From the IMG/VR virus record IMGVR_UViG_3300042881_002431, positions 1 through 36,998 of that record: a stretch of 36,998 nt of DNA; one strand, written 5' to 3'. Under the pieces are notes generated by a model. The model had not been told where the DNA came from. It saw only the letters and a program-made list of their open reading frames with translations, and made no database searches. Shown here in pieces: positions 1 through 36,998 of the stretch. This DNA is from a virus. Every line of letters begins with the position of its first letter. Position 1 is the stretch's first letter. Position numbers and translations under genes: made by a program.

Positions 1-677
1 CTGTTGCTGGTGCTCCTGGTGTCTACAACAAGGCAACTGGTTCTGGTTTCGGTGCTCAGTGGGCACAAGCGGGTAAGAAAGGTTTCGTTGCTAACCTGAA
101 CTATGTTGCTCAGAACGGTTCTGATTCTACCAAAGGTGAATTTGATGCTTCTGGTGCTCTGAATACTCTGGCACAGTTCGGTTATCGTGCTCCTCAGTAC
201 GGTATTGCTTTCGGTTATCGTAATGGTACTGAAGGTACTCGTATCCGTACTTTTAATGGTGTTGCTGGTAATGGTGGTACTCTTGCCGCTAACCAAAGCT
301 CCAACGGTTATGCTCTGAATGCCTACTGGCAACCCAAGAAGTCGGGCATCATTCCTTCGGTTTCTGCTGCTTATGGTTGGAACTATGTAAGCGGTCCTGC
401 AACTCCTAATGCTGCAACTAACTCTGAGACCTGGATGGCAGGTGTTCAGTGGAGCGATGTGTTTGCTAAGGGTAATGCCTCTGGTTTTGCTATCGGTCAA
501 CCTGGCAACGCACCTACGCTGACCAAAGACGCTCTGATGTGGGAAGCCTTCTATCGTTACAAGGTTAGCGATAATATCAGCATCACTCCTGCAATCTTCT
601 ATGTCTCCAATAATCAGGCATTTAAGAACGCATCTTCTAACTACGGTGGTGTGATTCAGACGAGTTTCCGCTTCTGA
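1..677 (+). CDS. Cyanobacterial-type outer-membrane porin, C-terminal part (5' end outside window)
   Basis: The open frame enters the window at base 3 and ends at the TGA at 675-677, giving about 224 residues of the C-terminal part. The translation has the alternating aromatic and small-residue look of beta strands rich in Gly, Tyr, Ala and Asn (for example GFGAQW, YGIAFGYRNG, NGYALNAYWQP). It ends in Phe-Arg-Phe; a terminal Phe is the usual outer-membrane beta-barrel assembly signal. This fits the cyanobacterial porin family (Som/OprB-like), which forms solute channels in the outer membrane. Base composition is richer in GC than the phage genes further on, as in psbA, which suggests host origin. 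A terminator follows at 710-736. The start, signal peptide and any SLH domain cannot be seen. The porin class is a good inference; the exact substrate is unknown. Confidence 0.75.
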   Translation, partial: VAGAPGVYNKATGSGFGAQWAQAGKKGFVANLNYVAQNGSDSTKGEFDASGALNTLAQFGYRAPQYGIAFGYRNGTEGTRIRTFNGVAGNGGTLAANQSSNGYALNAYWQPKKSGIIPSVSAAYGWNYVSGPATPNAATNSETWMAGVQWSDVFAKGNASGFAIGQPGNAPTLTKDALMWEAFYRYKVSDNISITPAIFYVSNNQAFKNASSNYGGVIQTSFRF

Positions 678-693
678 TCATCTGACAAAATAA

Positions 694-707
694 GTATCAT
701 ATGATAC
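694..707. repeat. Perfect 14-bp palindrome GTATCATATGATAC
   Basis: A perfect 7+7 palindrome lies between the porin stop and the terminator/promoter element. It sits just upstream of the -35 box at 718. It could be a protein-binding operator for the photosynthesis-block promoter, or simply part of the porin 3' untranslated region. Nothing else in the window shows the same word. Confidence 0.5.
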
Positions 708-709
708 AT

Positions 710-736
710 GGGGGTGCTTGACACCCCTTTCTTTTT
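710..736 (+). terminator. Rho-independent terminator after the porin gene
   Basis: A six-base-pair stem, GGGGTG (711-716) with CACCCC (722-727), closes a five-base loop. It is followed by the T-rich run TTTCTTTTT (728-736). It lies 33 bases after the porin stop. The loop and right arm also supply the -35 hexamer of the next promoter. Confidence 0.8.
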
Positions 737-746
737 CCTATATAAT
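718..746 (+). promoter_or_regulatory. Sigma-70 type promoter for the hli-peroxiredoxin block, overlapping the terminator
   Basis: TTGACA (718-723) and TATAAT (741-746) are perfect consensus hexamers separated by 17 bases. The -35 box lies inside the loop and right arm of the terminator hairpin, and the T-run forms the spacer. The hli start codon is at 775. The leader contains a small hairpin, TTCGT/ACGAA (757-772), directly before that start. An early-type promoter read by host RNA polymerase is the likely role. Confidence 0.8.
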
Positions 747-774
747 TGTGTAACAATTCGTAATAAAACGAACA

Positions 775-969
775 ATGACTGTAACAACTAATGATCGTGG
801 TCAACAAAACATGTGGGCAAAAGAACCCAATATGTACTACGAAAACTATGGGATGTACTCACCTGCAGAAGTAAAGGAGACATATAATGGACGCTGGGCA
901 ATGGTCGGTATTATTGCTGGGGCTATTTCTTATGCTCTCACAGGTAAACTTTTCTTCGGTGTCTTCTGA
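775..969 (+). CDS. hli: High-light-inducible protein (Hlip), longer form
   Basis: A 64-residue one-helix chlorophyll a/b-binding-like protein. The conserved helix motif is at residues 35-45, ETYNGRWAMVG, with the chlorophyll-ligand Glu35 and Asn38 and the ion-pair Arg40. It is followed by a hydrophobic stretch to about residue 56. Hlips bind chlorophyll and carotenoid in the thylakoid membrane and protect photosystem II from excess light. Cyanophages carry them to protect photosynthesis during infection. It is the first gene after the promoter at 718-746. Its TGA overlaps the ATG of the next small gene in a TGATG junction. Confidence 0.95.
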   Translation: MTVTTNDRGQQNMWAKEPNMYYENYGMYSPAEVKETYNGRWAMVGIIAGAISYALTGKLFFGVF

Positions 970-1055
970 TGACTGAAGTTATTTGGACCTTGACTGCTGT
1001 TGCATTTTTTGTGACTTTGAGTTATGCTGTAGAACAACTTGCTGAAACTTACTAA
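969..1055 (+). CDS. 28-residue single-helix membrane peptide between the two hli genes
   Basis: The start codon overlaps the stop of the upstream hli (TGATG), and the gene ends 12 bases before the next hli start. The product is Met-Thr-Glu-Val followed by a hydrophobic helix (residues 4-21, rich in Val, Leu, Ala, Phe) and the polar tail EQLAETY. Its size and one-helix layout resemble the tiny subunits of photosystems and cytochrome b6f (PsbT, PsaM, PetN classes), but I recognise none of them by sequence. The coupling to hli suggests a thylakoid role. The reading frame is real-looking; the function is unknown. Confidence 0.6.
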   Translation: MTEVIWTLTAVAFFVTLSYAVEQLAETY

Positions 1056-1067
1056 GAGGAAACTAAA

Positions 1068-1190
1068 ATGAAAAATTTCGGATTTACTGAGTTTGCAGAA
1101 AAACTCAACGGTCGTCTTGCAATGATTGGATTTGTTGCCGGCGTTGGCGCTTATCTCGTCACTGGTCAAGTTATTCCTGGTGTGTGGTGA
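1068..1190 (+). CDS. hli: High-light-inducible protein (Hlip), short form
   Basis: A 40-residue Hlip with the motif EKLNGRLAMIG at residues 11-21 (Glu11, Asn14, Arg16), then a hydrophobic helix ending in VIPGVW. The purine-rich AAGAGGAAACT precedes the ATG. It is the minimal cyanophage form, lacking the N-terminal extension of the 64-residue paralog upstream. Its TGA overlaps the GTG start of the next gene. Its role is photoprotection at the thylakoid, as for the other copy. Confidence 0.93.
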   Translation: MKNFGFTEFAEKLNGRLAMIGFVAGVGAYLVTGQVIPGVW

Positions 1191-1474
1191 CAGAACATAA
1201 ACATCACGATATGTTAGGGCAACTTTCTATTGCCCTACAAACATTGGTAGAATCTGGAACTTGGAATAATGGTGATCAACTTTCAGTTGAGATTGGTGGA
1301 GTTGCAGTGACAGGAACTGCAACTCATCCAGATGCAAATCCAAAATGGGCTAAACCATATGGAACTGTATCTTATCAAAATGATGCATTCATCGTTATTA
1401 AAAATAAATCCAAGAATCCTGTGATTCCTTCTCAACCAAATCCCGAACTTAAACAACAACATTCTATTAATTAA
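1187..1474 (+). CDS. Conserved-looking small protein of unknown function
   Basis: A 95-residue reading frame with a GTG start (1187) overlapping the hli stop (GTGA). A second GTG at 1184 is also in frame. The protein is soluble: residues about 8-20 look helical (LGQLSIALQTLVE), followed by a Gly- and Val-rich beta region with two short repeats of the IGGVAVTGTATH type. It sits between hli and peroxiredoxin in the same transcription unit. I do not recognise the family. Confidence 0.7.
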   Translation: MTEHKHHDMLGQLSIALQTLVESGTWNNGDQLSVEIGGVAVTGTATHPDANPKWAKPYGTVSYQNDAFIVIKNKSKNPVIPSQPNPELKQQHSIN

Positions 1475-1478
1475 GATT

Positions 1479-2015
1479 ATGCCTCAACTTGCTCCTGAAG
1501 AAACTGTGAATATTCCATCTGTGGACTTTATGTTCCGTGAGGATGGTGAATTTGTAGTTCGTTCCACTGAAGAACTTTTTGGTGGTAAAAAAGTAGTTTT
1601 GTTTGCACTTCCTGGTGCGTTCACTCCTACTTGTAGTGCTTATCAACTTCCTGGTTTTGAAGAAAAGTATTCTGAATTTACTGAAGCTGGTATTGATGAA
1701 GTCTATTGTCTTTCTGTAAATGATGCATTTGTGATGAATGCATGGGCAAAAGATCAAATGATCACTAATGTCAAGATGATTCCTGATGGTAATGGTGAGT
1801 TTACTCAGGGTATGGACATGCTTGTTCAGAAACGTAATCTTGGATTTGCTCAACGTTCTTGGCGTTATGCTGCAGTCATCAATGATGGCGTGATTGAACA
1901 GATCTTTATGGAAGATGACAAACGTGACAATGCAGATACAGATCCATATGAGTATTCTACTCCAGAGAAAGTTCTCGCATATGTGACGAGTAACTCTCCT
2001 GTTCTTGCTGCTTAA
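1479..2015 (+). CDS. Type II (Prx5-like) atypical 2-Cys peroxiredoxin
   Basis: A 178-residue redoxin-fold protein. The peroxidatic motif LPGAFTPTCS (residues 44-53) places the reactive cysteine at Cys52, and the only other cysteine is Cys77. This 25-residue spacing is that of the peroxidatic/resolving pair of plant and cyanobacterial type II peroxiredoxins, which reduce H2O2 and alkyl hydroperoxides using glutaredoxin or thioredoxin. The length matches the single-domain family, with no fused glutaredoxin. Downstream this window also encodes a CGPC thioredoxin-like protein (4719) and a CPYC glutaredoxin (26926), both plausible reductants. A terminator follows at 2026-2050. The likely role is removing peroxide made by phage-sustained photosynthesis. 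Confidence 0.93.
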   Translation: MPQLAPEETVNIPSVDFMFREDGEFVVRSTEELFGGKKVVLFALPGAFTPTCSAYQLPGFEEKYSEFTEAGIDEVYCLSVNDAFVMNAWAKDQMITNVKMIPDGNGEFTQGMDMLVQKRNLGFAQRSWRYAAVINDGVIEQIFMEDDKRDNADTDPYEYSTPEKVLAYVTSNSPVLAA

Positions 2016-2025
2016 TAAATATTTT

Positions 2026-2050
2026 GAGGAGGGAAACCTCCTCTTTTTTT
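2026..2050 (+). terminator. Rho-independent terminator after the peroxiredoxin gene
   Basis: The seven-base-pair perfect stem GAGGAGG/CCTCCTC with a GAAA tetraloop is followed by seven T residues. It closes the hli-peroxiredoxin unit begun at 718. The next start codon is only 13 bases beyond the T-run. Confidence 0.92.
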
Positions 2051-2062
2051 GTGGAGAAATTT

Positions 2063-2272
2063 ATGTTAACAAGGCTAAAAAGAAAAGTATCTGCGACTCG
2101 CATGACATTTTTATCGGTTGCTGCAGTGGTTGCAATCGGAAACACTTTGACGGGGTGGGGAGTCATTAGTTGGGTTCTATGGATTCCTCCTATCGCACTA
2201 TCTCTTGCAGCAATTACTGGAGTGTGTCCATTCAAAATCATTTGGGAAAAACTTGGATTTTCTAAGGATTGA
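2063..2272 (+). CDS. Small two-helix inner-membrane protein, DUF2892/YgaP-membrane-domain-like
   Basis: A 69-residue protein. The ATG at 2063 is chosen because GTGGAG lies a suitable distance upstream and the terminator covers anything earlier in frame. There are two hydrophobic segments (about residues 15-30 and 33-52) joined by a Gly-Trp turn, followed by GVCPFKIIWEKLGF. The glycine-Val-Cys-Pro motif after the second helix is typical of DUF2892-type membrane proteins. Function is unknown; a thiol-linked role is possible because of the Cys-Pro. It lies between the peroxiredoxin and psbA units. Confidence 0.7.
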   Translation: MLTRLKRKVSATRMTFLSVAAVVAIGNTLTGWGVISWVLWIPPIALSLAAITGVCPFKIIWEKLGFSKD

Positions 2273-2275
2273 CGC

Positions 2276-2304
2276 TTGACATTCCGTTTCTCCCCTGGTA
2301 TGAT
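2276..2304 (+). promoter_or_regulatory. psbA promoter, with an overlapping late-type motif
   Basis: TTGACA (2276-2281) and TATGAT (2299-2304) are separated by 17 bases, a strong sigma-70 type promoter. GATAAATA at 2302-2309 overlaps the -10 box and differs from the T4 late promoter word TATAAATA only in the first base. psbA might therefore be transcribed by both early and late machinery. The predicted start leaves a leader of about 170 bases before psbA. Confidence 0.75.
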
Positions 2305-2357
2305 AAATAGGTAAACAAATGTTACGAGATTTTAATCTTTCGTAATATTGAATCATG

Positions 2358-2465
2358 GAGAAACGGGACTAACACTCCTTACCGAGGCTATCCATGTAAA
2401 ATACGCCTCTCATGCCCAGTCTTAGGGTGACTGGGGAATAGTATAACCACCATTTCCCTGATGGT
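2358..2465 (+). ncRNA. Structured psbA leader RNA, candidate PhotoRC-II element
   Basis: Four consecutive short hairpins can be drawn in the leader: GGAG/CTCC (2358-2378), GAGGC/GCCTC (2384-2409), a perfect seven-pair CCCAGTC/GACTGGG (2415-2435) and ACCAT/ATGGT (2449-2465), 20 bases before the psbA ATG. Conserved RNA motifs named PhotoRC-I and PhotoRC-II have been described upstream of psbA in marine cyanobacteria and cyanophages, and position and size fit. I assign the name from context, not from an alignment. It probably affects psbA mRNA stability or translation. Confidence 0.55.
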
Positions 2466-2485
2466 ATTACTACTCTTTTAAACAA

Positions 2486-3565
2486 ATGACTGCTTCAATC
2501 GCTTCACGTCAACAATCGAATACTTGGGAACAGTTCTGCAACTGGGTCACTTCAACCGATAATCGTCTTTATGTCGGTTGGTTCGGAGTCCTGATGATTC
2601 CTTGCCTACTTGCTGCTACGACTTGTTTTATTATCGCATTCATCGGTGCTCCTCCTGTGGACATTGATGGTATCCGTGAACCCGTTGCTGGTTCACTCAT
2701 GTACGGAAACAACATCATCTCTGGTGCTGTGATTCCTTCGTCCAACGCAATTGGACTGCACTTTTACCCCATCTGGGAAGCTGCTTCCCTAGATGAGTGG
2801 CTTTACAACGGTGGGCCTTTCCAACTGGTTGTGTTCCACTTCCTGATTGGTATCTATGCCTACATGGGTCGTGAGTGGGAACTTTCCTATCGTCTGGGTA
2901 TGCGTCCTTGGATCTGTGTTGCATACTCTGCACCTGTTGCTGCTGCTTCTGCAGTGTTCCTGGTCTATCCTTTCGGTCAAGGTTCTTTCTCTGATGCGAT
3001 GCCTCTGGGTATCTCTGGTACTTTCAACTACATGCTTGTGTTCCAGGCAGAGCACAACATCCTTATGCACCCCTTCCACATGCTTGGAGTTGCTGGTGTC
3101 TTCGGTGGTTCTCTGTTCAGTGCTATGCACGGTTCTCTGGTAACTTCTTCTCTGGTTCGTGAAACCACTGAGAACGAATCTCAGAACTATGGTTACAAGT
3201 TCGGTCAAGAAGAAGAGACTTATAACATTGTTGCTGCACACGGTTACTTTGGTCGTCTGATCTTCCAATACGCTTCGTTCAACAACTCTCGTTCACTTCA
3301 CTTCTTCCTTGCTGCTTGGCCTGTTGTAGGTATCTGGTTTACCGCTCTTGGTGTTTCCACGATGGCCTTCAACCTCAACGGCTTCAACTTCAACCAATCC
3401 ATTATGGATGGTCAGGGTCGTGTGCTCAACACCTGGGCAGATGTGCTGAACCGCGCTGGTCTGGGCATGGAAGTGATGCACGAGCGCAATGCTCACAACT
3501 TCCCTCTTGACCTTGCCGCTGCTGAGTCAACTCCTGTTGCACTCACCGCACCTGCAATCGGTTGA
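2486..3565 (+). CDS. psbA: Photosystem II reaction-centre protein D1
   Basis: A full-length, uninterrupted 359-residue D1. Landmarks are in register: TyrZ at Tyr161, Asp170, Glu189 and His190, the P680 ligand His198, the iron/QB region His215, Ser264 and His272, and the manganese-cluster ligands His332, Glu333, His337 and Asp342. The mature C-terminus is Ala344, followed by a removable tail of 15 residues. Residue 130 is Glu, the form linked in cyanobacteria to high-light D1. D1 turns over fast in light, so a phage copy keeps PSII and energy supply going when host synthesis stops. Base composition is host-like. A promoter and structured leader precede it and a terminator (3587-3612) follows. 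No group I intron is present. Confidence 0.99.
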
Positions 3566-3586
3566 GTTAATCAAAATTAAATCATC

Positions 3587-3612
3587 AGGGGTCTTCGGAC
3601 CCCTTTCTTTTT
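3587..3612 (+). terminator. Rho-independent terminator after psbA
   Basis: The seven-pair stem AGGGGTC/GACCCCT with the stable TTCG tetraloop is followed by TTCTTTTT. It separates psbA from psbD; the psbD ribosome-binding site GGAGG begins just after the T-run. Confidence 0.92.
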
Positions 3613-3624
3613 CGGAGGATATAA

Positions 3625-4686
3625 ATGGTTTCATCTACACTTTCACAACCAATTTCACAAAGAGGATGGTTCGATGTACTCGATGACTGGCTTAAGAGAG
3701 ACCGTTTCGTTTTTGTTGGCTGGTCTGGACTTCTTCTTTTTCCCACTGCTTACCTTGCTCTTGGTGGTTGGCTTACTGGGACAACTTTCGTTACGAGTTG
3801 GTATACTCACGGGTTGGCAAGTTCCTATCTTGAGGGTGCAAACTTTCTTACTGCGGCAGTTAGCACTCCAGCAGATTCTATGGGTCATTCTCTTCTTCTT
3901 CTCTGGGGTCCTGAGGCTCAGGGGGATTTCGTCAGGTGGTGCCAACTTGGGGGACTCTGGCCTTTTGTGGCACTCCACGGATCTTTCGCTCTGATTGGAT
4001 TCATGCTTCGCCAGTTTGAGATTGCTCGTCTGGTGGGCATCCGTCCTTATAATGCAATCGCATTCTCTGGTCCTATCGCAGTATTCGTTTCTGTGTTTCT
4101 GATGTACCCACTGGGACAATCCAGTTGGTTCTTTGCACCTTCATTTGGTGTTGCCGCAATCTTCAGGTTCCTTCTGTTCCTTCAGGGTTTCCATAACTGG
4201 ACCCTCAACCCCTTCCATATGATGGGAGTTGCTGGTATACTTGGAGGAGCACTGCTCTGCGCCATTCATGGTGCTACCGTTGAAAATACCTTATATGAAG
4301 ACAGTGAACAATCGAATACTTTCAAAGCGTTTGAACCAACACAAGAGGAAGAGACCTATTCGATGGTCACGGCTAACCGTTTTTGGTCTCAGATCTTTGG
4401 CATTGCTTTCTCTAATAAGCGTTGGCTTCATTTCTTTATGCTATTTGTACCTGTTATGGGTCTATGGACATCCTCTATTGGTATTATTGGCCTTGCTCTT
4501 AACCTTCGTGCTTACGATTTTGTAAGTCAAGAAATTAGAGCAGCAGAAGATCCTGAGTTTGAAACCTTTTACACCAAGAACATCCTCCTTAATGAGGGAC
4601 TTAGAGCTTGGCTTGCGCCGGTAGATCAACCTCATGAGAACTTTGTGTTCCCAGAAGAGGTGCTTCCACGAGGCAATGCTTTGTGA
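3625..4686 (+). CDS. psbD: Photosystem II reaction-centre protein D2
   Basis: A full-length 353-residue D2 preceded by a strong GGAGGATATAA ribosome-binding site. Numbering is one higher than usual because of a slightly longer N-terminus: TyrD is Tyr161, the P680 ligand is His198, and the non-haem iron ligands are His215 and His269. The QA region and the typical C-terminal [12 protein letters not shown] are intact. D2 pairs with D1 in the thylakoid PSII core. Being adjacent to psbA lets the phage resupply both reaction-centre subunits. No separate promoter is obvious between the psbA terminator and this gene, so it may rely on read-through past that terminator. It is followed by its own terminator. 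Confidence 0.99.
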
Positions 4687-4692
4687 TATAAT

Positions 4693-4718
4693 AAGAGGGT
4701 GTAACAACCCTCTTTTTT
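4693..4718 (+). terminator. Rho-independent terminator after psbD
   Basis: The eight-pair stem AAGAGGGT/ACCCTCTT with a GTAACA loop runs into TTTTTT. The T-run ends directly at the ATG of the next gene (4719), which therefore has no ordinary ribosome-binding site outside the hairpin. Confidence 0.9.
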
Positions 4719-4994
4719 ATGTTGTATATATTTTCTAAGACAGATTGTGGACCATGTATTCTGGTCAAAAAGTATTTTAAGACAATGAATGACCCTCGTA
4801 CAGAAGAGGTTAAAGAGATTCTTCTTGATGATGGACAAGAAGAGAACATTGAATTTGCAAGAAAGTATAAGATCACCGCAACTCCAACTCTAATTGTCGT
4901 AGATGAGAATGATGAGAAGGTTGAAGAATATGTTGGTGGAGTTCCCATCACTCAAAATATTGTTGAACTTTTAAATAAGTATTATGTCTCATAA
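4719..4994 (+). CDS. Thioredoxin-like protein (CGPC active site)
   Basis: A 91-residue protein of thioredoxin fold. The active site is Cys10-Gly-Pro-Cys13 after the first beta strand (LYIFSKTDC), and the cis-proline segment ATPTLIVVDE is near residues 53-62. It is shorter than bacterial thioredoxin (about 105-110), having lost the N-terminal strand and helix as phage thioredoxins often do. It would reduce disulfides in ribonucleotide reductase or in the phage peroxiredoxin at 1479. The start codon abuts the psbD terminator T-run. The stop overlaps the following small gene by 11 bases. Confidence 0.88.
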   Translation: MLYIFSKTDCGPCILVKKYFKTMNDPRTEEVKEILLDDGQEENIEFARKYKITATPTLIVVDENDEKVEEYVGGVPITQNIVELLNKYYVS

Positions 4995-5106
4995 ACCCCA
5001 ACACGAACCCATGGAAGACTGGGTTATCTGGGCAGGTGTAGCAATGATGGGATTCACAGTTATCGTATTTGTCGTATTTACTCTTAGTTTAATTTATTGG
5101 GGATGA
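4984..5106 (+). CDS. 40-residue single-pass membrane protein
   Basis: The ATG at 4984 lies inside the end of the thioredoxin-like gene, and the TGA at 5104-5106 overlaps the next ATG (ATGA). The N-terminal 12 residues are polar (HKPQHEPMEDW). A hydrophobic helix follows (about residues 13-38, many Val, Phe, Ile, Met), ending in YWG. Coupled junctions on both sides support it as a real gene. I do not recognise the family. Confidence 0.65.
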   Translation: MSHKPQHEPMEDWVIWAGVAMMGFTVIVFVVFTLSLIYWG

Positions 5107-5357
5107 TATCATCAGAAACACCTTACAAACTCGCGGAAATTATCCGAGACACTTGGCCACAACTTTACAGACCCATGAAGAAGATGCAAGTAACTGAACA
5201 TAATATTACTGATTGGAACCTCAACGAAGAGGAAATCAATGCACTCATATCTCTTTCTAAGGAGAAGATGAAGTCCTGTGATGATGATAAGGTGTGTGAA
5301 CTATTTTATGGACTTCTCACGGGTAAACTTATCATCATGAAAAATGACCGAACTTGA
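5103..5357 (+). CDS. Small conserved phage protein of unknown function
   Basis: An 84-residue soluble protein. The ATG at 5103 is preferred because it forms an ATGA overlap with the upstream stop; an in-frame TTG lies at 5097. It looks helical, with Trp and Leu-rich segments (IIRDTWPQLYRPMKKM) and an acidic Cys-containing stretch (KSCDDDKVCELFYG). It overlaps the next gene by 14 bases. No family recognised. Confidence 0.7.
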   Translation: MISSETPYKLAEIIRDTWPQLYRPMKKMQVTEHNITDWNLNEEEINALISLSKEKMKSCDDDKVCELFYGLLTGKLIIMKNDRT

Positions 5358-5550
5358 AGTATTCAAACAAACATCTGAAGAACCTTACATTCGTCATGAC
5401 TATAAAGTAGTTTTTGCGAACGGAAGATCTGTTATCTTTGATAACTATGAGGATGTTCAAAAAACTTGGTGGCAAACACCAAATCAACTTCTAGGACATG
5501 TTGAAGTTCTAGATCACAAAGAACCAAAAACAAAAAGCAAAGGATTTTAA
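5344..5550 (+). CDS. Small phage protein of unknown function
   Basis: A 68-residue protein starting inside the previous gene. It contains the beta-type sequence DYKVVFANGRSVIFDNYEDV and a Trp-Trp pair, then a Lys-rich C-terminus. The gene stops one base before the next start at 5552. No known family recognised. Confidence 0.7.
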   Translation: MTELEVFKQTSEEPYIRHDYKVVFANGRSVIFDNYEDVQKTWWQTPNQLLGHVEVLDHKEPKTKSKGF

Positions 5551-5551
5551 A

Positions 5552-5857
5552 ATGAAAAAATACAATGAAGAATACTTTTCAGTTTTGAATAAAAAGACTG
5601 GGAAAAAACTTTTAGATTGTGGAGAAGAATCTGATGCTCTTGCCATGGTTGCTCTGGATCCTCAGAACCGAACTTACACTCGCAATAAGTTTCTAATGGG
5701 TCCTGTTGTAGACATTGAGATTCCAAAGGCACTTCCCACTAATGCAATTGATGTTTCCTCTTATAAAGAACATCAAGAAAATTGGATGGTCGAAAAACTC
5801 AATGAGTTACCACAAATCAAACTTCCAGAAGGTCAAGGTCAACCTGTGGTTGTATGA
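5552..5857 (+). CDS. Small phage protein of unknown function
   Basis: A 101-residue soluble protein beginning MKKYNEEYFSVLNKKTGK. The middle part has the phrase ALDPQNRTYTRNKFLMGPVVD, and the C-terminus is Pro and Gln-rich. The stop overlaps the next ATG (ATGA at 5854-5857). No domain recognised. Confidence 0.7.
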   Translation: MKKYNEEYFSVLNKKTGKKLLDCGEESDALAMVALDPQNRTYTRNKFLMGPVVDIEIPKALPTNAIDVSSYKEHQENWMVEKLNELPQIKLPEGQGQPVVV

Positions 5858-6045
5858 ACCATCGTAAATATAAACAATCAGAGAATCAGAAAAAGAGAAG
5901 GATGTATACGCCTGAAGGATATCTAAAAGATCCCCCAGACGCAGAATGTCCTCACTGTGGGGAGAAACAGAAATCTTGTTCTTATGTAAATAGTCTTGCT
6001 CGTGCATGGGCAAGAAGTGCTTGTAAAAAGAAAAATCAAAATTAG
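5854..6045 (+). CDS. Small basic protein with one Cys-x-x-Cys knuckle
   Basis: A 63-residue, Lys/Arg-rich protein. The motif CPHCGEKQKSC near residues 33-43 gives a CxxC knuckle and two further cysteines (about 43 and 58), so it may bind zinc. The very basic ends suggest nucleic-acid contact. It is coupled by ATGA to the upstream gene and is the last gene before a 90-base gap. Confidence 0.65.
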   Translation: MNHRKYKQSENQKKRRMYTPEGYLKDPPDAECPHCGEKQKSCSYVNSLARAWARSACKKKNQN

Positions 6046-6059
6046 CCTTTAGCTATATT

Positions 6060-6117
6060 TTGACAGCAAAAAATTTCCCGGTAAAAAATCACCCTATAAG
6101 ATTTTTTCCTATATAAT
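6060..6117 (+). promoter_or_regulatory. Candidate promoter region before the small genes at 6136
   Basis: TTGACA at 6060-6065 is followed after 16 bases by TAAAAA (6082-6087). A better -10-like TATAAT lies at 6112-6117 but has no good -35 at the right distance. One of these probably drives 6136-6618. The assignment is tentative. Confidence 0.35.
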
Positions 6118-6135
6118 ATCTGATGTTGTGTTTTT

Positions 6136-6291
6136 ATGCCAAAAAATCAGTTGACTAAGGATGAACTAAAAGTTAGAGTATTAAAATTGAAACATCAAGT
6201 TCAATTTGAACATAGGTATCCTGGAGAAAAAGAACTTGCCAATAAGTACTTGAATGAAGTATTATTCATTATTGATCAGTATTCTAGATGA
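6136..6291 (+). CDS. Small phage protein of unknown function
   Basis: A 51-residue helical, basic protein beginning MPKNQLTKDELKVRVLKLKH. It has a heptad-like Leu pattern and ends in DQYSR. Three bases separate its stop from the next ATG. The small helical layout recurs in cyanophage genomes as I remember them, but no function is known to me. Confidence 0.65.
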   Translation: MPKNQLTKDELKVRVLKLKHQVQFEHRYPGEKELANKYLNEVLFIIDQYSR

Positions 6292-6294
6292 CTT

Positions 6295-6618
6295 ATGACC
6301 TTGCCTCAACAAGAACATAACTCTCTTCTAGCCACCAGAGAGTTTTTAAAACTTCTTTTAGATAAAGTAAAGTATCCAGATCTTCCTGAAAAAGTAAGGT
6401 TATCCGCAAAATCTCTCCTTGAACATTATCCAGAACGTTCAAAAATAGACCAACTATATTTTGGAAACACATTTTCCGATGTTATTCCTTTCAATGAATC
6501 TGATATAACAGAAGAAGAGATGGAAAATAACAATAAAATTTTAAATGATAATCAAACTTGGGAAACTCCTGGACTTAAATGGAAAACAGAAGTTGAGTTT
6601 GTTTCTGTAGAGTCGTAA
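6295..6618 (+). CDS. Conserved-looking phage protein of unknown function
   Basis: A 107-residue protein. The N-terminal half is helical (REFLKLLLDKVKYPDLPEKVR) and the C-terminal half is acidic and Asn-rich (ITEEEMENNNKI), ending in EVEFVSVES. It directly precedes the tRNA gene with about 10 bases between. No domain recognised. Confidence 0.7.
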   Translation: MTLPQQEHNSLLATREFLKLLLDKVKYPDLPEKVRLSAKSLLEHYPERSKIDQLYFGNTFSDVIPFNESDITEEEMENNNKILNDNQTWETPGLKWKTEVEFVSVES

Positions 6619-6628
6619 GACTCTTCTT

Positions 6629-6699
6629 GGGGAATTAGTTAAACGGTATAACGGGTGCTTTGCAAGCACTTATTAGGAGTTCGATTCTCCTATTCTCCA
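6629..6699 (+). tRNA. tRNA-Ala (anticodon UGC)
   Basis: Seventy-one bases fold as a cloverleaf. The acceptor arm pairs GGGGAAT with ATTCTCC and includes a G3-U70 wobble, the main alanine identity element. The D-arm is GTTA/TAAC, the anticodon loop TTTGCAA gives UGC, and the T-arm is AGGAG/CTCCT with a TTCGATT loop. The discriminator is A, and CCA is not encoded. It reads GCA codons. A promoter begins immediately after it, so it belongs to the unit ending here. Confidence 0.95.
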
Positions 6700-6702
6700 T
6701 TC

Positions 6703-6730
6703 TTGACAAATAGGCTAAATAACTTATAAT
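6703..6730 (+). promoter_or_regulatory. Sigma-70 type promoter after the tRNA
   Basis: TTGACA (6703-6708) and TATAAT (6725-6730) have perfect hexamers with a 16-base spacer. It drives the belt of small genes from 6754 onward. Confidence 0.8.
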
Positions 6731-6753
6731 TACTAAGTGTTTAGTGATTTAGT

Positions 6754-6927
6754 ATGAACGTTCCGAATACTTCCGAATTGATGCATATGCGTCTTCAGGC
6801 TTGGATGAGGGAATATAAATGTGAAGATATTGAATATCTCGGTGTACGAGAAGGTGAACATTACTATAGAATTGCAGAACACGAAGTACCAGTGTCATCC
6901 ATCGAGGATCTAGAGCAAGTATCATGA
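6754..6927 (+). CDS. Small phage protein of unknown function
   Basis: A 57-residue protein, the first gene after the promoter at 6703-6730. It has a Met-rich N-terminus (SELMHMRLQAWMREY) and an acidic C-terminus. The stop overlaps the next start as ATGA. No family recognised. Confidence 0.65.
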   Translation: MNVPNTSELMHMRLQAWMREYKCEDIEYLGVREGEHYYRIAEHEVPVSSIEDLEQVS

Positions 6928-7121
6928 CAAAACCTTATATAGTATATGACGCAGAATCAAAACAAGATAAATGGAATAGGGGATTGGATTTGTTTATTGA
7001 AAGTGTACATAAACCCGACCATGAATTAAGGCAAGCCGCACATGATCAAAGGTGCTTCCATGAACTTATGGACGTAAGAGAAACCGTCTTAGAATATCTA
7101 AAAACAATTCGTTGGCATTGA
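6924..7121 (+). CDS. Small phage protein of unknown function
   Basis: A 65-residue helical protein, coupled to the previous gene by ATGA. It contains several His residues (HKPDHELRQAAHDQRCFHEL) that are probably helical surface residues. It ends one base before the next start. No domain recognised. Confidence 0.65.
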   Translation: MTKPYIVYDAESKQDKWNRGLDLFIESVHKPDHELRQAAHDQRCFHELMDVRETVLEYLKTIRWH

Positions 7122-7122
7122 T

Positions 7123-7359
7123 ATGGAATACTACTACATTTGGTTTTTCTTATTTGCAATAGCTGCATATTTTATTGTCACTGATAGTAGTGTAGCACAG
7201 GCATTTTATTATGTTAGTAAACTTTTAAAGTTTCAATATGGAAAAACCAAGTGGTGGTTATTGAATAACCCTCGTAACCCTATAGTAAAATATTTGATGT
7301 GGAGACGAGCGATGAAACTTGCAAAAGAATTAGAAAAAGAATTCAAAGAAAAACATTAG
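7123..7359 (+). CDS. Small membrane-anchored protein
   Basis: A 78-residue protein with an N-terminal hydrophobic segment (residues 3-20, YYYIWFFLFAIAAYFIV). A second amphipathic stretch follows, then a very basic cytoplasmic-type tail (RRAMKLAKELEKEFKEKH). The positive tail after one membrane helix suggests its C-terminus lies in the cytoplasm. It precedes the glycosyltransferase at 7366 by six bases. Function unknown. Confidence 0.65.
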   Translation: MEYYYIWFFLFAIAAYFIVTDSSVAQAFYYVSKLLKFQYGKTKWWLLNNPRNPIVKYLMWRRAMKLAKELEKEFKEKH

Positions 7360-7365
7360 AAATTA

Positions 7366-8535
7366 ATGTCAATTAAACTAATATGTTTTGAACCTTGGAG
7401 AGGAGTAGGTATATCTCAGTATGATAGTGGATTTGGCGATAGAATTAAATTTTGGGTAATAGCTTATCACCTTTCTTCTATTATTCAAGACATTCAAATA
7501 ATAGTGGAAGAAGAATATTGGCCAGAATTATTGTTAATTGATTTGCCAAATACCATACCACAAAATATGTCTTCATTAATATTGTCTGAAAATCAATTAC
7601 TTCCAATTAGTTGTGAAGAAGTTAGGGATATCATATTAACTGAAAATAATAGTTTGTTAAATTCTACCAATAATACATATTATTATTTTAATTTTTCTGT
7701 ACATCGTATTGGTGATATTTTTAATAATCAAAAAATCACATACAATTCGGTTATACACAATGCTGTATCTAAAATTAAACTAAGACTACCAACTGTCTCC
7801 GACTTTATGGAGAAGGAATTTTCTGATTGTTGTTACATACATCTACGTAGAGGGAATGGTACATTCCCTCCTTTAAAATTTTTAAATGAAATAAAACAAT
7901 TTTTGTCGAAAGAAACTATAGATTCTTATTGGAAAACCTTTCACAGCAGTAGGTTTGGAAGTTCTATATGTTCAAAAAAATATAAGTACTTTGATTCTTT
8001 AGTTGAAAAAGATACCGATACTGAAAAAAAATATTTACCTACAAAAAAAGTTTATGGAGATTATAACTGGGTAAATGATTACAAAATTATACCGGATTCA
8101 GATTACTTTAATTTAATTCAGAATATTATTTTTAAACAAAATCCGCATAAAAAAATTTATATAAGTTCAGACATTCCTAAAAAATATTATTCATACTATT
8201 ATGATAATTTTCCACATAATATAATAGACAAAGATTTTTATTATAAAAAATTTTTGAATTTATATAAAGACAAACTTCCTGCAAAAGAATTGAAAAAAAA
8301 GTATTCAATTCCAATTTCTAAAGTTTTTGAAAACGTATTTGATTTAATGGTAGGTTGTTACGCAGAAACTGTAGTTAAATCAACTTCTAATTGGAGTAAG
8401 ATTGCTGCACTGTATAAAAGAAAGAGAATTATACATGCGGATAGAACACTTTCAATGAATTGTTTAGGAAATTGGATTTTTATAGATCAAGAGATTGACT
8501 TTATAGATGAAACTCTCTATAATGAAAAGAATTGA
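7366..8535 (+). CDS. Fucosyltransferase-like (NodZ/FUT8/POFUT superfamily) glycosyltransferase
   Basis: A 389-residue GT-B type enzyme. Visible landmarks are the N-terminal GFGDRIKFW (residues 22-30), like the Gly-x-Gly-Asn/Asp-Arg motif of this superfamily, and YIHLRRGNG (residues 157-165), matching the conserved His-x-Arg-Arg motif that binds GDP-sugar. The C-terminal segment FDLMVGCYAETVVKSTSNWSKIAALY resembles the last fucosyltransferase motif. The likely reaction is transfer of fucose or a related sugar from a GDP-sugar; the acceptor is unknown. The gene is very AT-rich with long Asn, Lys and Tyr runs, unlike the small genes around it, and appears inserted in that belt, suggesting recent acquisition. 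Family assignment is by motif only. Confidence 0.7.
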   Translation: MSIKLICFEPWRGVGISQYDSGFGDRIKFWVIAYHLSSIIQDIQIIVEEEYWPELLLIDLPNTIPQNMSSLILSENQLLPISCEEVRDIILTENNSLLNSTNNTYYYFNFSVHRIGDIFNNQKITYNSVIHNAVSKIKLRLPTVSDFMEKEFSDCCYIHLRRGNGTFPPLKFLNEIKQFLSKETIDSYWKTFHSSRFGSSICSKKYKYFDSLVEKDTDTEKKYLPTKKVYGDYNWVNDYKIIPDSDYFNLIQNIIFKQNPHKKIYISSDIPKKYYSYYYDNFPHNIIDKDFYYKKFLNLYKDKLPAKELKKKYSIPISKVFENVFDLMVGCYAETVVKSTSNWSKIAALYKRKRIIHADRTLSMNCLGNWIFIDQEIDFIDETLYNEKN

Positions 8536-8785
8536 TAATAAAGAAATGAAAGACCTAAGAAAAATTAATTATTCATTTCGTGAAATCAGAGAAGGGGATT
8601 ATGTAAAGTTTGTTGGATGTACTAAAGAACAAATTAACTGGGGAAATAATACAGATCCAAATGATCTCTTAGTTCATGGTGGAATTTATTTTGTTCAACA
8701 AATGATTATTAAATCTTCTCATACTAAATTAATTCTTCGTGGAGTTGAAGGTAAGTTCAATAGTGTTTGCTTTGAAAGAATGTAA
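8522..8785 (+). CDS. Conserved phage protein of unknown function
   Basis: About 87 residues. Possible starts are at 8507, 8522 and 8546; the conserved-looking part begins at KDLRKINYSFREIREGDYVKF. The pattern of EGDYVKFVGCT, HGGIYFVQQM and LILRGVEGKFNSVCF suggests a small beta barrel (SH3-like or KOW-like). It overlaps the glycosyltransferase end if an early start is used. Function unknown. Confidence 0.65.
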   Translation: MKRIDNKEMKDLRKINYSFREIREGDYVKFVGCTKEQINWGNNTDPNDLLVHGGIYFVQQMIIKSSHTKLILRGVEGKFNSVCFERM

Positions 8786-8961
8786 TGGCTCTTTCAGAAA
8801 AGGCAAAAATTTATTACAATGTCTGGTGTTGTGCTTATCGACGCAGATATAATGCAAAAATAAAAGGCGATTGGAATCTATACAATCGAGAACACGAAAC
8901 TATTCTAATGTGTCTTAAAATGAAAGGAGCTCGTTGGAATAAGTGGTCTGGTGAAAAATAA
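8785..8961 (+). CDS. Small basic protein of unknown function
   Basis: A 58-residue protein; its ATG overlaps the upstream stop (TAATG) and its stop overlaps the next ATG the same way. It is rich in Arg, Lys, Tyr and Trp, with a Cys-Cys pair (NVWCCAYRRRYNAK). Double coupling supports it being translated. No family recognised. Confidence 0.65.
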   Translation: MALSEKAKIYYNVWCCAYRRRYNAKIKGDWNLYNREHETILMCLKMKGARWNKWSGEK

Positions 8962-9227
8962 TGGGACTTACATTTAGACACATGCACAAACCAACTTCTT
9001 GGCGAAACTGCCCTTCCTGCAAATGCAATCTCGTAGATGCAGAGATTTCTAATCCTATAAAGTTTAGTTGTGAACTTGGAGCTTTCCATTCTAAACTATT
9101 AGGTGGAAGAAACCCAGATACATGGGAAATGGAATACTGGAAATGTCCTGACTGCAAAACAGTTTTTCCTGCTGAGGAACGTCCGATAATACATACAATG
9201 AGTGATGTATATTTGCCAAATAAATGA
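8961..9227 (+). CDS. Small zinc-ribbon protein
   Basis: An 88-residue protein with two Cys pairs in the classic ribbon layout. CPSC sits near residues 17-20 (plus Cys22) and CPDC near residues 62-65. Such proteins bind one zinc ion and often contact nucleic acid or another protein. The stop overlaps the ATG at 9224. The specific role is unknown. Confidence 0.7.
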   Translation: MGLTFRHMHKPTSWRNCPSCKCNLVDAEISNPIKFSCELGAFHSKLLGGRNPDTWEMEYWKCPDCKTVFPAEERPIIHTMSDVYLPNK

Positions 9228-9253
9228 ATAATAGTTACGATAGGGATATTATT

Positions 9254-9394
9254 ATGAGATGTAAAGTTCAACTCTATGTTGCTGGTAAAGTTTTCTACGA
9301 AGAAATGGAAGCCAGAGATTATAAAGAAGCAAGAGAAGTTGCTCTTGCACGAAATCCAAATGCAAAAGTGATAGGTGTTACCGCCGTATTCTAA
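9254..9394 (+). CDS. Short conserved cyanophage protein of unknown function
   Basis: 46 residues from the ATG at 9254. An in-frame ATG at 9224 overlaps the previous stop and would add ten residues. The sequence MRCKVQLYVAGKVFYEEMEA followed by RDYKEAREVALARNPNAKVIG has a beta-beta-alpha-beta feel. I remember near-identical small proteins in other cyanomyoviruses, but no function. It is coupled to the next gene by TAATG. Confidence 0.65.
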   Translation: MRCKVQLYVAGKVFYEEMEARDYKEAREVALARNPNAKVIGVTAVF

Positions 9395-9684
9395 TGAAAA
9401 ATAAAAAACTCAAAGCATTGATTCAAAAACCCCTGAGGTTTCATCATCAAGATATTCATGAAGAACTTGATGAACTAAAAAAACAACATCAAGTTAAGTC
9501 TAAATGGTACTATATCTTTTGGGGTTCTATGGCAGTTGCTGTAGTTGGTGGTCAAATTTATGTTGGACTTGGGTATCGTGAGATGGCTGAAGCAACTAAG
9601 TCAACTGCAATCTCTGTGACTTGTGTTGATGGTGGACAACTTGGACCTTCAGACCGAATTAAAAAACCTAAAGAATTTGAATAA
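9394..9684 (+). CDS. Small single-pass membrane protein
   Basis: A 96-residue protein. The first 35 residues are polar and helical (His/Lys/Glu-rich). A hydrophobic segment follows at about 38-58 (WYYIFWGSMAVAVVGGQIYV), then a short tail with one Cys. It is coupled on both sides (TAATG upstream, TAATGATG downstream). Function unknown. Confidence 0.65.
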   Translation: MKNKKLKALIQKPLRFHHQDIHEELDELKKQHQVKSKWYYIFWGSMAVAVVGGQIYVGLGYREMAEATKSTAISVTCVDGGQLGPSDRIKKPKEFE

Positions 9685-9878
9685 TGATGACTATCTTTGA
9701 TTTGTTTCATGATGAACGCCGTTATGGTTGGGTTGTAGACAAACGATACGACTGGATTAATATGTTGAATAAAATGCAGAAAAATAATCCCAGACGATTT
9801 AAAGAGTTCCAATACTCACAAGAGACAATTTATCATTACATAGATAGATTAAATCAGGAACAAAATCTAAATGACTGA
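9684..9878 (+). CDS. Small phage protein of unknown function
   Basis: A 64-residue protein with an aromatic, charged composition (FDLFHDERRYGWVVDKRYDW). Two start codons are adjacent (ATGATG). Its end overlaps the radical SAM gene by eight bases. No domain recognised. Confidence 0.65.
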   Translation: MMTIFDLFHDERRYGWVVDKRYDWINMLNKMQKNNPRRFKEFQYSQETIYHYIDRLNQEQNLND

Positions 9879-10863
9879 ACTGAAAAATAAAAAAATTATC
9901 AGAGTAATCCAAAAAGATGATTCATTAATGAATATGACTTGGATGACTAATAATATATGTAATAATAGATGTTCATATTGTGTACCAACTTTAAATGCAG
10001 GCATAGGTCATCATTATGAATGGGAAAAGGCAAAGAAGTTCCTGGAAGCTTTATTTGAGAGATATCCAAAAATTCATTGTTCAGTAGCTGGTGGTGAACC
10101 AAGTCTTAGTGAATTTTTTCCAGAACTAGTAAAATTTTTTAATGATGCTGGTAATACTATAGGCGTAACTAGTAATGCATATAAGTCTGTAGAGTATTGG
10201 TCTGACATTTCAAAATATTTAAACTATATTTGTTTCTCTTATCACGCAGAATTTCCTGCAAAAGATTTTAAAGAAAAAGTAATTGCTGCCAGTCTTAATA
10301 CGTTTGTAACTGTAAGACTTATGATGCATTCTGTAAAATGGGATCATTGTATGGAAGTTTTTCACTCCTTAAAAGACATTGATACTTTTCTCTTGGAACC
10401 TGTTAGAATTTTAGATTGGAGTAGTGAAAATAAAGAATCGTTCCAGTATACTCAAGAACAATTGGATTGGTTTCAAAGTGAAGAAGCTATGAAACCTCAT
10501 AAAAAAGGATTAGAACATTTAATAGGTTTAGTCAACCCTGTGAATTTAAATTCTTCCTTTCAGTTTGAGGATCAATCTATTGTATCTAATCCATATTACA
10601 ATACTGTAGAATTTATAAATGCTGGTATGACTAATTTTGAAGGATATAGTTGTGAAATAGGATTAAAAAGTTTATTTGTAAATTCTGCTGGAGAAATTTA
10701 CTTAGGTAATTGTTTTGTTGGAGGTTCTATAGGAAACATAGAAGATTTTGAAAATATTAAATGGCCAACTAAACCTGTTACCTGTGATTTAAACATATGT
10801 CGTTGTGCGACGGATGTTAATGTTAGTAAATGGATAAAAAATTATAACGAATACATACAATGA
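9871..10863 (+). CDS. Radical SAM enzyme with extra C-terminal cysteines
   Basis: A 330-residue protein. The [4Fe-4S] motif is Cys30-x3-Cys34-x2-Cys37 (ICNNRCSYC), followed by the SAM-binding VAGGEPSLS segment (about residues 72-80). The C-terminal quarter has a cysteine group (SCEIG, GNCFVGG, TCDLNICRC) that may bind a second cluster, as in SPASM-type enzymes acting on peptides or proteins. Radical SAM enzymes make a 5'-deoxyadenosyl radical and do difficult C-H chemistry; the substrate cannot be told. The composition is AT-rich. It lies within the small-gene belt and starts inside the upstream gene. It could act on a peptide made by a neighbour or belong with the decoration genes downstream. 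Confidence 0.85.
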   Translation: MTELKNKKIIRVIQKDDSLMNMTWMTNNICNNRCSYCVPTLNAGIGHHYEWEKAKKFLEALFERYPKIHCSVAGGEPSLSEFFPELVKFFNDAGNTIGVTSNAYKSVEYWSDISKYLNYICFSYHAEFPAKDFKEKVIAASLNTFVTVRLMMHSVKWDHCMEVFHSLKDIDTFLLEPVRILDWSSENKESFQYTQEQLDWFQSEEAMKPHKKGLEHLIGLVNPVNLNSSFQFEDQSIVSNPYYNTVEFINAGMTNFEGYSCEIGLKSLFVNSAGEIYLGNCFVGGSIGNIEDFENIKWPTKPVTCDLNICRCATDVNVSKWIKNYNEYIQ

Positions 10864-11018
10864 ATTTCACTAGAGAACACTATCAATTGATTTACACAGC
10901 AGTTAGAAGTCATCAAGACAAATATTATTACGATCGTCAAACCTGGACTCAGTGCAACGAGGTTATTGACGAACTCCATAAATTGGTCTATACTCAAAGA
11001 CAAGAACAACCCACTTGA
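10860..11018 (+). CDS. Small phage protein of unknown function
   Basis: A 52-residue protein coupled by ATGA to the radical SAM stop. It is aromatic and Gln-rich (HYQLIYTAVRSHQDKYYYDR), probably two helices. Because it follows the radical SAM gene directly it could be a partner or substrate, but it resembles the many other small phage helices here. No family recognised. Confidence 0.6.
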   Translation: MNFTREHYQLIYTAVRSHQDKYYYDRQTWTQCNEVIDELHKLVYTQRQEQPT

Positions 11019-11020
11019 TC

Positions 11021-11197
11021 ATGGTTATTTCCACAACTGAAAAGTTCCCTTATCCTTCTTTTCCCTTTCGTCTTGACTTGACTGAGGGAAAGGATAAACG
11101 AGTATGTTGGTTTGAATGTAAAGTCCATGTTGACAAATTCATCCAAAAACATAAACTAAAAAAGAAAGATTATACGTTAACCATTAATAATGGCTGA
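11021..11197 (+). CDS. Small conserved cyanophage protein of unknown function
   Basis: 58 residues from the ATG at 11021, two bases after the preceding stop. It contains EKFPYPSFPFRLDLTEG, then KRVCWFECKVHVDKFIQKHKLKKKDY with two cysteines. I recall similar proteins from other cyanomyoviruses. It is possibly a small nucleic-acid-binding fold; no function is known to me. The end overlaps the next gene by eight bases. Confidence 0.65.
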   Translation: MVISTTEKFPYPSFPFRLDLTEGKDKRVCWFECKVHVDKFIQKHKLKKKDYTLTINNG

Positions 11198-11411
11198 ACT
11201 AACACTCTTAACTCTTCTGAACTTTGTCGCTACAGATTTTTGTTCCACTCGTATGCGGGGTATGGATACACTCAAATCTGTTTTAATTGCTTATTCTAAA
11301 GCAAACGATAAGTTTGGTGGATCAAATGTACGACGAGTAATTACTAATTCCCCTGGACTTGAAGCTGCAGCAATTGCAATTGCTGTAAGTAAATGTCCAG
11401 GTCAACTTTGA
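11190..11411 (+). CDS. Small phage protein of unknown function
   Basis: A 73-residue protein. It begins with a moderately hydrophobic helix (ELTLLTLLNFVATDF) and later has an Ala/Ile-rich helix (LEAAAIAIAVSK). It is mostly helical, with three cysteines or fewer and no motif. It overlaps genes on both sides. Confidence 0.6.
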   Translation: MAELTLLTLLNFVATDFCSTRMRGMDTLKSVLIAYSKANDKFGGSNVRRVITNSPGLEAAAIAIAVSKCPGQL

Positions 11412-11419
11412 GGATAGAC

Positions 11420-11632
11420 ATGCAAGAATTTGAATGGATTGATGATTGTTTTCGAGTAGAAGAACAGAAGTGGGGAACTTGGAGGTCTTATGACAAAGAG
11501 GGAAATGGAATTATCACTTCTCTTCAAAAAGAACTCTGTATTTCTGCGACTCGTTGGTATCTAAAACACAAACAAGAAGGTTTTGTTGAAAGTGATGTTA
11601 AATATGAGGGGGTTGTAGGAGGAAAACTCTGA
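11420..11632 (+). CDS. Small phage protein of unknown function
   Basis: 70 residues from the ATG at 11420, chosen because GAGGATAGAC lies directly upstream; an earlier in-frame ATG is at 11393. The acidic, Trp-rich sequence (EFEWIDDCFRVEEQKWGTWR) is followed by a helix ending in TRWYLKHKQEG. The stop overlaps the next ATG (TGATG). No family recognised. Confidence 0.65.
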   Translation: MQEFEWIDDCFRVEEQKWGTWRSYDKEGNGIITSLQKELCISATRWYLKHKQEGFVESDVKYEGVVGGKL

Positions 11633-11898
11633 TGTATGTTCCACAGGTTAACGATTATGTTATCTGGAATGATGGAAAGTGTGTAGAAGGTTGGGTCTAT
11701 TTTAAAGACGATGAGTATATAACAATCGAAGTTTGCGTAAGACCTAAAGATTGTATAAATTATGAAGCCTGCAACTTACATCGTAATGAAAGACTTCTGG
11801 TATTGTGTTATAAAAACCGATGGAAAGAATTAGTGTATGTCAGATCAAGAGAATCCGTATATGAAGAAACAGAAAACAGTATGGAGATGGTGGGCTAA
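11632..11898 (+). CDS. Small beta-rich phage protein of unknown function
   Basis: An 88-residue protein. The opening MYVPQVNDYVIWNDGKCVEG followed by WVYFKDDEYITIEV suggests an SH3-like small barrel. A four-cysteine middle (CVRPKDCINYEACNLHR...LCYK) might bind metal. It is coupled to the upstream gene. Its last 62 bases overlap the start of the next gene in another frame. Confidence 0.6.
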   Translation: MYVPQVNDYVIWNDGKCVEGWVYFKDDEYITIEVCVRPKDCINYEACNLHRNERLLVLCYKNRWKELVYVRSRESVYEETENSMEMVG

Positions 11899-12094
11899 AG
11901 CACTTGGAGAAAAAGCATCTAAGTGCGACCGAGAATCTGATACTGTTGCTCGCATACGCACCTTTATTTTTATTACTTACTTGGTCACTAACTGTTTTAT
12001 TGTGGCTGGAGTAATCAGACACTGGAATGATTCTCCTCCAGTTATTTACATTGAAATTAAACAGGAAGATGGATCACAACTCCCAGAAGCCTAG
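11837..12094 (+). CDS. Small single-pass membrane protein
   Basis: Up to 85 residues. The ATG at 11837 overlaps the previous gene by 62 bases; an in-frame ATG at 11861 would shorten the overlap. It has a polar, basic N-terminal part, a hydrophobic helix (about residues 41-62, RIRTFIFITYLVTNCFIVAGV) and a short tail. Its end overlaps the next membrane protein by 26 bases. Confidence 0.6.
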   Translation: MSDQENPYMKKQKTVWRWWAKALGEKASKCDRESDTVARIRTFIFITYLVTNCFIVAGVIRHWNDSPPVIYIEIKQEDGSQLPEA

Positions 12095-12221
12095 TCTCGT
12101 TTTACCACTGGTCATTGTATTGAGTATTTTATTTATACTTGACATGGCCATCATAGGTGGTATACTTATACATGGAAAGGCGAACTTTACAGAATTATTT
12201 AAACATTTACACCATGGCTAA
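12069..12221 (+). CDS. Small single-pass membrane protein
   Basis: 50 residues from the ATG at 12069; an upstream in-frame ATG at 12027 would lie inside the previous gene. It has a hydrophobic helix at residues about 9-33 (LVLPLVIVLSILFILDMAII) and the His-rich end FKHLHHG. It is the second of two adjacent single-helix proteins, which could pair like spanins or holin-type small proteins, but nothing beyond the layout supports that. Confidence 0.6.
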   Translation: MDHNSQKPSLVLPLVIVLSILFILDMAIIGGILIHGKANFTELFKHLHHG

Positions 12222-12366
12222 AAGAACTTACACAATTGAAAAAAAAGATCCAACACACAATCAAGTATGGGAATGGAATGAAACTCCAGAATTGGCTAAA
12301 CTCCTTAAAGAACTACACACAAACAAGTCCACATCCAGCACTGGATCCAACAACCCCGTGGTATGA
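12214..12366 (+). CDS. Short soluble phage protein of unknown function
   Basis: A 50-residue protein. The ATG at 12214 lies inside the end of the membrane-protein gene. The sequence is polar (MAKRTYTIEKKDPTHNQVWE), with a short helix (ELAKLLKELHT) and a Ser/Thr-rich tail. The tail overlaps the next frame substantially. Confidence 0.5.
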   Translation: MAKRTYTIEKKDPTHNQVWEWNETPELAKLLKELHTNKSTSSTGSNNPVV

Positions 12367-12478
12367 TTGGTTATGTTATTGCGAAATCTGCGAAAGTTTA
12401 GGCCCTATTCCAGGACAACCTTCACTTCGCAGATTTATGGCATATAGGAGATATCTTAAAGAAGTAGGTGTATTATGA
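12278..12478 (+). CDS. Small Cys-containing phage protein, start uncertain
   Basis: The open frame ends at 12478, overlapping the next ATG (ATGATC). The convincing part is the C-terminal half, YDWLCYCEICESLGPIPGQ then SLRRFMAYRRYLKEVGV, with a CxCxxC cluster. The first in-frame ATG is at 12278, which overlaps the previous gene by 89 bases; a later non-ATG start is possible. Function unknown. Confidence 0.5.
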   Translation: MKLQNWLNSLKNYTQTSPHPALDPTTPWYDWLCYCEICESLGPIPGQPSLRRFMAYRRYLKEVGVL

Positions 12479-12690
12479 TCGCAACAAATTGGTTTCAAAG
12501 AAAATGGGGTCTTGAAGATCCTGTTTTGATTGATGAACTTTATTCCAGAATAGTTGATTTAGAACAAAGGGTTAGAGTTCTTGAAGAAGAAAATGTAGAA
12601 ACAACTAACGAATTATATCGTCTTGAAAACTCTTTGGATGCTCGTATAGATATAATTGCAGAACGTTGTAGGATTGATTACGATGTATGA
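12475..12690 (+). CDS. Small coiled-coil phage protein
   Basis: A 71-residue protein with a clear heptad region from about residue 20 to 60 (LIDELYSRIVDLEQRVRVLE and onward). This predicts a two- or three-stranded coiled coil. It is coupled by an overlapping ATG to the upstream gene and overlaps the next by eight bases. No function assigned. Confidence 0.7.
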   Translation: MIATNWFQRKWGLEDPVLIDELYSRIVDLEQRVRVLEEENVETTNELYRLENSLDARIDIIAERCRIDYDV

Positions 12691-12856
12691 ACTTGATGAT
12701 TTTGAAAAAGCCCTCGCACATTTTGGTACAAGGGTCGATATTATTTGCGCTCTTGAAATGGGTGGAAAAATTGATTCCATTTCCGCATATAAGGAAATCA
12801 AAGCAGAACTTAAAGAACTTAAGCGAGCTAAAAAACAATACGCTAAGGATATGTGA
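12683..12856 (+). CDS. Small helical phage protein of unknown function
   Basis: 57 residues from the ATG at 12683, overlapping the previous stop. It contains DDFEKALAHFGTRVDIICAL and a Lys-rich helix (KAELKELKRAKKQYAKDM). I recall the phrase ALAHFGTRVDIICALE in cyanomyovirus proteins. The A-run near 12831-12837, before its end, is a possible slip site into the next frame, which encodes a zinc knuckle. Confidence 0.7.
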   Translation: MYELDDFEKALAHFGTRVDIICALEMGGKIDSISAYKEIKAELKELKRAKKQYAKDM

Positions 12857-12971
12857 TAATTGCGGCGAGGAAAAATCACTAACTTCTGGGCATTTTCAAA
12901 TTGTCAAACAGTTTAAAAGTGGTTTTTCTTATTGGTGTAATGACTGCAATAAACCAAAACCTAAAGAATAA
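12762..12971 (+). CDS. Zinc-knuckle C-terminal peptide, start uncertain
   Basis: The +1 frame relative to the 12683 gene ends at 12971. Its last 40 residues hold a well-formed four-cysteine ribbon: CDNC, then 23 residues with His, then CNDC, ending PKPKE. No ATG lies near the ribbon; a GTG at 12762 and an ATG at 12687 are in frame. It may use a non-ATG start or be reached by +1 frameshifting from the upstream gene. The ribbon itself looks real. Confidence 0.45.
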   Translation: MEKLIPFPHIRKSKQNLKNLSELKNNTLRICDNCGEEKSLTSGHFQIVKQFKSGFSYWCNDCNKPKPKE

Positions 12972-13000
12972 TATTTTCAAAGAGACGTAACATATCGACT

Positions 13001-13008
13001 TATAAATA
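13001..13008 (+). promoter_or_regulatory. T4-type late promoter TATAAATA
   Basis: A perfect match to the T4 late promoter word, 32 bases before the start codon of the tail-fibre-like gene at 13040, in a non-coding gap. T4-type late promoters need gp55, gp33 and the sliding clamp; a gp33 gene is present at 35396. This promoter probably reads into the fibre genes and the decoration operon beyond. Confidence 0.8.
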
Positions 13009-13039
13009 TTCTAAACGCAGGTAATAATTTGGTATACTT

Positions 13040-13618
13040 ATGGCTACATTGACATCCAGTGGAATAAGATTTGCAACTACTCCAGTAGTAGATGAATTAA
13101 ATTCAAAGAGAGGAATTTTTCCTACTGGAACTGCTTGGGTTTTTTATCAAGCTTCTGCCCCTACTGGGTGGACTAAAGATACAAGTTTAACTCTTAATGA
13201 TAAAGCACTTAGAGTTGTAAGTGGAACTGGTGGTGTTTATGGAGGCACTAATGGTTTCTCGGTAATTATGAATGGATTTAATGTTGGTGGCGGATCATTA
13301 ACAAGTTCAGATGCTACAGGAGGAACTCAATTATCAGTTCCACAAATTGCTTCTCACGATCATCCTAGTAGTGGTACTGGGTTGGATGCAGTTCCAGCAA
13401 TATTTAATCCTGATGGAGCTTTCACTGGATGGAATGGTGGTGATGTAGCTAGAAGTTCTGGTTGGACTCGAACTTTTCCTGGGTTTGGAGATGCTGGAAC
13501 TGCTCCAGTCGGAGACTCTCACTCTCACCCTTTTAGTGCAACTGCACCAGTTCCTATTCAAAACGTGTCTATGCAACCTACTTACATGGATGTTATCGTC
13601 TGTACTTTTGATGGATAA
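13040..13618 (+). CDS. Tail-fibre/collar-like structural protein (first paralog)
   Basis: A 192-residue Gly, Ser and Thr-rich protein. It has the phage collar/fibre-tip signature: FYQASAPTGWTKDT near residue 36, LRVVSGTGG, and two His pairs (SHDHP and DSHSHPF) of the kind that bind metal or close trimeric fibre tips. It shares the N-terminal MA-LT-SGI-F, the APTGWTK and the SHSHP segments with the next gene. It is expected in the virion, at the fibre tip or as a short fibre. It lies directly after a late promoter. The C-terminus, MDVIVCTFDG, is also conserved between the pair. Confidence 0.8.
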   Translation: MATLTSSGIRFATTPVVDELNSKRGIFPTGTAWVFYQASAPTGWTKDTSLTLNDKALRVVSGTGGVYGGTNGFSVIMNGFNVGGGSLTSSDATGGTQLSVPQIASHDHPSSGTGLDAVPAIFNPDGAFTGWNGGDVARSSGWTRTFPGFGDAGTAPVGDSHSHPFSATAPVPIQNVSMQPTYMDVIVCTFDG

Positions 13619-13621
13619 ATA
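13614..13621 (+). promoter_or_regulatory. Candidate late promoter GATAAATA
   Basis: Seven of eight bases match TATAAATA. It overlaps the stop codon of the first fibre-like gene and sits 35 bases before the next ATG, almost the same spacing as the perfect copy at 13001. A weaker, second late start for the paralog is likely. Confidence 0.5.
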
Positions 13622-13655
13622 CTTTAAATAACATCTGTAGTTTACATCATATAAA

Positions 13656-14177
13656 ATGGCTAAATTAACAGCGTCGGGAATAGTTTTCAGTGATTCTACA
13701 ATTTTAAATTCAAAATACGGAATTGTTCCACAAAACTCAGTATCAATATTTTATCAAGCCTCTGCCCCTACTGGGTGGACTAAAAATATAACTCATAATG
13801 ACAAAACACTTAGAGTAGTTAATGGAACTGGAGGAGTTTCTGGAGGAACTCAACCATTTACTACTGTGTTTCCCAACTCTGTTAGAACATTTTCATCTCC
13901 GAATATTCCTGTGACGGGAACTGTTGGTAACACTACATTAACAACTGCTCAGTTGCCAAGTCACACACACCCTAACGGTGGTTCTATTGGATTAAGTCCA
14001 GGTGGTGGTGATGTTGCTTTTGGATCTGGATGGACTAGAACTACACCAGCTACAGGTGGTGGCCCAACCTCTGGAGGTGGATCTCATAGTCACCCTTGGT
14101 CTGGTACAGCCCAATGGTCTCTAAATGTAGACCTCAGAATTCAATACATAGATGTTATTCTTTGTAGTTTTGCTTAA
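13656..14177 (+). CDS. Tail-fibre/collar-like structural protein (second paralog)
   Basis: A 173-residue paralog of the 13040 product. It has the same N-terminal plan (MAKLTASGIVFSDS), the segment IFYQASAPTGWTKN, LRVVNGTGGVSGGTQ, two His pairs (SHTHP and SHSHPW), and the end YIDVILCSFA. The middle differs, as in proteins whose receptor-contact part varies. The duplicated pair could make a mixed or alternative fibre tip. The function is inferred from motifs and position after a late promoter. Confidence 0.8.
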   Translation: MAKLTASGIVFSDSTILNSKYGIVPQNSVSIFYQASAPTGWTKNITHNDKTLRVVNGTGGVSGGTQPFTTVFPNSVRTFSSPNIPVTGTVGNTTLTTAQLPSHTHPNGGSIGLSPGGGDVAFGSGWTRTTPATGGGPTSGGGSHSHPWSGTAQWSLNVDLRIQYIDVILCSFA

Positions 14178-14212
14178 TTTGTGATAGAATAGATAAAAAT
14201 ATTTTTGATTAT

Positions 14213-14557
14213 ATGAAAAAAAACGAGTCTGGTAATTTTTGCCCACTTATTAAAAAAGATTGTGTAGAACATAAATGTTCATGGTACACACATGTAAGAG
14301 GCATGAATCCAAATACAGGACAAGATGTAGATCATTGGTCATGTGCTGTAACTTGGATGCCCATGTTAACGATTGAAAATTCTCAACAACAGAGACAAAC
14401 TGGTTCTGCTGTAGAGTCATTTAGAAATGAAGTTGTTAAATCCAATGATGAAAATAGACAACTATATATTGATATGATTCAACAAAATGGTATATTGCCA
14501 GTAAATATAACTTCTTTGACAAGTACACACACCTTACCAGAAAATTCAGGAGAATAA
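14213..14557 (+). CDS. Cysteine-containing conserved cyanophage protein of unknown function
   Basis: A 114-residue protein. The N-terminal half carries four cysteines (Cys10, Cys17, Cys22, Cys44) with histidines between (FCPLIKKDCVEHKCSWYTHV, then DHWSCAVTWMP), a plausible zinc or iron-sulfur site. The C-terminal half is polar and helical. I recall this protein from other cyanomyoviruses, usually near structural genes. Its job is unknown. Confidence 0.75.
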   Translation: MKKNESGNFCPLIKKDCVEHKCSWYTHVRGMNPNTGQDVDHWSCAVTWMPMLTIENSQQQRQTGSAVESFRNEVVKSNDENRQLYIDMIQQNGILPVNITSLTSTHTLPENSGE

Positions 14558-14560
14558 ATC

Positions 14561-15070
14561 ATGAGATTAACGATCATTCCATCAGACGGTTCCGTTTATA
14601 TGGATGGATCTGGTTACACTAACATAGATCTAACTTGGATTCCTGAAATTGATGGAAAAAAAGTTCATGCAGTTCAATGGTCAGGTGACGAAGGTGAAGT
14701 TGAGTTTGTTGGACCTGCACAAAATCTGAAGATCAATGATTTGGGTGTATTTGAACAAGCTATTAGTTTGTGGAATGAAAAGAAGGAAGAAGAAGATGCT
14801 TTCCTAAAACAACAATTAGAATTGGAAGAGAGACGTAAGAGAGAAGAAGAAGAACGTCTAAAATCTCAATTTCTTAGCTTTGATGATTACGATGAAGAAT
14901 ATGGATTGGGTATTGAGGAATTCAATGAACTCGATGAAAAACCATATATTCCACCAACCCCAACACATATTCCTCCTGTTGAACCACCTCTAGCATATGC
15001 AGACGCAAATGAAGAGGATGAGGACGAAGATTTATTCTACGATATTGAGGAACTTCTCAAAGAGATTTGA
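14561..15070 (+). CDS. Tail-fibre-assembly-like protein with acidic tail
   Basis: A 169-residue protein with an AGGAG site upstream. The first 70 residues form a compact domain (MRLTIIPSDGSVYMDGSGYT, then HAVQWSGDEGEVEFVG) that I associate with phage fibre assembly chaperone-like proteins. A charged coiled coil follows (about residues 73-105, runs of Glu and Lys). The C-terminus is Pro-rich then strongly acidic. Its position after two fibre-like genes fits an assembly role. Moderate confidence in function. Confidence 0.65.
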   Translation: MRLTIIPSDGSVYMDGSGYTNIDLTWIPEIDGKKVHAVQWSGDEGEVEFVGPAQNLKINDLGVFEQAISLWNEKKEEEDAFLKQQLELEERRKREEEERLKSQFLSFDDYDEEYGLGIEEFNELDEKPYIPPTPTHIPPVEPPLAYADANEEDEDEDLFYDIEELLKEI

Positions 15071-15094
15071 GTTTAAATTATTAAACGTGAACTG

Positions 15095-16279
15095 ATGAAT
15101 AGAAATTTAATTGAAAACAATTATATTGTTCTGCGAAATTTTATTTCAAGAGAAAGATCATTAGATCTTTCTACAGAATTTTTAAATCATTGTGAAACAA
15201 ACAATGTGGATGGAGATTCACAAGCTCCAAATTCATATTCTACTTATAATTATATCTCATTTTTAGAATTACTTTGTGAAAAAACTCCAGAAATATCTTC
15301 CGTAATTGAAGAGACTGTTTTACCTACTTATGTTTATTCAAGAGTATATAAAAATGGAAGTGAACTATCGCCTCATACTGATAGAGATGCTTGCGAAATA
15401 TCAGTAACGTTACACTTGAATGGAGATTCTAGTTGGCCTATATGGATAGAAACGCCATCAGGAGAAAAACGTTACGTTGAATTGAATCCTGGCGATGCTA
15501 TGATTTATCTCGGTAGAAATGCAACTCATTGGAGAGAACCCTATCAAGGAGATAATTATAGTCAAGTCTTTTTACATTATGTAAGAAGTCGTGGAGATTG
15601 TTCTTACGCTTACTTTGATAAACTTAATGAGACTACCAAACCAGTAACTGAAAACACTGATATTGAACAATCTATTGTTGAGACTAAATCGGAAATAAAA
15701 ACGACTCCTGCAAGAAGTAAAAAGTCTTTAGAAGATTATATCTTCACATTAGATAATGTTGTTCCAAATGAACTCTGCGATAGAATCTTAAAAGAATATC
15801 GTGATTGTAGTTTTTGGACTCCAACTAGTGTGGGAAATGGAAATGTAAATGACCAAATTAGAAACTGCGATGTCATTAATATTTCCGAAAATATAGTAGT
15901 TGAGAAAAATTTTGATATTAGAAAGAAAATAGATGAAGACTTTTATGTTTGTGCTTCAAGAGCAATAAATGAGTATAGGAAATTGTTTCCTGAAGTTGCA
16001 TCAGATATTGATACTGGATATGGATTACTAAGATATAAGAAAGGTCAGTTTTATATTCAACATACGGACTCATTCCAACAACAACAGAGATCTGTAAGTT
16101 GTTCTTTTCTATTGAATGATGATTATGAAGGTGGTGAGTTTGCGTTTTTTGATAGAGAAATTATTATAAGTGGTTCAAAAGGATCTATTGTAATGTTTCC
16201 CTCTAATTTTATGTTCCCGCATGAAATTATGCCTGTAACTTCTGGAACTAGATATTCAATTATCACCTGGTATGTCTAA
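15095..16279 (+). CDS. Tandem double-domain 2-oxoglutarate/Fe(II) oxygenase
   Basis: A 394-residue protein with two complete-looking 2OG-Fe(II) domains joined by a polar Thr/Glu linker (about residues 178-210). Domain 1 has the iron triad His94-x-Asp96 (SPHTDRD) and His145 (THWREPY). Domain 2 has His323-x-Asp325 (IQHTDSF) and His376 (FPHEIMP), with the 2-oxoglutarate-binding Arg386 (GTRYSIITWYV). The domains look like the prolyl/lysyl 4-hydroxylase group, which hydroxylates protein or small-molecule substrates using O2 and 2-oxoglutarate. It opens the coupled decoration operon and is followed directly by GT25-like genes. That pairing recalls collagen lysyl hydroxylase with its glycosyltransferase. 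The substrate is unknown; fibre proteins just upstream are candidates. Confidence 0.85.
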   Translation: MNRNLIENNYIVLRNFISRERSLDLSTEFLNHCETNNVDGDSQAPNSYSTYNYISFLELLCEKTPEISSVIEETVLPTYVYSRVYKNGSELSPHTDRDACEISVTLHLNGDSSWPIWIETPSGEKRYVELNPGDAMIYLGRNATHWREPYQGDNYSQVFLHYVRSRGDCSYAYFDKLNETTKPVTENTDIEQSIVETKSEIKTTPARSKKSLEDYIFTLDNVVPNELCDRILKEYRDCSFWTPTSVGNGNVNDQIRNCDVINISENIVVEKNFDIRKKIDEDFYVCASRAINEYRKLFPEVASDIDTGYGLLRYKKGQFYIQHTDSFQQQQRSVSCSFLLNDDYEGGEFAFFDREIIISGSKGSIVMFPSNFMFPHEIMPVTSGTRYSIITWYV

Positions 16280-17069
16280 TAAACTTGAAGGGATTCCGAG
16301 TATTTACTATCTAAATTTGGACTCCGAATTGGATAGAAGAAAGTACATGGAAAAACAATTTGAGAAATGGAATCTGAGTAATGTAACAAGATTTTCTGGA
16401 TCACAATACCTAGCAGAAAATTATGAGGATTGGAAAAGTATTTTACATTTTCCTCACAAAATTACAGAAAAAAAACATCAATTAGCTGCTTCCATTACTC
16501 TTTCTACTCTCGAAATGATTCGACATTGGTTAGAAACTACCAATGAAAAACATTTGATTTTATTTGAAGATGATTATGATCTAGACTTAATTGAATACTG
16601 GCACTTTGATTGGAAGTATTTGATGAATCATATTCCATATGATTGGGATTGCATTCAGTTAGGATATGAGTCATCTCGTTTTATTAAATTTTTCCTTCAC
16701 CCTAAAGATGAAACAAGTGCATATGGACCAATTCTGATTAACAGACATTTTGCTCAAAAGTTAATTAATTTGCATTATGTCAAAAATAGGTACATGTTAA
16801 TTCGAAAATACGGAAGCCATCCATATAACACTGGTCACCGAGTTGTTTCACTGGATAGTTTCATTTGTTTTTTGGGGAAGACATATCAACTTCCTTTAAT
16901 AACTCAAAATCCACATCTAGATAAAATAGCAAAGAAACATCACTTTCTTTGTAGAGACATGTACTATGAGTGGTGGCAGAACGAAAGAGATAATTTTTCT
17001 TTGGAAGATTTTTTTTCTTATGGGAAAGAAAATGATTATCAAATGACAATAAAAGTAAATTATCAATGA
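16272..17069 (+). CDS. GT25-like glycosyltransferase, copy 1
   Basis: A 265-residue protein. Its N-terminus, GIPSIYYLNLDSELDRRKYM, matches the GT25 opening (hydrophobic strand, Asn-Leu, Asp-Arg-Arg), and LILFEDDYDLD (about residue 95) holds the acidic metal/sugar-nucleotide motif. The GT25 family includes bacterial LPS glycosyltransferases and collagen galactosyltransferases using UDP-sugars. The C-terminal box EWW...DFFSYGKENDY recurs in all five copies of this window. The start overlaps the oxygenase by eight bases and the stop overlaps the next start by ATGA. The acceptor is unknown. Confidence 0.8.
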   Translation: MSNKLEGIPSIYYLNLDSELDRRKYMEKQFEKWNLSNVTRFSGSQYLAENYEDWKSILHFPHKITEKKHQLAASITLSTLEMIRHWLETTNEKHLILFEDDYDLDLIEYWHFDWKYLMNHIPYDWDCIQLGYESSRFIKFFLHPKDETSAYGPILINRHFAQKLINLHYVKNRYMLIRKYGSHPYNTGHRVVSLDSFICFLGKTYQLPLITQNPHLDKIAKKHHFLCRDMYYEWWQNERDNFSLEDFFSYGKENDYQMTIKVNYQ

Positions 17070-17890
17070 CAATTAATTCTAAGTTGGAAGGTCTGCCTCC
17101 AATATATTATTTTAACCTAGAACACAGAGTAGATCGTAGAGAATACTTAGAAAATCAATTTTTGGAATATGGAATAACAAACTATCAAAGAGTTAATTCT
17201 TCCAGATATTCAGTTGATAATTATAAAGATTGGAAGTCTAAAGTTTTAACCGATAAACTTAGAACACAAGTATGGTTTCTTGCTACTCTAATTGATAGAA
17301 TTCATGGTATAATTGATTGGTACAATTCTAATATTTCCGAAACTTGTTTAATGGTTGAGGATGATATTTGTATGGACCCTGTAAATTATTGGGGATTTGA
17401 TTGGGAGACTTTTGTTAATAATTTGCCTTGTAATTGGGAATGTATCCAACTTCATATTATTGGAGAAAAATTTCTCAGGATGAATCTATCTAAGTGGAAT
17501 AGAAATAATCACTCCACAGGTTGTATACTTATTAATAGATCATATGCACAAAAATTAATTAAACTTCATTACGTAAATAATAAGTTTAAATTATATTCTA
17601 ATTATGGATATAATAAAAATTGGCCAGAATATCATTATCAATCGGTAGATTTTGTTTTATATCAAATAGGAATAACATATTCAATTCCTATTTTCACCAC
17701 TAATTATAATTTTGTGAGTGATGGATACAGAAACGGAAAAATAAATCAAATGTCTAAAAATAGTGATATTTTGGTTTTAGATTGGTGGAAGAATAAGTCT
17801 CGGAATTATACTTTGGATGACATTTTTTACTTGGATTCGTTAAGAAAAAAAGAATTAATCATAGATATAAGTCATGAATTTGAAGGATAA
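17066..17890 (+). CDS. GT25-like glycosyltransferase, copy 2
   Basis: A 274-residue paralog. It begins SKLEGLPPIYYFNLEHRVDR, has LMVEDDICMD as the acidic motif and the late segment WWKNKSRNYTLDDIF. It lacks the YGKPND end box of copies 3-5, finishing instead with LIIDISHEFEG. It is among the more diverged of the five and close to copy 5 in the acidic-motif region (SETC...EDD). It is coupled by ATGA upstream and by a 17-base overlap downstream. Sugar and acceptor specificity probably differ from the other copies. Confidence 0.8.
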   Translation: MTINSKLEGLPPIYYFNLEHRVDRREYLENQFLEYGITNYQRVNSSRYSVDNYKDWKSKVLTDKLRTQVWFLATLIDRIHGIIDWYNSNISETCLMVEDDICMDPVNYWGFDWETFVNNLPCNWECIQLHIIGEKFLRMNLSKWNRNNHSTGCILINRSYAQKLIKLHYVNNKFKLYSNYGYNKNWPEYHYQSVDFVLYQIGITYSIPIFTTNYNFVSDGYRNGKINQMSKNSDILVLDWWKNKSRNYTLDDIFYLDSLRKKELIIDISHEFEG

Positions 17891-18743
17891 GTTACGGGGA
17901 CTTCCTCCCATTATTTTGGCTACAATTGACGAACGAAAAGATAGACAGGAATATACTGAAACTCAATATGATTATTGGGGTATAAAAAATTATACAAAAG
18001 TGTCCGGATCCAAGTATCAACTTTCAACATATGAAGATTACTGGAAAGATCTTGTTATTTTAAATCCATTTCCTGAAGATTATATAAGAAAAAATCACCA
18101 CATTGCAGAAATTTCTATAACTCTTGCTCATTTAATAAACATTAAAAATTGGTTAGAGACTAGTAACGATCCATACGTTATCATTATGGAAGATGACTAC
18201 GATCTAAGTTTTATTGAGTACTGGCATTTTGATTGGGAATATCTGATGAATAGTCTCCCATATGATTGGGATTGTATTCAGATGAGTTTTGAGAATGAGG
18301 AAGAAATTCCCTGTTTTTTACATCCAATTCTACCTAAACATGATAGTGGTGGTTCTTTGATTAATAGAAGATATGCAGAGAAAATTATAAGTCTTCACTA
18401 TAAAGACGGTAAATTCGATCTCTCTCAAAAAATTTCTAACTATAAATGGTCAAGTAAAGGCATAACCTTTTATGAAGGATTGGGGATGCCAAATTTTACT
18501 ACAGATTATTTTCTTGGCCATAATGGAAAAACATATTGTATACCCTTGTTTTCAGTAAACCAAAATCTGGGTAGTTGGGCTCAAAATATTTCTAGAAAAG
18601 AAGAAAGGACAGATCTATCATTTTCTTATAAAGCGTATAAGAAATGGTGGACTAAACTTAGAGATGAGTATACCCTGAAAGAGTTCTTTACTTATGGCAA
18701 ACCGAATGATAGAATAATTGTATCGGGAGAAATAGATATATGA
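17874..18743 (+). CDS. GT25-like glycosyltransferase, copy 3
   Basis: A 289-residue paralog with acidic motif IIMEDDYDLS, a WHFDWEYLMN segment and the end box FFTYGKPNDRI. It is most similar to copy 4 directly downstream; long runs of both protein and DNA are identical (for example around 17970-18000 and 18836-18866), indicating recent tandem duplication. Its start lies 17 bases inside copy 2 and its stop overlaps copy 4 by ATGA. It has an insertion near residues 190-205 relative to copy 4. Confidence 0.8.
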   Translation: MNLKDKLRGLPPIILATIDERKDRQEYTETQYDYWGIKNYTKVSGSKYQLSTYEDYWKDLVILNPFPEDYIRKNHHIAEISITLAHLINIKNWLETSNDPYVIIMEDDYDLSFIEYWHFDWEYLMNSLPYDWDCIQMSFENEEEIPCFLHPILPKHDSGGSLINRRYAEKIISLHYKDGKFDLSQKISNYKWSSKGITFYEGLGMPNFTTDYFLGHNGKTYCIPLFSVNQNLGSWAQNISRKEERTDLSFSYKAYKKWWTKLRDEYTLKEFFTYGKPNDRIIVSGEIDI

Positions 18744-19591
18744 ATTTGGGCAATAAGTTAAAGGATCTTCCTCATATTATGATGTTAACTCTCGATGAAA
18801 GAGAGGATAGACAACAGTACGCAGAAATACAGTATGATTATTGGGGTATAAAAAATTATACAAAAGTTTCTGGATCAAAATACCAATTTTCTACTTATGA
18901 AGATTGGAAACATATGGTTAAGTTAAATCCATTTTCAGGAGCCCTCGAAAAAAAGAAGAGACATATTACTGATACTAGTATCGCTCTGTCATATCTACTA
19001 ATAATAAAAAATTGGTTAGAAACGACAAATGAGAAATACTTGATTTTAATGGAGGATGACTATGATTTATTCTTCATTGAATACTGGCATTTTGATTGGA
19101 ACTACTTGATGAATAATATCCCATACGATTGGGATTGCATTCAAATGAGTTTCGAAAATCCCAATCTAATTCCTTGTTTCTTACATCCAATTTTACCTGC
19201 TCATGGTGTAGGTGGTTGTATGATTAATAGAAGATATGCAGAGAAAATAATATCCTTACACTATAAGGATGATAAGTTTGATTTGTCACAAAAGATTTGT
19301 AATTATAATTGGTCTGAAATAGAAAGTACAAACCCCAATTTTACTGTGGATTATTTTTTGTGTCATAATGGAAAAACTTATTCAATTCCTTTATTTTCTA
19401 TAAATCAACGTTTTGGTAGTTATGCTGAAAATATTTGTAGAAAAGAGGAAAGATCTGATTTAGAATTTTCGTATAAAGCTTGTAAAAAGTGGTGGACTGA
19501 ACTTAGAGATCAATATACTTTAGATGATTTCTTTACCTATGGTAAACCAAATGATAGAATAATTACACCCGAGGAATTTCAAAATGTTTGA
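18740..19591 (+). CDS. GT25-like glycosyltransferase, copy 4
   Basis: A 283-residue paralog with acidic motif LILMEDDYDLF, INRRYAEKIISLHYKDDKFD and FFTYGKPNDRI, nearly the same as copy 3. Differences are spread along the protein, so both copies seem functional. It overlaps the aminotransferase-like gene by eight bases. The probable role is adding a sugar to the same type of acceptor as copy 3, or a second position on it. Confidence 0.8.
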   Translation: MNLGNKLKDLPHIMMLTLDEREDRQQYAEIQYDYWGIKNYTKVSGSKYQFSTYEDWKHMVKLNPFSGALEKKKRHITDTSIALSYLLIIKNWLETTNEKYLILMEDDYDLFFIEYWHFDWNYLMNNIPYDWDCIQMSFENPNLIPCFLHPILPAHGVGGCMINRRYAEKIISLHYKDDKFDLSQKICNYNWSEIESTNPNFTVDYFLCHNGKTYSIPLFSINQRFGSYAENICRKEERSDLEFSYKACKKWWTELRDQYTLDDFFTYGKPNDRIITPEEFQNV

Positions 19592-20171
19592 GCATGTTAG
19601 TCAATTTGAATCTGAAATTGCAGAGTTTTTTGGAGCTCCTTATGCAGTAGCTACAGATTCGTGTACTCATGCATTAGAACTTTGTTTGAGGCATACTCAC
19701 GAAGATTACCTTACAATTCCTACAAGGACTTACATTTCAGTTCCAATGACTTGTATGAAACTTGGTCTAACTTGGGGTTGGAGAGAAGAAGAGTGGTCCG
19801 ATTATTACTACCTAGGATTTACAAATATTATTGATGCTGCCGTTCTTTGGGGTGAAAACACATATATTCCAGGAACATATATGTGTTTAAGTTTTCAATA
19901 TAAGAAACACCTAAACCTTGGACGAGGTGGTGCAATCTTGTTGCAAAACAAAGAAGATTATGATACACTTAAAAAAATGTCTTATGATGGTCGTGATCCT
20001 AGTCGTCCATGGGCTGAACAGGACATAGATACTATTGGGTATCATTATTACATGACTCCAGAGATGGCGAAAACGGGAATTGAATTACTAAATGAGCGGA
20101 AAAAAATTCCCGGTAAAAAATGGAGCCATAGGAATTACCCAGACTTGAGAGAGATGTCTGTATTCAAATGA
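19584..20171 (+). CDS. Half-length DegT/DnrJ/EryC1/StrS-type PLP aminotransferase
   Basis: A 195-residue protein that reads as the N-terminal large-domain part of a sugar aminotransferase. It has a cofactor phosphate loop TDSCTHALEL (residues 24-33), an Asp84 (NIIDAA) for the PLP ring nitrogen, the Schiff-base lysine region SFQYKKHLNLGRGG (Lys107 or Lys108), and the GR...YHYYMTPEMA segment before the end. The usual family length is 360-400, so the C-terminal domain is absent. It is not a simple frameshift: the next 500 bases encode an unrelated oxygenase, coupled by ATGA. It may be a compact active form, need a partner, or have another PLP activity. Its neighbours suggest making an amino sugar. 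Confidence 0.75.
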   Translation: MFEHVSQFESEIAEFFGAPYAVATDSCTHALELCLRHTHEDYLTIPTRTYISVPMTCMKLGLTWGWREEEWSDYYYLGFTNIIDAAVLWGENTYIPGTYMCLSFQYKKHLNLGRGGAILLQNKEDYDTLKKMSYDGRDPSRPWAEQDIDTIGYHYYMTPEMAKTGIELLNERKKIPGKKWSHRNYPDLREMSVFK

Positions 20172-20668
20172 TTAATCACATAAAACCTAATTGGAACGTT
20201 GAAGATTTTTATAATCTTGATTATGTTTTATCGACTCATAAAGATACTGATTTGGTAAATCAATATCTGAGTTCTGGTCATAGTAAAGATAAATTGTCTA
20301 TGTACAAGTATCATTTACCAAATCCTATGCCAAAATGTGTGGACGAGTATATTATTCCTAAGTTTTGTTTTTTGGATAAAGTAGCTGCTGCAGTTAATTA
20401 CTTTAAACCTGGACAATATTTACCTCTTCATACAGATCTTTTTGGTAAGTATATAGAGTTAAATGATATTGGGTCTGAAAATGTAATAAGATGTATGGTA
20501 ATGTTGGAAGATAGTTCTCCAGGACAAATTTTGCAAGTTAAAGATACCGCATATTGTAAGTGGAAAGCCGGACATTGTTTTTACTGGGATTATGATGAAA
20601 TACATGCGTTTTATAATTTTAGTATGAAAGATAGGTATGCAATTCAAATCACTGGGGTTAAGAAATGA
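20168..20668 (+). CDS. 2-oxoglutarate/Fe(II) oxygenase-like protein (Asp/Asn hydroxylase or P4H type)
   Basis: A 166-residue protein of double-stranded beta-helix type. It has the iron motif LPLHTDLF (His-x-Asp, about residues 87-89), a late His in EIHAFYNF and a 2-oxoglutarate Arg in MKDRYAIQITG. A GQILQVKDT strand and CKWKAGHCFYWDYDE fit the core jellyroll. It is shorter than most family members but contains all key residues. It lies between aminotransferase and amidinotransferase genes with ATGA on both sides, so it probably hydroxylates an intermediate or the same acceptor. Confidence 0.75.
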   Translation: MINHIKPNWNVEDFYNLDYVLSTHKDTDLVNQYLSSGHSKDKLSMYKYHLPNPMPKCVDEYIIPKFCFLDKVAAAVNYFKPGQYLPLHTDLFGKYIELNDIGSENVIRCMVMLEDSSPGQILQVKDTAYCKWKAGHCFYWDYDEIHAFYNFSMKDRYAIQITGVKK

Positions 20669-21627
20669 AAAGTCAGAATGAATGGGATAGACTCAAAAAA
20701 GTAATCGTAGGTGTTGCAGACTATGCAAGAGTCCCTGAAGTAGATTTGAGTGTTCGCACTATTAATTATGCGGACAGAAAAGATGTTTCTGATGTTCCAG
20801 TTGGGCCATATCCCCAACAAGTTATTGATGAATCAAATGAAGACTTGGAGACTTTTGTTAAGTTTCTGTTGGAAGAAGGTGTAGAAGTTGTAAGGTCAGA
20901 AAGGAGTCCAACAGAGTATTACAATTTTTGTCCAAGAGATGTAATCTTTACTCATAAAGACCTGACTGTTGCAACTCCAATGCCATTGGAGTGTAGAAAA
21001 GATGCATGGAAACCTTTGCTTGATCCTTTGGGTACTACTATCATTGTTCCATGCAAACACAAAGAAGAACTTTATAACGAAAATTGTGTAGGAGACAAGG
21101 ATACTCTTGCACTTACAGAGGTTACTCCCGCATTTGATGCAGCAAATATCATTCGTGCAAATGATGATGTTTTGTACCTTGTGTCTAACAGTGGAAATGT
21201 TGCAGGGGCTAACATACTTCAAGAAATGCTTCGGGGTCGTGCAAAAGTTCATCTGCTTCAAGGCGTTTATAGTTATATGCACATTGATACCACGATTGCA
21301 TTTCTTCGTGAAGGTTTGATGTTATTGAATCCCGAAAGAATTAAGTCTGTAGATGTTCTTCCAGAACCCTTTAGAAACTGGGATGTAATTTGGTGTCCAG
21401 AACCTGTAGATATTGGTTATTTTCCAGGTTATAATCATTCATCTGAATGGATTAATATGAATCTTTTCAGTGTAAGTCCGAATCTAGTTGCTTTGGAACA
21501 ACATCAAGATCCAACTAGAAAAGAGTTAGAAAAGTATGGAATAGAATGTGCCATGCTTCCTATGAGACACGCAAGAACATTGAGTGGTTGTTTTCATTGT
21601 GTTACATTAGATCTTGAAAGAGAATAG
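20665..21627 (+). CDS. Amidinotransferase (AGAT/StrB family)
   Basis: A 320-residue protein with the family's catalytic residues in order: Asp158 (AFDAAN), His206 (YMHIDTT) and the nucleophile Cys312 (GCFHCVTLD). Supporting motifs include CPRDVIF near 89-95 and LLNPERI. The family moves an amidino group from arginine to an amine, making guanidinoacetate (glycine amidinotransferase) or guanidino-inositols (StrB1 in streptomycin). Next to an aminotransferase, transfer to an amino group of a sugar or cyclitol is a reasonable inference. The DNA is somewhat less AT-rich than the neighbouring glycosyltransferases. It is coupled by ATGA upstream and by a one-base overlap (TAGTG) downstream. Confidence 0.88.
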   Translation: MKSQNEWDRLKKVIVGVADYARVPEVDLSVRTINYADRKDVSDVPVGPYPQQVIDESNEDLETFVKFLLEEGVEVVRSERSPTEYYNFCPRDVIFTHKDLTVATPMPLECRKDAWKPLLDPLGTTIIVPCKHKEELYNENCVGDKDTLALTEVTPAFDAANIIRANDDVLYLVSNSGNVAGANILQEMLRGRAKVHLLQGVYSYMHIDTTIAFLREGLMLLNPERIKSVDVLPEPFRNWDVIWCPEPVDIGYFPGYNHSSEWINMNLFSVSPNLVALEQHQDPTRKELEKYGIECAMLPMRHARTLSGCFHCVTLDLERE

Positions 21628-22484
21628 TGGACTTAGAGAATAAACTCAAAGGTTTTCCTCCCATTTACTACATCAATCTCCTTCATAGGACTGATAGAAA
21701 AAACTGGATGGAATCCCAATTTAATAATTGGGGAATAACGGATCATCATAGGATTAATGCTTCAAAGTATGACATTTCCAAATATGATGAATGGAAAGAT
21801 ATAATTGTAGAAAATCAAATTCTCGAATGTTTGTCTGCAATGTCAACAGCATTAAATCATATAGAAACAATTATTAATTGGTATGATAGTAATCTATCCG
21901 AAACTTGCATTATAATGGAGGATGATTTATCAATACAGAATATAAAATATTGGAATTTTGATTGGACATACTTTGAGAATAATCTACCAGAAAACTGGGA
22001 GTGTATTCAACTCTATTTTTGTAGTACATATCACTCAAATGGTCTATTTGTACCAATGTTTTTACACAGGAGATCTGATGCTGGATCTGCAGCTGCGTAT
22101 TTGATAAATCGCACATATGCCAAAAAAGTTAAAAACTTGATGTATCGTGATGGTAAATATAGATTAACATTTGCAGATAATTCCTTTCATAAGAGACATA
22201 GTAAAACACATATAACAGGAGACTCTAATTTATTTGATATTGGAATTACATATTCAATTCCTCTTTTCAATCTTAATGTCAATATGAATGGGGATAGTGA
22301 GCAGAATAATAATAAAATGTTTCCCATAGATATAATTTGCAGTCGATTAATAGAAGATTGGTGGAAAAATCATCATCATAAATTTCCATTGGAAGATTTT
22401 TTTACTTATGGTAAACCAAATGATCTAAAAATGACCATGAAGGTAAAAATGGAAGACATAACAAAATTTCTAGAAAAATGTTAA
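21627..22484 (+). CDS. GT25-like glycosyltransferase, copy 5
   Basis: A 285-residue paralog of the four upstream copies, starting with GTG that overlaps the amidinotransferase stop. It opens ENKLKGFPPIYYINLLHRTDR, has the acidic motif CIIMEDDLSI and the end box FFTYGKPNDLK. It is separated from the others by three small-molecule or hydroxylation genes, so it may act after those steps. Its end overlaps the carbamoyltransferase by seven bases. Confidence 0.8.
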   Translation: MDLENKLKGFPPIYYINLLHRTDRKNWMESQFNNWGITDHHRINASKYDISKYDEWKDIIVENQILECLSAMSTALNHIETIINWYDSNLSETCIIMEDDLSIQNIKYWNFDWTYFENNLPENWECIQLYFCSTYHSNGLFVPMFLHRRSDAGSAAAYLINRTYAKKVKNLMYRDGKYRLTFADNSFHKRHSKTHITGDSNLFDIGITYSIPLFNLNVNMNGDSEQNNNKMFPIDIICSRLIEDWWKNHHHKFPLEDFFTYGKPNDLKMTMKVKMEDITKFLEKC

Positions 22485-24058
22485 TACTTAGTGTTCATTT
22501 AGGACATGACTCTTCAATATGTGTCCTAAACAATGGAAATTTAGAACAATATTTCTTAGTAGAAAGATATACAAGAAAAAAACATGATGACAACCAATCA
22601 ACAATATTGGTGTTATTAAATGATATTTGTAGTAAACTAACTGAACCGTTAGATGTCATTAGTATATCTAATTTTAATACTAAAGATGCGATAATATTAG
22701 AAATTTTTGAAGAATGCAGAAAATATAATTCAAATGTAAAACTAATATTGCAACAGGAACATCATTTAAATCATGCTTCTCTCGCTTTTTATAATAGTGG
22801 GTTCGATAAGAGTCTTGTTGTTGTCGTTGACGGAGCTGGATCAACAATTAACGATAATTTGGTAGAAGTGGAAAGTGTTTTTCTTTTTGATCAGGAAAAA
22901 AACACCTTAATTTATAAGAATATCATAGAAGATTCAAATCCATTTGATCTTTTCTGGGAAGATTCTACTTTTGGGGTCGGTAAATTATATGATATTGCTG
23001 CAATTTTAATTGGAAATACCCCTGATGATTGTGGAAAGGTAATGGGACTTTCATCATATGGATCTCCAAATCAATTATTTAAAAATTTATTCTTAGAAAA
23101 GAATATCTTTAATACTCATTTTTTTAAAAACTCTTCTCAAGAGATTAAACAATTTTTGAAAACTCCGATTAGAAAAATAGATAGTGAAAACTATAAATTA
23201 CATGCAGATTTTTGTTATGAAGTTCAACATCAAACGCAAAAAGTAGTTGGAGATATAATAGAAGATTCAATAATAAAAACAGGGATTAAGAAAGTCTGTA
23301 TCTCTGGTGGATATGGTATGAACATCGTTGCGAACTATTATTATTTGCAACGATTTCCTGATGTAGAATTTTATTTTGAACCATTGTGTAATGATAATGG
23401 AATAAGTATAGGTGCTGCGATGAATTCATATTTTCAATTAACCAATAAAATTCCCAATCCTCTCCAAACAACCTCCTTTCATGGATCTACTCATGAAATT
23501 TCTTTGTATAAAGGTAAAACAACATCAATAGAAACCATTGTTAATCTACTAAATCAAAATAAATCTATTGCTGTGTATAGTGGTCTCGCAGAAGCTGGTC
23601 AAAGAGCACTTGGGAATCGTTCTATATTTTTTAATCCATTAAATTTAAATGCAAAAGATATTGTAAATAAAATCAAAAAAAGAGAGTGGTATCGTCCTTT
23701 TGCTTGTGTGGTATTGGAAGAGGATGTTAATGTTTATTTTGATATGGGGAATGTAAAATCAAGTCGGTTTATGACTACATGTTTCCCAGTAAGACGAGAG
23801 TGTGTTAAAATAATGCCAGGAATAACCCATGTAGATAATACATGTAGAGTTCAAACTGTTTCCAAAACGGATGGTTACTTGTATAAACTTTTACAAGAAT
23901 TTAAAAAATTGTCTGGACATGGTATTCTTTTGAATACTAGTTTTAATTTAGCTGGAGAACCTTTAGTAGAGACTCCAACGGATGCATTGAATACTCTAAA
24001 TAATTCGTCTTTAGATTATCTTTGGTTTGAAGAAACACAACAATTACTTAGTAGATAA
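22478..24058 (+). CDS. NodU/CmcH/TobZ-type O-carbamoyltransferase
   Basis: A 526-residue two-domain enzyme. The N-terminal Kae1-like domain opens LSVHLGHDSSICVL and has EHHLNHASLAFYNSGF (metal/ligand histidines near 95-99) and VVVVDGAGS (Asp118). The C-terminal YrdC-like half has EAGQRALGNRSIFFNPL, REWYRPFACVVLEED and ILLNTSFNLAGEPLVETP, all hallmarks of the family. It uses carbamoyl phosphate and ATP to add a carbamoyl group to a sugar hydroxyl, as in Nod factors and tobramycin. The length is a little below the usual 550-600. It is the last enzyme of the coupled operon. The acceptor is unknown. Confidence 0.93.
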   Translation: MLILSVHLGHDSSICVLNNGNLEQYFLVERYTRKKHDDNQSTILVLLNDICSKLTEPLDVISISNFNTKDAIILEIFEECRKYNSNVKLILQQEHHLNHASLAFYNSGFDKSLVVVVDGAGSTINDNLVEVESVFLFDQEKNTLIYKNIIEDSNPFDLFWEDSTFGVGKLYDIAAILIGNTPDDCGKVMGLSSYGSPNQLFKNLFLEKNIFNTHFFKNSSQEIKQFLKTPIRKIDSENYKLHADFCYEVQHQTQKVVGDIIEDSIIKTGIKKVCISGGYGMNIVANYYYLQRFPDVEFYFEPLCNDNGISIGAAMNSYFQLTNKIPNPLQTTSFHGSTHEISLYKGKTTSIETIVNLLNQNKSIAVYSGLAEAGQRALGNRSIFFNPLNLNAKDIVNKIKKREWYRPFACVVLEEDVNVYFDMGNVKSSRFMTTCFPVRRECVKIMPGITHVDNTCRVQTVSKTDGYLYKLLQEFKKLSGHGILLNTSFNLAGEPLVETPTDALNTLNNSSLDYLWFEETQQLLSR

Positions 24059-24220
24059 ATGGATAACAAACAATTACATGAATCTGGTTTAAACATTATA
24101 CAAAACTCCGATGGATCTTATGCATTTGAGTGGGATCCAAAGGACGAACGTTGGTCTTGGATGAATGACTTGACAGATCTGCAAATTAAGTCTATAGTGG
24201 AAGACATAATTGCAAAATAA
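24059..24220 (+). CDS. Small conserved cyanophage protein of unknown function
   Basis: A 53-residue protein starting directly at the carbamoyltransferase stop. The sequence includes SGLNIIQNSDGSYAFEWDPK and DERWSWMNDLTDLQIKSI, which I remember in very similar form from other cyanomyoviruses. Function unknown. A good sigma-70 promoter lies inside its 3' half (24170-24198) and serves the next gene. Confidence 0.7.
   Translation: MDNKQLHESGLNIIQNSDGSYAFEWDPKDERWSWMNDLTDLQIKSIVEDIIAK
24170..24198 (+). promoter_or_regulatory. Candidate sigma-70 promoter inside the small gene at 24059
   Basis: TTGACA (24170-24175), 17 bases, then TATAGT (24193-24198). It would give the 24231 gene and its followers their own start, separate from the late decoration operon. 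Confidence 0.5.
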
Positions 24221-24230
24221 CCAGAGTTTG

Positions 24231-25037
24231 ATGCAAATGACAAGTAAAGTATGGGAAGTGATGAATGATCTTGATATGATTGTATCCAAGGTCTGTTCTG
24301 CTCGTGAAATTATTAATTCTGTTGCAGAGTCAATTGAAAGGAATGATTACGATAAAGCAGAAACTCTTGCAATGGCCGCATATGAATTTCTTGGATATTA
24401 TCTGGAGGAGTTTGATGTTAAGTTCAAACTTGCTTGGCAGGAAACTGTAGTCAAACAAAAAGAAGAAGATCCTTGTATGCCACCCTGGGGTCATAGTGAT
24501 ATGGAATGTCTTTCAAAACAAAACAAGGACACTGATAAAAAATACTGGGATATTCATACCCAAAGTGTAAAAACCATTACGAGTTGTGATCGTGATGATC
24601 CTTCTCCAGAATGTAAAGGTGCATGGGATAGTTTTTGGGAAGATACTCCATCTACAAAAGTTGCTACAAAAGCTGATGGTTATTCTGTAGATTCAATGTC
24701 CCATTCGGAGTATTATTACGACTACTCTCGCAATGATCCAAATCGTTTGAATCCATTTGGAGGTAAAATTTACGAATCTCCTGATGGCGGAAAAACTGTT
24801 TATTCTCGTAACATTGGAGAAACTGAAAGGACTATTGTGAAAGAAGATAAAGTTATTAAGTGGCAACTTCCTGTAGAAATGGATGGTCCAAGTGGAGAAT
24901 ATTTTGTTTCTTTCCCAGATGATCTATTAGAAGCAGCAGATTTTAAAGAAGGTGATCAAGTTGAATGGGTGGATAAAGGTGATGGTTCTTACTTGTTGCG
25001 TAAGGTAACACAACCACTTCGAATGGATGAGTGTTGA
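24231..25037 (+). CDS. Conserved cyanophage protein with AbrB-like C-terminal segment
   Basis: About 269 residues from the ATG at 24231; ATG at 24237 and TTG at 24210 are alternatives. The helical N-terminal domain (MNDLDMIVSKVCSAREIINS, then a Tyr/Phe-rich helix) recurs in other cyanophages as I remember. The C-terminal 45 residues (YFVSFPDDLLEAADFKEGDQ onward) look like a swapped-hairpin AbrB/MazE-type strand pattern that could bind DNA or form dimers. The middle is a polar, Asp/Ser-rich linker longer than in homologs I recall. Function unknown. Confidence 0.75.
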   Translation: MQMTSKVWEVMNDLDMIVSKVCSAREIINSVAESIERNDYDKAETLAMAAYEFLGYYLEEFDVKFKLAWQETVVKQKEEDPCMPPWGHSDMECLSKQNKDTDKKYWDIHTQSVKTITSCDRDDPSPECKGAWDSFWEDTPSTKVATKADGYSVDSMSHSEYYYDYSRNDPNRLNPFGGKIYESPDGGKTVYSRNIGETERTIVKEDKVIKWQLPVEMDGPSGEYFVSFPDDLLEAADFKEGDQVEWVDKGDGSYLLRKVTQPLRMDEC

Positions 25038-25291
25038 TGTATACTTTATATGTGTTGCAAGGTCTTGCTCCATTTATTGGGGCAATGTGTGTAGATAATT
25101 TTATTCGCAGACAAGGAGAACTTTGTAACGCAAGAGAACATCCTAGTCATGTGTTAAAATATGATCCTCAGGATCCTGAAAACGCTTGTTATCGAGATGG
25201 TATTTTTTACCCAAGATGTAAAGACCTGGAAAATCCTGAAGTCTTAAAATATCACAATTTACTTAAAGCTGAAAATGACAAACTACGATAA
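25037..25291 (+). CDS. Small phage protein with hydrophobic N-terminus
   Basis: 84 residues from the ATG at 25037, overlapping the previous stop (TGATG). The N-terminal 20 residues are moderately hydrophobic (MYTLYVLQGLAPFIGAMCV) and could be a membrane anchor. The rest is soluble with four further cysteines or fewer and YDPQDPENACYRDGIFYPRC. Function unknown. Confidence 0.65.
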   Translation: MYTLYVLQGLAPFIGAMCVDNFIRRQGELCNAREHPSHVLKYDPQDPENACYRDGIFYPRCKDLENPEVLKYHNLLKAENDKLR

Positions 25292-25436
25292 ACTTGTTGA
25301 TTCCATTTCAAATGAAATTTATCTTTTGAATGTCTCTCAAGAAAGTTGGAATGAAGAGGCTGCAAAGAAGACATCTAAAAAAATTCTAGAAATTGTTGAA
25401 GAATTCCAACAAAAACGATCAAATATTGATTTTTAA
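25275..25436 (+). CDS. Small helical phage protein of unknown function
   Basis: A 53-residue protein starting inside the previous gene. It is almost all helix by composition (YDKLVDSISNEIYLLNVSQE, then KKTSKKILEIVEEFQQKR). It ends two bases before the next start. No family recognised. Confidence 0.65.
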   Translation: MTNYDKLVDSISNEIYLLNVSQESWNEEAAKKTSKKILEIVEEFQQKRSNIDF

Positions 25437-25438
25437 TT

Positions 25439-25672
25439 ATGGCACTATCCGAATCAGTAGAAACCAGTCTTAGAGAAGCAGAAGCTGCATTGCGTAATGC
25501 ATTAGCTTATGCAGCACGTCAAGAGAAACCATTTGTGGGCAAACATATTGCAGAATTGATCATGGAGATTGATAATCTTATTTCTGCTGATAAGTTGATT
25601 GATAAACTAGAAGAAAGGATGAATGGTGATGAAGACAACAAAAGAGGTCGTTGGGGCCCTTTTGGATCTTGA
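25439..25672 (+). CDS. Small helical conserved cyanophage protein
   Basis: A 77-residue protein beginning MALSESVETSLREAEAALRN, with a second helix HIAELIMEIDNLISADKLID. Closely similar proteins occur in other cyanomyoviruses as I recall. It is probably an all-alpha protein of unknown role. Its end overlaps the -35 region of the next candidate promoter. Confidence 0.7.
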   Translation: MALSESVETSLREAEAALRNALAYAARQEKPFVGKHIAELIMEIDNLISADKLIDKLEERMNGDEDNKRGRWGPFGS

Positions 25673-25696
25673 CTAGATACTGATAGCTCATAAAAA
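25669..25696 (+). promoter_or_regulatory. Candidate promoter before the HNH endonuclease
   Basis: TTGACT (25669-25674), 16 bases, TAAAAA (25691-25696), but only four bases before the ATG at 25701. Transcripts from it would lack a leader, so it is weak evidence. Confidence 0.3.
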
Positions 25697-25700
25697 AGTT

Positions 25701-26177
25701 ATGCATGAGTTGCCAATAGAACCATATAAAACAATATTGGTTTTAAATTCTAGTTATGAACCAATCAATTTTACAAACTGGAAAAGAGCAATTGTTCTTC
25801 TCCTAAAAGAAAAAGCCCAAGTTCTCTCAAGTAGAGTCATTCGACTTTTAGATTATGTAAAATTACCTTTGTCGAAAATTATGAATATTTCTCCATCTCG
25901 TTCTATGATTTATCGGAGAGATAATCACACTTGTCAATATTGTGGTGCTAAATCTAAACTTACAATAGATCATGTTATCCCCCGTTCTAAGGGTGGTGAA
26001 GATTCATGGGAAAATCTAGTGGTAGCTTGTTCTTCCTGCAATACCAAAAAAGGTAGTATGTTTCTAGAACATACTGGTATGAAGTTAATTCGTAAACCCA
26101 GAGCACCTGTTAATAAAATGATTTTTGATTTGGAAAGAACTAATGTAGAAGAATGGAGACAGTATCATTATGAGTGA
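25701..26177 (+). CDS. HNH endonuclease
   Basis: A 158-residue protein. The N-terminal 70 residues match the small domain often fused before HNH in cyanobacteria and cyanophages (TILVLNSSYEPINFTNWKRA). The HNH core is C-terminal: Cys78-x2-Cys81, IDHVIPRSKGG with Asp90-His91, an Asn in WENLV, and Cys110-x2-Cys113 holding a structural zinc. It would cut DNA with a metal ion at the HNH site. It is free-standing and not inside an intron, so roles include homing-like mobility or DNA processing. It overlaps the next gene by eight bases. Confidence 0.9.
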   Translation: MHELPIEPYKTILVLNSSYEPINFTNWKRAIVLLLKEKAQVLSSRVIRLLDYVKLPLSKIMNISPSRSMIYRRDNHTCQYCGAKSKLTIDHVIPRSKGGEDSWENLVVACSSCNTKKGSMFLEHTGMKLIRKPRAPVNKMIFDLERTNVEEWRQYHYE

Positions 26178-26535
26178 AAAACAACCTAACGAATTTGGTA
26201 AAGCACTACAAGAGTGGTGGGATTCTGATGCTTGCAAAGAACTTCAGAAGAAAAATGAAGAAGCAAAACAACGTGCAGTAGGAAAGTATTTTATGCTTTC
26301 TGAAGAAGACAAACTTGATATGGTTGAGGCAATCTGTACTATTATGTGTAATGCCGAAAAGGAAGGAACCAGTCATCGTGGTCTGATGGATAAACTAGGC
26401 ATTTATCCTACTGGTTTCTGGATTGATAATCTGATGGACGTTCATAATGCTCTGTGGTCTTATTATCACGATGAAAAGAGAGAAAAAGAACTCCAAGATG
26501 ATCTTGATGCATTTGAAAATTTCATTAAAGAATAA
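26170..26535 (+). CDS. Conserved cyanophage protein of unknown function
   Basis: A 121-residue acidic, helical protein (EFGKALQEWWDSDACKELQK; EEDKLDMVEAICTIMCNAEK; FWIDNLMDVHNALWSYYHDE). It starts inside the HNH gene. No catalytic motif is visible. A 99-base gap with a GTTAC/GTAAC hairpin (26538-26553, no T-run) follows. Confidence 0.7.
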   Translation: MSEKQPNEFGKALQEWWDSDACKELQKKNEEAKQRAVGKYFMLSEEDKLDMVEAICTIMCNAEKEGTSHRGLMDKLGIYPTGFWIDNLMDVHNALWSYYHDEKREKELQDDLDAFENFIKE

Positions 26536-26634
26536 TTGTTACAGGCATGTAACGCAATCCCGAAGAAATTATTAAGTACCCTAGATAGTAGTAGATGATG
26601 TGTTAGAATTTGAACACAATCAATGGGAGAACTA

Positions 26635-26844
26635 ATGACCTATTCGCAATCCAGTGTTAAACCTCTTACAGATGAAGAATGGAAAGAACTTGTTGCTTTA
26701 AAAGAAGCTATCAACGAAAATCCTGCTTCCGTTCATCCAGAAAAAATGGAGTTATTCACTGAGTTGCTTGTTCGTTCTTGGGATGCAAAATGTGATCCCC
26801 CTGACACAAGTGCATGGCGAAATGGTCATCCAATGAGTGAGTAG
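26635..26844 (+). CDS. Small acidic phage protein of unknown function
   Basis: 69 residues from the ATG at 26635, chosen because GGGAG sits seven bases upstream; an ATG at 26623 is in frame. It contains LTDEEWKELVALKEAINENP and a Trp-rich end. The preceding gap has no clear promoter. No family recognised. Confidence 0.65.
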   Translation: MTYSQSSVKPLTDEEWKELVALKEAINENPASVHPEKMELFTELLVRSWDAKCDPPDTSAWRNGHPMSE

Positions 26845-26850
26845 TATAAA

Positions 26851-26879
26851 TTGACATACTACAATTTTTGGTGTATTAT
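26851..26879 (+). promoter_or_regulatory. Sigma-70 type promoter for the glutaredoxin unit
   Basis: TTGACA (26851-26856), a 17-base spacer, TATTAT (26874-26879), 47 bases before the glutaredoxin start. TATAAATC near 26885 is a partial late-type word in the same gap. Confidence 0.7.
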
Positions 26880-26925
26880 TTACTATAAATCACAACTCTA
26901 AATATTACAAAATATCACAAATGAA

Positions 26926-27162
26926 ATGAAGTTCACTGTTTATTCAAAACAAGATTGTCCGTATTGTTATAAAGTAAAAAAAGTCCTTGAACTTTGTGGA
27001 AAGGACTATGTTGTTTATACTCTTGATGAACATTTTAATAAAAAAGAATTTTATTCTGAATTTGGCGAAGGGTCTACATTTCCACAAGTTGTGATGGATG
27101 ATAAACATATTGGTGGATGTACTGATACTATTGATTATCTAAAAGCTCTTTCATTGATTTAA
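26926..27162 (+). CDS. Glutaredoxin
   Basis: A 78-residue glutaredoxin with active site Cys11-Pro-Tyr-Cys14, the cis-proline segment TFPQVVMDD and the glutathione-binding GGCTDTIDYL. The length is typical for phage and bacterial monomer glutaredoxins (T4 nrdC class). It uses glutathione to reduce ribonucleotide reductase and can serve type II peroxiredoxins such as the one at 1479. It has its own promoter upstream and is followed by small genes of unknown role. Confidence 0.95.
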   Translation: MKFTVYSKQDCPYCYKVKKVLELCGKDYVVYTLDEHFNKKEFYSEFGEGSTFPQVVMDDKHIGGCTDTIDYLKALSLI

Positions 27163-27164
27163 TT

Positions 27165-27341
27165 ATGAGTGAGCCTAAAGAGCTTCACATAAATAGAGGT
27201 GTGGAATTATTGTTAAGAAAAAGGAGGAGAGAACCTGAAGCACCAAAAACGTTCCAATTTAGTTTTGGTAAAATGGTCTCTCTCTTCAAAAGAGAGATTC
27301 ACCTTTATCTAAACTTTTCATTAGATATCAGAAAAAAGTAA
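27165..27341 (+). CDS. Small basic protein of unknown function
   Basis: A 58-residue, Arg/Lys-rich protein starting two bases after glutaredoxin. It has an RKRRREPE cluster and an amphipathic C-terminal part (KMVSLFKREIHLYLNFSLDI). It may bind nucleic acid or a membrane surface. Function unknown. Confidence 0.55.
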   Translation: MSEPKELHINRGVELLLRKRRREPEAPKTFQFSFGKMVSLFKREIHLYLNFSLDIRKK

Positions 27342-27359
27342 TCTCTCGGAGGTAGGGCC

Positions 27360-27587
27360 ATGACAGCACCTTTAATTACCATCTTTTGTTTAATATCATT
27401 CATGTTCTTGATAGTTGGTGGTGTAGTTGGTTGGTTATGGAAAGAACATGTAGTTTTCTCCACTCCTCAACAAGTATTCGCTCATCCAGAAATGTTTGAC
27501 ACTAATGGGAATATTATTCCTGACGAAATAATTGCAGTACGATTTGAAAATAGCTATGACGACTACGAAGAAGACGACGACCAGTAG
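27360..27587 (+). CDS. Small single-pass membrane protein conserved in cyanophages
   Basis: A 75-residue protein with a strong GGAGG site upstream. Residues 3-27 form a membrane helix (APLITIFCLISFMFLIVGGV), then a soluble tail with HPEMFDTNGNIIPDEIIAVR and a very acidic end. I recall close relatives in other cyanomyoviruses. The tail overlaps the next gene by 32 bases. Function unknown. Confidence 0.7.
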   Translation: MTAPLITIFCLISFMFLIVGGVVGWLWKEHVVFSTPQQVFAHPEMFDTNGNIIPDEIIAVRFENSYDDYEEDDDQ

Positions 27588-28122
27588 TAGAAAACCCACA
27601 TCAACAACTACTACTAAAAAACCAGTAGCAAAAAAGACAACAACCCCTAAGGTTGAAAAAGCCGTAGAGAAGATTGAACTGACTCCAACTTCTTATGTTC
27701 ATGAAATCTTTGCGGCTATTGTTGCAGAAAGAACTAAGGATAAGAAGATTAATATTCTTCAACAATATAATGAGAATTTTCTTAAGTCCCTGTTGATTTG
27801 GAACTTTGATTCAAGTATTCAATCAGTTCTTCCCGAAGGTGATGTTCCAATTCAACCTAAGGAAGATGCAGATCGAGTTGCTCCATCTTCCAGTATTCGT
27901 AAAGAATGGAGTAAGTTCTATAATTTCGTGAAGGGTGGTAATGATGCAATGAACAGGCTTCGAAAAGAAACGATGTTCATTAACTTATTGGAATCTTTCC
28001 ATCCTGGAGAAGCGGAAGTATTATGTCTTGTAAAGGACAAAAAATTGCAAACTAAATATAATATCACCAAAGAACTTGTTTCTGAGGCGTATCCTGACAT
28101 CCAATGGGGGAATCGTTCTTGA
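27556..28122 (+). CDS. DUF6433-like conserved cyanophage protein with Thr/Lys-rich extension
   Basis: 188 residues from the ATG at 27556. The first 40 residues are a low-complexity Thr/Lys/Pro/Ser segment. The remainder matches, as I remember it, the cyanophage family DUF6433: helices EIFAAIVAERTKDKKINILQ, a SIQSVLPEGDVPIQP turn, FYNFVKGGND, FINLLESFHPGEAEVLC and LVSEAYPDI. The family is widespread in cyanomyoviruses with no known function. The N-terminal tail is unusual and may be a flexible, lysine-rich nucleic-acid contact. Confidence 0.75.
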   Translation: MTTTKKTTTSSRKPTSTTTTKKPVAKKTTTPKVEKAVEKIELTPTSYVHEIFAAIVAERTKDKKINILQQYNENFLKSLLIWNFDSSIQSVLPEGDVPIQPKEDADRVAPSSSIRKEWSKFYNFVKGGNDAMNRLRKETMFINLLESFHPGEAEVLCLVKDKKLQTKYNITKELVSEAYPDIQWGNRS

Positions 28123-28123
28123 T

Positions 28124-28387
28124 ATGTCTGTGAACATTATTCATGCAGATTGTGATCCATCTGCTGCCAAAAATCGTGATCTACCACGAAATTCTTATTT
28201 GGTATCATATGGAATAGATGATGAAACACAATATGATGTGGTCCAAGCCGGATCACAATATGATATTTTTAATTATTATTGGGACAAATACAGAGATGTG
28301 AGAGGTATTAAATGGACAGAGGGAACAGTGAATCCGAAAACTTGGGGATATCAAGCATCGGATGTGAAGAAAAAGAGGCCAAAGTAA
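28124..28387 (+). CDS. Small conserved cyanophage protein of unknown function
   Basis: 87 residues from the ATG at 28124, one base after the previous stop. It contains NSYLVSYGIDDETQYDVVQA, DIFNYYWDKYRDVRGIKW and a basic C-terminus. It looks alpha/beta and soluble. No catalytic motif seen. Confidence 0.7.
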   Translation: MSVNIIHADCDPSAAKNRDLPRNSYLVSYGIDDETQYDVVQAGSQYDIFNYYWDKYRDVRGIKWTEGTVNPKTWGYQASDVKKKRPK

Positions 28388-28398
28388 TTTCTGGTGAT

Positions 28399-28560
28399 AT
28401 GAACGTTGAGATGAATCTTGACGCAATCAAAGAAGTGAGAAAACAATATAAAAAAATTAAAAGATACATGAGATCTTCTATTTACACAGTAGCCATGATG
28501 GACGGAAGAGAACAAATCGTTAGTCGTTTACTTAAGGATCAGGAGGACAATCCTGGATAA
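28399..28560 (+). CDS. Small basic helical protein of unknown function
   Basis: 53 residues from the ATG at 28399; an earlier in-frame ATG at 28312 would sit inside the previous gene. It contains LDAIKEVRKQYKKIKRYMRS and a second helix REQIVSRLLKDQ. It ends directly before the speD start. Function unknown. Confidence 0.6.
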   Translation: MNVEMNLDAIKEVRKQYKKIKRYMRSSIYTVAMMDGREQIVSRLLKDQEDNPG

Positions 28561-28887
28561 ATGGGAAAACATTATCTCCTAAATCTCTTTGGATGCTCAT
28601 TCGTTTTACTAAACGATGAGCATTATCTTATGGGACTCTTAGAACAAGCCGCAGCTGCAAGTGGTGCAACTGTATGTCAAACTATCTTTAAAAAGTTTGA
28701 TCCACAAGGAGTTACCGTCTTGTGTTTGTTATCTGAAAGTCACATAAGTATTCACACATGGCCAGAAGATGGTAAAGCTGCTTGTGATGTTTATACTTGT
28801 GGGGATTGCGATCCAAAAATTGGTTGTGATATGATTATACAACAACTATATGCAACAAATCATACTCTAAGTTATATTGAGAGATGA
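28561..28887 (+). CDS. speD: S-adenosylmethionine decarboxylase proenzyme
   Basis: A 108-residue bacterial-type (class 1B) SpeD. The self-cleavage site is Glu59-Ser60 in LLSESHISIHTWPE; Ser60 becomes the pyruvoyl cofactor. The conserved His65 region and Cys80 (DVYTCG) complete the active site. It decarboxylates SAM to supply the aminopropyl donor for spermidine. Cyanophages often carry it, possibly to balance polyamines used for DNA packing. It starts one base after the small upstream gene. A TATAAT-like word follows at 28888 without a clear -35. Confidence 0.95.
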   Translation: MGKHYLLNLFGCSFVLLNDEHYLMGLLEQAAAASGATVCQTIFKKFDPQGVTVLCLLSESHISIHTWPEDGKAACDVYTCGDCDPKIGCDMIIQQLYATNHTLSYIER

Positions 28888-28926
28888 TATAATTGCACTC
28901 TAAATAATCTTATATGGAGAATAATC

Positions 28927-29247
28927 ATGCTCTCTACACAATATCGTCTTCGTCTTCAAGCAATTTGTGAAAAAATTGCCTTGCACGAAGAGGTAAGTTT
29001 GGAAGATATGATCTGGGCAGAGAAACTTGCAAATGCAAATAGAACTGCAGGAACAATGCTCAGACAAGCAAGAAGGACTGCAGAGAATCCTAATATGCAA
29101 GAAGGTGATATGGATGATTTTCTAAACCAACTTGATATTGGTGGAACTGGATTTGATCGTTTTGGTAAACGTGGATTTGATAGTATTGATGATATGGTTG
29201 ACTGGTGGACTGAAGATAAACCAGATGATTGGAGACAACGAGACTGA
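28927..29247 (+). CDS. Conserved cyanophage protein of unknown function
   Basis: A 106-residue protein preceded by TGGAGAATAATC. It has two helices (YRLRLQAICEKIALHEEVSL; EDMIWAEKLANANRTAGTML), then an acidic Gly-rich part and the end DWWTEDKPDDWRQRD. I recall very similar proteins next to speD in other cyanomyoviruses. Function unknown. Confidence 0.75.
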   Translation: MLSTQYRLRLQAICEKIALHEEVSLEDMIWAEKLANANRTAGTMLRQARRTAENPNMQEGDMDDFLNQLDIGGTGFDRFGKRGFDSIDDMVDWWTEDKPDDWRQRD

Positions 29248-29266
29248 TTACTTATTTCGTGCATAA

Positions 29267-29863
29267 ATGATACACAAATTATTTCCAACAATCGTAACAC
29301 AAGACTCTTTAAAAGATCAAATAACCGAAAAAGAAATTGAGTATTTAAAATCATTCAATGATATGATTAAATCTCATGGAAATTTTATTTCTTTAGAAAA
29401 GAGGATATTAGACGATCAGAATCTTTTAAGTTTAAAAAAGAAATTTGAACACAAACTAAAAAATTATTTGGACACGGTTTATGAACCTTCAGATGAAGTA
29501 GAGATATACATTACTCAGTCTTGGACAAATGTGACTATTCCCCAAGGATGGCATCATCAACACAATCACCCAAATAGTTTTTTAAGTGCTGTGTTTTATA
29601 TTCAGGTTGATGAAGGGGATGAAATTACATTTTATAATGACATTTATAAACAAATATCGTTCAATAGTAAAAATTATCACGAGTATAATTCCACAGAATG
29701 GACACTTAAGGTTAATAATTTTGACTTGTTAATATTTCCTTCATCCCTGTCTCATGGAGTTAGAAAAACTTCAGAAAATTCTGTCAGAATTAGTTTAGCT
29801 TTTAATAGTTTTATACGAGGTAAAATAGGGAATGAATATGCCTCTTATGGGTTGAGTCTATAA
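29267..29863 (+). CDS. Putative 2OG-Fe(II) oxygenase of the TIGR02466 type
   Basis: A 198-residue protein. Its second half has the family pattern: SWTNVTIPQGWHHQHNHPNS with the metal motif His99-x-His101, FLSAVFYIQ, LLIFPSSLSHGV with His163, and Arg174 in VRISLAFN. The iron motif here is His-x-His rather than His-x-Asp, as in this family. It is AT-rich like the decoration genes and unrelated in detail to the oxygenases at 15095 and 20168. The substrate is unknown; protein or small-molecule hydroxylation is likely. Confidence 0.8.
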   Translation: MIHKLFPTIVTQDSLKDQITEKEIEYLKSFNDMIKSHGNFISLEKRILDDQNLLSLKKKFEHKLKNYLDTVYEPSDEVEIYITQSWTNVTIPQGWHHQHNHPNSFLSAVFYIQVDEGDEITFYNDIYKQISFNSKNYHEYNSTEWTLKVNNFDLLIFPSSLSHGVRKTSENSVRISLAFNSFIRGKIGNEYASYGLSL

Positions 29864-29868
29864 AGAAC

Positions 29869-29897
29869 TTGACATTGAACAATAGATACCTTATAAT
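29869..29897 (+). promoter_or_regulatory. Sigma-70 type promoter for the peptide unit
   Basis: Perfect TTGACA (29869-29874) and TATAAT (29892-29897) with a 17-base spacer, 24 bases before the ATG at 29921. It opens the short unit that ends at the terminator at 30913-30936. Confidence 0.85.
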
Positions 29898-29920
29898 TGT
29901 CAACATATTATACTCTTATC

Positions 29921-30118
29921 ATGGAATATAAACCCTATTCTCCAGAATGGAATCGTAAAAGATACCTTAGAGAAGCACTTGAAACTTACTTCAATGATTA
30001 TGTTGATATTGGTGTAATTTATGATGATCTCATGACCATTCTTCATGAGAGATCTGAACAGGCTTATAGTGAATTTTCTAGAATTAATGAGTTGGAATCA
30101 AAACTTAATCAATCTTAA
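29921..30118 (+). CDS. Small conserved cyanophage protein of unknown function
   Basis: 65 residues from the ATG at 29921. It contains YKPYSPEWNRKRYLREALET, then an acidic helical part ending ELESKLNQS. I recall close relatives in other cyanomyoviruses. It is the first gene after the perfect promoter at 29869. Function unknown. Confidence 0.7.
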   Translation: MEYKPYSPEWNRKRYLREALETYFNDYVDIGVIYDDLMTILHERSEQAYSEFSRINELESKLNQS

Positions 30119-30144
30119 TTTTGTATCTGATGTTACAAAATTGT

Positions 30145-30174
30145 TTGACTATATAGGATGAATAGGGGTATAAT
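30145..30174 (+). promoter_or_regulatory. Second promoter, inside a long inverted repeat
   Basis: TTGACT (30145-30150), 18 bases, perfect TATAAT (30169-30174). The -10 box is the loop of the inverted repeat at 30153-30196, so a protein bound to the repeat would cover the promoter and the start site. It serves the signal-peptide protein at 30195. Confidence 0.65.
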
Positions 30175-30196
30175 AATCCCCTAACGTTCATCCTAT
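30153..30196. repeat. Long interrupted inverted repeat over promoter and start codon
   Basis: ATAGGATGAA (30153-30162) pairs perfectly with TTCATCCTAT (30187-30196). Inside it, TAGGGG (30163-30168) pairs with CCCCTA (30178-30183), leaving the loop TATAATAAT and a three-base bulge ACG. The right arm includes the first two bases of the ATG at 30195. Because transcription should begin near the loop, the repeat cannot fully form in RNA from this promoter. It is more likely a DNA operator, or a hairpin in read-through RNA from the promoter at 29869. Confidence 0.75.
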
Positions 30197-30401
30197 GACT
30201 AAAGCACTTTTGCTTTTAGCATGGGTTCCACTTCTTTCTATTTCTACGCCACAACTTGCACAAACTAATAAAGTTACAATAAGTTGCGACGCAGCGTGGG
30301 AACTTATGGACATCGTTAAAAACGACGATGTAGTAGACCAAAGAAAAGAAGACCGATTGCTATTAGAACTCCGAAAGGATGTTTTGAAACTTAAGTGCTA
30401 A
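30195..30401 (+). CDS. Small exported protein with signal peptide
   Basis: A 68-residue protein. Residues 1-22 form a signal peptide (MTKALLLLAWVPLLSISTPQ, then LAQ), giving a mature part of about 45 residues with two cysteines (Cys31 and the last residue Cys68), so a disulfide is possible. The mature part (ISCDAAWELMDIVKNDD then RLLLELRKD) resembles the following 50-residue peptide (ILTCLQAQ then DLIWEIKQ), suggesting paralogs. It is probably periplasmic. Function unknown. Confidence 0.7.
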   Translation: MTKALLLLAWVPLLSISTPQLAQTNKVTISCDAAWELMDIVKNDDVVDQRKEDRLLLELRKDVLKLKC

Positions 30402-30409
30402 ACAATTCA

Positions 30410-30452
30410 ATAGGACGGAAGTAAGCCGACTCGGAACGGATCGTTCATCTAT
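30410..30452 (+). promoter_or_regulatory. Glutamine-II riboswitch-like element spanning a start codon
   Basis: The order is ATAG, GACGGAAGTAAG, CCGACTCGG, AACG, GAT, CGTTCAT, CTAT, with the last AT being the start of the ATG at 30451. GAACG (30434-30438) pairs with CGTTC (30442-30446) around a three-base loop, and ATAG pairs with CTAT over the start codon. From memory, glnA and Downstream-peptide (glutamine-II) aptamers contain CGUUCA, GACGGAAGUAGG and GGAACG, but in the order CGUUCA first. This looks like a circular permutation. It is a candidate translational switch for the 30451 peptide. Confidence 0.5.
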
Positions 30453-30603
30453 GGAAACACTCATTCTAACGTGCTTACAAGCACAGTTAATTTCTGGAAG
30501 AGTTCATCAACAAGAACTCCCTAGACAAGCAAAGAATGATTTAATTTGGGAGATTAAACAAATCTCACCAAAAGAGTGTAAGATAGACGCAAAAGCCGAC
30601 TGA
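30451..30603 (+). CDS. 50-residue peptide following the riboswitch-like element
   Basis: The start codon is paired in the element just upstream. The product has LILTCLQAQ, then RQAKNDLIWEIKQISPKECK and the tail IDAKAD, with two cysteines and no signal peptide. It resembles the mature part of the 30195 product. Its last codons and stop lie inside a second copy of the GACG...AAGCCGACT...GGAACG motif, so coding and RNA signals overlap. Function unknown. Confidence 0.65.
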   Translation: METLILTCLQAQLISGRVHQQELPRQAKNDLIWEIKQISPKECKIDAKAD

Positions 30604-30611
30604 AGGAACGC
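30586..30611 (+). promoter_or_regulatory. Second copy of the GACG-AAGCCGACT-GGAACG element
   Basis: GACGCAA, then AAGCCGACT, then GAAGGAACGC. It repeats the core of the 30414-30438 element with small insertions, and GAAGGAACGC is the exact 3' box I remember for glutamine-II riboswitches. The CGTTCATC at 30442-30449 upstream of the 50-residue gene could pair with its GAACG, enclosing that whole gene. No CGTTC follows it. Confidence 0.45.
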
Positions 30612-30642
30612 TCTTTAACCTAAACAACTAAGGAGAACCCTA

Positions 30643-30807
30643 ATGTCTAAAGTCGTATACCGTGGTGTTGAATATGACACCAACGACCGCCCAAATCAAA
30701 CTTTGAAAAGAGAACCTCATGTAGAAATCTATCGTGGAACAATGTTCTGGGTAGATGAAAATGGAAACAAATTCTCTATGGAAAAGTCGGGAGGTAAAGT
30801 AAAATGA
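30643..30807 (+). CDS. DUF4278-like small protein
   Basis: A 54-residue protein with an AAGGAG site upstream. The start SKVVYRGVEYDTND and the later VEIYRGTMFWV match the cyanobacterial DUF4278 pattern (a short beta protein beginning with a TYRGVSYD-type strand). It is widespread in cyanobacteria and their phages, often under stress, with no known role. The stop overlaps the next start (ATGA). Confidence 0.75.
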   Translation: MSKVVYRGVEYDTNDRPNQTLKREPHVEIYRGTMFWVDENGNKFSMEKSGGKVK

Positions 30808-30905
30808 ATACTTACTTCGTTCGTTATCTCAAGAAAAAAGCAAAGAAAGAAAAACTTCTTAAAGCTGCACAACTTAATATGGCAAAGCAACCACAAATTG
30901 CTTGA
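30804..30905 (+). CDS. 33-residue basic helical peptide
   Basis: Coupled by ATGA to the DUF4278-like gene. The product MNTYFVRYLKKKAKKEKLLK is strongly basic and amphipathic, followed by AAQLNMAKQPQIA. I recall similar peptides from marine cyanobacteria and cyanophages. It is the last gene before the terminator at 30913. Function unknown; it could bind RNA or membranes. Confidence 0.6.
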   Translation: MNTYFVRYLKKKAKKEKLLKAAQLNMAKQPQIA

Positions 30906-30912
30906 AGTAAAG

Positions 30913-30936
30913 GAGGGTTTACACCCTCTTTTTTTT
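30913..30936 (+). terminator. Rho-independent terminator closing the peptide unit
   Basis: The six-pair stem GAGGGT/ACCCTC with a TTAC loop is followed by eight T residues. It ends the unit started at 29869 and 30145. Confidence 0.92.
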
Positions 30937-30967
30937 GTAGTAAAATAGTAAGAGACTATGAATAATC

Positions 30968-31138
30968 ATGGACAAAGAAAGACTTAAATTGATTGTAAGA
31001 AATCTGGAGTCACTTGTAGGTGCATTAAAATCGGAGATTTATTCTGATCTAGATTCTTATAGACAAGTAAAAAAAGATGAAGGTCACATTTCAGATTATG
31101 ATGAGATCTTTGAAGACGATGATGGTTACCCTGATTGA
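30968..31138 (+). CDS. Small acidic helical protein of unknown function
   Basis: A 56-residue protein with a helical first half (RLKLIVRNLESLVGALKSEI) and a strongly acidic end (FEDDDGYPD). It starts 32 bases after the terminator and ends eight bases before thyX. No family recognised. Confidence 0.65.
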   Translation: MDKERLKLIVRNLESLVGALKSEIYSDLDSYRQVKKDEGHISDYDEIFEDDDGYPD

Positions 31139-31146
31139 GGAATTAA

Positions 31147-31779
31147 ATGACTGTACGACTTATTTCGATTACTCCCGATGCAGAACAAACAATGGCGTAT
31201 ATTGCGCGAGTTTCTAATCCTGCGAATCAAGACAACGAAAACTATGCCAAGTTGCTTGCTTATTGTATTAAGCATAATCATTGGTCTGTTTTTGAACAGT
31301 CTTCTATGACCCTTGAGATTGAAACGAATCGTGGTATCGCGGCTCAAATTTTGCGCCACCGCTCGTTTACATTCCAGGAATTTTCTCAACGGTATGCAGA
31401 CACCAATCTACTGAGTACTGATATCCCGTTGCCGGAACTGCGTAGGCAGGACACTAAGAACCGCCAGAACTCGATTGATGACTTGGATGAGGAAAGGGTC
31501 TTTGTGATGAATAAGATGATTCAAGACCTCTTCAAGGACTCTCAGGATGTCTATAACTATCTTCTGGAACAAGGTGTTGCTAAGGAATGTGCTCGTTTTG
31601 TGCTTCCCCTGGCTACGCCTACACGAATCTATATGACAGGCTCTTGTCGTTCTTGGATTCATTATATCAATCTTCGTTCTGCACACGGAACTCAAAAAGA
31701 ACATATGGATATTGCACTTGCTTGCAAAGAAGTATTCAAACAACAATTCCCTTCAGTTGCAGAAGCTCTGGAGTGGTGA
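31147..31779 (+). CDS. thyX: FAD-dependent thymidylate synthase ThyX
   Basis: A 210-residue protein with the ThyX signature RHRSFTFQEFSQR (residues 70-82; the third motif position is Thr instead of Ser). The C-terminal substrate region SCRSWIHYINLRSAHGTQKE is also present. It makes dTMP from dUMP using methylene-tetrahydrofolate and FADH2. The DNA is richer in GC than the neighbouring glycosyltransferases and codon choice is more host-like. GAGGAATTAA precedes the start. Phages use it to raise thymidine supply for DNA synthesis. Confidence 0.97.
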   Translation: MTVRLISITPDAEQTMAYIARVSNPANQDNENYAKLLAYCIKHNHWSVFEQSSMTLEIETNRGIAAQILRHRSFTFQEFSQRYADTNLLSTDIPLPELRRQDTKNRQNSIDDLDEERVFVMNKMIQDLFKDSQDVYNYLLEQGVAKECARFVLPLATPTRIYMTGSCRSWIHYINLRSAHGTQKEHMDIALACKEVFKQQFPSVAEALEW

Positions 31780-31810
31780 TATATACCAATGCCGCCTAAG
31801 GAGGTAAAAC

Positions 31811-31990
31811 ATGTACTACCAAACCAAAGCAGTATCAAAAGACGAAGCTTGGACTACATGCAGAATTGTAGATACAACTAAGGATAATTATATTGTAGAA
31901 TATAATGAAGATGGAAAATTCTTGACAAAAGAAATTAAACCAGAAGAACTGCAAAAACTCGATTACTCTGATCTTGAAATAAGTCAATAA
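31811..31990 (+). CDS. Small soluble protein of unknown function
   Basis: A 59-residue protein with a strong AAGGAGG site. It has a short beta section (CRIVDTTKDNYIVEYNEDG) and a Glu/Leu-rich end. It is one base before the GT2 pair. No family recognised. Confidence 0.65.
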   Translation: MYYQTKAVSKDEAWTTCRIVDTTKDNYIVEYNEDGKFLTKEIKPEELQKLDYSDLEISQ

Positions 31991-31991
31991 G

Positions 31992-32843
31992 ATGTCCGTT
32001 TCAATAATAACTGCATGTAAAAACAGATCTAAAGCTTTGGCTGTATCTATGGCTTCATGGATGCAGTTTGATGAGGTTGATGAAATACTAGTAACTAATT
32101 GGAATTCGGATGAATCTATAGATCATCTGACAGTTTTAAGTGAAAAGGTAAAAATAATTAATGTGAAAAATGAATCACATTTTAATCAACCTCAACCATT
32201 AAATTTAGCATCGTCTTTAGTTAAGAGTGAATATCTATTAAAGTTGGATTGTGATCATATATTAAATCCATATTTCAACTTTTTTCATTTTCATAAAATT
32301 GATGAAAATTCTTTTATATCCGGATCCAACAAATTACTGACTGGAATGGATTTTGATTTTTTACATCCACTCTGGGGTTTGTTGTATGTAAAAACCGAGA
32401 TCTTTAAAAAACTTGGTGGATATAATGAAAATATGGGCAAGTATTATGCAGTAGAGGACGATGAGTTGGCGGTAAGGTTAATATCATATGGACTTAATCC
32501 AATATTGATAGACGCCCAGAAATTATCAGCCTTACATATTCCACATTCAGATAAAGATAGAGTTAAAAATTTTCAATCGTTTGACAGTATTAGTCAAATT
32601 TTGAGTGAATTTGGAAAAGATTTTGTAGGAGATGATCTTTACACTTATATGGCAAAATTGTGTAAAGAAAAAAATCATAATGTATATCCTATATCCGCAA
32701 GAATGATGGAAATACTTGATTTGGAAGAGAAAAATGAGTACAGTGAAATAATCGACGTAAACGTTGAGTGGTATTCAGAACCAATCTACAAATGGAAAGT
32801 TACCCAAGTAAATGATCAAATATATGAAGCTGTTAAAATATGA
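31992..32843 (+). CDS. GT2-family glycosyltransferase, first of a tandem pair
   Basis: A 283-residue GT-A fold enzyme: SIITACKNRSKAL at the N-terminus (nucleotide-binding strand), LKLDCDHILNPY with the Asp-x-Asp metal motif, GGYNENMGKYYAVEDDELAV with the acceptor/catalytic Glu-Asp-Asp, and a C-terminal domain of about 90 residues. It transfers a sugar from a nucleotide sugar to an unknown acceptor. It is very AT-rich and inserted between thyX and phoH. The stop overlaps its paralog by ATGA. Confidence 0.85.
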   Translation: MSVSIITACKNRSKALAVSMASWMQFDEVDEILVTNWNSDESIDHLTVLSEKVKIINVKNESHFNQPQPLNLASSLVKSEYLLKLDCDHILNPYFNFFHFHKIDENSFISGSNKLLTGMDFDFLHPLWGLLYVKTEIFKKLGGYNENMGKYYAVEDDELAVRLISYGLNPILIDAQKLSALHIPHSDKDRVKNFQSFDSISQILSEFGKDFVGDDLYTYMAKLCKEKNHNVYPISARMMEILDLEEKNEYSEIIDVNVEWYSEPIYKWKVTQVNDQIYEAVKI

Positions 32844-33694
32844 GTATTTCAATAATATCCGCATGTAAAAACAGAGGTGAAGCTTTAACTGTATCCATAA
32901 GTTCATGGATACAGTTTGATGAAGTTGAAGAAGTTATAGTAACAGATTGGAATTCTGACATTCCTGTTGACCATTTAACTCGACTAGACAGTAGAATTAA
33001 AATTATTACTGTCCCCGGAGAACCATATTTTAATCAACCTCAACCACTAAATTTAGCAGCATCTTTAGTTAAAAGTAAGTCTATTTTAAAGTTGGATTCT
33101 GACACTGTTATGAATCCATATTTTAATTTTTTCGATCACCATACTATTGATGACAATTCATTCTTAACTGGTACTGACGAATCCTGGCATTTTACTAATT
33201 CTAAATTAGATCCAAAACATGTCTATCAAAACTACAAATACCTTAAACCCTTGTGGGGTACTTTGTACATAACAAAAGAAAATTACTTCAAGATTGGTGG
33301 ATATAATGAAAATATGAACAAATATGCTGCTTGGGAGGATACTGAAATTTATGAAAGACTTTTACTGTTGGGTCTAAAACACGTAAACATCAAATTCGAT
33401 AAGAAAACACTCTTTTCATTACCACATTTAACGAAAAAAAGGGTAGAAGAGTTCCAGGCTTATAAAGAAAACAAATACCTAGAATTAACAATTAGAGAAC
33501 ATCTTAAAAAATATAATAATGTTGATGATGATAATGTAGTACACAAGTTAATTCTAGAAAAACACAATAGAAAAAACTACAAAAAGTACAAATTAAAAGA
33601 GAATACTGGTTACTATGTAAAACCTGTGGTAAAATGGTCTATAGAGCAAACTTCCCCTCAACATTACATTGCTCAAAAAATACACAATAAATAA
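32840..33694 (+). CDS. GT2-family glycosyltransferase, second of a tandem pair
   Basis: A 284-residue paralog of the 31992 product. It has SIISACKNRGEAL, FNQPQPLNLAASLVKSKSIL shared almost word for word, LKLDSDTVMNPYF with Asp-x-Asp, and GGYNENMNKYAAWEDTEIYE. It carries an insertion of about 15 residues before the LWG segment, and its C-terminal half is diverged. Tandem duplication followed by change of specificity is likely. It is AT-rich like the first copy. Confidence 0.85.
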   Translation: MSISIISACKNRGEALTVSISSWIQFDEVEEVIVTDWNSDIPVDHLTRLDSRIKIITVPGEPYFNQPQPLNLAASLVKSKSILKLDSDTVMNPYFNFFDHHTIDDNSFLTGTDESWHFTNSKLDPKHVYQNYKYLKPLWGTLYITKENYFKIGGYNENMNKYAAWEDTEIYERLLLLGLKHVNIKFDKKTLFSLPHLTKKRVEEFQAYKENKYLELTIREHLKKYNNVDDDNVVHKLILEKHNRKNYKKYKLKENTGYYVKPVVKWSIEQTSPQHYIAQKIHNK

Positions 33695-33718
33695 ATTATA
33701 TTGAAATTCGTAAACTAA

Positions 33719-33967
33719 ATGGCGACTTATCCTGTTATTAATAAATCCACTGGTGAACAGAAAGAAGTGATCATGAGTGTTCACGACTGGACTCAGTGGA
33801 AGAACGATAATCCAGATTGGGAGAGAGATTGGAGTGATCCAGCAACTTGCCCCAATTCTGGTGAAGTAGGCGAGTGGAAAGATAAACTGATTTCCAGAAA
33901 TCCAGGCTGGAATGATGTTCTTACCAAAGCCGGAAAAGCACCTGGTTCTCGTGTGAAGAAAATCTAA
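33719..33967 (+). CDS. Conserved cyanophage protein of unknown function next to phoH
   Basis: An 82-residue polar protein: YPVINKSTGEQKEVIMSVHD, WTQWKNDNPDWERDWSDP, TCPNSGEVGEWKDKL and SRNPGWNDVLTKAGKAPGSR. Only one Cys, so no zinc ribbon. Similar proteins sit next to phoH in other cyanophages as I recall. Function unknown. Confidence 0.75.
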   Translation: MATYPVINKSTGEQKEVIMSVHDWTQWKNDNPDWERDWSDPATCPNSGEVGEWKDKLISRNPGWNDVLTKAGKAPGSRVKKI

Positions 33968-34726
33968 ATGGCAAGACAAAGAAAAACATCCAACGGCAAC
34001 ATTGGGATTGGTATGAGCGCAAAACAATTGCGTCGTAAAAAACCAATCAACTCTGAATTGATGGTGGATATTTCTCCACTTACAGACAATCAAAAAAGAT
34101 TTTTTGATGAATATAAAAAAGGTAAGAATATTTTTGCCTATGGTGCTGCAGGTACAGGTAAAACTTTTGTAGGACTATACTTAGCACTTAAGGATGTTTT
34201 GGACGAGAGAACTCCTTATGATAAAGTTTATATTGTAAGATCTTTGGTTTCTACTCGTGAGATTGGTTTCCTTCCTGGAGATCATGAAGATAAGTCTTCA
34301 TTGTATCAGATTCCTTATAAGAACATGTGTAAGTACATGTTTGAGTTGCCTTCTGACGCAGACTTTGAGATGCTCTACGGTAATCTCAAAGCTCAAGAAA
34401 CAATCTCATTCTGGTCTACAAGTTTTATTCGTGGTACTACTCTAGACAATGCAATTGTTCTTGTTGATGAAATGCAAAACTTGAACTTTCACGAATTAGA
34501 TAGTATAATTACTCGTATTGGTGAGAATAGTAAAATCTTATTTTGTGGTGACGCTACTCAATCAGATCTTGTTAAAACTCACGAAAAGAATGGTATTCTA
34601 GATTTTATGAAAATCATTCGTGCAATGGAATATGATTTTTCCAGTGTAGAATTTGGAGTTGATGATATTGTTCGTTCTGGACTTGTCAAAAACTACATTG
34701 TTACAAAGTTGGCTTTAGGTATGTAA
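33968..34726 (+). CDS. phoH: PhoH-like P-loop ATPase
   Basis: A 252-residue PhoH-domain protein. Walker A is GAAGTGKT (residues 59-66), Walker B is AIVLVDEMQN (about 162-171), with the helicase-like segment KVYIVRSLVSTREIGFLPGD between and SKILFCGDATQSDL after. The length matches phage PhoH, which lacks the PIN domain of longer bacterial forms. It is part of the phosphate regulon in hosts and common in marine phages, but its biochemical role is unclear, probably RNA- or DNA-linked. It overlaps the next gene by one base. Confidence 0.97.
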   Translation: MARQRKTSNGNIGIGMSAKQLRRKKPINSELMVDISPLTDNQKRFFDEYKKGKNIFAYGAAGTGKTFVGLYLALKDVLDERTPYDKVYIVRSLVSTREIGFLPGDHEDKSSLYQIPYKNMCKYMFELPSDADFEMLYGNLKAQETISFWSTSFIRGTTLDNAIVLVDEMQNLNFHELDSIITRIGENSKILFCGDATQSDLVKTHEKNGILDFMKIIRAMEYDFSSVEFGVDDIVRSGLVKNYIVTKLALGM

Positions 34727-35412
34727 TGTTTGTTCATCTAGATTATTTAAAAGAAGAGCTTGATCTACAATCTGAAAATATTGAGGGTACGAGATTTTAT
34801 CGTACCCCTTCTGGTAAGTTGTATCCTTCTATTACTTCTATTACCAGTTTTTATGGTAGACAAAAGTTTATTGACTGGCGTAAAAAAGTTGGTGAGGAAG
34901 AAGCCAATAAGATCACTAAGGTTGCAACAGATCGCGGAACTAAATTCCATGATATTGTTGAAAAGTATTTGTTAAATGAAGATATTGACAAATATAACCC
35001 ACTTCCTGTAACGAAGTTTCTCTTTCTTGCTGCTAAACCCTATCTGGATCGTATAAATAATATACATGCTTTAGAAAAGTCACTATACAGTGACTACTTG
35101 GGACTTGCGGGCAGAGTAGATTGCATCGCTGAGTACGAAGGAGAGCTCGCAGTTATTGACTTTAAGACTTCAAAGAAAATAAAACCTGAAGAATGGATTG
35201 AAAATTACTTTGTCCAGGAAACAGCATATGCTTGCATGTATTATGAAATGACTGGTATTCCAGTCCAAAAACTGATTACTATTATGGTTGCTGACAACGG
35301 AGAATGTTTTGTCTATGAAAAAAGAAACAAAGGTCACTATATTAAACTTCTTACCAAATACATCAGAGAGTTCGTCGCTCATCATACCGAAACCCATGCA
35401 GAACAACACTGA
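34726..35412 (+). CDS. PD-(D/E)XK exonuclease, MGME1/Cas4/RecB-like
   Basis: A 228-residue nuclease. The metal-binding core is SDYLGLAGRVDCIAEYEGEL (Asp in GRVD) followed by AVIDFKTSKK (Asp-x-Lys), with a Gln-containing helix YFVQETAYACMYYEMTG after. An upstream Arg-Gly-x3-His segment (DRGTKFHDIVE) is the motif I of this group. Such enzymes trim single-stranded DNA ends. Its position between phoH and gp33/gp59 in a replication cluster fits recombination or replication processing. Confidence 0.9.
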   Translation: MFVHLDYLKEELDLQSENIEGTRFYRTPSGKLYPSITSITSFYGRQKFIDWRKKVGEEEANKITKVATDRGTKFHDIVEKYLLNEDIDKYNPLPVTKFLFLAAKPYLDRINNIHALEKSLYSDYLGLAGRVDCIAEYEGELAVIDFKTSKKIKPEEWIENYFVQETAYACMYYEMTGIPVQKLITIMVADNGECFVYEKRNKGHYIKLLTKYIREFVAHHTETHAEQH

Positions 35413-35659
35413 AGATGTAAATTCACTCATTAAAGAAAAATTTCTCTGTCAGTCTAAGTTCGCACAAGACATTGAACATCTTGTGATGAGTTCAAAAATT
35501 AATTATATTGAAGCCATTGTCACTTATTGTGAAGAGAATGGTATTGAATTTGAATCTGTTTCAAAACTCATTTCAAAACCATTGAAAGAGAAATTAAAAC
35601 ACGAGGCAACTCAACTTAACTTCCTAAAGAAAACAAGTCGTGCTAAACTAGTATTCTGA
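35396..35659 (+). CDS. 33: Late transcription coactivator gp33
   Basis: 87 residues from the ATG at 35396, overlapping the exonuclease by 17 bases. The core KFAQDIEHLVMSSKINYIEA, IVTYCEENGIEFESVSKLIS and KEKLKHEATQLNFLKKTSRA match cyanophage gp33 as I know it. In T4, gp33 binds the RNA polymerase beta flap and, with the clamp and gp55, activates late promoters of TATAAATA type. One such promoter is seen at 13001. Its place just before gp59 matches T4-like order. Confidence 0.85.
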   Translation: MQNNTEDVNSLIKEKFLCQSKFAQDIEHLVMSSKINYIEAIVTYCEENGIEFESVSKLISKPLKEKLKHEATQLNFLKKTSRAKLVF

Positions 35660-36249
35660 TGACGCCAATAGAGGTATACAAAACATACCTGGCATTCAAG
35701 AATCATTTCACTAAACCAAACTACGATTACTTTCAATATTGCGGAAAGTCCAGAGCTTCAAAAGAGTCCTTTAACAAAAGGAAAGATCGATATTTCTTTG
35801 AACGTATGTCTCGTCAGAAATCTGATGACGAGATCCGTCAATATTTCTTGGCTAATTTTGTAGAATGTGATGATCCTGCTAAACTTTGGATCGGTGAAAT
35901 CATTGAGTCAGGTGAAAAAAATTATTCAAACTGGGTGAAAAGATCTCAAAGCCTCTACTATCTCTTCAAGACAGAGGCTGAAGTCTTTATCCATAAAGAC
36001 AACTTCAATGAGTTATTTGAAGTTCGTGGATCATCTCACCCAGAAATCCTTAAAAAGTATTTGCAAAACGCTATATCCATAGAAACTTTTGTGATCATAG
36101 ATATGATCCTCAATTTTTCTAAGAAATTTGATAAAAAACTCCTAGATCCTGTGTGGGAATCCGTCAGTTTACGCATCAAAAAATACAAATCGTTCCTAAA
36201 TATTGATAAGGAAAAGTACACACAGACACTAAAGGAGATCGTATTGTGA
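35659..36249 (+). CDS. 59: gp59-like loader of replicative helicase
   Basis: A 196-residue protein of mainly helical, basic character, of the length of T4 gp59 (217) and cyanophage homologs. The start TPIEVYKTYLAFKNHFTKPN with YDYFQYCGK is the typical opening. In T4 it loads helicase gp41 on gp32-coated forks and coordinates leading and lagging strands. It overlaps gp33 by one base, and gp32 begins about 670 bases downstream. Identification is by pattern and order. Confidence 0.88.
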   Translation: MTPIEVYKTYLAFKNHFTKPNYDYFQYCGKSRASKESFNKRKDRYFFERMSRQKSDDEIRQYFLANFVECDDPAKLWIGEIIESGEKNYSNWVKRSQSLYYLFKTEAEVFIHKDNFNELFEVRGSSHPEILKKYLQNAISIETFVIIDMILNFSKKFDKKLLDPVWESVSLRIKKYKSFLNIDKEKYTQTLKEIVL

Positions 36250-36575
36250 GTGGATTTTTTCAATCCGAAATCGTAAGAGAAGCCATCAAAGAGATGGAAG
36301 AACTCCAACAACGAATTATTAAAGATACCTTCAAAGCTCCTCTCATGAATAGAGAAGAAAAGAAGGAACATGTAGAACTCATGAGAACTTTTCTAGAGAA
36401 ACAGAAGAATCTTTACTTCCGTCTTTCGTTATCTGATGACCCAGAAGCACTTGAAATGAAAGAAAGAATTCAGGATGCTGCAGAGTTTCTTGGTTTTAAA
36501 GGTAATAATGTTAATGAGTTATTCTCAGAAATGGAAACAACTCTAGAAAGACTAGATAAAATCGCAGATATGTAA
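36246..36575 (+). CDS. DUF1825-like small protein
   Basis: 109 residues with a GTG start overlapping the gp59 end (GTGAGT). The N-terminal SGFFQSEIVREAIKEMEELQ and the later EEKKEHVELMRTFLEKQKNL match cyanobacterial DUF1825 (GFFDSEIVQ... KK.FIE.M). It ends FSEMETTLERLDKIADM. It is helical throughout and probably acquired from the host. Function unknown, though its place between gp59 and gp32 hints at replication. Confidence 0.75.
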   Translation: MSGFFQSEIVREAIKEMEELQQRIIKDTFKAPLMNREEKKEHVELMRTFLEKQKNLYFRLSLSDDPEALEMKERIQDAAEFLGFKGNNVNELFSEMETTLERLDKIADM

Positions 36576-36576
36576 T

Positions 36577-36846
36577 ATGTCCTACCACTACAAGATCACC
36601 TCCACATATTGTTACCACAACGGTGAGATTGTAGACATGTATTTCATTAACGGAATTCCTTTTACATTTGATGATATTCCGTTAATTATGCAGGAAGATC
36701 CATACATACAGATAGAAGCAGAAAGTAATGAATATTATACTTCTGAAGACATGTATCGTTGGTCAAATTATTTGATTGACGAAGAATGTCATCCTCTTTT
36801 GTTTGAAATGCAACTGGAAAATCCAGAGGAAATGCCTAAAGACTAG
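36577..36846 (+). CDS. Small acidic phage protein of unknown function
   Basis: An 89-residue protein rich in Tyr, Glu and Asp (YHYKITSTYCYHNGEIVDMY; PFTFDDIPLIMQEDPYIQIE). It is probably beta in its first part and helical later. It is one base after the DUF1825-like gene and is followed by the gp32 promoter. No family recognised. Confidence 0.65.
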   Translation: MSYHYKITSTYCYHNGEIVDMYFINGIPFTFDDIPLIMQEDPYIQIEAESNEYYTSEDMYRWSNYLIDEECHPLLFEMQLENPEEMPKD

Positions 36847-36849
36847 GGC

Positions 36850-36878
36850 TTGACAACCCTTCTACCCTGCGGTAAGAT
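36850..36878 (+). promoter_or_regulatory. Promoter of gp32
   Basis: TTGACA (36850-36855), 17 bases, TAAGAT (36873-36878), 45 bases before the gp32 start. CGGAGAATAC just before the ATG gives a good ribosome-binding site. Confidence 0.75.
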
Positions 36879-36922
36879 AAAGTCGTCCCAAAGGCCAAAT
36901 ACACTCAATACGGAGAATACAA

Positions 36923-36998
36923 ATGTCTTTTGCTGATCTCAAGAAACAGTCCCGTGCTGGTTCACTGACTGAAAAACTGATCAAACAAGTCGAAAAAC
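36923..36998 (+). CDS. 32: Single-stranded DNA-binding protein gp32, N-terminal end only
   Basis: The first 25 residues are in the window: MSFADLKKQSRAGSLTEKLI then KQVEK. This is the basic N-terminal B-domain opening of cyanophage gp32, including the LAST-like segment (Lys-x-Gln-Ser-Arg) used for cooperative binding. gp32 coats single-stranded DNA and recruits gp59. The rest lies beyond the window. Confidence 0.9.
   Translation, partial: MSFADLKKQSRAGSLTEKLIKQVEK

What the first reader, a model, noticed from the sequence alone, without database searches (positions are those of the whole stretch)
15095..24058. A single coupled operon for hydroxylation, glycosylation, amination, guanidylation and carbamoylation in a phage
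Ten genes run with overlaps of 1-17 bases or direct abutment. They are a double 2OG oxygenase, GT25 x4, a half-length StrS/DegT aminotransferase, another 2OG oxygenase, a StrB/AGAT amidinotransferase, a fifth GT25 and a TobZ/NodU carbamoyltransferase. Aminotransferase, amidinotransferase and carbamoyltransferase together are known from aminoglycoside biosynthesis, and hydroxylase plus GT25 from collagen modification. The operon follows fibre-like genes and a TATAAATA late promoter. I infer a late-made decoration system, perhaps putting a guanidino- and carbamoyl-bearing glycan on tail fibres or other virion proteins. I know of no described phage system with this combination.
Basis: partly seen in the sequence, partly recalled or inferred. 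Interest (0 to 1): 0.9.

Follow-up and report, generated by a model that had tools for sequence, protein, structure and literature searches.

The report
Cyanophage cassette for unusual fibre sugars
A virus of ocean cyanobacteria carries, straight after its tail-fibre genes, a run of ten enzyme genes that probably build a nitrogen-rich (guanidino- and carbamoyl-bearing) sugar and attach it, most likely, to the fibre it uses to touch its host; the chemistry is inferred from sequence and still needs a mass-spectrometry test.

Summary
In detail: ten + strand genes at 15095-24058 overlap by 1-17 bases and encode the enzyme classes named, though GT25 membership is weak by Pfam. It is a cyanophage, and the cassette recurs at 99-100% in two other contigs. 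Of 46 distinct loci found with the amidinotransferase alone, 42 carry the small aminotransferase and 39 the small 2OG oxygenase within 5 kb. The aminotransferase is a compressed but complete PLP fold (pLDDT 95.7; Z 17.5-19.7 to sugar aminotransferases). Of 27 distinct relatives without an amidinotransferase nearby, 14 lie near a GDP-mannose-dehydratase-like gene, suggesting keto-sugar amination. The amidinotransferase is nearest StrB1. The upstream proteins are fibre-tip domains behind a conserved late-promoter box (45 of 59 loci; other ORFs 27 of 591). The double 2OG oxygenase follows short stand-alone fibre genes in 24 of 24 distinct clusters, other fibre ORFs in 2 of 12. Best reading: late-made fibre glyco-decoration with a guanidino-/carbamoyl-sugar. 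Against: the trio also occurs in loci where this fibre family was not detected, and isolate S-SCSM2R has the cassette about 37 kb from its fibre-family genes. Host-LPS modification is the main rival.

The parts
13001..13008 (+). TATAAATA, T4-type late promoter box, starting 39 bases before the first fibre gene
   Evidence: NATAAATA within 100 bp upstream of the first fibre gene in 45 of 59 loci (identical upstream stretches counted once) against 27 of 591 other + ORFs over 100 aa
13040..13618 (+). short stand-alone tail-fibre tip protein 1 (192 aa)
   Evidence: same family as 13656; profile A4 matches PDB tail fibres 9qgo E 1.3e-7 and 9nxk E 2.8e-5
13656..14177 (+). short stand-alone tail-fibre tip protein 2 (173 aa), two invariant HxH motifs
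   Evidence: in distant loci the same domain is often the C-terminal end of longer ORFs, up to 1564 aa; homologue SSCSM1_244 (42.8%) is annotated 'tail fiber protein (virion protein)'
14213..14557 (+). conserved 114-aa protein that accompanies the fibre genes, function unknown
   Evidence: fibre-family gene directly upstream in 51 of 51 near and 25 of 27 far loci with at least 1 kb upstream
14561..15070 (+). acidic 169-aa protein between fibre genes and cassette, function unknown
   Evidence: no Pfam hit above its cut-off, no PHROG hit at E 0.01
15095..16279 (+). double 2OG-Fe(II) oxygenase (OGd)
   Evidence: PF13640 E 1.7e-19; weak EGLN1/P4H/LH3 matches of the C-half (best E 0.002); H94, D96, H145 and H323, D325, H376, R386 invariant in 46 of 46
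16272..17069 (+). GT25-like glycosyltransferase a
   Evidence: phrog_2835 E 4.4e-34; PF01755 E 0.005, below cut-off; EDD invariant among the five
17066..17890 (+). GT25-like glycosyltransferase b
   Evidence: phrog_2835 E 3e-37; EDD
17874..18743 (+). GT25-like glycosyltransferase c
   Evidence: phrog_2835 E 1.8e-39; EDD
18740..19591 (+). GT25-like glycosyltransferase d
   Evidence: phrog_2835 E 3.3e-37; EDD
19584..20171 (+). miniature DegT/StrS PLP aminotransferase (mDegT, 195 aa)
   Evidence: PF01041 E 4e-16; AF2 pLDDT 95.7; Foldseek top hit GDP-perosamine synthase E 1.1e-9; D84 and K108 in 93 of 93
20168..20668 (+). small 2OG oxygenase (OGs), Asp/Arg-hydroxylase-like
   Evidence: PF05118 E 6.5e-5, over cut-off; H88, D90, H146, R156 in 59 of 59
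20665..21627 (+). StrB1-type amidinotransferase (AMT)
   Evidence: 1bwd E 4e-57, AGAT E 1e-25; D158, H206, C312 in 67 of 67
21627..22484 (+). GT25-like glycosyltransferase e (GTG start)
   Evidence: phrog_2835 E 8.7e-40; PF01755 E 0.0019, below cut-off
22478..24058 (+). O-carbamoyltransferase (CARB), NodU/TobZ/GdmN family
   Evidence: PF16861 E 2e-52, PF02543 E 1e-22; GdmN and TobZ E about 1e-33 to 1e-34
9871..10863 (+). radical SAM protein upstream of the fibre genes; possible but optional helper
   Evidence: PF04055 E 1.1e-8; found upstream in 16 of 30 near loci with at least 5.5 kb upstream, 0 of 11 far ones

Best explanation
A late-expressed glyco-decoration cassette of a T4-like cyanophage. 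A keto-sugar (probably nucleotide-linked, from host or phage) is aminated by the miniature DegT aminotransferase, guanidinylated from arginine by the StrB-type amidinotransferase, further oxidised by the small 2OG oxygenase, placed on its acceptor by the five GT25-like transferases, and carbamoylated by the NodU/TobZ-type enzyme. The double 2OG oxygenase hydroxylates residues of the short fibre-tip proteins encoded just upstream, making or shaping the attachment points, so the decorated object is the tail fibre. Shown: gene content, invariant catalytic residues, recurring linkage, fibre family, conserved late-promoter box. Inferred: substrates, reaction order, that fibre and cassette share one transcript, and that the fibre is the target.
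For: Linkage: of 46 distinct (95% aa) AMT-first loci, mDegT lies within 5 kb in 42 and OGs in 39; with full 5-kb flanks 22 and 21 of 23. Of 51 distinct mDegT loci with AMT, 47 hold all three genes, in three orders. mDegT is modelled with high confidence and folds as a sugar aminotransferase: Z 19.7, rmsd 2.4 over 185 residues to 5u21 (WlaRG type), Z 18.6 over 188 to GDP-perosamine synthase 3dr7. Of 27 distinct mDegT-first loci without AMT within 5 kb, 14 have a GDP-mannose-dehydratase-like gene (representative PF16363 E 1.7e-117). AMT is nearest StrB1. Catalytic residues invariant (which residues are catalytic is recalled). Fibre: PDB tail-fibre matches, C-terminal position in long ORFs, annotated virion protein in S-SCSM1. 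OGd follows short stand-alone fibre genes in 24 of 24 distinct clusters, against 2 of 12 with other fibre ORFs, Fisher p 2.6e-7. Late box 45 of 59 against 27 of 591. The gaps from first fibre gene to cassette are 37, 35, 3 and 24 bases; terminator-like sites in the region are at chance level (4 against 4.1). In S-SCSM2R the carbamoyltransferase starts 665 bases, one gene and a wcaG RNA, after the fibre-family genes.
Against: No modified protein is known. In S-SCSM2R the cassette lies about 37 kb from the fibre-family genes. The trio occurs in loci where no member of this fibre family was detected: L077, L079, L081-L083, L142, L144 (other fibre families would be missed). Of 46 distinct AMT-first loci only 20 have OGd within 5 kb. 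In far fibre loci (p14213 under 80% identical) mDegT and AMT are absent (0 of 11) and so are GT genes (0 of 20). The keto-sugar source is not recognised in this 37-kb fragment; 7 of 15 cassette- or trio-bearing records hold a PF16363 match anywhere, at up to 117 bits against 393 for a true dehydratase. Sampling favours near relatives of the window and rows are related, so p values are too small. Only two of five GTs touch Pfam GT25, below its cut-off.
Confidence: 0.5

Rival explanations
1. The cassette rewrites host surface polysaccharide (LPS/O-antigen) during infection, for example to block superinfection, and its place beside the fibre genes reflects a hotspot for host-interaction genes.
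For: LPS-type clusters are reported in large cyanophages (PMC3037559 and PMC9602691, passages). S-SCSM2R carries genes annotated KdsA/KdsB and a large GT cluster. mDegT stands beside a GDP-mannose-dehydratase-like gene on contigs of bacterial assemblies. The trio also occurs without this fibre family nearby.
Against: None of the ten cassette proteins matched a flippase, polymerase, ligase or polyprenyl-phosphate transferase. A late box stands before the fibre genes. The double 2OG oxygenase tracks the short fibre form, which LPS modification does not explain.
Confidence: 0.27
2. The cassette makes a small diffusible aminoglycoside-like molecule.
For: The enzyme set resembles aminoglycoside pathways: StrB1-like AMT, BtrR among the fold matches of mDegT, TobZ-like CARB.
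Against: Five GT25-like transferases, a prolyl-hydroxylase-like enzyme and fibre linkage do not fit; no cyclitol-forming or export gene was recognised among the 31 window proteins scanned.
Confidence: 0.06
3. DNA hypermodification (glycosylated or carbamoylated bases).
For: Some phage glycosyltransferases and carbamoyltransferases act on modified bases (recalled, no call).
Against: No base hydroxymethylase was recognised among the 31 window proteins scanned (not all ORFs of the window); the neighbours are fibre genes behind a late box.
Confidence: 0.05
4. Ordinary auxiliary metabolism: 2-oxoglutarate or pyrimidine metabolism, as earlier cyanophage papers propose for such genes singly.
For: Published proposals for 2OG oxygenases (PMC3037559, passages) and for carbamoyltransferase (PMC9146016 and PMC10436341, passages).
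Against: CARB matches O-carbamoyltransferases, and no aspartate carbamoyltransferase family was among its hits; linkage of the trio with GTs needs a glycan explanation.
Confidence: 0.05

Closest known systems
Synechococcus phage S-SCSM2R (PQ898602), genes 299-310
   Same: Companions of 14213 and 14561, double 2OG, GTs, mDegT 66.7%, OGs 63%, AMT 69.6%
   Different: Adds a radical SAM inside the cassette; fibre-family genes and carbamoyltransferase lie elsewhere; no paper found under its name
Streptomycin guanidino arm (StsC/StrB1; pathway recalled)
   Same: DegT-family aminotransferase plus StrB-type amidinotransferase
   Different: No inositol-oxidising enzyme or kinase recognised in the cassette; glycosyltransferases and hydroxylases around it; phage
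Cyanophage LPS-type clusters (P-SSM2, S-SSM7, S-SM2; PMC3037559, passages)
   Same: Sugar-gene cluster in a T4-like cyanophage
   Different: Here next to fibre genes, with amidinotransferase and miniature DegT
Collagen lysyl hydroxylase plus GT25 galactosyltransferase (recalled)
   Same: Prolyl-hydroxylase-like 2OG enzyme beside GT25-like enzymes
   Different: No collagen Gly-X-Y repeats seen by eye in the two fibre proteins; GT25 match weak
GDP-perosamine synthase
   Same: Best Foldseek match of mDegT (E 1.1e-9)
   Different: About half the length, 16-22% identical in the structural alignments

Membership tests
DegT/DnrJ/EryC1/StrS aminotransferase | Family profile and fold | tested here: met
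   PF01041 E 4e-16, cut-off passed; Z 17.5-19.7 over 179-193 of 195 residues in the 50 rows shown
DegT/DnrJ/EryC1/StrS aminotransferase | PLP lysine and ring aspartate (roles recalled) | tested here: met
   D84 and K108 in 93 of 93; K108 aligns with a lysine in the matching motif of perosamine synthetase 3bn1
DegT/DnrJ/EryC1/StrS aminotransferase | Full length of about 360-440 aa | tested here: not met
   195 aa; 137 of 149 matching ORFs in the loci are 190-209 aa, the other 12 are 58-437 aa
StrB1/AGAT amidinotransferase | Sequence family and Asp-His-Cys triad (roles recalled) | tested here: met
   1bwd E 4e-57; D158, H206, C312 in 67 of 67
StrB1/AGAT amidinotransferase | Aminocyclitol or aminosugar acceptor | not testable with these tools
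   Only inferred from nearest relative and linkage with mDegT
GT25 | PF01755 at its cut-off | tested here: inconclusive
   0 of 5 window proteins pass; 2 of 5 match below cut-off; 12 of 38 relatives scanned match at E up to 0.01, best 1.8e-7
NodU/TobZ O-carbamoyltransferase | Both carbamoyltransferase domains | tested here: met
   PF02543 and PF16861 over cut-off
2OG-Fe(II) oxygenase | HxD...H iron triad | tested here: met
   Invariant in both halves of OGd (46 of 46) and in OGs (59 of 59); the N-half of OGd has no Pfam hit of its own
Phage tail-fibre tip | Match to solved fibres and C-terminal position in long fibres | tested here: met
   own AF2 model is weak (pLDDT 70.7)
Virion glycosylation system | Modified virion protein | not testable with these tools
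   Needs mass spectrometry
Streptomycin-type pathway | Cyclitol-forming and oxidising enzymes in the cluster | tested here: not met
   None among the ten cassette proteins; the window is a fragment

The most novel reading that the evidence does not exclude
A widespread phage system, not described in the papers I could search, decorates the receptor-contacting tip of the tail fibre with a guanidino- and carbamoyl-bearing sugar, using an unusually small (195 aa) sugar aminotransferase coupled to a dedicated 2OG oxygenase and a StrB-type amidinotransferase, with a fibre-specific double hydroxylase preparing the attachment sites; a positively charged sugar would tune binding to, or escape from, cyanobacterial surface polymers.
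Probability: 0.35. Interest if true: 0.85.

Novelty: new variant of a known kind. Interest (0 to 1): 0.66.

Why it matters
How abundant cyanophages vary their host contact is an open question (general knowledge, no call). If this reading is right, they chemically diversify their fibre tips instead of, or besides, mutating them. It would also give one testable role to 2OG oxygenases, carbamoyltransferases and glycosyltransferases that cyanophage papers list singly as metabolism genes, and add a miniature PLP aminotransferase family that could be useful in sugar chemistry.

Tried and rejected
Megablast of 12475-24100 against phage records found nothing. TATAAATA counts in the window are not above chance, so only position was used. 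FIB2 modelled poorly (pLDDT 70.7), so no fold search was made with it. The two radical SAM families (window 9871 and the in-cassette one) are not clearly homologous (E 0.059); a BtrN-like ketone-forming role was considered, but each is optional (16 of 30 near fibre loci; 14 of 46 AMT-first loci), so it stays an idea. A comparison of fibre residues between cassette and no-cassette loci had only 4 usable sequences on one side and was dropped. The apparent exclusion between AMT and dehydratase was not used as independent evidence: on the mDegT tree the two states largely follow clades, 10 changes over 84 labelled rows. The PDB match of the GT family was weak (9crz, E 0.0095) and OGs had none. Paper searches that found no description of the combination: (open-access library only; another wording) found none and one search was too broad to use.

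Counting notes. mDegT-first, 80 loci, 58 distinct: AMT in 31, dehydratase-like in 15, both in 1; of 38 with full flanks 21 AMT+OGs, 11 dehydratase-like only, 5 neither, 1 OGs only; 'dehydratase-like' there means a tblastn match of at least 25% identity over half of one representative. (fibre-first) kept 37 loci; L269 and L270 show the fibre domain alone and L273 nothing. In one search loci without a detected fibre gene or with under 1.5 kb downstream were left out, and two fibre-first loci (L271, L272) were added to the sample; without them the far set is 6 of 6 against 0 of 10, with them 6 of 6 against 2 of 12. Before de-duplication the far set was 9 of 9 against 0 of 14. In one search rows whose translation held a stop were dropped (number not printed) and 6 of 90 rows were unlabelled. 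Alignment counts use ORFs from the loci plus the window, identical ones once. Protein-family scans covered 31 window proteins, not every ORF.
Full report
What is there. The window is a virus record of 36,998 bases from a T4-like cyanophage: psbA at 2486 and psbD at 3625, a PhotoRC-II RNA before psbA, thymidylate synthase, PhoH and helicase-loader genes. The ten ORFs at 15095-24058 are real, on one strand, with overlaps of 1-17 bases. The same cassette occurs at 99-100% identity in two other contigs, L004 (62.6 kb) and L005 (23 kb), so an assembly artefact is unlikely.

What the proteins are. Pfam, PHROG and PDB sequence searches give a double 2OG oxygenase, five GT25-like transferases of one family (phrog_2835), a DegT/StrS aminotransferase of only 195 aa, a second 2OG oxygenase, an amidinotransferase and an O-carbamoyltransferase. 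The amidinotransferase is nearest StrB1 (1bwd, E 4e-57), ahead of HsvA and SxtG (E 3e-29 and 7e-29) and AGAT (E 1e-25). Pfam GT25 is weak: 0 of 5 window proteins over cut-off, 12 of 38 relatives scanned matching at E up to 0.01. Catalytic residues are invariant across relatives: mDegT D84 and K108 in 93 of 93, AMT D158, H206 and C312 in 67 of 67, OGs iron ligands in 59 of 59, both OGd halves in 46 of 46 (which residues are catalytic is recalled from the families).

The small aminotransferase. AlphaFold gives pLDDT 95.7. Foldseek's best match is GDP-perosamine synthase (E 1.1e-9); the second aligner finds Z 19.7, rmsd 2.4 over 185 residues to 5u21 (WlaRG type) and Z 18.6 over 188 residues to GDP-perosamine synthase 3dr7, where the 195 residues cover a span of about 295. 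So it is a compressed, complete PLP fold. Of 149 matching ORFs in the loci 137 are 190-209 aa. Without the amidinotransferase it often stands in a block: a 138-aa protein with no Pfam hit (cupin-like by eye), a methyltransferase (PF08241 E 1.4e-9), mDegT, and a GDP-mannose 4,6-dehydratase (PF16363 E 1.7e-117). The block is seen in phage loci and on contigs of Prochlorococcus, Neomarinimicrobiota and Alphaproteobacteria assemblies, e.g. L157, L160, L164; the shorter contigs could be viral. That is the evidence that it aminates a keto-sugar.

The trio. Scanning IMG/VR with the amidinotransferase gave 80 kept loci, 46 distinct at 95% aa: within 5 kb on the same strand mDegT in 42, OGs in 39, in-cassette radical SAM in 14, carbamoyltransferase in 16, OGd in 20; with full flanks 22, 21, 6, 11 and 14 of 23. 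Pooling both scans, 51 of 79 distinct mDegT loci have AMT; 47 of these hold all three genes, in three orders (35, 7 and 5 loci) and eight arrangements if the radical SAM is counted; 4 lack OGs. Kept linkage with changed order argues for joint function. A distant case, L170 (Chloroflexi MAG contig), holds AMT (41%), mDegT (45%) and CARB (29%) together. In annotated phages AMT relatives are in 13 and mDegT relatives in 7 of 50,697 records; S-SCSM2R alone has both.

The fibre link. The two proteins before the cassette are a tail-fibre family: profile match to solved fibres (9qgo E 1.3e-7, 9nxk E 2.8e-5), two invariant HxH motifs, and in many distant loci the same domain forms the C-terminal end of longer ORFs, up to 1564 aa. 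The S-SCSM1 homologue is annotated 'tail fiber protein (virion protein)'; that phage's virion was analysed by MS, with 45 proteins found (PMC9602691, virion section and passages read; the figure and tables naming them are not held, so I did not see whether this protein was among them). A scan with the 114-aa neighbour (14213) gave 80 loci. Among 52 near ones (at least 80% identical), counting those with enough sequence, the fibre gene is upstream in 51 of 51, OGd downstream in 41 of 41, GT in 37 of 37, mDegT and AMT in 25 of 25; among 28 far ones, fibre 25 of 27, OGd 8 of 24, GT 0 of 20, mDegT and AMT 0 of 11. So fibre plus 14213 is the wider unit and the sugar cassette is bound to one lineage of it. 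OGd tracks the fibre form: of 36 distinct clusters, 24 of 24 with a short stand-alone fibre protein carry it, 2 of 12 with other fibre ORFs do. This is why I assign OGd to the fibre and not to the sugar. Lineage may explain part of it.

Expression. NATAAATA lies within 100 bases of the first fibre gene in 45 of 59 loci, about 40 bases before the start in the 25 cases listed, against 27 of 591 other ORFs. The four gaps from the first fibre gene to the cassette are 37, 35, 3 and 24 bases; terminator-like sites in the region are at chance level, 4 against 4.1. A late fibre-plus-cassette transcript is likely but unmeasured.

Against. S-SCSM2R has the cassette (227.5-236.3 kb) about 37 kb from its fibre-family genes (189.0-190.2 kb); its carbamoyltransferase starts 665 bases after those, with one gene and a wcaG RNA between. 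The trio also lies in loci with no detected member of this fibre family (L077, L079, L081-L083, L142, L144). The keto-sugar source is unknown: 7 of 15 records searched hold a PF16363 match, including S-SCSM2R, but these are weak beside a true dehydratase, and records of 162 and 124 kb have none. L219 shows AMT, GTe and CARB in several pieces, with stop codons inside CARB pieces, so the cassette can decay or that assembly is poor.

Verdict. A real, conserved glycan-building cassette, most likely for the tail fibre, with host LPS as the serious rival. The parts are known families; the trio with a miniature aminotransferase, and the double hydroxylase that tracks the short fibre genes, are not described in the papers I could search.

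Noticed in passing
window 15116-15628 (N-half of OGd); phrog_3531, phrog_2954: Cyanophage proteins labelled 'ferrochelatase' match the N-half of a 2OG oxygenase with an invariant HxD...H; the label is probably wrong.
   Followed up: partly
window 22478-24058 and cyanophage homologues: Two papers read carbamoyltransferase in cyanophages as pyrimidine synthesis (PMC9146016 on S-SZBM1, PMC10436341 on S-MS29; passages). Carbamoyltransferases of both phages match this window's NodU/TobZ-type O-carbamoyltransferase.
   Followed up: partly
L126:9290-10603: mDegT fused behind a domain of about 236 aa without Pfam hit that begins, by eye, with a P-loop-like motif.
   Followed up: partly
L155-L168 and phage loci such as L132, L138, L152: Block of a 138-aa protein, methyltransferase, mDegT and GDP-mannose-dehydratase-like gene shared by phages and contigs of several bacterial phyla, including Prochlorococcus single-cell genomes.
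   Followed up: partly
L219: Relative of the cassette with AMT, GT and carbamoyltransferase in several pieces and stop codons in carbamoyltransferase pieces.
   Followed up: no
window 14213-14557: 114-aa protein of unknown function with a fibre-family gene directly upstream in 76 of 78 loci with enough sequence; possibly a fibre chaperone or cap.
   Followed up: partly
window 31992-33694: Two ORFs (283 and 284 aa) near thymidylate synthase with at best weak PHROG matches; a 39% relative of the first sits beside AMT in S-SCSM2R, annotated as a family 2 glycosyltransferase.
   Followed up: no
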